In this document: piece after piece, positions 1-34,454 of the stretch
Position numbering within the stretch: the stretch's first letter is position 1
Layout: each line of letters begins with the position of its first letter
From: Verrucomicrobiaceae bacterium
Lineage (GTDB): Bacteria; Verrucomicrobiota; Verrucomicrobiia; Verrucomicrobiales; DEV007
DNA length: 34,454 nt
Reading direction: 5' to 3'
NCBI GenBank assembly: GCA_012719225.1
Contig: JAAYAT010000046.1
Coordinates: 1 to 34,454 of the forward strand
The notes under the pieces: model-generated
Seen by the model: only the letters and a program-made list of their open reading frames with translations
The model's database searches: none
What the model was told of the DNA's origin: nothing
Translations under genes and position numbers: made by a program

Positions 1-126
1 CGCGAGCAGCGCCTGCGCAACCGCTTCGGCGAAAAGCGGAAAACGGGGGCCCGCCGGATGCGCGGGGCGGACTGGGGCGATCTGCGGGTGATACGGGATT
101 TGCAGAAAGACGTGATCGGGCCGTAG
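1..126 (+). CDS. 3' end of an unrecognised gene (partial)
   Basis: An open frame enters from the left edge and ends at TAG after 41 codons. The tail is very basic (many Arg/Lys) and ends in LQKDVIGP. No domain can be recognised from so short a fragment, so no function is assigned. It converges on the minus-strand secreted protein, whose stop is 46 bp away. The frame could be a chance opening in GC-rich DNA, but no other frame offers a better explanation for this edge. Confidence 0.4.
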   Translation, partial: REQRLRNRFGEKRKTGARRMRGADWGDLRVIRDLQKDVIGP

Positions 127-172
127 GCCTCCCGAGAAATCCGATGCGGTGGAGTCACTTTGCAGCGCCCTT

Positions 173-1528
173 CTATTTCGGCGCCGGCGGTTCGAGTTCG
201 CCGAGGATGTATTTTTTCCACAGCGCGGCCACTTTCGCGTTGGGAAGAAAGGTCTCGCCGGGGCCCAGTTCGGCCGCCGGGTCGGTTATTTTGACGACCT
301 CGCCGGTTTCGATGGTGCCGACGGAGCCTTTGGACCGATCCAACTCGACTGGCTCGGGGATCTCTGGCTCGGGGGGCGATTCCGCCTTGGTTTCCTCCGC
401 GCTTTCCCCCTCCGCCGGTTTTTCCTCCGCCGATTTGCCTTCCTCCGCGGGCGCATCCGGCTTCGGTTCCGGGGCGGGTGGCGGGGCGGCGCCTTCCTCG
501 GGCATGCGTGTCGGGATGACTTCCAGGAGATATTGCTTCGCCATGTATTCGACCAAGAGATTCTGATCGTCGCGTCCCCGGAATTCCCGTCCGTTGGTCC
601 AATTGGGTTTCATCGCGGCGTATTTCGCGAGAATGGGTGCGGCGCTGTTCTCCGAGCCCCACCGCTCCGCGTTGTTGCAGTATTCGCCCCAAACAAAGAG
701 CATCGGCACTTTCACCGAGGCCTCGGTGGGTTCGGCGTCGTAAAAGGCTCCCTTGCTCACGGTGGCGGCGAGGACGCGCTCGGGATGGGATTGCACGAAA
801 TTGTAGACGAAGGCCGATCCGGTGCGCCCGGCTCCATAGAGGGCGATGGGAAGATCGGCGAAGGCGGGTTCCTTGATTTTCGTGGCGAAATTTTGCAAGG
901 CGGTGAGCAGGGTTTTGCCGCTGCCTTTGTGGGAAAGGGCGAAATTTTCGAGCTTCTCGGAATCGCTCCGCCCTCTCCCGAGGCTGTAGGAGAGCAGGGC
1001 GAGATCGTGTTTGTTCTGAAAATCGCTCCAGACGCCGTTTCCTTTTTCGTGCCCCATGACATAGCGGAACGCGTCGCCGAAGTCATCGAGCGAGATCACG
1101 AGTATCCCGCGCGGTTTGGCCGCCGGCAACTGCAACATGAACTCGACCGCGCCGACCTTGGTGTCCAACCAGCCCATGTATTTGTTCGGCGGAGGCTTCG
1201 GTGCCTCCGGTTCGGCGGGTTCCGCCGCCATGGTCTCGTCCAGGTTCAGTTCTATGGTCTCGCCCTCCTTCGCCCGCAGGTAGGCGTCGTAGAGGATTTT
1301 CTGATCCGCTTCGAGAGCGGCGAGGTCGAGCTTTTCCCAGGGAATCCCGAGGATGGGGCCGTCGGGAACCACCTGGGCGGTGATCCCCTTCGGTGTGGCC
1401 GATCGGATGATGTGAAACTCCACCGCACGTCCGTTGGAACCTGTCAGGGTGATTGCGGACGCGGTGCCGAGAGACAGCAGGGAGGCGAACAGAAAACACG
1501 CGAAAATTCTGGGGACGGACACTTTCAT
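173..1528 (-). CDS. secreted alpha/beta-hydrolase-fold protein, catalytic residues apparently lost
   Basis: The protein has 451 residues from the ATG at 1528. The ORF-track start at 1600 adds 24 residues before an obvious signal peptide (MKVSVPRIF...GTASA, residues 1-25), so it was shortened. Residues 26-85 resemble a degenerate SHD1-like domain (NGRAVEF...IPWEKLD). Residues ~115-340 read as an alpha/beta-hydrolase fold: a LGRGRSD loop after strand 4, then ALYGAGRTGSA at the nucleophile-elbow position, then VPMLFVWGE. The elbow has GAGRTG (232-237) where GxSxG is expected, so the serine is glycine. The acid loop reads GEYCNN with no clear aspartate. A Pro/Glu-rich low-complexity stretch precedes the C-terminus. 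It is probably exported and possibly non-catalytic. It lies 143 bp downstream of def on the same strand, so co-transcription is uncertain. Confidence 0.7.
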   Translation of the reverse strand: MKVSVPRIFACFLFASLLSLGTASAITLTGSNGRAVEFHIIRSATPKGITAQVVPDGPILGIPWEKLDLAALEADQKILYDAYLRAKEGETIELNLDETMAAEPAEPEAPKPPPNKYMGWLDTKVGAVEFMLQLPAAKPRGILVISLDDFGDAFRYVMGHEKGNGVWSDFQNKHDLALLSYSLGRGRSDSEKLENFALSHKGSGKTLLTALQNFATKIKEPAFADLPIALYGAGRTGSAFVYNFVQSHPERVLAATVSKGAFYDAEPTEASVKVPMLFVWGEYCNNAERWGSENSAAPILAKYAAMKPNWTNGREFRGRDDQNLLVEYMAKQYLLEVIPTRMPEEGAAPPPAPEPKPDAPAEEGKSAEEKPAEGESAEETKAESPPEPEIPEPVELDRSKGSVGTIETGEVVKITDPAAELGPGETFLPNAKVAALWKKYILGELEPPAPK

Positions 1529-1643
1529 GGGAAATCGGGGGATGGGAACGCCGCGGCGGGACGTCCCCTTCCTTTTACAAACTCTCCCGCGCCACGACAA
1601 GTGAAAAGCGTCCGCGCCCCCTGTTCCCCTCGAACGAATCGGG

Positions 1644-1658
1644 CCGCGACCGTCGCGG
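1644..1658. repeat. GC-rich inverted repeat downstream of def
   Basis: CCGCGACCGTCGCGG is a perfect inverted repeat 13-27 nt past the def stop codon on the minus strand. It could fold as a short hairpin and end the def transcript, but no T-run follows, so it is not a canonical intrinsic terminator. No other feature is visible in the 143-bp gap 1529-1671. Confidence 0.3.
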
Positions 1659-1671
1659 GACTTGGCGAGGC

Positions 1672-2223
1672 TCAGCCGTATTGCTCCTGCATTTCCTTCA
1701 ACTGACGGCGGATCGCCAGTTTGCGGGCGGAGCTCATGCGATCGATGAAGAGCTTGCCAAAGAGATGATCGACTTCGTGCTGGATCGCTCTCGCGAAAAG
1801 CCCGTCGGTCTCGATGACGAGAGTTTCGCCGTCGAGCGTCTCGACGGTGGCCCGAACTTCATAGGGACGGGTGATTTCGCCGCGAAGATCGGGAAAGGAA
1901 AGGCAGCCCTCGGTGTCGCTGTCCTTTCCCCCGAGCGTCTCGACGAGGGGATTGAGAAAGACGAGCGGGCAAATCTCCGTGAGCTCGGTGTCCCGCCCGT
2001 TGACCCGCAGGTAGGAGACACACTCTTCGTCGTGCGAGACATCGATGACGGCGAGCTGGAGGGAGACACCGACCTGCGGCGCGGCCAGCCCGACTCCGTG
2101 AGCGTCATACATGGTCTCTATCATATCTGCGGCGAGTTCGCGGATCTCGGGCGTGACCTCGTCGACGCGGGCGCCGGCCTGGCGGAGGACCGGATCGGGG
2201 TAGAATACAATCTCTCGAATCAT
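1672..2223 (-). CDS. def: peptide deformylase
   Basis: This metallo-hydrolase removes the formyl group from the initiator methionine of nascent proteins, in the cytoplasm. It has 183 residues, normal for the family. All three signature motifs are intact: GVGLAAPQ (43-50), EGCLS with the metal-binding Cys (105-109) and QHEVDH with the two His ligands and catalytic Glu (148-153). The ATG at 2223 gives the usual MIREIVFYPDPVLR start; the track start at 2247 is a TTG and adds eight unlikely residues. No Shine-Dalgarno precedes the ATG. It is the fourth gene of a minus-strand run after the TonB-like gene, exbB and exbD, 58 bp beyond exbD. That placement suggests co-transcription rather than a functional link. 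Confidence 0.96.
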   Translation of the reverse strand: MIREIVFYPDPVLRQAGARVDEVTPEIRELAADMIETMYDAHGVGLAAPQVGVSLQLAVIDVSHDEECVSYLRVNGRDTELTEICPLVFLNPLVETLGGKDSDTEGCLSFPDLRGEITRPYEVRATVETLDGETLVIETDGLFARAIQHEVDHLFGKLFIDRMSSARKLAIRRQLKEMQEQYG

Positions 2224-2281
2224 GATACAGCGCGGACTTTCGCACAAATTCCGCCGGATTTCGCGCGATTCCTACGGATTC

Positions 2282-2698
2282 TTATTCGTCGAGCAAAATG
2301 CGCAGGGGGAGATCGCCGATCTCGAGACCGGCCTGCGTGGCGGCGTCCCAGACTTTGACGAGGAGTCCGAGAGGAGCCCCCTCGTCCGCCTTGATCTCCA
2401 GTTTTTCATCGGGACGGGTTGTGTGAAAATCGCGCAGGGCGGCGGCGAGCGACTCCAGCGGCAGTTCCGTCGGCCCCAAGGAGACCCGTCCGTCTTTTCC
2501 GAGAACGAGGGGAACGCGCCAGTCTTTCCCGACCTCGGGTTCCCCCTCGGAGGCACGGGGCAGGCTCACCCGAATAAGGGATTCGTCCCTTTTGAAGGTG
2601 GTGGTGACAATGAAAAAAATCAGCAGGATCGCGAAAATATCGATCATGCTGACGAGGGAGACCGTCGGACTGGTGCGTCGTTTGCGGTAGAGCTTCAC
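2282..2698 (-). CDS. exbD: ExbD/TolR family energy-transduction protein
   Basis: This is the inner-membrane partner of ExbB in a proton-driven motor that energises a TonB- or TolA-like protein. It has 138 residues. A short basic N-terminus is followed by a single membrane segment (about residues 18-35) that begins SMIDIFAILL. Asp20 sits where the conserved proton-pathway aspartate of ExbD/TolR lies. The remainder is a periplasmic domain. The start codon is GTG (CAC on the plus strand at 2696-2698). It lies 9 bp after the exbB stop, so the pair is almost certainly one operon. Confidence 0.92.
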   Translation of the reverse strand: MKLYRKRRTSPTVSLVSMIDIFAILLIFFIVTTTFKRDESLIRVSLPRASEGEPEVGKDWRVPLVLGKDGRVSLGPTELPLESLAAALRDFHTTRPDEKLEIKADEGAPLGLLVKVWDAATQAGLEIGDLPLRILLDE

Positions 2699-2707
2699 GG
2701 GAAAAGA

Positions 2708-3463
2708 TCACGTTGTGCCGGTTTCGCGCGGGGCCGGGGCCGGATCGCGCGAGTCCGTCGACATCCCTCCGGCATCCGGTGCGGCGAGGGAGTCGAGGGC
2801 GGCGGTGTAGAGGGTCGGGCCGCCCTGTTTGTAAAACTCGTACAGGAGATGTCCCGCGATGACTTCGAGACGCGCCGCGATGCGCTCCAGCCGACGGGAG
2901 AAATAGGAGTGAAAAATCACCATGATCACCGCGACGACGAGTCCGGCGATGGTGGTGTTCAGGGCCTCGGCGATCCCGGCGGCGATGCCCGAGGGATCGG
3001 AGCTAGGGGTCTCGTTCCCGAGGGTGCCGAACACGCCGACGAGACCGCTGACCGTGCCGAGCAGCCCGAGGAGCGGAGCGATCGTGATGACGACCTCCAG
3101 CACCCCCATGCCCTTTTCGAGTTGCACCATCTGCTCGTGCGCGGTCGCCTCGGCAGCATGGGTGGCGTCGTCCCGGGTGGTGAAATCCGGCGAGAGCGCC
3201 ACCCTCCCGACTTCTCCCATGGGGCTGTCGCTGCGCTTCATTTCGTGGTAGAAATGGGCGGCTCGTCCCTCGCAAAAACCTTCCCGGCACCGGGCGAGAC
3301 CACGCCGGAGTTCAGGCGGAATGACCGCGTTCCATCTCAGGGTGAGCGCCCGGTGAACGCAGACCGCCACACCGACAAAGGAACAGGCGGCGATGAAGGA
3401 CATGAAAATGCCTCCCGAGAGAAAAAAGTGCCACACCTGGGCGTTGAGAGACGGATCGAACAT
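2708..3463 (-). CDS. exbB: MotA/TolQ/ExbB proton channel family protein
   Basis: This is the proton-channel subunit of the TonB-type energy-transduction complex in the inner membrane. It has 251 residues from the ATG at 3463. The track ORF extends upstream to 3940 with a Ser/Arg/Pro-rich translation that is a shadow of the TonB-like gene, so it was cut. Three membrane segments are visible at about 17-37, 121-145 and 168-187. The last two carry the family pattern PLLGLLGTVSGLVGVF and NTTIAGLVVAV. The C-terminus (about 225-251) is Pro/Thr-rich and probably disordered. The gene sits 37 bp after the TonB-like gene and 9 bp before exbD. The leader just before the ATG is pyrimidine-rich and has no Shine-Dalgarno. 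Confidence 0.92.
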   Translation of the reverse strand: MFDPSLNAQVWHFFLSGGIFMSFIAACSFVGVAVCVHRALTLRWNAVIPPELRRGLARCREGFCEGRAAHFYHEMKRSDSPMGEVGRVALSPDFTTRDDATHAAEATAHEQMVQLEKGMGVLEVVITIAPLLGLLGTVSGLVGVFGTLGNETPSSDPSGIAAGIAEALNTTIAGLVVAVIMVIFHSYFSRRLERIAARLEVIAGHLLYEFYKQGGPTLYTAALDSLAAPDAGGMSTDSRDPAPAPRETGTT

Positions 3464-3500
3464 GAGAGAAAGGCGGGCTGGGAAAGGGCGGGTGCCGGGG

Positions 3501-4574
3501 TCAGTAGGTGATGATGTCGTATCGGATGACGAGGCCTCGCGAACCGACCGAATTCGCCACTTCGGTGGGCATGGGGGGCAGGGTCGCCTCGCGGATCGCC
3601 TTGAGCGAGAACTCCACGAGCGTGGAATTGGCCTCGTTTTTAGTGATATGCAAGTCTTGCACCCGGCCATCCGGATCCACGCTGAATTCCAATTTGAGAA
3701 TGCCCCAGGTGACGGCCTCGGCGTGTTCCTGGCGGTAGCGGTGCCATCTCGCGGCGATGAGGTCGCGAATTTGTTTCTTGTAGCGTCCGAGCGGGGTTTC
3801 CACCGCGTCGACGGCCTCGCGTCCGACTTTCGTGAGGGTACCGTTGTTCGCGGTGCGGTGTTCTTCGGGTTGGAAAGATTCCGAGTCGAGCGCCTCGTCA
3901 GCGGATTCCATTTGCGCCGTCGCGGCTCTTTCCTCGCCACTCCCGGAAGGGCTTTCCCGTTTCACCGAATTGTCCGGTTCTGCGGGGGACTGCGGAATGT
4001 CCTCGCCGGAGCGCGAGGAAAGCTCGAGCGGCACTCCCGCGGTTTTCTCCGGGGTGCCCTTGTCCGTGCGGGACGCGGCTCCCGAGTCGTCCGGGGCCGC
4101 GGGATCGGCCGGGGCCGTCGGAGTCGCTTGGGTCGAGGCCTTCGCGGGGGCGTCCCCTTCCCTGAAATCGCGGTTGGCGAGCGTGAGATTCGGGAGCCGG
4201 CCGTTCCCCCTGAGAGTGGGTCCTTTTTCCTGACGCTCAGACAAATCCGGCGACAACGGACTCGCCGCCGAGGTATTGCGATCCGATTCGTAGGGGGCGT
4301 TCTCCGGGGCGACCGCTTCCGGGGGATTGAGATCCGTCGAGACGAAGGAGCGACCGGACGGAGGCGCGGGTTCGACCGTGACTTGTTCCATCAACTCGCT
4401 CAGAAGCACAGTGACCTCTCGCTTTGTTTCGTTCGCGGCGGGGTCGTTGCCTCGGCGGGCGGAGGAGGGACTCGCGCCGCGGATGTGGAGAAAAGCGAAT
4501 ACAAAAAGCAGGAGGATCAGGTGGACCACGAGGGCCCCTGAGAGACTCGCAAAGAGTTTTTGCTGTTCCGACAT
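3501..4574 (-). CDS. TonB-like periplasm-spanning protein
   Basis: This is probably the periplasm-spanning arm driven by the adjacent ExbB/ExbD, delivering energy to outer-membrane receptors (TonB role) or to envelope maintenance (TolA role). It has 357 residues. A short cytoplasmic N-terminus is followed by one membrane segment (about 11-30, GALVVHLILLLFVFAF). A long Pro/Ser/Glu-rich low-complexity linker runs to about residue 260. The C-terminal domain has the TonB/TolA pattern: IAARWHRYRQ, then LEFSVDPDGRVQDLHI, then FSLKAIREATLPPMP. It ends with a hydrophobic IRYDIITY strand. The order TonB-like, exbB, exbD is typical of an energy-transduction operon. It starts with the ATG at 4574, 21 bp past the glycosylase stop. 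TonB versus TolA cannot be settled by eye. Confidence 0.82.
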   Translation of the reverse strand: MSEQQKLFASLSGALVVHLILLLFVFAFLHIRGASPSSARRGNDPAANETKREVTVLLSELMEQVTVEPAPPSGRSFVSTDLNPPEAVAPENAPYESDRNTSAASPLSPDLSERQEKGPTLRGNGRLPNLTLANRDFREGDAPAKASTQATPTAPADPAAPDDSGAASRTDKGTPEKTAGVPLELSSRSGEDIPQSPAEPDNSVKRESPSGSGEERAATAQMESADEALDSESFQPEEHRTANNGTLTKVGREAVDAVETPLGRYKKQIRDLIAARWHRYRQEHAEAVTWGILKLEFSVDPDGRVQDLHITKNEANSTLVEFSLKAIREATLPPMPTEVANSVGSRGLVIRYDIITY

Positions 4575-4595
4575 CGCCTGAATGAGATCAGGAGA

Positions 4596-5486
4596 TTAAA
4601 GCGTTTTCCGCGCGAAATGAAAGAGGTATTGCTGCGCGTACCCCGCATTGGGACCAAAATGTTTCACCGCCCAGCGCTGTAGCTTCGCCCCTTTGACCCG
4701 CTTGCGGTAGTGCTCGCGGAGGACGCGCTCCATCCACACGTCGATGGGGAAGGCCTCCCACCGGCCCGCGCTGAAGAGCAGGGTGCAATGGGCGATTTTC
4801 TCCCCCACCCCGTGCAGTTGCATGAGTCCCTCCCGCGCCCGCTCCAGCGACGATTCGTCTTCGATCGCGCGGAGATCGAGTCCTCCCGAGGCGATCGCCG
4901 TGGCAGCGAGGTGGAGCGACTTCCCGCGGTAACCGAGGGAGCATTGGCGCAACTCGTCCTCACCGGCGGCGGCGAGAGCGGCCGGTTCGGGATAGGCATA
5001 AAAGGTTCTCCCGCTGAAGGCGTGGGCGGTCCCGTAGCGCCGCCGCAGGGTCATGGAGATGGAGCGGATGTGAGCCACCTGTTTCAGGGACGAGGTGATG
5101 AAAGTGGCGAGGCATTCCCAGACCGGCTGCCGAGCGATGCGCAGGCCGGGGCAGTAGGCCATCGCGGCGGCGAGGACGGGATCCCCTGCGGGAAACGTGG
5201 CGTGGATTTCCCCGAGGCGGTGGTCGAGTCCGAAATACCGTCCGACGCGCTCGCGGTCCCGTGCCAGGGTCACGACTTCGCCGTTTTCGCGCTGGGCGAC
5301 AAAGCTGGGCGGAGCGTCGCCGATGCACCCGGCGAATCCGTCGAGTCCGTTCAAGGATAACTCCTCCCAGTGGAAAAGTTGTCCCGACCGGAGGGTGTCG
5401 CGCAGGGAGAAAATTCCCTCGCAGGGCACCACGACGAGAGCGTCGTTCGCCTCGGCCGCTGAAACCGCCGAAATCGTCTTGCTCAC
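4596..5486 (-). CDS. 8-oxoguanine DNA glycosylase / AP lyase (OGG1-type, HhH-GPD)
   Basis: This base-excision repair enzyme removes oxidised guanine and nicks the abasic site. It has 296 residues from the GTG at 5486. An N-terminal OGG-type domain precedes the HhH-GPD core. The segment QPVWECLATFITSSLKQVAHI matches the OGG1 pattern around its substrate-binding helix. The helix-hairpin-helix reads LHGVGEKIAHC, and Lys230 in it corresponds to the Schiff-base lysine of OGG1. FPIDVWM holds the catalytic aspartate (Asp249). The track start at 5501 is a TTG overlapping the rex stop. The GTG is preferred because AGGGGA sits just upstream, one of the few Shine-Dalgarno-like sites here. It follows rex by 11 bp, so the two are likely co-transcribed, which would link oxidative-damage repair to redox sensing. 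Confidence 0.9.
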   Translation of the reverse strand: MSKTISAVSAAEANDALVVVPCEGIFSLRDTLRSGQLFHWEELSLNGLDGFAGCIGDAPPSFVAQRENGEVVTLARDRERVGRYFGLDHRLGEIHATFPAGDPVLAAAMAYCPGLRIARQPVWECLATFITSSLKQVAHIRSISMTLRRRYGTAHAFSGRTFYAYPEPAALAAAGEDELRQCSLGYRGKSLHLAATAIASGGLDLRAIEDESSLERAREGLMQLHGVGEKIAHCTLLFSAGRWEAFPIDVWMERVLREHYRKRVKGAKLQRWAVKHFGPNAGYAQQYLFHFARKTL

Positions 5487-5497
5487 CGATCCCCTGT

Positions 5498-6124
5498 TCA
5501 ACTCACGAAAAAGCTGAGGCTGCCGAGTTCAGCCGCGAGATCGACGTGGTTGACGACCACCGCGTCGGGCACGGAAAGCACGGCGGGGGAAAAATTGAGA
5601 ATGGCCTGCACCCCGGCGGCGACGAGGACATCGGCCACCGTCTGACCGGCCGCCTCCGGCACCGCGATGATCGCCATGCGCACCCCGTGGGCGCTGACGT
5701 AGCGTCCCATTTCCGTCACGTCGTAGACCGGCACCCCCATCTGTTCCGTGGTTGCCTTGACATTGGTCGGCTCGGCGTCGAAGGCCGCGATGATTTCGAA
5801 ACCCTCCTTGCGGAAACCGCTGTAGCGCAGCAGCGCCGATCCCAGGTTCCCCACCCCGACCATGACGACGGGTTGGAGCATGGTCAGGCCCATCACTCCG
5901 GAGATCGCCGCCGACAGGGTCGAGACGCTGTAGCCCAGACCGCGGGTGCCGAACTGGCCCACGTGACCGAGGTCCTTGCGCAACTGGGTCGGCTTCACCC
6001 CGGCGGCTTTGGCGAGATCTTCCGAGGAAACCGTCTCCACCTCCTGCTCCAGCAATTTCTGGAGGCAGCGCTGGTAAAGAGAGAGCCTGTAGACCGTTTT
6101 TCGGGGAATGTCGATTTTTTCCAA
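5498..6124 (-). CDS. rex: redox-sensing transcriptional repressor Rex
   Basis: Rex is a homodimeric repressor that senses the NADH/NAD+ ratio and releases DNA when NADH binds. The winged-helix part includes IPRKTVYRLSLYQRC, SSEDLAKAAGV and LRKDLGHVGQFGTRGLGY. The Rossmann domain has GVGNLG (about 90-95), AAFDAEP, IIAVPEAAGQTVADVL and ILNFSPAVL. With a TTG start at 6124 it has 208 residues, the usual Rex size. The in-frame alternatives are the ATG at 6235, which has GGAG eight bases upstream and adds 37 residues, and the track start at 6334. The extra segment is AT-rich, does not look like Rex, and contains a TATAAT box, so the short form was chosen. The start is uncertain; the family assignment is not. 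Confidence 0.9.
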   Translation of the reverse strand: MEKIDIPRKTVYRLSLYQRCLQKLLEQEVETVSSEDLAKAAGVKPTQLRKDLGHVGQFGTRGLGYSVSTLSAAISGVMGLTMLQPVVMVGVGNLGSALLRYSGFRKEGFEIIAAFDAEPTNVKATTEQMGVPVYDVTEMGRYVSAHGVRMAIIAVPEAAGQTVADVLVAAGVQAILNFSPAVLSVPDAVVVNHVDLAAELGSLSFFVS

Positions 6125-6143
6125 AGCTGTTACGGGTTTCCTA

Positions 6144-6172
6144 ATTATACCCGAATCACGGGGAAACGTTAC
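6144..6172 (-). promoter_or_regulatory. candidate rex promoter
   Basis: On the minus strand a perfect TATAAT (6144-6149) lies 17 bp downstream of GTAACG, a poor -35 match (three of six). The region is AT-richer than its surroundings and lies 19 bp before the TTG proposed as the rex start. If it is real, transcription begins close to that TTG, which argues against the longer Rex form. Confidence 0.4.
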
Positions 6173-6196
6173 CTCTAAGACGCACGGATCTGCGGT

Positions 6197-6218
6197 TTGT
6201 TGAAAATTTTCGCGGCAA
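6197..6218. promoter_or_regulatory. possible Rex operator (imperfect)
   Basis: TTGTTGAAAATTTTCGCGGCAA is centred on the perfect palindrome GAAAATTTTC and flanked by TTG and CAA. It resembles the Rex operator consensus TTGTGAA-N4-TTCACAA, but with extra bases in both half-sites. It lies upstream of rex, where autoregulation is common in the family. The match is weak and the outer arms are not symmetrical. Confidence 0.2.
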
Positions 6219-6257
6219 AATGCACCGTTTTTCATCCGAAACGCTCCGCACCTCTGG

Positions 6258-7220
6258 TCACACGTCGGCGTTGGCGAGGGCACCGCGGGCGGTTCGTCCG
6301 CCGCGCACGACGGTGCGATGGAGCACCGCGTCACCCGCCACGACCGCCCCCGGCCAGATCACGGAATGGCGGATCACGGCCCCCTTTTCCACCACGGCTC
6401 CGGCCCCCACGGTGGAGAGTTCATCGATCTCGGCCCCGTCGTCGATGCGGGCCAGCGGGGAAATGCGCTCCGGCTGGGTGTCATCGTAGCGGGGAAATCC
6501 GAGCCCGGGGAGCGAGAGGGCGTCGAGGTAGGCCTCCCGCTCTCCCAGATCGCCCCAGATCCCCTCGTCGATGACGATCCCGCCGACTTGTTCTCCCGCC
6601 CGGATCGCCTCCAGCATCGGCAGGACCACCGACTCGATTTTCCCCGGTTTCAGAAACGCGTAAAAAGCCGGTGAAACAAGATAAATGCCAGTGAATTGAT
6701 AGCGATGTGGCCAATCGGGTCGGAGCGCGCCCCGCATGTCCACGACCTTGCCCGAATCGGGATCGTAGCCGACGCGCAGTTCCCCGCCCTCGCTCCGCAG
6801 AATGAGGGTCACGGCATCGCCGGTGCGGAGATGCTGCTCGAGGGCCGGACGCAAGGGGAGATCGGTGAGAATGTCGCCGTTGTAGACGACGAACGATTCG
6901 TCCTCCGGCAGCCAGTCTCGGAGATTGTCTATCCCGCCGGCGGTGTCGAGGAGGACCGGTTCGTGGCGAAAATGGAGGGAAGCGCCACCCTCGCCACCCT
7001 CGCCACCGTCGGGAAACGCCTCCTGATAGGCCTCCGCGCGGTGGTGCGTGTTCACCGCGAACGCCTCCACCCCGAGGTCGTGGCGGAGATGGGAAAACGC
7101 GTAGGTGATGAGCGGACGGTTCCACACCGGAACGAGCGGTTTGGGAAGATCGTCGGTCAGGGGACGCAGGCGCGTGCCGAGACCGGCTCCGAGGAGGAAT
7201 GCTTTGCGGACTTTCGCCAT
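6258..7220 (-). CDS. sugar-nucleotidyltransferase (NDP-sugar pyrophosphorylase)
   Basis: This cytoplasmic enzyme probably activates a sugar-1-phosphate with a nucleoside triphosphate for polysaccharide or cell-envelope synthesis. It has 320 residues. The N-terminal catalytic domain starts with the signature GAGLGTRLRPLT (11-22) and has PKP (26-28). VYNGD (112-116) holds the metal-binding aspartate. YQFTGIYLVSP and EGIWGDLGERE follow. The last ~65 residues have the spaced small/hydrophobic pattern of a left-handed beta-helix (ARIDDGAEI, AGAVVEKGAVI). The nearest relatives by eye are MurNAc-1-P uridylyl-, mannose-1-P guanylyl- or glucose-1-P transferases; the sugar cannot be told. The ATG at 7220 fits the family start. 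It is divergent from the parvulin gene across 106 bp, and its stop is 133 bp upstream of the proposed rex start. Confidence 0.88.
   Translation of the reverse strand: MAKVRKAFLLGAGLGTRLRPLTDDLPKPLVPVWNRPLITYAFSHLRHDLGVEAFAVNTHHRAEAYQEAFPDGGEGGEGGASLHFRHEPVLLDTAGGIDNLRDWLPEDESFVVYNGDILTDLPLRPALEQHLRTGDAVTLILRSEGGELRVGYDPDSGKVVDMRGALRPDWPHRYQFTGIYLVSPAFYAFLKPGKIESVVLPMLEAIRAGEQVGGIVIDEGIWGDLGEREAYLDALSLPGLGFPRYDDTQPERISPLARIDDGAEIDELSTVGAGAVVEKGAVIRHSVIWPGAVVAGDAVLHRTVVRGGRTARGALANADV
6983..7009. repeat. 9-bp tandem repeat (three units) within the nucleotidyltransferase gene
   Basis: CGCCACCCT occurs three times in a row, the last copy ending GT. On the coding strand it encodes a Gly-Gly-Glu run near residues 72-79. 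Slippage would change the loop length by three residues without a frameshift. Confidence 0.75.
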
Positions 7221-7326
7221 TTTCCGGCCAAAGTCTCCCCATTCCCCCGCGAATCAAGTCGCATCCGAATTGCGGCTTTCGCCCGCTGCCGTTTGCGGGA
7301 AAGGAAAATCTGCGCCACCTTCGTGG

Positions 7327-8211
7327 ATGGCTTTCATCATCAACGGCGAACCTATCGCGGACGAGGTTTTCGAAGAAGAATTCGAATCGATCAAGGAACA
7401 CTACCAGAGCCTCGGCGAAGTCGTCTGTTGCGACCGCGACACGGAGTTCCGGGGCTACGCGCGGGACAACGTGATCCACCGCACCCTCCTCGAACAGGAA
7501 TCGCTAAAGCGCTACGGCGAGGTCTCCGACGAGGCGGTCGAGGCCCGCTTCGAAGAGGTCAAAGCCGAACACGGCGACGAGCAGAAATTCTACGATAACA
7601 CCGGCTTCAACCCCGGGGACCGGCGCGTCATCCTTGAAAAGCTCAAGAGCAACATGATCGTGGACCGACTCTTCGAGGCCGAACTGGATCTGCCCACCGA
7701 TCCCTCCGATGAAGAATTGGAAGCCTACTATCAGGCGAATCTCTCCCGCTACATGCAATCCGAGCAGGTCCGCGTCAGCCAGATTTTCATCGAACCCTCC
7801 AGCCACGAGGCCGCCCGCGAAGCCTACATCGCACTGCGCGAGCTCCGGCGGGAACTCCTCGCTGGAAAGGACTTCGAACTCGCCGCCCGCGAGCACGGGA
7901 GCGGCGAGGATCGCGAGATCGATCTCGGATTCATGAAACAGGGCGAGACCATGCCCGAGATCGAAGCGATCACCTTTTCCATGGAAGTGGGCGAAATCAG
8001 CCCCATCGTCGCGACCCACTACGGATTCCATCTCTTTACCGTGACGGACCGCAAGGACCCCGCCCCCATCCCGCGCTCCGAGATTTCCGAACTGCGCGAC
8101 CAGTTCCTGCAGGAAAAACGCGGCCTCGCCATCGAAGCGCTCCTCGCCCGGCTCAAAGCCGCCGGGAGCATCGAAGAAGTCGGCGACACCGACGGCGCGG
8201 AGCCGTCGTGA
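7327..8211 (+). CDS. parvulin-type peptidyl-prolyl isomerase without signal peptide
   Basis: This enzyme catalyses cis/trans isomerisation of peptidyl-prolyl bonds as a folding helper. It has 294 residues from the ATG at 7327 (MAFIINGEPIADEVF); the track start at 7105 adds a basic shadow extension. An acidic helical N-terminal part (about 1-140) resembles the chaperone arm of SurA/PrsA-type proteins. It is followed by a parvulin domain (about 146-243): VRVSQIFI, FELAAREHGSG, DLGFMKQGETMPEIE, VGEISPIVATHYGFHLFTV. The C-terminal helix is short. No signal peptide, lipobox or membrane segment is visible, so it is probably cytoplasmic, unlike SurA or PrsA. NifM is a known signal-less relative, but no nif genes are nearby. 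It is divergent from the nucleotidyltransferase gene. Confidence 0.88.
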   Translation: MAFIINGEPIADEVFEEEFESIKEHYQSLGEVVCCDRDTEFRGYARDNVIHRTLLEQESLKRYGEVSDEAVEARFEEVKAEHGDEQKFYDNTGFNPGDRRVILEKLKSNMIVDRLFEAELDLPTDPSDEELEAYYQANLSRYMQSEQVRVSQIFIEPSSHEAAREAYIALRELRRELLAGKDFELAAREHGSGEDREIDLGFMKQGETMPEIEAITFSMEVGEISPIVATHYGFHLFTVTDRKDPAPIPRSEISELRDQFLQEKRGLAIEALLARLKAAGSIEEVGDTDGAEPS

Positions 8212-8283
8212 CCACCGCGACCGGACGCGGCGAACGCGGTTTCCCGCCGACGTCCGCCCCCTTCAAAATCCTCGGCAAATTCC

Positions 8284-8314
8284 TTGAATAGGAATCTTTT
8301 TCCTATAGTATTCA
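8284..8314 (+). promoter_or_regulatory. AT-rich promoter/hairpin upstream of the hybrid kinase
   Basis: TTGAAT (8284-8289) and TAGTAT (8306-8311) are spaced 16 bp and fit a sigma-70-type promoter, each matching four of six. The same bases form an imperfect inverted repeat: TTGAATA pairs with TATTCAA and AGGAA with TTCCT. The element therefore could also be an operator or a hairpin ending the parvulin transcript. The whole 8265-8370 stretch is strikingly AT-rich in a GC-rich window. No small ORF is evident in the 171-bp gap. Confidence 0.4.
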
Positions 8315-8382
8315 ACTCATACTGATTTTCATTAATTCAATAATTTTTACTTTTCTATCATTCCTCAAGGCATAGCGATGTG

Positions 8383-11300
8383 ATGGCGAACTGCTGGCGA
8401 TCTTCCTTCCTGCCTTCCGCTCTGCTCCTCTGGGTGGCATGGCACGGTTTCGGCCATCCCGCGACCGCCCAGGCGCCCCAGGAAAATCACATCCGATTCA
8501 CCTCGCTCTCCACCTCCACCGCCCGGGGACTCAAATCGGATTTGGTGCGGGACATCGTTCAGGATACGAACGGTTCCGTCTGGCTCGCGACCCACCGAGG
8601 GCTGAGTCGCTTCGACGGTTGGGAGACGATCCACTATCCGCACCCTCCCGGTCGCAACGGCAGCCCCGGAGGCGACCGGATCAGCGCCATCGCCACCACC
8701 CGCAGCCAAAAGGGCGTGCTCTGGATCGGGACCTCCTCCCGGGGACTGCTCCAATTTCATCAGGACACCGGCAAGACCATCCCGCTGGCGACGGGACCGG
8801 ACGACCGTTCCATTGTGGATCTCGCCATTTCCGAAGACCGCTTTCTCTGGGTCGGGACCGATGCCGGGCTCCGTCTCCTCCACCTCGCCACCGGGGAAAT
8901 CACCGCGGTCGAGGGACCGCTCGGGAGCAGCCGCATCGCCTCGATCACCGTCCTGGGCCAGGAGGAAGTCTGGGTGGGAACGGTCGCCGGCGATCTCTAC
9001 CACTGGAAGAGCCAGGAACACACTTTCCAAAAATTCTGGTCGACCACCGTGCCGGTCACCGCCGTGGCCCGCGATGCCAAGAACCGCATCTGGATCGGGA
9101 CCGCCGGGAACGGGGTCTACACCTACTCCGCCGGGAGCGCCCGGAATCCCGTTCCCTTTCCGATCCGGGAAAAGAACATCACCTCGCTTTTCGTCGATTC
9201 CAACTTCGATCTCTGGGTCGGCACGAGGAACGGCCTGGCCCTCTTCGACCGGGGCAACGACACCTTCCTCTATTTCACCAACAACCCCCGCCACGCCGAC
9301 AGCCTCGCCGACAACCAGATCTCGGCGATTTTTGAAGATCGCTCCCGCATCCTCTGGATCGCGACCTACGGAGGCGGCGCGAGCCGTTTTCCCCTCGACC
9401 GCCAATGGTTCGCCCATCTGCGTTTTCACCCCGGGAAAAAAAACGGCCTGCCGCACCCTGCGGTCCAAACCCTAGGCCACAGCGACGGCGACGACATCTG
9501 GATCGGAACCGAGCGGGGACTCGCCCGCTGGGATGCCGGGGCCGCCGCCTACGCCGGAATCCCGTCCGGCCTGACAGCGGTCCCGTCTCCCGACGAATCA
9601 CCGTCGGCAACAGGGTCGACTCCGAATATCAACAGGGTCATGAAAGACGACGAGGGACGACTCTGGCTCGCCACCCGGGGCGACGGACTGCTCCGCCACG
9701 ATCGCGACGGCGCGGTCACGGTTTTCCGGCACGAACCGGGCAACCCCGCCTCCCTCGGGCACGACAATGTCTCCACCGTGTTTCAGGACAGCCGCGGACG
9801 GATTTTCGCCGGGACCCATGGCGGAGGTCTCTGGCGGTGGGAACCCGCATCCCCCCGCTTCACCCGCATCCTCGCGGACGAGGGAGCCGACGCGGGCGAC
9901 ACGGGCGGGTCGGCCGATTTCATCCAGACGATCCGGGAAGATCCCTCGGGCGATCTCTGGATTTCCACTCCCTCGCAAATTTACCTGCTGCGGAAAGACG
10001 CCACCGCGTTGGTCTCCTTCGCCGCTGCCTTTCCCCGGGCCGAAAAAACCACCGGCGAGCGCTTCACCACCCTGCTGCCCGACAACAACGGCATCGTCTG
10101 GATCGGCACCCTCAACGCGGGCCTCGACCGCTTCAACAGCCGCACCGGCGAGATGACCAATTTCAACCAAGCCGTCAACGGACTGCCCGATGACAAAGTC
10201 GTCTCCCTGATCAAGGACGAGAACCATTTCCTCTGGGTGGCCACCCGCACCGGAATCGCGCGACTCAATTCCATGCAGAGCGAGTTCCGCGTGTTCTCCG
10301 GCCAGGACGGTCTCCAGACCGAGGGATTTTCGATCGACGCGGTCGCCCGCGACGCGGCCGGCAGGCTTTACTTCGGCGGTCTCGACGGATTCAACATCGT
10401 CGATCCCGCCAATCTCCCCGCGCTTCCCCGCCCGCCCAATCCCATCCTCACCAGCTTCGAATATTTCGGCGAACCGGTCGCCCCGCGCGCGGGCGGCATC
10501 CTCGAACGCGAACTCGCCGCGACCGACGAGATCCGCCTCCCCTACGATCAGCGGATCCGTTTCGCCTTTCGCTTCGCCAACCTCGATCACCAGCTCCCCG
10601 ACCGGGGCTTTTTCCGATATATGCTGGAGGGCTACGAATACGAGTGGCAGACCGCCGGGGAGGATCACAAGGCGGTCTACGCGAATCTCCCCCCCGGGAA
10701 ATATCTTTTCAAAGTGCAGAGCTCCCTCGACGGACGCGAGTGGCCCGACATCACCGCAAAAGTGCGCCTCCTGATCCGCCCGCCCTGGTGGCAGACCTGG
10801 TGGGCCGAGACGCTCGGACTGCTCGCCGTCGTCAGTCTCATCGTCCTCGTGATCCGCTTTTCCATCCAATCCCGGGTCCGCCAGATGAACCGCCACGAGG
10901 AAATGCTGACCGCCCAGCGCGACAAGGCCGAGGCCGCCCTCGCCCGCCAATTGCAGAACCGCATGTTGCTCGAACGCACCACCAAGGAATTCTCCAGCGG
11001 GGTGCGCAAGGACCAGATTCTCAGCGACGCCCTCCACCACATCACCGAGCAATTCGGCGCGACCCACTGCCTCGTCCAGCGGCTCGTCCCGGTCGAGGAC
11101 GACGACGGCATCTCCCGCGACACCCTGAAACAGATCGGCTATTGCAGACGCTTCGGGCGCGGACCGGACGAAGGCAAACCCAGCCTCTCGATCACCGACC
11201 CTCTCGCCCGACACATCCTGCGGTCGGACTCCGTCGTCTCTCTCGCCAAGTCCATTCCCGAATCCATCCAGTCGCCCTTTCCCGAAGACGAACCCATCAC

Positions 11301-12723
11301 CCTGCTCGCCGCCAAGACCAGTTTCCGCGAAGTGCCCAACGGACTGGTCCTCCTCCTCCGGGTCGGTCCCAGCGCCCCGTGGTCCGAAGAAGACATCAAG
11401 CTGCTCGAGGCCCTCACCGGACAATTCGGCATCTCCATCGCCAATATCAACACCGCCGCGATCGAGGAAAAATACCGCAACCACCTCGTCGAGGCCCGCC
11501 ACCTCGCCGAAGTCGCCAACCGCGCCAAGAGCGACTTCCTCGCCAAGATGACCCACGAGCTGCGCACTCCGCTCAACGCCATCATCGGCTTTTCCGAGAT
11601 CCTCGGCGAGGACAAGAGCCTCAACCCCAAACAACGCGAAACCCTCGACATCATCAACAACAGCGGCGAGCACCTCCTCGACGTCATCAACGAAATTCTC
11701 GACCTTTCCAAAATCGAGGCCGGCAAGATGGAGCTGCACGAGGAGACTTTCGAACTGACTCCCCTGCTCAAATCGGTCTACGAAATGCTCGCAATGAAGG
11801 CCGCGGCGAACCGCATCGCCTTTCACTTTTCCGCCCGCTCCCCCCTCCCCGCCGAGATCACGACCGACCGCAGCAAACTGCGCCAGATCCTCATCAACCT
11901 CATCGGGAACGCGATCAAATTCACCGCCCAGGGCGGCGTCAGCGTGTCCCTCTCCGCCACCGAACTCAGCCCCGGCGAGATGGTCATGGGACGCCTCCGC
12001 CGCGACATCCAGCTCGAATTTGAAATCCGCGACACCGGGCGCGGCATCCATGCCGACGAACTCGGCAAGCTCTTCGAGCGGTATTCCCAGACCGAGAGCG
12101 GACGCCGCTCCTCCGAAGGCACCGGACTCGGTCTCCCCATCGCGAAAAGTTTCGTGCAACTGATGGGCGGCGACATCGAAGTCGAATCCGTCTTCGGCGA
12201 GGGCACCACCTTCCGCTTCACCATCGCCTGCGAGGAGGTCGCTCCGGCCAAGGCGGACGCGGCCCACCACAGCGTCAGCCTCGACGAGAAAACCGCCCAG
12301 CGCATCAACGGTTTCACCTCGGCCCATCCGGAAATCCGCATCCTCATCGCCGAAGACCAACCCACCAACCGCCTCCTCCTCAAGCGCATCCTCGGCAAGG
12401 CCGGCTTCGCCCTCGCCGAAGCGGCCAACGGCCAGGAGGCGATCGAAAAATGGAGCGAGTGGAAACCGCACCTCATCCTCATGGACGAAGACATGCCGGT
12501 CAAAAAGGGCTCCGAAGCGACCCGCGAGATCAAGAACCTGGCCACGGCGGAGAGCGACACCGTCATCGTCTCCCTCACCGCCTACGCCCTCGAACAGGCG
12601 CGACTCGGCGCGATCGAGGCGGGCTGCGCCGACTTCGTCGCCAAACCGTTCCGCTCCCACGAACTCTTCTCCGTGATCTCGAAACACCTCGGCGTCGATT
12701 ACACCTTCACCGACGCCGCCTGA
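8383..12723 (+). CDS. propeller-type hybrid sensor histidine kinase / response regulator
   Basis: This membrane sensor binds a ligand in the periplasm and runs an internal His-Asp phosphorelay. It has 1446 residues from the ATG at 8383 (a GTG sits just before it). A signal peptide (about 1-30) is followed by fourteen propeller repeats of the type ISxIxxDxxGxLWIGT (about 45-690), enough for two seven-bladed propellers. A Y_Y_Y domain (about 715-795, with YMLEGYEYEW and NLPPGKYLFKV) and one membrane segment (about 807-830) come next. A coiled coil and GAF domain (about 860-1010) lead to HisKA with His1058 in MTHELRTPLNAI. The HATPase has NLIGNAIKFT, DTGRGI and GTGLGLPI. The receiver has phospho-acceptor Asp1368 in LMDEDMP and ends VAKPFRSHELF. 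Unlike Bacteroides-type hybrid systems it has no C-terminal AraC DNA-binding domain, and no response regulator gene is adjacent. The signal is unknown. Confidence 0.95.
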   Translation: MANCWRSSFLPSALLLWVAWHGFGHPATAQAPQENHIRFTSLSTSTARGLKSDLVRDIVQDTNGSVWLATHRGLSRFDGWETIHYPHPPGRNGSPGGDRISAIATTRSQKGVLWIGTSSRGLLQFHQDTGKTIPLATGPDDRSIVDLAISEDRFLWVGTDAGLRLLHLATGEITAVEGPLGSSRIASITVLGQEEVWVGTVAGDLYHWKSQEHTFQKFWSTTVPVTAVARDAKNRIWIGTAGNGVYTYSAGSARNPVPFPIREKNITSLFVDSNFDLWVGTRNGLALFDRGNDTFLYFTNNPRHADSLADNQISAIFEDRSRILWIATYGGGASRFPLDRQWFAHLRFHPGKKNGLPHPAVQTLGHSDGDDIWIGTERGLARWDAGAAAYAGIPSGLTAVPSPDESPSATGSTPNINRVMKDDEGRLWLATRGDGLLRHDRDGAVTVFRHEPGNPASLGHDNVSTVFQDSRGRIFAGTHGGGLWRWEPASPRFTRILADEGADAGDTGGSADFIQTIREDPSGDLWISTPSQIYLLRKDATALVSFAAAFPRAEKTTGERFTTLLPDNNGIVWIGTLNAGLDRFNSRTGEMTNFNQAVNGLPDDKVVSLIKDENHFLWVATRTGIARLNSMQSEFRVFSGQDGLQTEGFSIDAVARDAAGRLYFGGLDGFNIVDPANLPALPRPPNPILTSFEYFGEPVAPRAGGILERELAATDEIRLPYDQRIRFAFRFANLDHQLPDRGFFRYMLEGYEYEWQTAGEDHKAVYANLPPGKYLFKVQSSLDGREWPDITAKVRLLIRPPWWQTWWAETLGLLAVVSLIVLVIRFSIQSRVRQMNRHEEMLTAQRDKAEAALARQLQNRMLLERTTKEFSSGVRKDQILSDALHHITEQFGATHCLVQRLVPVEDDDGISRDTLKQIGYCRRFGRGPDEGKPSLSITDPLARHILRSDSVVSLAKSIPESIQSPFPEDEPITLLAAKTSFREVPNGLVLLLRVGPSAPWSEEDIKLLEALTGQFGISIANINTAAIEEKYRNHLVEARHLAEVANRAKSDFLAKMTHELRTPLNAIIGFSEILGEDKSLNPKQRETLDIINNSGEHLLDVINEILDLSKIEAGKMELHEETFELTPLLKSVYEMLAMKAAANRIAFHFSARSPLPAEITTDRSKLRQILINLIGNAIKFTAQGGVSVSLSATELSPGEMVMGRLRRDIQLEFEIRDTGRGIHADELGKLFERYSQTESGRRSSEGTGLGLPIAKSFVQLMGGDIEVESVFGEGTTFRFTIACEEVAPAKADAAHHSVSLDEKTAQRINGFTSAHPEIRILIAEDQPTNRLLLKRILGKAGFALAEAANGQEAIEKWSEWKPHLILMDEDMPVKKGSEATREIKNLATAESDTVIVSLTAYALEQARLGAIEAGCADFVAKPFRSHELFSVISKHLGVDYTFTDAA

Positions 12724-12750
12724 GCGAACCGCGGCGGAAACGGCGCAAAA

Positions 12751-12766
12751 CCGGCGGAACAGCCGG
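12751..12766. terminator. weak GC hairpin between convergent genes
   Basis: CCGGC, a six-base loop GGAACA, then GCCGG lies in the 48-bp gap between the convergent kinase and ABM genes. The position suits a bidirectional terminator, but there is no T-run and the stem is only 5 bp. Confidence 0.25.
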
Positions 12767-12771
12767 GTGCC

Positions 12772-13068
12772 TCAGCGCATGTCCGGGCCTTTGACCTCAT
12801 ACTGGCCCGAGATCTTTTCCCGGATGCAGGGAGCGCTCGCTTCGGCCCAGGCCGCGAAATGCTCACTGGCCTTGTGCATGGCGAACGCCTCTGCATCCCG
12901 GTACAACTCGTAGATGGCGAATTTCGTAGGGTCCTCGATGTGCTGCGACCACTCCCACTTGAGGCAACCCGGTTCGTCCCGGGAATGGATACGGTTGCCC
13001 TCCAGGGCGGCGATCATTTCCTCCAGTTTGGCGGCGTGGGCGACGATGGTGACAACAACGGCGAGCAT
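12772..13068 (-). CDS. ABM-family (quinol-type) monooxygenase
   Basis: This is a small ferredoxin-like-fold enzyme of the antibiotic-biosynthesis-monooxygenase (ABM) family, which includes YgiN-type quinol monooxygenases and the LsrG isomerase. It has 98 residues, the full family length. Visible hallmarks are VVVTIVAHAAKLEEMIAAL at the start, then SRDEPGCLKWEW, then KFAIYELYRDAEAFAMHKASEHFAAW, the typical E.Y.D..A...H..S.HF pattern. The ATG at 13068 is the natural start. It is convergent with the hybrid kinase and divergent from the coiled-coil protein gene across 133 bp. The substrate cannot be inferred. A role in redox stress would suit the quinol-type branch, but nothing here proves it. 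Confidence 0.88.
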   Translation of the reverse strand: MLAVVVTIVAHAAKLEEMIAALEGNRIHSRDEPGCLKWEWSQHIEDPTKFAIYELYRDAEAFAMHKASEHFAAWAEASAPCIREKISGQYEVKGPDMR

Positions 13069-13201
13069 GATCGCCCGAGATAGGGCAGATGCCGAACTTG
13101 TGCAAGGGATTTGCGTTCGGGCGGATCGAGCGAGGCGAGCGCCAGTCGCGGCGGTCCCCGTTCCCGCTAGAAATACGGCAAAAGAAGTTTACCTGTATTC
13201 T

Positions 13202-14119
13202 ATGAGCGAAGACTACGATCCAAACAAGGCACTCGAAGAATACGGCTACGGCAAACCCGGCCGGGGCAAGACCATCGCGATCGTGCTCCTGTCCGTTCTC
13301 GTCCTTGCGGCGGGTGGCGCGGCCGCGTTTTTGGGGAAATTCTGGAGCGACGAGCAATCCAAGACGCTCACGCTGGAGCAACAGGTCAAGGACCTCTCCA
13401 GCCGGGTCAGCGGCGCGGAAAACAAAAACGCCGAACTCTCCTCGCTGCTCGCCGACAAGCAGGCGGAGGCGGAGCGCGTCTCCGAAGAATGGAGCACCCA
13501 GGTCGAGACCTTGAAAAAACAGCACGCCGAACAACTTCAGCGGACCTACGGCCAGATGAACGAGATCGTCTACGACAGCCGCAAGACGCTCGCCTACATC
13601 GGCGACATCGAGGCCCGGCTGCGCTCGGGACAGAAAATCGATCAGGACGAGGCCGCCAAGCTCGCGGGGGTGATCAACGGACTCGCCTTTCTCCACCAGC
13701 AGTATGGCAAGCCGCTCAACGAATTCCGCGAGTTGGACCGGTATTTCTCGCGCCAACTCTCCGCACTCCCGGAAAACGCGGTGGACCCGCTCGAGACGGC
13801 CCCGCTCGGCAGACGTATTTTCAAAAACAAGGAGTTCAAGGAGGACCGCGCCCAGTATTTCGAAAAGCAGGGGCGTCGCTCCGCCATCGTCGAGGCCAAG
13901 ACCGCGGTGGCCACCGCCTACGCCAGCGCCCAGCGCCAGATGGCCGACATCTCCCTCGACATGAACCAATACCTCGCCCAGCTCCAGCGCATCGTCGACT
14001 CGAACAAGACCAGCGCCGCCGAGGTCGATGAATTTTTCGAGAAATCGAAGGAAATTCTCAAGATCCACGACAAGATCATGAGCATCGAGCCTCCCAAGGC
14101 GGAACCGGTCCAACCCTGA
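13202..14119 (+). CDS. membrane-anchored coiled-coil protein of unknown function
   Basis: I do not recognise a family. The protein has 305 residues from the ATG at 13202; the track start at 12914 is an antisense shadow of the ABM gene. It has a charged Tyr/Gly-rich cytoplasmic N-terminus (MSEDYDPNKALEEYGYG), one membrane segment at about 25-45 (IAIVLLSVLVLAAGGAAAF), then a long Gln/Glu/Lys-rich coiled coil (about 55-125). A mostly helical periplasmic domain follows, with a conserved-looking KNKEFKEDRAQYF segment and a Pro-rich end. It precedes the tripartite efflux genes on the same strand with a 172-bp gap. It could belong with envelope or transport functions, but that is only context. No Shine-Dalgarno is visible. 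Confidence 0.75.
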   Translation: MSEDYDPNKALEEYGYGKPGRGKTIAIVLLSVLVLAAGGAAAFLGKFWSDEQSKTLTLEQQVKDLSSRVSGAENKNAELSSLLADKQAEAERVSEEWSTQVETLKKQHAEQLQRTYGQMNEIVYDSRKTLAYIGDIEARLRSGQKIDQDEAAKLAGVINGLAFLHQQYGKPLNEFRELDRYFSRQLSALPENAVDPLETAPLGRRIFKNKEFKEDRAQYFEKQGRRSAIVEAKTAVATAYASAQRQMADISLDMNQYLAQLQRIVDSNKTSAAEVDEFFEKSKEILKIHDKIMSIEPPKAEPVQP

Positions 14120-14291
14120 TCCGTCGCCGCCCCGACCCTCCGATGCTTTGAAATGTGGCTCCGGGTTCTCTTGCTTTCCAATGGCACCGACCGCACCCCT
14201 GGCATCTCCTATCTGGACCGACGGGGACGGAACACCGCCCTTGTCCGACCGCGTTCTCGAAATGCACGGGAAGGAGGATCCCCGGCCCGGG

Positions 14292-15779
14292 ATGACCCGG
14301 CTCGCCGCAGCGGTCCGGGTCGGACTCCTCGCGGCGGCGGCTTTTGTCGGCGGTTGCGAATCCCTTTTCCCCCCCGACGCCAAGCATCACACCCATCTCG
14401 GGATTCCGCCGCACTGGATCGCCGGCGACGCCCCTCTCCCGACCCATTTTCCCGATCACGACTGGGTTGCCGCCTTCGGAGAGCCGGATCTCACCGCCTT
14501 TGTCGGACGTGTCATGGAGGAAAATCGCGATCTCAAAGCGGCCCAATCGCGCATTGAGATCGCCGGAGCCAACGCCCGTATCGCCGGGGCCGACCTCTAC
14601 CCCCGACTCGACGGCTCTTTCTCGGGGCAACGCAACGCTCAGAATTTCATCGGGTTGCCCCTGCCGGGGGTTCCTCCCGACACGATCCTGTCTTCCCAGA
14701 GCAATCATTTCGGTCTCTCACTCGATCTGCAATGGGAGATCGATCTCTGGGGCCGCATCCGGGCGGCGCAATCCGCCGTCGTGGCGGAGTTCGAAGCCTC
14801 GGGCTACGATTTTGCGACCGCGCAACTCTCCCTCGCGGGACAGGCGGCCAAGACCTGGTTCGCCCTCGCCGAAGCGAAGGATCAGGTCGCCCTGGCGCGG
14901 AATGCGATCGCCACCTTTTCCGAAACCGAATCCGCCATCCGGGAGCGGTTCGAACGGGGCATAGAGGACGAGGGGCGGAACCCGGCCTCCCAACTGCTCC
15001 TCGCCCGGGCCGATGTCGCCAACGCCCGCGAAAGCCTCGCCGCCCGCGAAGAGTTGGTGGGACGCGCCGCCCGTCAGCTTGAGATCCTCGCGGGGGGGTA
15101 TCCGAACGGTGCCGCCGGGTCGTCCGCCCGGCTCCCCGAAATGCCGGGGAAAGTGCCCGCCGGTCTGCCCGCGACCCTGCTCGACCGCCGTCCGGATCTC
15201 GCCTCGGCCGAGCGACGTATCGCCGCCGCCGACAAGCGGCTCCTCGAAGCGAAACGATCCCTCCTCCCCGCGATCCGCCTCACCGGCAGCTACGGACACG
15301 CGAGCGAAGATATCAGCGACATCCTCAACAACGACTTCAGCGTGTGGAATGTCGCGGGCAACCTCGCCCAGCCCATCCTCCAGGGAGGTCGGCTCCGGGC
15401 CAACATTGCGAAGCGGGATTCCGAACTCGAACTCGCCGCCGCCGAGTTCGAGCAGGCCGCCCTGACCGCGTTCTCCGAGGTGGAAAACGCCCTCGCCGCC
15501 GAAACTTTCCTGACGCGCCGCGTGGACGCCCTCGAGAACGCGTCGCGTCTCGCCCTCGCCGCGTATCGCCGCTCGCTGGAGGAATTCGAACGGGGGACCG
15601 GAGATTTCCTCACCGTCCTCACCTCGCAGCAGCGGCTGTTCACGAGCCGCGCCCAATCCATCGGTATGCGCCGCCAGCGTCTCGACAACCGCGTCGACCT
15701 CTATCTCGCTCTCGGCGGCAGTTTCCAACCCGCCGAACCTTCCCACGCAACCGCAACCGCAACCGCAACGAAACCATGA
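14292..15779 (+). CDS. outer-membrane efflux lipoprotein (TolC/OprM/NodT family)
   Basis: This is the trimeric outer-membrane channel of a tripartite RND efflux pump. It has 495 residues from the ATG at 14292. That start gives a lipoprotein signal, MTRLAAAVRV...VGGCE, with the lipobox Cys near residue 22. The track start at 14148 is a TTG that adds 48 residues without a signal; an ATG at 14262 is also possible. AAGGAGG sits 14 bases upstream of 14292, further than usual. The two OEP repeats are visible: HFGLSLDLQWEIDLWGRIRA with AAKTWFALAEAKDQ, then LPATLLDRRPDLASAERRI, LPAIRLTGSYG, GGRLRANI and TAFSEVENALAAE. The stop overlaps the fusion-protein ATG (ATGA), so the pump genes are translationally coupled. 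Confidence 0.93.
   Translation: MTRLAAAVRVGLLAAAAFVGGCESLFPPDAKHHTHLGIPPHWIAGDAPLPTHFPDHDWVAAFGEPDLTAFVGRVMEENRDLKAAQSRIEIAGANARIAGADLYPRLDGSFSGQRNAQNFIGLPLPGVPPDTILSSQSNHFGLSLDLQWEIDLWGRIRAAQSAVVAEFEASGYDFATAQLSLAGQAAKTWFALAEAKDQVALARNAIATFSETESAIRERFERGIEDEGRNPASQLLLARADVANARESLAAREELVGRAARQLEILAGGYPNGAAGSSARLPEMPGKVPAGLPATLLDRRPDLASAERRIAAADKRLLEAKRSLLPAIRLTGSYGHASEDISDILNNDFSVWNVAGNLAQPILQGGRLRANIAKRDSELELAAAEFEQAALTAFSEVENALAAETFLTRRVDALENASRLALAAYRRSLEEFERGTGDFLTVLTSQQRLFTSRAQSIGMRRQRLDNRVDLYLALGGSFQPAEPSHATATATATKP
15746..15769. repeat. 6-bp tandem repeat CGCAAC x4
   Basis: Four perfect copies of CGCAAC lie at the 3' end of the efflux channel gene and encode an alternating Ala-Thr tail. 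They end six bases before the next gene's ATG, so they form that gene's ribosome-loading region. A copy-number change would stay in frame. Confidence 0.8.
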
Positions 15780-16957
15780 AACGTTTTGCGAGATTTGTCA
15801 TCGGCCTGCTGATCCTCGCGGGCGGCATCGCTTTTTCCATGCTCCTCTGGGTGACTCGTCCGCAGGCGGAGAAGGCCGACACCGAAGAGACCCTCCCGCT
15901 CGTCGAGGTTCTCCCGGTCCGCTATGAGGAAATGAGCTTCGACATGCCCTCGCAGGGTCTCATCGAGGCATCGCGCAGAACCACCCTCGCGGCCGCCGCG
16001 GCCGGCCGGGTGGTCGAAGTCCACCCCCTCTTCGATGTCGGGCATCGCGTCGACGCGGGCACCTGGCTGGTGAAAATCGACGCGGTAGATTACCGTGCCG
16101 ACCTCGCCGCCGCGACCGCCACTCTCGCCGACGCGGAGACGAATCTCGCCGAGGAACAGGCCCGGGCAGAGCAGGCGAAGCGCGACTGGGATAACCTCGG
16201 TCGCCCCGGCGAACCCTCTGAACTCGCCTCGCGACAACCGCAGTTGCGCGGTGCCGAGGCGCGGGTCGAAGCGGCCCGCACCGCCCTCCGGAAAGCCGAA
16301 GGCGATCTGTCCGACACCGTCCTGACCGCTCCCTTCGACGGCATCATCGCCGCCACCTCGACCGAAGTGGGCAGCTACCTCACCGAGGGCGCGGCGGTCG
16401 CTGAGATTTTCGAAACCCGCTACGAAGTGCGTCTGCCGCTCTCGGTGGACCAATTGCCGTTTTTGCAAACCGGCGAAAACGGCAACCTGCTCGGGGAGGT
16501 GGTCCTGCTCGCCAGCGTCGGCGGGGAAACGAAGGAATATCGCGGACGCATCGTGCGGACCGAAGGCGAGATCGACCGATCGAGCCGCTCCGCCTACGTT
16601 GTCGCGGAAGTGGATGGCGGCAGCGATGGGGCGCAGGCGCACCACCGGCTGCGTCCGGGACTTTTCGTGCAGGCGCGGATCGCCGGCCGCACCCTGCCCC
16701 GCTGTGCCCGCATCCCCTTCTCCGCCTTCGTCGGACTCGAACGAGTCGCCCTTGTCGCTCCCGACAATACCCTCCAGTTTCGCGATGTCACCGTCGTCCA
16801 CCGGGACGAAGAGAGCGTCTACATCTCGGGCGGAGTGGAGGAGAACAGTCTCGTTTGCCTCACCGAACTGCCCGCCAGGATCACCGGCCAAAAAGTCGTG
16901 CCGCGCCCTGTCGCGGACGGCGGCGACGAGGAACCCGCCCCCCAACCGGCACTGTGA
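15776..16957 (+). CDS. RND efflux periplasmic adaptor (membrane fusion protein)
   Basis: The adaptor joins the inner-membrane RND pump to the outer-membrane channel. It has 393 residues from the ATG at 15776, which overlaps the previous stop as ATGA. The longer track ORF from 15344 is a shadow of the channel gene. The N-terminal anchor (about 8-27, VIGLLILAGGIAFSMLLWV) stays in the inner membrane, since no lipobox is seen. A lipoyl-type half (AAGRVVEVHPLFDVGHRVDAG) is followed by a coiled-coil hairpin rich in Ala/Glu (about 105-180). The second lipoyl half (LTAPFDGIIAATSTEVGSYLTEG), a beta-barrel and a membrane-proximal domain follow. Its stop overlaps the pump start (TGATG). Confidence 0.93.
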   Translation: MKRFARFVIGLLILAGGIAFSMLLWVTRPQAEKADTEETLPLVEVLPVRYEEMSFDMPSQGLIEASRRTTLAAAAAGRVVEVHPLFDVGHRVDAGTWLVKIDAVDYRADLAAATATLADAETNLAEEQARAEQAKRDWDNLGRPGEPSELASRQPQLRGAEARVEAARTALRKAEGDLSDTVLTAPFDGIIAATSTEVGSYLTEGAAVAEIFETRYEVRLPLSVDQLPFLQTGENGNLLGEVVLLASVGGETKEYRGRIVRTEGEIDRSSRSAYVVAEVDGGSDGAQAHHRLRPGLFVQARIAGRTLPRCARIPFSAFVGLERVALVAPDNTLQFRDVTVVHRDEESVYISGGVEENSLVCLTELPARITGQKVVPRPVADGGDEEPAPQPAL

Positions 16958-19900
16958 TGGAGGGAAAAGGTATCATCCACTGGTTCAGCCGGAACCACGT
17001 CGCGGGGAACCTGCTCATGGTTCTGGTGATGGTCTCCGGCCTGATGACCTGGCCGAAGCTGAAGAAGGAAATCTTTCCCGAGACCTCGATCCATGCGGTG
17101 CTCATCACCGTCCCCTACCCCAACGCCACTCCCGAGGAGGTGGAAAAAGGTATCCTCATCCCCATCGAGGAAGCGATCCAGGATCTCGACGGGATAGACG
17201 CGATCCGCTCGACCGCAGCCCAGGGGATCGGCACGATCACGGTGGAAGCGGAGAGCACCTATGATGTCCGCGACGTCATGGACGACATCAAGAGCCGCGT
17301 CGATGCCATTCAGAATCTCGCCGAGGAAGCGGAGAAAGCGACCCTCTCGGAGTTGCTCATCAAGGCGCAGGTCATGAGTATCGCCGTCTCGGCCGACACC
17401 GACGAGACGACCCTGCGCGAACTCGCCGAGCGGATCCGGACGGGATTGATCACCTTCAAGGGCGGGGAGTCTCGGGTGACCCAGGCGGTTCTCGCCGGCG
17501 TGCGCGACTACGAGATTTCGATCGAGGTCTCCGAGACCACGCTGCGCCAGTATGGCCTCACTTTCGACGAGGTCGCGGCGGCGGTGCGAAGCTCCTCCCT
17601 CGACCTTCCGGGTGGTTCCGTCAGGACGAAAGGTGGCGAGGTCATGATCCGGACCGAGTCCCGCCGCTACACCGCCGAAGAATTTTCCCCCATCACCGTG
17701 ATCACCCGTCCGGACGGCTCTGTCGTCACTCTCGGCGAGATCGCCGTGATTCGCGACGGCTTCGAGGAGGAGGAGATCGAGTCCCGCTTCAACGAGACCC
17801 CCGCCATCCTCATCAATGTCTATCGCGTGGGCAACGAAGACACCATCCAAATCGCGAACACCGTCAAGACCTACGTCTACGATGTCGCCCCCGAGACCCT
17901 GCCCGCAGGCGTTTCTCTCGAGATTTGGAAGGACGACTCCGCCTACCTCTCGGGCCGCCTCGATCTGCTCGCCAAGAACGGGATTTTCGGACTCATCCTC
18001 GTCACCCTGGTCCTCGCCCTGTTTCTCCGGCCCAGTCTGGCGCTCCTCGTTGCCCTCGGGATCCCGGTGTCTTTCGCCGGTGCCATCGCGACGATGCCCT
18101 ACCTGGGCATCTCGCTGAACATGATCTCGCTCTTCGCCTTCATCCTCGTGCTCGGGATCGTCGTGGACGACGCCATCATCGTGGGGGAGAACATCTACCG
18201 CCGCATCCGTGGCGGCGAACATCCGCGCGACGCCGCGCCCCTCGGGACCAAGGAGGTCGGCGTGGTCGTGACCTTCGGGGTTCTCACCACGATGGTGGCC
18301 TTCACCCCCATGCTGGGTCTCAGCGGAGTGAGTGGGAAAATCTGGCCGAACATTCCCCTCGTGGTCATCCCCACCCTGCTCTTCTCGCTCCTCCAGTCGA
18401 AACTCGTCCTCCCCGCGCACCTCGCCCTCCTCAAGCCCGCCAGCGAGAGGAAGGCACCCGGACCCATCCTGCGGTTCCAGCACCGCATTTCACGCGGACT
18501 GGAGCGCTTTGCCGAGGGGGTCTACCGGCCCGTCCTCGCCCGCGCCCTCCACTTCCGCTACCTCGTTCTGACGGGGTTCCTCGTCCTGCTGCTCGTGAGT
18601 TTCACCACGGTGAGTTCGGGCTGGCTCCGCTTCGTCTTTTTCCCCGAAATCGAAACCGACGTGGTCATCGCCAAGGTGAAATTGTCACCCGGGGTCGCCT
18701 ACGAAAAAACCGCTTCGGTGGTCCGGCGGATGGAGGAGAAAGGCGCGGAGCTGGAGCGGTTTTTCCAGGGCCGGGAGGGTCGTCCGATGATTCGCAACAT
18801 GCTCACGAGCATCGGGACACAACCTTTTCTCGAAGATATCTCGGGGATGGGAGGCGGCCCACCCCGATCCTCCAACATCGGCGAAGTCATGATCGAGATG
18901 GTCCCGGCGGCGACCCGCGATTTCACCGCAGCGGAAGTGGTCTCGAAATGGCGCGAACTCGTCGGACCCATCCCCGGTGCCGTGGAGCTGACTTTTTTCT
19001 CCGAATCCGCCGCCGGCGGCAACGCCATCGACCTCGAGTTGGTCGGCGACGATCTCGACAAACTCGAAGCCGCCACCGAAGCCACCAAAGCCGCCCTCGA
19101 GAGTTTCACCGGGGTGATCGACATCAGTGACTCCAACACCGAAGGCAAACGCGAATTGCAGCTGAACATCCGCCCCCGCGGAGAGGCCCTCGGCCTGCGA
19201 CTGGACGATGTCGCCCATCAGGTCCGGCAGGGATTTTATGGAGAAGAAATCCAACGGCTGCAACGGGGAAAAAACGAGGTCAAGGTCTTCGTCCGCTACC
19301 CGAAAGCGGAGCGCAAGTCCATCGCTGACCTGGAGAACATGAAAATCCGCACACCCGATGGTGTCGAGGTGCCGTTTTCCGAAGTCGCGACCGCCACCTT
19401 CGGACGTACCTACGCGGCCATCCAGCGGACCGACCAGCAGCGCGCCATCCGGATCACCGCCGACGTCGACAAGACCATCGGAACCAATGCCAACGAGGTC
19501 GTCGCCGCACTCACCGCCGGCAGTGTCGAGCGCAGCCGGGCGCGGCAGTGGCGGGTCAATATCGCGAACTGGTTCCGTGAGCGCCGCGGGCTCGAGCCTC
19601 TTCCCGAGCCCGAAGCGGGCCCTCTCCTCGAAATCATCCGCCAATATCCCGGCGTTTCCTACAGCTTCGAAGGCGAGCAGAAGGACCAAGCCCAGTCGCT
19701 CGAAGAGATCGGGGAAAAATTTATCCTCGCGTTGCTGGGAATGTACGTCCTCCTGGCCATTCCGCTGCGGTCCTACGTCCAGCCTTTCATCGTCATGTCA
19801 GTGATCCCTTTCGGTCTCGTCGGAGCCATCGCCGGGCACCTCCTGCTGGGGTTCCCTCTAAGCATCATGAGCCTGTGCGGGGTCGTGGCGCTCGCCGGGG

Positions 19901-20238
19901 TGGTGGTGAATGACAGTCTCGTTCTCGTCGATTATGTCAATCGCCGCGTCGCGGACGGCAGATCCCTCTACGAGGCCGCCTGCGAAGCGGGTGCGGCACG
20001 GTTCCGCCCCATTCTGCTCACCTCCTTGACAACCTTTGTCGGGCTCATGCCCATGGTTCTGGAGACGGATATCCAGGCCCGGTTTCTCATTCCCATGGCG
20101 GTCTCCCTGAGTTTCGGGATTCTCTTCGCCACAGTCATCATCCTCCTCCTGGTGCCCTGCATCTACCTGATGCTCGACGATCTCGGCGCTCGTTGGCGGT
20201 TCTCCCGGAAGTCGCCCGGAAAGGCCACCACCGATTGA
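16957..20238 (+). CDS. RND efflux pump, AcrB/HAE-like inner-membrane transporter (first system)
   Basis: This is a proton-driven exporter and the core of the tripartite pump. It has 1093 residues from the ATG at 16957; the track start at 16855 lies inside the adaptor gene. The N-terminal helix (NHVAGNLLMVLVMVSGLMTWP), the YPNATPEEVEKGI porter motif and the LGIVVDDAIIVGENI helix are clear. Asp404-Asp405 match the paired proton-relay aspartates of AcrB. The second half repeats the fold, ending with VVALAGVVVNDSLVLVDYVN and FRPILLTSLTTFVGLMP. An extra ~35-residue Arg-rich segment (about 855-888, ending GLEPLPEPEAG) interrupts the usual run between the second porter domain and PGVSYSFEGEQ. Substrate is unknown. 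Confidence 0.95.
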   Translation: MEGKGIIHWFSRNHVAGNLLMVLVMVSGLMTWPKLKKEIFPETSIHAVLITVPYPNATPEEVEKGILIPIEEAIQDLDGIDAIRSTAAQGIGTITVEAESTYDVRDVMDDIKSRVDAIQNLAEEAEKATLSELLIKAQVMSIAVSADTDETTLRELAERIRTGLITFKGGESRVTQAVLAGVRDYEISIEVSETTLRQYGLTFDEVAAAVRSSSLDLPGGSVRTKGGEVMIRTESRRYTAEEFSPITVITRPDGSVVTLGEIAVIRDGFEEEEIESRFNETPAILINVYRVGNEDTIQIANTVKTYVYDVAPETLPAGVSLEIWKDDSAYLSGRLDLLAKNGIFGLILVTLVLALFLRPSLALLVALGIPVSFAGAIATMPYLGISLNMISLFAFILVLGIVVDDAIIVGENIYRRIRGGEHPRDAAPLGTKEVGVVVTFGVLTTMVAFTPMLGLSGVSGKIWPNIPLVVIPTLLFSLLQSKLVLPAHLALLKPASERKAPGPILRFQHRISRGLERFAEGVYRPVLARALHFRYLVLTGFLVLLLVSFTTVSSGWLRFVFFPEIETDVVIAKVKLSPGVAYEKTASVVRRMEEKGAELERFFQGREGRPMIRNMLTSIGTQPFLEDISGMGGGPPRSSNIGEVMIEMVPAATRDFTAAEVVSKWRELVGPIPGAVELTFFSESAAGGNAIDLELVGDDLDKLEAATEATKAALESFTGVIDISDSNTEGKRELQLNIRPRGEALGLRLDDVAHQVRQGFYGEEIQRLQRGKNEVKVFVRYPKAERKSIADLENMKIRTPDGVEVPFSEVATATFGRTYAAIQRTDQQRAIRITADVDKTIGTNANEVVAALTAGSVERSRARQWRVNIANWFRERRGLEPLPEPEAGPLLEIIRQYPGVSYSFEGEQKDQAQSLEEIGEKFILALLGMYVLLAIPLRSYVQPFIVMSVIPFGLVGAIAGHLLLGFPLSIMSLCGVVALAGVVVNDSLVLVDYVNRRVADGRSLYEAACEAGAARFRPILLTSLTTFVGLMPMVLETDIQARFLIPMAVSLSFGILFATVIILLLVPCIYLMLDDLGARWRFSRKSPGKATTD

Positions 20239-20244
20239 CCGAGC

Positions 20245-20273
20245 ACAAACGGGAACATTTCATAAGCGTTTGT
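20245..20273. repeat. inverted repeat ACAAACG/CGTTTGT
   Basis: Perfect 7-bp arms are separated by 15 bases in the 69-bp gap between the RND pump and the SulP gene. The right arm overlaps the proposed -35 box TTGTCA. That placement would suit an operator; alternatively it is a weak hairpin closing the pump transcript. No T-run follows. Confidence 0.45.
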
Positions 20274-20298
20274 CATTTCTTCCGTCGGGTCGGATACT
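20270..20298 (+). promoter_or_regulatory. candidate sulP promoter giving a near-leaderless mRNA
   Basis: TTGTCA (five of six matches to TTGACA) and GATACT (four of six to TATAAT) are separated by exactly 17 bp. The -10 hexamer ends nine bases before the ATG at 20308, so transcription should begin within about three bases of the start codon. No Shine-Dalgarno precedes the ATG, which fits. Confidence 0.45.
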
Positions 20299-20307
20299 AC
20301 AGCGAAC

Positions 20308-22131
20308 ATGAGACGATTCCGCTGGCTGATACGACGACTCCTGGGGGGTGCCCGGGAGTTCGTCAGGGAGAATTCGATCGATCCCCTCCCCATCCGCCGC
20401 GGGTTTCGCGGCTACCGGGCCTCGCACCTACGCGCCGACGCGGCGGCGGGATTGAACGTCGCCCTGCTCGCCTTCCCCCAGGGCATGGCCTACGCCGCCA
20501 TCGCCGGTCTCCCCATCAAATACGGATTGGTCACCGGAGCGGTCGCCGCCATCGTCGCGCCTCTCTTCGCCGGATCGAGACATACCATCCTCGGACCGAC
20601 CAACGCGACGGCTTTCATGCTCTTCGCCAGCCTGGCCTCTTTCGCCGCTCCAGAGAGGCTTTTTTATCTCCCGCTCCTCGTCCTTTTCATCGGAGTCCTC
20701 CTCGTCATCGGAGCTTTTTTCCGGGTCGCGGAACTGGTCCAGTACGTGAGCCGCTCGGTGGTGGTCGGCTACATCACCGCGGCGGCGGTGCTCATCATCG
20801 CCAACCAACTCGCCCATCTCCTCGGAATCCAGATGCCCGAGGGCGTCTCGGGGGAAACGAAAACCTTCTTCACCATCCTGCAGGGCACGTTCTCGGCGAT
20901 CGACACGATGCGATGGGAGGCCGTCGCCCTCGCGGCGGGGACCTTCGTCCTCTGGCATTTTCTCCACCGCCGCCTCCCCCGCCTCCCTGTCTTCGCGATC
21001 ACTCTGGTCGCCATGTCAGGACTCCACGGACTGCTCCGGCACCACGCGGGATGGGATCTCGCCACCTTCGCTTCCTTCTCCATCGCCGATCTCGCCCCGC
21101 AGTGGCCGCAGATCAGCTCGCGGGGATTTTTCGCCGATGTCAGCCGTCTCATCGGGATCGCTTTTTCCATCGCCTTCCTCGCCGCGCTGGAAAACTCCGT
21201 CATGTCCAAGTCCCTCGCCAGCCGGGTCGGCGGACGCCCCGATGTCAATCAGGACATGCTCAGCGTCGGCATCGCCAACATCGCCTCGTCCGTCACCGGC
21301 GGCATGCCCGCCTCCGGTTCCCTGACCCGCTCGGCGCTGAACTTCAGCAGCGGATCGGCCTCCCGGCTCTCCAGCATCATCAGCGGGCTGCTCTGTCTCG
21401 GCGGACTCCTCGTCCTCGGCGACTTCATGGATCACGTGCCGAAGTGCGTCATCGCGACGCTCGTCGTCTGCATCGCCACCTCGGTGATCAACCGCCACCA
21501 CATCCGCATCTCCCTCTACGCCACGTCGGAGGACGCCGCCGTGCTCATCACGACCTTCCTCAGCGCCCTCGTCATGCCGCTGAACATCGCGATTTTCCTG
21601 GGGGTCGGCATTTCCATCGTCCTCTATCTCCGCGCCGCCAGCCAGCCATATCTGACGGAGTACGAATTCTCCGAAGAGGGGGAGCTGCGCGAGGCCGGGG
21701 AGAAACGCGCCCGCCCCATTCCCGCGATTTCCATCGTTCACGTGGAGGGCGATCTGTTCTTCGGCGCGGCCGAACTGTTCCGCACCCAGATCCAGAAAAC
21801 CTCTCTCGATCCCGATCTCCGGGTGATCATCCTGCGCCTCAAGAACGCCCGCCATCTCGACGCCACCAGCGTGGTCGCCCTCGAGGAGATGGTCCATTTT
21901 CTCCGCAAGCTCGATCGCCACGTCATCATCAGCGGCGCGACCAAGGATGTCTACCGCGTGCTCCGGAACGCCGGGTCGGTCGAGGTCATCGGACGCCGCA
22001 ATATTTTCCTGAACCACCCGCGCAATCCGAACCTCTCGACCCGAAACGCCCTGATCCGGGCACAGGAGTTGCTTGGCACGACGGAAGCGGATATACGCAT
22101 CTTTTACGATCCCAATTCCAAGAAAAAATAG
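20308..22131 (+). CDS. SulP (SLC26) family anion transporter with STAS domain
   Basis: This inner-membrane carrier handles inorganic anions; the family includes sulfate, bicarbonate and other substrates. It has 607 residues. The transport domain starts with DAAAGLNVALLAFPQGMAYA and AGLPIKYGL, then LAGS-like FAGSRHTILGPTNATA, all standard SulP signatures. About 10-14 hydrophobic segments run to residue ~440. MPASGSLTRSALNFSSG matches the conserved SulP loop. A STAS domain occupies about residues 470-580 (HVEGDLFFGAAELF, VIILRLKNARHLDATSVVALEEM). It lies between two RND systems and has a likely promoter of its own. Sulfate versus bicarbonate cannot be decided by eye, and no sulfur-assimilation or carbonic-anhydrase gene is nearby. 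Confidence 0.94.
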   Translation: MRRFRWLIRRLLGGAREFVRENSIDPLPIRRGFRGYRASHLRADAAAGLNVALLAFPQGMAYAAIAGLPIKYGLVTGAVAAIVAPLFAGSRHTILGPTNATAFMLFASLASFAAPERLFYLPLLVLFIGVLLVIGAFFRVAELVQYVSRSVVVGYITAAAVLIIANQLAHLLGIQMPEGVSGETKTFFTILQGTFSAIDTMRWEAVALAAGTFVLWHFLHRRLPRLPVFAITLVAMSGLHGLLRHHAGWDLATFASFSIADLAPQWPQISSRGFFADVSRLIGIAFSIAFLAALENSVMSKSLASRVGGRPDVNQDMLSVGIANIASSVTGGMPASGSLTRSALNFSSGSASRLSSIISGLLCLGGLLVLGDFMDHVPKCVIATLVVCIATSVINRHHIRISLYATSEDAAVLITTFLSALVMPLNIAIFLGVGISIVLYLRAASQPYLTEYEFSEEGELREAGEKRARPIPAISIVHVEGDLFFGAAELFRTQIQKTSLDPDLRVIILRLKNARHLDATSVVALEEMVHFLRKLDRHVIISGATKDVYRVLRNAGSVEVIGRRNIFLNHPRNPNLSTRNALIRAQELLGTTEADIRIFYDPNSKKK

Positions 22132-22221
22132 ATGCCCTCCCGGCGGAATGTGTTCTCCTTACCCCAGCCCGCCACACTCCCGACGCCCCCGAGTTCCGCC
22201 CCGTCCGATCGAATCCTTGCA

Positions 22222-23373
22222 ATGACCCGCCCCACCGCCTTCGTTCCCCCGCCCCGTCGCAGACCCCACAGGCGCCTTTTTCCCGCTCTTTGCCTTCTCG
22301 CGCTGTCCGGCGCGACTTCGTCCGCCCTCGCCGCCGAGGCCCCCGCGCGGGTCCTCACGGTGCGGGCCGAAAAGGCCGAAGGGCTCCTCCAGACCGTCTC
22401 CCTCACCGGAACCGTGACCGCACGACGCGAGGCGAGGCTTTCTTCCCGCGCCACCGGTCTGGTCATGGAAATGCGTGTCGAGGAAGGGCACCTCGTTGAA
22501 AAGGGGGATGTCCTCATGACCCTAGACACCGATCTCGCGGAAATCAGCCTCGAAGAAATTCGGGCGGAGATCGCCCGCAGCCGCATCCAGCTCGAGGAGG
22601 CCAAGCGGCAGGAGGAGGAAGTCCGCGAACTCGCCAAGACCGGTGGCTTCCCCAAATCCGAGGCCGAGAGCCGCAAGTCCGCGGTCCTCGTCGGCGAAGC
22701 CACTTTGCAGCAACTCCTCGTCCGCGAACGCGAGCAGGTCGAGCGGATCGCGAGACACCGCTTGGTCGCGCCTTTCAGCGGAGTAATCAGCCGCAAACTC
22801 ACCGAAGAAGGCGAATGGGTCCCCACCGGCACTCCGGTCCTCGAACTCGTCGAAACTGAAAAACCCCGTTTCGATCTCCAGGTGCCGCAGGAATTCCTCA
22901 CCCGTGTCTCCGACGCGGAGAAAGTCGTCGTCCGGCTCGACGCACATCCCGACATCCCTCTCGAGGCCCATATCGCCACGATGGTCCCGGTCAAGGACGA
23001 GGTCTCGCGCACCTTCCTCACCCGTCTCGAATTCGACGGCGAGAAAGCCCTCGCCGCACCCGGCATGTCGGGAACGGCGGAGATCTTTTTCCGCCCCCGC
23101 GACGGCGAGACGGTCCGGATTCCGCGCGATGCGGTGGTGCGCTATCCCGACGGAAAGATCAAAGTCTGGGTGGTCTCCCGGAACGGGGAAGAGGCCCTGG
23201 TGCGATCGCGCGACATCGAGACGGGAAGCTCCCTCGGAGAGTTCACCGAAGTGCTCTCCGGTTTGGAGGGCGGGGAACAGATCGTGCTGAAGGGCAACGA
23301 AACCCTCCGCGAGGATCAGGCCGTCACCCCCGCCGAAGCCACCGGGGAGAAAGTGTCCACGACGACGCCCTGA
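22222..23373 (+). CDS. RND efflux periplasmic adaptor (second system)
   Basis: This is the membrane fusion protein of a second RND pump. It has 383 residues from the ATG at 22222, which gives a long basic n-region and a cleavable signal (RRLFPALCLLALSGATSSALAA). The track start at 22132 directly abuts the sulP stop and adds 30 unlikely residues. Lipoyl halves are visible (SSRATGLVMEMRVEEGHLVEKGDVL and HRLVAPFSGVISRKLTEEGEWV). They flank a short Glu-rich coiled hairpin, followed by a beta-barrel and C-terminal domain (IPRDAVVRYPDGKIKVWVV). It precedes its pump by 5 bp. It differs clearly from the first adaptor in sequence and in using a cleaved signal instead of an anchor. Confidence 0.92.
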   Translation: MTRPTAFVPPPRRRPHRRLFPALCLLALSGATSSALAAEAPARVLTVRAEKAEGLLQTVSLTGTVTARREARLSSRATGLVMEMRVEEGHLVEKGDVLMTLDTDLAEISLEEIRAEIARSRIQLEEAKRQEEEVRELAKTGGFPKSEAESRKSAVLVGEATLQQLLVREREQVERIARHRLVAPFSGVISRKLTEEGEWVPTGTPVLELVETEKPRFDLQVPQEFLTRVSDAEKVVVRLDAHPDIPLEAHIATMVPVKDEVSRTFLTRLEFDGEKALAAPGMSGTAEIFFRPRDGETVRIPRDAVVRYPDGKIKVWVVSRNGEEALVRSRDIETGSSLGEFTEVLSGLEGGEQIVLKGNETLREDQAVTPAEATGEKVSTTTP

Positions 23374-23378
23374 GCGAT

Positions 23379-26300
23379 ATGATGGACCATATCCTCAAAA
23401 ACGGCATTCTCGTGACGGTTCTCGTCGCGATGATCCTGCTCCTCGGGATCGTGGCGGCGACGCGGGTCCCCGTGCAGATGATCCCGGATCTCGACACCCG
23501 CATTATCTCCATCAACACCCGTTGGCCCGGCGCGACCCCGCAGGACATCGAAAAGGAGATTCTCATCGAGCAGGAGGAATACCTCCGCGGCATCCCCAAT
23601 ATCAAACGCCTCACCGCCCTCGCCTCGACCGGCCGGGCCGAGGTCGAACTGGAGTTTCCCTTCGGAGTGGATGCCAACGAAGCTCTCCTCGAAGTGAACA
23701 ACGCTCTCAGCCAGGTCCCTTCCTACCCCGAGAACGTCGACGAACCCGTCCTCAGCAGCGATTCTTTTTCCTACAATCCCTTCCTCTCCTTCCGCATCGT
23801 TCCGCTGCCGGGCAATCCGCAAAATCACGAGATCAACATGCTCCTCGACTACGTCGATGACAACATCCGCCCGGCTCTCGAACGCATCGAGGGCGTCTCG
23901 CAAGTCCGTCTCGGGGGCGGCGCGGAGCGCCAGATCCGCATCCAGGTGGACGCCGCCAAACTGGCCGAACGCGACCTCTCCCTCACCCAGGTCCGGGAAG
24001 CGATCCGCGCCCGCAACATCGACATCTCCGCCGGCGATCTCGACAGCGGCAAGCGACGCTACCTCATCCGCACGGTGGGACGCTTCCGCTCTCTCGACGA
24101 ACTCGACGATCTCATCCTCGTGCGCCGGGGGGATTCCGTGACGCGACTGGGCGACGTCGCCGCGATCACCCTCGAGCACGCCGAGTTGCGCAACCTCTCC
24201 TTCTCCGACGGCGACGCCAACATCCGGGTGAGCCTGATCCGCCAAACCGGCTCCAATGTCATTTCCATCAAGGAGGCCGCCCTCCCCGTGGTGGAACGCC
24301 TCAACGAGGATCTCCTCCATCCGGCCGGACTGAAAATGGAGGTCAGCAACGACGACGTCCGCTACGTGGAAAACTCGGTCCGGAACGTCGTTCAGAATAT
24401 CCTCATCGGCGTGCTCCTCACGACCTTCGTGATGTTCCTTTTTCTGCGCTCGGCTTCGACGACCTTCATCGCCATGTCGGGCATGCCTCTCTGTATCGTT
24501 GCGGGCTTCATCGGATTGCTCCTCCTCGACCGCACCATCAACGTCATCTCCCTCGCCGGGATCGCCTTTGCCATCGGCATGACTGTGGACAACACCATCG
24601 TTGTCCTCGAGAGCATCGAAATCCAGCGGCAAAAGGGCAAAAGCCGCTTCGAAGCCGCCCGCGACGGGACCCTGGCGGTCTGGAGCGCCGTCCTCTCCGG
24701 CACCATGACCACGGTTCTGATCTTTTTGCCACTACTCTTTGTAAAAGAAGAAGCGGGACAGCTTTTTTCCGATATTGGCATCGCCATTTCCGCCTCCATT
24801 CTCGTCTCCATGCTGGTCGCCATCACCGTCGTCCCGGTGGCCTACGCCAATCTGCCCCGCTGGCTCAGACCACGCCAACCGCACATCCTCAAGCCGCCCC
24901 GGCTCCTCGTCCCCCTCACCTGGATTCTCTCCACGGCACCGCGTCGGTTCGCCTGCCTGGTCCTCACCTTCCTCTCGACGGTCGCGATTTTCACCTATTT
25001 CGTGCCGCCCGCGGAGTATCTGCCCGAAGGCGAGGAAGCCAAGGCCTTTTCCACGATGATCGCGCCGCCCGGCTACAGCCTGCCGGAGATGGAACGCATC
25101 GCCCTCGAATTGCAGGCGGAAATGCTGCCCGCCTTGGAGGAGGACCATCCGCCCCTGGAATCGGGCGAGTCGCCCATTCCCGCCCTCAGCCGCATCACTT
25201 TCATCGTCGAACCCGAGTCGATGCGGGTCATCACCGTGACCCGCGATCCGAAACACATCGACCTTTTCATGGACCTCATGACGGAGCGGTTCCGCTCCTA
25301 CCCGGGGATGCGGGCCTTCTCCACGCGGGGCTCCATCATCTCCAGCAACGACGGCGGCACCCGCGCCGTGGCCCTCGACATCAGCGGTCCCGAACTCCCC
25401 GAGATCTACGCCACAGCCCGCGAGATCTACCGACTCGCCGAACTGGAAATCGAAGACGCCCAGATCAATTCGGTGCCCTCCTCCCTGACCCTCGGACAGC
25501 CGCTACTCGAGATCCGTCCGCACTGGGAGAGACTGGAGGAACTCGGATTCCGGGCGAGGGATTTCGGATTCGCCGCCGCCGCGCTCAGCGACGGGGCCTT
25601 CGTCGATGAATTCTACCTCAACGACGACAAGATCGACATCTTCCTCTTCAGCCAGGCCGCCGACCGGCAGGCGCTCGACAAACTCGAGAGCCTCCCCATC
25701 TACACCCCGCAGGGAACCGTGATGCCCCTCGGTGCCCTCGCCACCATCACCGAGACCGTCGACACCGCCGAGATCCGCCGCATCGACGGAAAGCGCACCG
25801 TGACCCTCTACGTCATCGCCCCGCGCTCCGTCCCGCTCGAAACCGCCGTCAACACGATACGGGAAAATATCGTGATCCCCCTCCGCCAGGGCGGAGAGCT
25901 GCCTCCGGGAGTGGGCATCGACATCAGCGGCGCCAGCGACCAGCTCGACGCCACCCGCAAATCACTCGGACAGAACATGTGGATCGCAGTCCTGCTCTGC
26001 TACCTGCAACTGGTCATCATCTACCGCCACTGGGGACACCCTTTCCTCATCCTCCTGACCGTGCCTCTCGGCATCAGCGGGGGCATCATAGGACTCTGGC
26101 TGCTCAACAAAATCGGGGCCTGGCTCCCTCTCTTCGGACTCGCCCCCATCAGCCAGCCTTTCGACATGATCACTATGCTGGGTTTGCTCATCCTCCTCGG
26201 CACCGCCGTGAACAACCCCATTCTCATCGTCGAGCGCGCCGTGGAGAACTGGAAAACACACCGGCTCCCCGTCTTCGACGCCGTCCGCGATGCGATGGCC

Positions 26301-26519
26301 TCCCGCCTGCGCCCCATTCTCATGACCACCTCCACCACCGTGATGGGGCTCTCACCGCTCGTCTTCCTCCCGGGGGACGGGACCGAACTCTACCGCGGCC
26401 TCGGAGCCATCGTGCTTTTCGGCCTCGGCTTCACCGCCCTCATCACCCTGACATTTCTACCATCCCTGCTCATCCTCGTTCTGAATCTGACCGACCGCTT
26501 CCTCCCCCATCGCGAGTGA
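23379..26519 (+). CDS. RND family inner-membrane transporter (second system)
   Basis: This is a proton-driven exporter of the AcrB superfamily with 1046 residues. The start is ATG 23379, with a second ATG immediately after. Porter motifs RWPGATPQDIEKEI and LALASTGRAEVELEF, helix VISLAGIAFAIGMTVDNTIVVLESIE, and C-terminal MLGLLILLGTAVNNPILIVERAVENWK and RPILMTTSTTVMGLSPLVFLPG are clear. Only Asp404 of the usual Asp-Asp pair is present; the next residue is Asn405. Single-aspartate variants (VDN) exist in RND branches such as SwrC-like pumps, so this is probably functional. No outer-membrane channel gene accompanies this pair; it may share the channel of the first system. Confidence 0.94.
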   Translation: MMDHILKNGILVTVLVAMILLLGIVAATRVPVQMIPDLDTRIISINTRWPGATPQDIEKEILIEQEEYLRGIPNIKRLTALASTGRAEVELEFPFGVDANEALLEVNNALSQVPSYPENVDEPVLSSDSFSYNPFLSFRIVPLPGNPQNHEINMLLDYVDDNIRPALERIEGVSQVRLGGGAERQIRIQVDAAKLAERDLSLTQVREAIRARNIDISAGDLDSGKRRYLIRTVGRFRSLDELDDLILVRRGDSVTRLGDVAAITLEHAELRNLSFSDGDANIRVSLIRQTGSNVISIKEAALPVVERLNEDLLHPAGLKMEVSNDDVRYVENSVRNVVQNILIGVLLTTFVMFLFLRSASTTFIAMSGMPLCIVAGFIGLLLLDRTINVISLAGIAFAIGMTVDNTIVVLESIEIQRQKGKSRFEAARDGTLAVWSAVLSGTMTTVLIFLPLLFVKEEAGQLFSDIGIAISASILVSMLVAITVVPVAYANLPRWLRPRQPHILKPPRLLVPLTWILSTAPRRFACLVLTFLSTVAIFTYFVPPAEYLPEGEEAKAFSTMIAPPGYSLPEMERIALELQAEMLPALEEDHPPLESGESPIPALSRITFIVEPESMRVITVTRDPKHIDLFMDLMTERFRSYPGMRAFSTRGSIISSNDGGTRAVALDISGPELPEIYATAREIYRLAELEIEDAQINSVPSSLTLGQPLLEIRPHWERLEELGFRARDFGFAAAALSDGAFVDEFYLNDDKIDIFLFSQAADRQALDKLESLPIYTPQGTVMPLGALATITETVDTAEIRRIDGKRTVTLYVIAPRSVPLETAVNTIRENIVIPLRQGGELPPGVGIDISGASDQLDATRKSLGQNMWIAVLLCYLQLVIIYRHWGHPFLILLTVPLGISGGIIGLWLLNKIGAWLPLFGLAPISQPFDMITMLGLLILLGTAVNNPILIVERAVENWKTHRLPVFDAVRDAMASRLRPILMTTSTTVMGLSPLVFLPGDGTELYRGLGAIVLFGLGFTALITLTFLPSLLILVLNLTDRFLPHRE

Positions 26520-26633
26520 AGCGCCTCCGCCGGGGCCGGGTCGGCGGCCCGGAACAGCGGGACTCATTCGCCGTTGCACAAGGCCGGTTCCGCTGGCTTA
26601 TTCCCAGCCTGCTCAAGTGAGCGCAAATTCCCC

Positions 26634-27605
26634 ATGGCGGTGCAGTATCGTGACTATTATGAAACCCTCGGAGTCGACAAAACGGCTTCGCAGGATGAGA
26701 TCAAAAAGGCTTTTAAAAAGCTCGCGCGCAAGTATCACCCCGACGTCGCGAAAGACCTCCCCGACGCGGAAGACCGCTTCAAGTCGGTGAACGAAGCCTA
26801 CGAAGTCCTCGGCGATCCCGAAAAGCGGAAAAAATACGACACCCTCGGGGCGAACTGGGAGCACGGGGCCGAATACCCCTCCGGCGGAAGTTACTCCGGT
26901 TTCCCCGGCGGCGGCGACTACGAATTCAACTTCGGCGGCAGCACTGGTTTCAGTGATTTTTTCGAGAGCTTTTTCGGCGGACGCGCCGGAGGCGGCGGGG
27001 CCAGCCCCTTCGGCGGCTACGGCGGAGCGCCGCGCGGACACTCGACCCGCCCGCGCGAGGGCGCGGACATCGAGGCCGACCTGCTCGTTCGCATCGAGGA
27101 GATCATGCACGGCTCGACCCGCGAGGTCCGGTTGGCCCGCCCCTCGGCGGACGGACGTCCCGGCAAAGAGACGACCATCCGCGTCAAAATCCCCCGGGGC
27201 ATCGGCGAAGGGCAGAAAATCCGCTGCGCCGGTCTGGGATACCCCGGGATCAACGGCGGCCCCGACGGCGATCTCTACATGAGAGTCCGGCTGGAGCGGC
27301 ATCCCCTCTACAAGCCCGATGGCCGCGACCTCGACAGCGATCTCGTTCTCGCGCCCTGGGAATTTGTCCTCGGCGCCAGCGCCACCATTCCGACCCCGCA
27401 TGGCGACGTCAAAATGACGGTCAAACCCGGCAGCCAACCCGGCGGCAAACTGCGTCTGCGCGGCAAGGGGCTGCCCAAGGGCCAAGGGGAGTTCGGCGAT
27501 CTCTACGTGACCCTCGTGGTCGAATTCCCCGAGTCGGTCGGCGACGCGGAAAAGGAATTGTGGCAAGACCTCGCCGAGAAAAGCACCTTCCGCCCGCGCG
27601 GATAG
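26634..27605 (+). CDS. CbpA/DnaJ-type J-domain co-chaperone without zinc finger
   Basis: This co-chaperone delivers clients to DnaK and stimulates its ATPase. It has 323 residues from the ATG at 26634 ([14 protein letters not shown]); the track start at 26574 is a TTG 20 codons upstream. The J domain (about 6-72) carries the essential HPD at 35-37 (KYHPDVAKD). A Gly/Phe-rich linker follows (about 80-140). The client-binding beta domains start at [23 protein letters not shown]. No CxxCxGxG zinc-finger repeats occur, so it is CbpA-like rather than DnaJ proper. [21 protein letters not shown] and [13 protein letters not shown] are the usual C-terminal signatures. It converges on the antiporter gene. 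DnaK and GrpE are not in the window. Confidence 0.94.
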
Positions 27606-27618
27606 GACCTGGCGAGGA

Positions 27619-27637
27619 GGGAACATTGGCATGTTCC
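27619..27637. terminator. hairpin between convergent dnaJ-like and antiporter genes
   Basis: GGAACAT, the loop TGGC, then ATGTTCC form a perfect 7-bp stem 14 bases after the co-chaperone stop codon. It suits transcript termination in the convergent 82-bp gap, but lacks a clear T-run. Confidence 0.4.
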
Positions 27638-27654
27638 TCTACTCCAGTCACGCA

Positions 27655-27698
27655 TCGCTAAATCGCTAACAGCTAAACAGCTACCCGCTAACCCGCTC
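27655..27698. repeat. short-period GCTA array at the antiporter 3' end
   Basis: GCTA(A) words recur six times with spacings alternating 8, 7, 8, 7 and 8 bp, e.g. TCGCTAAATCGCTAAC; the last copy is degenerate (GCTC). The array overlaps the last codons and TAG stop of the minus-strand antiporter gene. It fills most of the convergent gap beside the hairpin. Confidence 0.7.
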
Positions 27699-30339
27699 CC
27701 CCAACCACTTCCAAAATCTCCACCGGGGTGTGGGCCGAGAGCAGGGCTTCGCGTTTTTCGCGGTCGTTGACGAGTTTGGCGATTTGGCTCAGCAGGGACA
27801 GGTGGGTCCCGGACTGGCTCAGCGGAGTCACGAGGAGGAAAAAGAGGCGCACGGTTTCGTGCTCCATTTCGGAGTAATCGACTCCCTCGTGGGAGGAACC
27901 GATCACCACCAGGGGAGCATACAATCCCTCGCAACGGGCGTGGGGCAGGGCGATGCCGTTGCCCAGGTCGGTGGAGATTTCCGCCTCCCGCGCGAGAACC
28001 AACTCGGCGAGGTCGGCGCTGGTGAGCCCTTCCGGCAGACGGGCCGGTGACACCGCCGCGGCCAGTTCGTGGATGACCTCCTCCCGCGTGGTCGCTTGCA
28101 AGGACATGACGATGCCGCCCCGCATCACGGAGTCGGAGAGGCGCACCGGTTTGGGTTTGACCTTGGCTTTGGCGAAATCCCCTTCGACGCGGCTGAGGAG
28201 GTGTCCCCGTGTGAGGATCCCGAAGGGCACCTTGGAGTCCCCGACGTAGCAGATCGGGTCGCGCCACTCGCACATGCGGGCGAAGACGAGTCCCACCTTT
28301 TCGTCCGGCTTGAAGGAGCGAATCGGTTTGATCAAGGAAGTCCAGTCCGTGCCCGAAAAGTTGGTGAAATCCTCTCCCGCCACATACCCCACCGGCTGCA
28401 ACTGCTCGGGGTCGCATACGGGGTACATGGAGAACAGTCCGTCGGCCATCACCTCGAGAGCGGTGGCGAGGTCCATCGCGGTGGAGAGCGTTTTCACATT
28501 CGGCCAGGGAACCATGACATCCTGCACCCGAAGCGCCCGAAGGTCGGGGTAGGTCTCGATGGCCAGTTGAAAGCGGATTTCCTCCAGTTTGGTTCGGGCG
28601 AGCTCGCGATGCACGCCGGTGTCGGCGAGGACGAGACGGGCCAGCGCCACGGCGGCCTCGGCTTCTTCAAACACGGCCGAAGTCACTCCGTGCTGCTCCA
28701 GTTCCTCCCGCTCGCGCAGGTAGCGCGCCCGCACCACGATGAGGATGTTTTCATTGAGATTCCGGGCGGCGGTGATGATGGCGGCGCGATGGGCCATGTC
28801 CGGCAGGGTCACGACGAGATGGGAGGCGTTTTTGATTCCGGCCTCTTCGAGGACGCGTTCGTTGGAGGCGTCGCCGAAGACCGCGCTCTTCCCGAGGGCC
28901 TTGAGGGAGGAGACGGTGTCCATGTTCATGTCGATGATCGTGGCGGAGATCCCGGCGTCTTCGATGACCCGATGCACCGTGCGACCGACCGGCCCGTAGC
29001 CGATGATCATGGCGTAGGGCCCCTTGGGGACGGGGGCACCATGGGAGGCCCCGCTTTCTGGAAAATCGGGAGTCGCGGCGGCGGCGCGGCGCTCGGCACG
29101 ACGGTTGAGCCATTTCCACAAGGCGGGCTTTCGCTGCAGCCACGATTCGATGCGCGGCACCTGCCGGAAAAGGAGGGGGTTCAGGGTGATGGAGATGATC
29201 GCCGAGGCGACCAGCATGTTGTGGCCCGCGTCGGGCATCAGCCCGTGCTGCCTGGCAAGCTCCGAAAGGATGAAGGAAAATTCCCCGATCTGGGCGAGGG
29301 CAAGAGCCACGGTGAGGGCGGTGCGCACGGAGTATCCCAGCACCGCCACGATGAGGAGGGCCGCGATCGGTTTTACCAGCAGGATCACTCCCAGCGCGGC
29401 AAGGACCATGAGGGGTTGTTCGAGGAGAAATCTCGGATCAAAGAGCATCCCCACCGAGACGAAAAACAAGACAGCGAAGGCATCGCGCATGGGGAGCGCG
29501 TCGGCCGCGACCTGATTGGCGACGGGAGACTGCGCCACCACCATGCCCGCGAGGAAGGCCCCCAGCGCCATGGAGGCGCCGAAAAAGAAATACGAGGCGG
29601 CCGCCACCGCGATGGAAAAAACCAGCACGGTGAGGGTGAACAGCTCGCGGGAGCGCAGCCGCGCCACCTTCACCAAAATGCGGGGAACGACCCGCGCGCC
29701 CGCCCACAACACCACCAGCACGAGGACGGTGAGTTTGACCATGGCCACCCCCAGAGTCCACCAGAGGGGGCCGCTTTCCTCCGCTCCGTGGCCCGCACCG
29801 GCGACCTCCGCAGAAGGCCCGCCGTCACCGAGGACGGGAATGACGACGAGGAGGATGACGGTGAAAATGTCCTCCACGATGAGCCAACCCACCGCGACGT
29901 GGCCCTCGGGGGTGTTCAGGGCGTTGGCGTCGAGGAGCACGCGGATCAGCACGACGGTGCTCGCCACCGCCATGGCCATGCCGATGACCACTCCGGTCGA
30001 ATAGGGCATGCCGAAAGAATGGAAGAGGACCATGGCCGCGAGCGTGGCCATGATGCTTTGCCCCACCGCCCCGGGAATGGCGACATTTCGCACCGCGATG
30101 AGATCCTTGAGGTGGAAATGCAGACCCACCCCGAACATCAGGAGGATCACCCCGACCTCGGCCAACTGGGTCGCGATCCCGATGTCCCCGACGAATCCGG
30201 GGGTGTAGGGACCGATGAGGACTCCGGCGATGAGGTAGCCCACGATGGGCGAGAGCCGCATCCACTGGGTGAGCAGACCGAGCAGCCAGGCGGCGGTGAA
30301 TCCGGCGGCGACGGTGGATATCAGGGTCAGGTCGTGCAT
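27688..30339 (-). CDS. KefB-type cation:proton antiporter fused to RCK, CBS and PTS EIIA domains
   Basis: This inner-membrane monovalent cation/proton antiporter carries an unusual cytoplasmic regulatory tail. It has 883 residues from the ATG at 30339 (MHDLTLISTVAAGF); the track start is an upstream GTG. About 12-13 membrane helices (1-400) show CPA2 signatures: SPIVGYLIAGVLIGPYTPGF, LMFGVGLHFHLKDL, VGWLIVEDIFTVILL, GAFLAGMVVAQSP. An RCK/TrkA-N nucleotide-binding domain begins near 440 with IIGYGPVGRTVHRVIED. A CBS-like pair spans about 600-715 (VQDVMVPWPNVKTL, GILTRGHLL). The last ~145 residues are a PTS EIIA (fructose/Ntr) domain, with the phosphorylatable His800 in GIALPHARCEG and a normal C-terminal helix. 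It suggests that nucleotide, adenylate and PTS-phosphorylation signals meet on one antiporter. It follows guaA by 126 bp. Confidence 0.93.
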   Translation of the reverse strand: MHDLTLISTVAAGFTAAWLLGLLTQWMRLSPIVGYLIAGVLIGPYTPGFVGDIGIATQLAEVGVILLMFGVGLHFHLKDLIAVRNVAIPGAVGQSIMATLAAMVLFHSFGMPYSTGVVIGMAMAVASTVVLIRVLLDANALNTPEGHVAVGWLIVEDIFTVILLVVIPVLGDGGPSAEVAGAGHGAEESGPLWWTLGVAMVKLTVLVLVVLWAGARVVPRILVKVARLRSRELFTLTVLVFSIAVAAASYFFFGASMALGAFLAGMVVAQSPVANQVAADALPMRDAFAVLFFVSVGMLFDPRFLLEQPLMVLAALGVILLVKPIAALLIVAVLGYSVRTALTVALALAQIGEFSFILSELARQHGLMPDAGHNMLVASAIISITLNPLLFRQVPRIESWLQRKPALWKWLNRRAERRAAAATPDFPESGASHGAPVPKGPYAMIIGYGPVGRTVHRVIEDAGISATIIDMNMDTVSSLKALGKSAVFGDASNERVLEEAGIKNASHLVVTLPDMAHRAAIITAARNLNENILIVVRARYLREREELEQHGVTSAVFEEAEAAVALARLVLADTGVHRELARTKLEEIRFQLAIETYPDLRALRVQDVMVPWPNVKTLSTAMDLATALEVMADGLFSMYPVCDPEQLQPVGYVAGEDFTNFSGTDWTSLIKPIRSFKPDEKVGLVFARMCEWRDPICYVGDSKVPFGILTRGHLLSRVEGDFAKAKVKPKPVRLSDSVMRGGIVMSLQATTREEVIHELAAAVSPARLPEGLTSADLAELVLAREAEISTDLGNGIALPHARCEGLYAPLVVIGSSHEGVDYSEMEHETVRLFFLLVTPLSQSGTHLSLLSQIAKLVNDREKREALLSAHTPVEILEVVGGAG

Positions 30340-30465
30340 GGATGGGTTAGGAAATTCAGACTCCGGCCCGACCGCAACCTGCGTCGGAACGCTGCACCGC
30401 ACCCCCCGGGCCTGTCAAGAAAATCACTACACCCGCTCTGTATTTCTCCGCCGTGCCGACGCGCC

Positions 30466-31986
30466 TCACTCCCACTCGATGCTGGCGGGCGGCTTGGTCG
30501 AGATGTCGTAGAGGACGCGGTTGACGCCGGAGACTTCGTTGAGGATGCGATTCGAGATTTCTCCGAGGAGTTCGTAGGGAAGATGGACCCATTCGGCGGT
30601 CATGGCGTCTTCGCTGGTAACCGCGCGGATGCTCAGGGCATACTCGTAACTGCGCTCATCGCCTTTGACTCCGACCGTCTTCGTCGGGATGAGAGCGGCG
30701 TAGGCCTGCCAGACGGAGTCGTACCAGTGGCGCTCGCGGAGCAGGTCGATGTAGATTTTATCGGCCTGCTGGATGATGGCGATCTTTTCAGGAGTGACCT
30801 CGCCGGGGCAACGCACCGCGAGGCCGGGGCCGGGAAAAGGATGGCGTCCAACGACGCGCTCGGGCAGACCGAGGACCCGTCCGAGTTCGCGGACCTCATC
30901 TTTGAAAAGGGTGTCGAGGGGTTCGATGACACGCCCCTCTTTTTTCAACTGCATGATCTGGTCGACCCTGTTGTGGTGGGTCTTGATCGTCGAGGCGCTG
31001 GAGCCGCTCGTGGCGCTCTCGATGACATCGGGATAGAGGGTGCCCTGAGCGAGCAACTCGACCTCGGAACCCACCGCGTCGAAGAAGACCTCGACGAAGA
31101 TACGCCCGATGATGCGGCGCTTTTCCTCGGGGTCCGTCACTCCCACGAGAGCGGAGAGAAACCGCTCGGAGGCGTCTATGGTCTCGATCTCTATCCCGAC
31201 TTCCGCGAAGATCGCCTGTACCTCGGCGGCCTCGTTGAGACGGAGCAGACCGGTGTCGACGAAGATGTTGCGCGTGTCCACTTCGGCCTCGTGGAGGAGG
31301 GCCGCGAGGACGGAGGAATCCACCCCGCCCGAGACCCCGCAGACGACCCGGCGTCCCGCCACCTCGGCCTGAACGCGCTCGATGAGTTCGTCTTTGAAAG
31401 AAGCGATCCGGAAAGGCGGCAAATCTTCGGCGAGGGAGAGGAAATTTTTCAAAATCCCGCTGCCCTCCTTGGTGTGGGAGACTTCGGGATGAAACTGGAT
31501 TCCGAAGAAGCGCTCGTTCCATTTCAGGGCCACGGGGATGCCGTCGAGGTTCCGCCCGATCACCTCGCATCCCGCGGGAAGGGTGCTGACGGTGTCGGAG
31601 TGGCTCATCCAGATCTGGGAATGCCCTTTCAGCCCGTTGAAAATGCCGTCCACTCCTGATTCGATCATGAGCGTGGCCGGACCGTACTCGCGGGTGTTGC
31701 CGGGGGCGACCTCGCCGCCGAACTTGCGGTTGAGAAGCTGCATCCCGTAGCAGACCCCGAGCACGGGGACGCCCAGCCCGACGAGATAATCGAAGTCGAT
31801 GTCCGGCGCGCCGGGTTCGAGCGTCGAGCGCGGCCCGCCCGAGAGGATCACCGCGGCGGGGTTGCCCGTCTCGCGCAATTCCGAGGGCTGGTAAAGCCGC
31901 GAGAAATAGCCCAATTCCCTGATCCGGCGAACGATCAGTTGGGTGTACTGGGAACCGAAATCGATGACGGCGATGGGGTGTTCCAT
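30466..31986 (-). CDS. guaA: GMP synthase (glutamine-hydrolysing)
   Basis: GMP synthase converts XMP, ATP and glutamine to GMP, the last step of guanine-nucleotide synthesis in the cytoplasm. It has 506 residues, standard for the two-domain enzyme. The class-I glutaminase has catalytic Cys79 in GVCYGMQ and His166/Glu168 in QFHPEVSHT. The ATP-pyrophosphatase loop SGGVDSS is at 219-225. The dimerisation domain ends with the conserved DISTKPPASIEWE. It lies downstream of guaB with a 69-bp gap filled by a tandem repeat, so the two are almost certainly co-transcribed. No Shine-Dalgarno exists; instead CCTCCT precedes the ATG on the mRNA strand. Confidence 0.98.
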   Translation of the reverse strand: MEHPIAVIDFGSQYTQLIVRRIRELGYFSRLYQPSELRETGNPAAVILSGGPRSTLEPGAPDIDFDYLVGLGVPVLGVCYGMQLLNRKFGGEVAPGNTREYGPATLMIESGVDGIFNGLKGHSQIWMSHSDTVSTLPAGCEVIGRNLDGIPVALKWNERFFGIQFHPEVSHTKEGSGILKNFLSLAEDLPPFRIASFKDELIERVQAEVAGRRVVCGVSGGVDSSVLAALLHEAEVDTRNIFVDTGLLRLNEAAEVQAIFAEVGIEIETIDASERFLSALVGVTDPEEKRRIIGRIFVEVFFDAVGSEVELLAQGTLYPDVIESATSGSSASTIKTHHNRVDQIMQLKKEGRVIEPLDTLFKDEVRELGRVLGLPERVVGRHPFPGPGLAVRCPGEVTPEKIAIIQQADKIYIDLLRERHWYDSVWQAYAALIPTKTVGVKGDERSYEYALSIRAVTSEDAMTAEWVHLPYELLGEISNRILNEVSGVNRVLYDISTKPPASIEWE

Positions 31987-31992
31987 TTATAG

Positions 31993-32048
31993 GAGGAAAG
32001 GAGGAAAGTAGGAAAGTAGGAAAGTAGGAAAGGAGTAGAGTAGTAGAG
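31993..32048. repeat. 8-bp tandem repeat, seven units, in the guaB-guaA gap
   Basis: On the plus strand five units of (G/T)AGGAAAG are followed by two of (G/T)AGTAGAG, in perfect 8-bp register. The array fills nearly all of the intergenic gap. On the mRNA (minus) strand it is a long pyrimidine-rich tract of CTTTCCTA units directly ahead of the guaA start codon. Confidence 0.85.
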
Positions 32049-32055
32049 TAGGGCG

Positions 32056-33510
32056 TCAGCTGGCGGGCTGGTAGTTGACCGGCTCCTCGGTGATGGTGAT
32101 GTCGTGCGCGTGGCTCTCTTTGAGACCTCCGCTGGTGATGCGGACGAAGGTGGCGCGCTCTCTCAGCTCGTTGAGATTTTCCGCCCCGACGTAGCCCATC
32201 CCGCTGCGCAGCCCACCGAGGAGCTGGAAGACGGTGTCGGAGAGCGGTCCGCGGTAGGGCACCCTCGCCTCGACGCCTTCGGCGACGAGTTTGCCCGAAG
32301 AATTCTGGCCGTAGCGGTCTCCCGAACCCTTGCGCATCGCCTTGAGGGAACCCATCCCGCGGTATTCCTTCCAGGTCCGACCCTGGTAGTTGACGATCTC
32401 ACCGGGACTCTCGCGGCAGCCGGCCAGGAGAGAGCCCAGCATGACGATATCGGCCCCGACGGCCATGGCTTTGACGACATCCCCCGAGTAGCGGATGCCC
32501 CCGTCAGCGATGAGCGGGATCCCTTTTTTCCGACAGACCACCGAGACGTTCTGGATCGCACTGAACTGCGGCAGGCCCACTCCGGCGATGACGCGGGTGG
32601 TGCAGATCGAGCCGGGTCCGACCCCGACCTTGACGGCGGAGGCCCCGGCGGAGATGAGATCGGCAGCGCCCTCGGCGGTGACGACATTGCCGGCGACGAC
32701 GGGAGTGGAAAATTCACCGCGCAGTTTTTCAATGACCGAGAGAACCCGCTCGGTGTGCCCGGTCGCGGCGTCGATGAATACCGCGTCGGCCCCGGCTTCG
32801 ATAACTCCCTTGGCCCGTTCAAAAAAGTCCCCCCCCACCCCGATCGCCGCGCCGACGCGGAGACGACCGGTCTGGTCCTTGGCCGAGTTCAGGAACATGT
32901 CCTTTTTTTCGATGTCCTGGGCGGTGATGAGACCGGCGAGGCGACCGTCCGGATCGATCAGAGGCAGTTTTTCGATGCGATTCTGATGGAGAATGCGGCG
33001 GGCTTCGTCGAGCCCGGTCTCCACGGGCGCGGTGACGAGACGCTCGCGCGGGGTCATCGCGGAGGAAACCGGTGCCGAGTCGTCTTCGATGAACCAGATG
33101 TCGCGGCTCGTGACCATGCCGACGAGAATGCCGTCGCCGTCGACCACGGGAAAACCGTTGACCCCTTTTTCCTCCATGATCTCCTGGAGCCGGGCGAGGG
33201 AGATGTCGGCGGTGGTGGTGAAAGGATCGACAATGACGGTGTTCTCCGAGCGTTTCACCCTCGCGACCATGTCGGCCTGGTCGCCGATGGGCATGTTGCG
33301 GTGGATCACCCCGAGACCGCCTTCGCGGGCCAGGGCGATGGCGAGGCTGTCCTCGGTGACCGTGTCCATCGCCGAGGAAATGATGGGGATATTGAGCGGA
33401 ATATCGGCGGCGAGGCGCGTCGAGACATCCACTTCGGCAGGCAGAACCGCGCTGCGCTGCGGGATTAAAAGAACATCGTCAAAACTGAGACCGAGAGGAA
33501 GATCACCCAT
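32056..33510 (-). CDS. guaB: IMP dehydrogenase
   Basis: IMP dehydrogenase oxidises IMP to XMP with NAD+, the committed step to GMP, in the cytoplasm. It has 484 residues, the normal length. The N-terminus [14 protein letters not shown], two CBS domains (about 93-200), the phosphate loop and the active-site loop GPGSICTTR with catalytic Cys303 are all present. So are [18 protein letters not shown] and the flap region ([18 protein letters not shown]). The C-terminal [12 protein letters not shown] is typical. The ATG at 33510 gives the usual start. It heads the guaBA pair. The leader (CCTCCTAAATATTATCT then ATG) has no Shine-Dalgarno. Its AT-rich stretch lies so close to the ATG that a very short or absent leader is possible. 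Confidence 0.98.
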
Positions 33511-33628
33511 AGATAATATTTAGGAGGGACTACCGCACGATCAAGCGAAAGTTTTCGGGAAATGCAGGGCGGGAGGAACGCGAACGGGACAAAGAGGCGG
33601 CGGCGGAACCGACGCTCCCGCGTCCGCT

Positions 33629-34454
33629 CTACCCGATCCTCCCGGTCCATCGGTGGCTCTCCTGGAGCCGTTCGCCGGTGAGCTTCATGACGCCGCCGGG
33701 GAAAATCTCAAGGAGCGCGTAGCCGTTGTTCTCCACTCCGGCCCCCTCGACCATGGCCCGGAGGGTGGTGTAATGGATCCCGCCGAGTTCGCGCCGGTCG
33801 TTCTTGTGGCTGTGTCCCTGGAACACCCCGAGAACCTTGCCCGAGCCTTCGAGAAGATCGCGGATCGCGGCGGCGTTTTTGACCCCGTGATTGTCTTCCA
33901 CATCGAGACGTTGGTGAACGAAAACCACGACCGGACCCGTCGCCGCCGTCAGATCCCCACGGAGCCACTCCACTTCGGCGGGAGGGAGATTCGAGTCGGT
34001 CCACACAAAATTTTTCCTCTCGTAGGCGACGCCATCCGACCGGAAGCAGGCGTCGAGAACGATGAAATGGACGCCGCCGCGGTCGAAGGAATAATACGAA
34101 GCGGCCTGACCGACCTCACCGAGAAATTCGCTTTTTGTCAGCGTATCGACACAGTGGTTGCCGAGAACGCAATGCCGCTCCGAGGCGAGGGAGGTGAACT
34201 CTCGGTGGATGCGCTGGAGATACCCCTTTTCCACCTCGACGGAATCCGCCGCGTCGATCAGGTCGCCGAGTTCGACGACGAAATCGACATCGCTCCGGGC
34301 GAAAAAGGTGCCCGCCTCGGCAATCTTGAGCAGGGTATCGCGGTAGTGGCGGGACCCGCGCGGGTCCTTGTCGGCGTAGTGGAGATCGGTGATCAGTCCT
34401 ATCCTGACAAGCGCCTCGTCCGCGGCGAAGAGAGGCGCGGCGAGAAGGCCCGAA
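33629..34454 (-). CDS. calcineurin-like metallophosphoesterase (5' end beyond window)
   Basis: The reading frame stays open to the right edge, well past the ORF-track start at 34234, which is only an internal GTG. About 274 residues are visible. The first residues (LLAAPLFAADEALV) look like the end of a signal peptide, so the protein is probably exported. Metal-binding motifs are complete and in order: LITDLHYAD (DxH), ELGDLID (GD), VLGNHC (GNH), VVFVHQRLD (H) and FQGHSHKND (GHxH). This makes it a dinuclear metal phosphoesterase of the calcineurin-like superfamily. The substrate is unknown; secreted members act on nucleotides, phospholipids or phosphoproteins. It lies upstream of guaB on the same strand, 118 bp apart. 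Confidence 0.9.
   Translation of the reverse strand, partial: SGLLAAPLFAADEALVRIGLITDLHYADKDPRGSRHYRDTLLKIAEAGTFFARSDVDFVVELGDLIDAADSVEVEKGYLQRIHREFTSLASERHCVLGNHCVDTLTKSEFLGEVGQAASYYSFDRGGVHFIVLDACFRSDGVAYERKNFVWTDSNLPPAEVEWLRGDLTAATGPVVVFVHQRLDVEDNHGVKNAAAIRDLLEGSGKVLGVFQGHSHKNDRRELGGIHYTTLRAMVEGAGVENNGYALLEIFPGGVMKLTGERLQESHRWTGRIG

Follow-up and report, generated by a model that had tools for sequence, protein, structure and literature searches.

A verrucomicrobial CPA2 antiporter fused to RCK, CorC-type CBS and PTS EIIA domains, with possible control in cis by the phosphotransferase system

The stretch of DNA analyzed here (34,454 nucleotides from a Verrucomicrobiaceae bacterium, referred to as the window) encodes a protein of 883 residues in which, from the N to the C terminus, a YbaL/RosB-like CPA2 antiporter, a TrkA_N/RCK domain, a CorC-type CBS pair and a PTS_EIIA_2 domain follow one another. 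The domains and the active-site residues of the EIIA, including the predicted phosphorylation site His800, are conserved among the orthologs, and the host carries phosphotransfer proteins that could act on them. Our best reading of these sequence data, to which we assign a probability of about 0.6, is that phosphorylation of His800 by HPr controls ion exchange in cis.

Results

The antiporter gene lies on the minus strand (27688..30339, with the ATG at 30339 and the stop at 27688), and its start codon is conserved among the orthologs. A previous sequence-only reading had given the same coordinates, which are correct; the plus-strand frame over them is not the coding one. Its proposal that antiporter, RCK, CBS and PTS EIIA are combined in a single protein was confirmed by Pfam and profile searches and by six orthologs, the domain search that it had suggested recovering Na_H_Exchanger, TrkA_N and PTS_EIIA_2 with Pfam. 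The six further four-part proteins (L040-L045, 57-75% identical to the window protein) came to light when 387 genomes of the order were searched, and belong to the window's genus and to a second family of the order. The assembly of the window genome is fragmented, with 443 contigs, and a fusion created by misassembly was therefore considered; given that the reading frame is continuous in each of the six other genomes, with L045 cut by a contig end, such an artefact is hardly conceivable.

Across 388 sampled genomes of the phylum, no close copies of the exact architecture were seen elsewhere, and among 384 genomes of the class it occurs, besides the window, only in G388 and G504. A peptide-pattern scan of genome contigs, which has low sensitivity and says little on other phyla, returned as its sole match a distant CBS from a Bdellovibrionales bacterium, and the matches from a plasmid collection were all partial and short of 80% of the CBS-EIIA query, those listed being to EIIA alone. 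A literature search found no described antiporter-EIIA fusion, which is weak evidence because subscription papers lay outside the search.

The antiporter domain (residues 17-391, 29167..30291, minus strand) matches Pfam Na_H_Exchanger with 172.5 bits. The closest family to the antiporter and RCK core is YbaL (NCBIfam NF007950; 481 bits, aligned over residues 4-569), for which the score is under the equivalog cut-off of 700 bits, and among structures that of KefC (8bxg, E 1e-36) comes closest to the core as a whole. Alignment with KefC, in which the ion site is formed by Gln155 and Asp156 (the QD motif; PMC10224563), places an acidic pair, E156-D157 (29869..29874, minus strand), at the equivalent position. 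D157 is invariant in all seven proteins, which bears out the earlier CPA2 assignment, and residue 156 is Glu in six of them and Asp in one. Because the pair is thus ED and not the QD of KefB and KefC, selectivity for K+ is uncertain, and K+ as the substrate would be a guess from the kinship with YbaL and KefC.

The RCK/KTN domain (residues 444-569, 28633..29010, minus strand) is recognized by Pfam TrkA_N over residues 444-556 with 81.0 bits and is also matched by the structure of the YbaL RCK domain (3fwz); the domain search found no TrkA_C after it. The GYGPVG motif noticed in the sequence-only reading is indeed the nucleotide-binding loop, at residues 447-452 (28984..29001, minus strand) in the alignment of the seven proteins, and the glycines of its GxGxxG pattern (G447, G449 and G452) are invariant, as is Asp470, with which the following strand ends. 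The residue aligned with KefC R516, a glutathione contact, is Phe557 in all seven, which makes glutathione gating of the KefC type unlikely in the window protein, and no Kef-type glutathione extension was recognized in it.

The RCK domain is joined by the CBS pair (residues 590-722, 28174..28572, minus strand) to the EIIA domain. In the window protein the Pfam CBS score alone falls below the cut-off (18.3 against 24 bits), and matches to CBS were obtained for all seven orthologs (best E 7e-11). A profile built from this region of the seven found CorC-type CBS pairs in the PDB (3lv9, 2e-17; 4hg0, 5e-17), with matches that span both repeats, so that the "CBS-like pair" of the earlier reading is right in its two repeats and is more exactly of the CorC/CNNM type. 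In the second repeat the adenylate motif GxxTxxD is degenerate (T710-R-G-H713, 28201..28212, minus strand): Thr710 is retained, His713 replaces the Asp, and that Asp is intact in only two orthologs, L043 and L045. The substitution makes adenylate sensing by the CBS pair doubtful in the window protein, and the suggestion that adenylates are sensed there is not supported.

The C-terminal domain (residues 735-878, 27706..28137, minus strand) is a PTS EIIA of type 2, PtsN/fructose-like. PTS_EIIA_2 (PF00359) matches residues 743-878 with 86.7 bits against a cut-off of 27, over model positions 8-140 of 144, and the claim of a complete EIIA domain bearing His800 is upheld by this near full-length match. 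His800 (codon CAC, 27940..27942, minus strand) lies within GNGIALPHAR, in the register shared with the PtsN histidine, and what we take to be the 17-residue EIIA type-2 signature of PROSITE matches at residues 785-801. The domain is matched by the PtsN structures 3urr, 4gqx, 2a0j and 1a6j and scores on fructose EIIA models as well; an identity as an EIIAGlc-type domain like that of LacS was ruled out by this class assignment. An AlphaFold2 model of the CBS-EIIA part, computed as a single sequence, had a mean pLDDT of 37 and was discarded.

Identity of the orthologs to the window protein differs along the chain, at 69-86% in the membrane part, 58-82% in the RCK domain, 33-53% in the CBS pair, which is the most divergent domain, and 47-67% in the EIIA. 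The CBS pair thus drifts between a gating core and an EIIA that are both conserved. The EIIA signature is found in all seven proteins, with R784, E785, T790 and H800 invariant, and the second EIIA histidine (H846 in the window protein) is Gln in three orthologs. A further antiporter-RCK ortholog (L046:196-1971, plus strand; 71% identity) offers a natural control: it stops shortly past the RCK domain, and a domain check of it found neither CBS nor EIIA. This indicates that the C-terminal unit was gained or lost as a block and that the CBS-EIIA part is dispensable for the antiporter-RCK core. It could also be taken, together with the loss of the second histidine, to mean that the EIIA is kept merely as a scaffold or dimerization part and that gating depends on the nucleotide at the RCK domain and, for some orthologs, on the CBS pair. 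We regard this as unlikely, since all four EIIA residues are invariant in the seven proteins, against only 13 of the 133 positions of the CBS pair.

Phosphotransfer proteins, whose presence in the genome the sequence-only reading had left to be checked, are encoded by the host: in the 97.7% complete genome, hprK, ptsH and ptsI form one cluster (L006 4047-7228). The only other EIIA of the family is a stand-alone protein with its own histidine, the gene of which adjoins argS (L007 2815-3282). EI is encoded by all seven fusion genomes and, more widely, by all twelve tested genomes with fusions or relatives, including G642, which has the ortholog without CBS-EIIA, and so its presence does not discriminate. 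The four families PTS_EIIC, PTS_IIB, EIIC-GAT and EIIA-man gave no match in the host genome, and the host PTS is therefore probably regulatory, without a sugar permease, and offers the EIIA domain no obvious role in sugar transport. An ordinary sugar-PTS role, in which the fused EIIA passes its phosphate to a sugar EIIB/EIIC, could appeal to the scores on fructose EIIA models, but with none of these families matched it is largely refuted and very improbable. Most simply, the PTS would be regulatory and have two EIIAs as its outputs, the fused antiporter among them.

With the EIIA above threshold, EI, HPr and HPr kinase encoded and His800 invariant, regulation of the antiporter in cis stands as the best inference. 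Information might also run the other way, the ion or nucleotide state of the antiporter altering the uptake of phosphate by the EIIA from HPr and thereby reporting ion status to the PTS. The intact active site would allow this, and with just one other, stand-alone, EIIA in the genome a good part of the HPr phosphate could reside on the fused domain; the known fused or bound cases (LacS and PtsN-YcgO), however, go from the PTS to the transporter, and we give this reversed flow only a small chance.

The genome also encodes a second HPr-like protein (L008:3221-3490, minus strand, on contig C349), in which Lys replaces His15 (GLKFRSAA) and a Ser46-like segment (RSILGLVML) is present, as in Bacillus Crh. 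Given these features and the HPr kinase in the genome, it could represent a regulator of the Crh kind in a bacterium that is not one of the Firmicutes.

Upstream of the antiporter gene, and on the same strand, profile matches identify guaA (GMP synthase, 30466..31986, minus strand) and, upstream of it, guaB (IMP dehydrogenase, 32056..33510, minus strand). The order guaB-guaA-antiporter is kept in two relatives from the window's genus (L055 and L057) and not in the others; a search between guaA and the antiporter gene gave no match to a promoter or terminator, which is compatible with an operon as well as with separate transcription. Elsewhere in the window, genes for RND-type pumps and membrane-fusion proteins occur in two sets (15776-26519, plus strand) around a SulP-STAS transporter (20308-22131); Yersinia RosB works jointly with an efflux pump. 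A very large hybrid sensor kinase of 1430 residues (8434-12723, plus strand), read by eye, has a repeat-rich N-terminal part followed by kinase and receiver.

The CBS-EIIA unit is found on other transporters of the same phylum, namely on CNNM (DUF21) membrane domains in six proteins (L010, L016, L036, L038, L065 and L066) and on TerC in two (L067:535-2430 and L068:523-2430, both plus strand). Their CBS-EIIA part can be aligned over its entire length with that of the window protein, whereas the membrane domains are unrelated to it and are not followed by an RCK domain. The CNNM fusions, of which L010:1474-3006 (minus strand) is an example with the order CNNM (DUF21)-CBS-PTS EIIA, gave no CorC_HlyC match in any of the six, and the EIIA stands where ordinary CorC and YoaE proteins carry a C-terminal CorC_HlyC domain. 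In L068 a second TerC-like gene, read by eye, lies directly downstream. Direct fusions of Na_H_Exchanger and EIIA without RCK or CBS are widespread in the phylum (L014, L022, L025, L028, L030, L034 and L035), although their antiporters are merely distant relatives of the window antiporter.

In a tree of EIIA domains those of the CNNM and TerC proteins group together with 100/99 support, and all 15 CBS-linked EIIA domains fall into a single group with 95/53 support. In approximately unbiased (AU) tests two other placements of the antiporter EIIAs were not rejected, one beside three antiporter fusions that lack CBS (p 0.58) and one beside the stand-alone EIIA of the host itself (p 0.36). A grouping of them with all antiporter fusions was rejected (p 0.0003). 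As alternative placements of the antiporter are thus left, the case for a single origin falls short of proof: sharing of it by CNNM and TerC is well supported by these sequences, and its extension to the antiporter is only suggested. Its occurrence on CNNM and TerC suggests a portable PTS-input cassette. Tentatively, and at less than even odds, a CorC-type CBS pair with EIIA might have been attached as such to three or more cation transporters of unrelated kinds (CPA2 with RCK, CNNM and TerC), through which a PTS without sugar permeases would act as a phosphohistidine controller of cation homeostasis in cis in this phylum.

Discussion

We propose that the window protein would be a YbaL/RosB-like CPA2 monovalent cation/proton antiporter with a built-in PTS sensor, by way of which the carbon status of the cell could act on ion exchange. 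The TrkA_N domain would bind nucleotide at GYGPVG and gate the membrane part as in Kef and YbaL, and the CorC-type CBS pair would join this RCK domain to the C-terminal EIIANtr-like domain. EI and HPr, the latter tuned by HPr kinase, would set the degree to which His800 is phosphorylated, and the CBS pair would relay the state of the EIIA to the RCK ring and so raise or lower exchange. As for the direction, unphosphorylated EIIA may be the inhibitory state, by analogy with E. coli PtsN-YcgO.

The YbaL/RosB-like proteins (E. coli YbaL and Yersinia RosB), which are the best family match, share the antiporter and TrkA_N with the window protein, and the window protein adds the CBS pair and the EIIA and scores below the equivalog cut-off. 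RosB-like proteins reportedly retain the KefC residue R516 (PMC10224563), in contrast to the Phe of the window protein. With KefC and KefB the antiporter fold and the RCK gating domain are common, whereas the ion-site pair and the R516 position differ and CBS-EIIA replaces the Kef CTD.

Closer to the proposed regulation is PtsN (EIIANtr), an EIIA of the same family as the window domain that controls K+ transport in E. coli, where it also acts on TrkA and KdpD. Another of its targets is the K+/H+ antiporter YcgO, made up of antiporter, RCK and CorC parts: PtsN in its unphosphorylated form attaches to the cytosolic region of YcgO, at the CorC part, and inhibits the antiporter (PMC11808508). PtsN is, however, a separate protein that acts in trans, and YcgO is a CPA1 antiporter, whereas the window EIIA is covalently attached. 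Models of the link between PtsN and K+ transport in E. coli are discrepant (PMC13104625), in part because PtsN acts in trans on several targets.

A covalent arrangement is known from LacS of streptococci and lactobacilli, in which an EIIA-like domain fused to a secondary transporter is phosphorylated by HPr. According to a 2023 review, no other bacterial transporter is known to be controlled directly by phosphorylation (PMC10710835). LacS differs from the window protein in that its domain is of the EIIAGlc type and its transporter carries sugar and has neither RCK nor CBS. Transporters controlled by EIIA are thus a known idea, to which a PtsN-type fusion in cis adds a new variant. If control in cis is true, it would suggest a job for PTS sets without a sugar permease, and with sensor and transporter held in a single chain, cause and effect would be testable by one point mutation.
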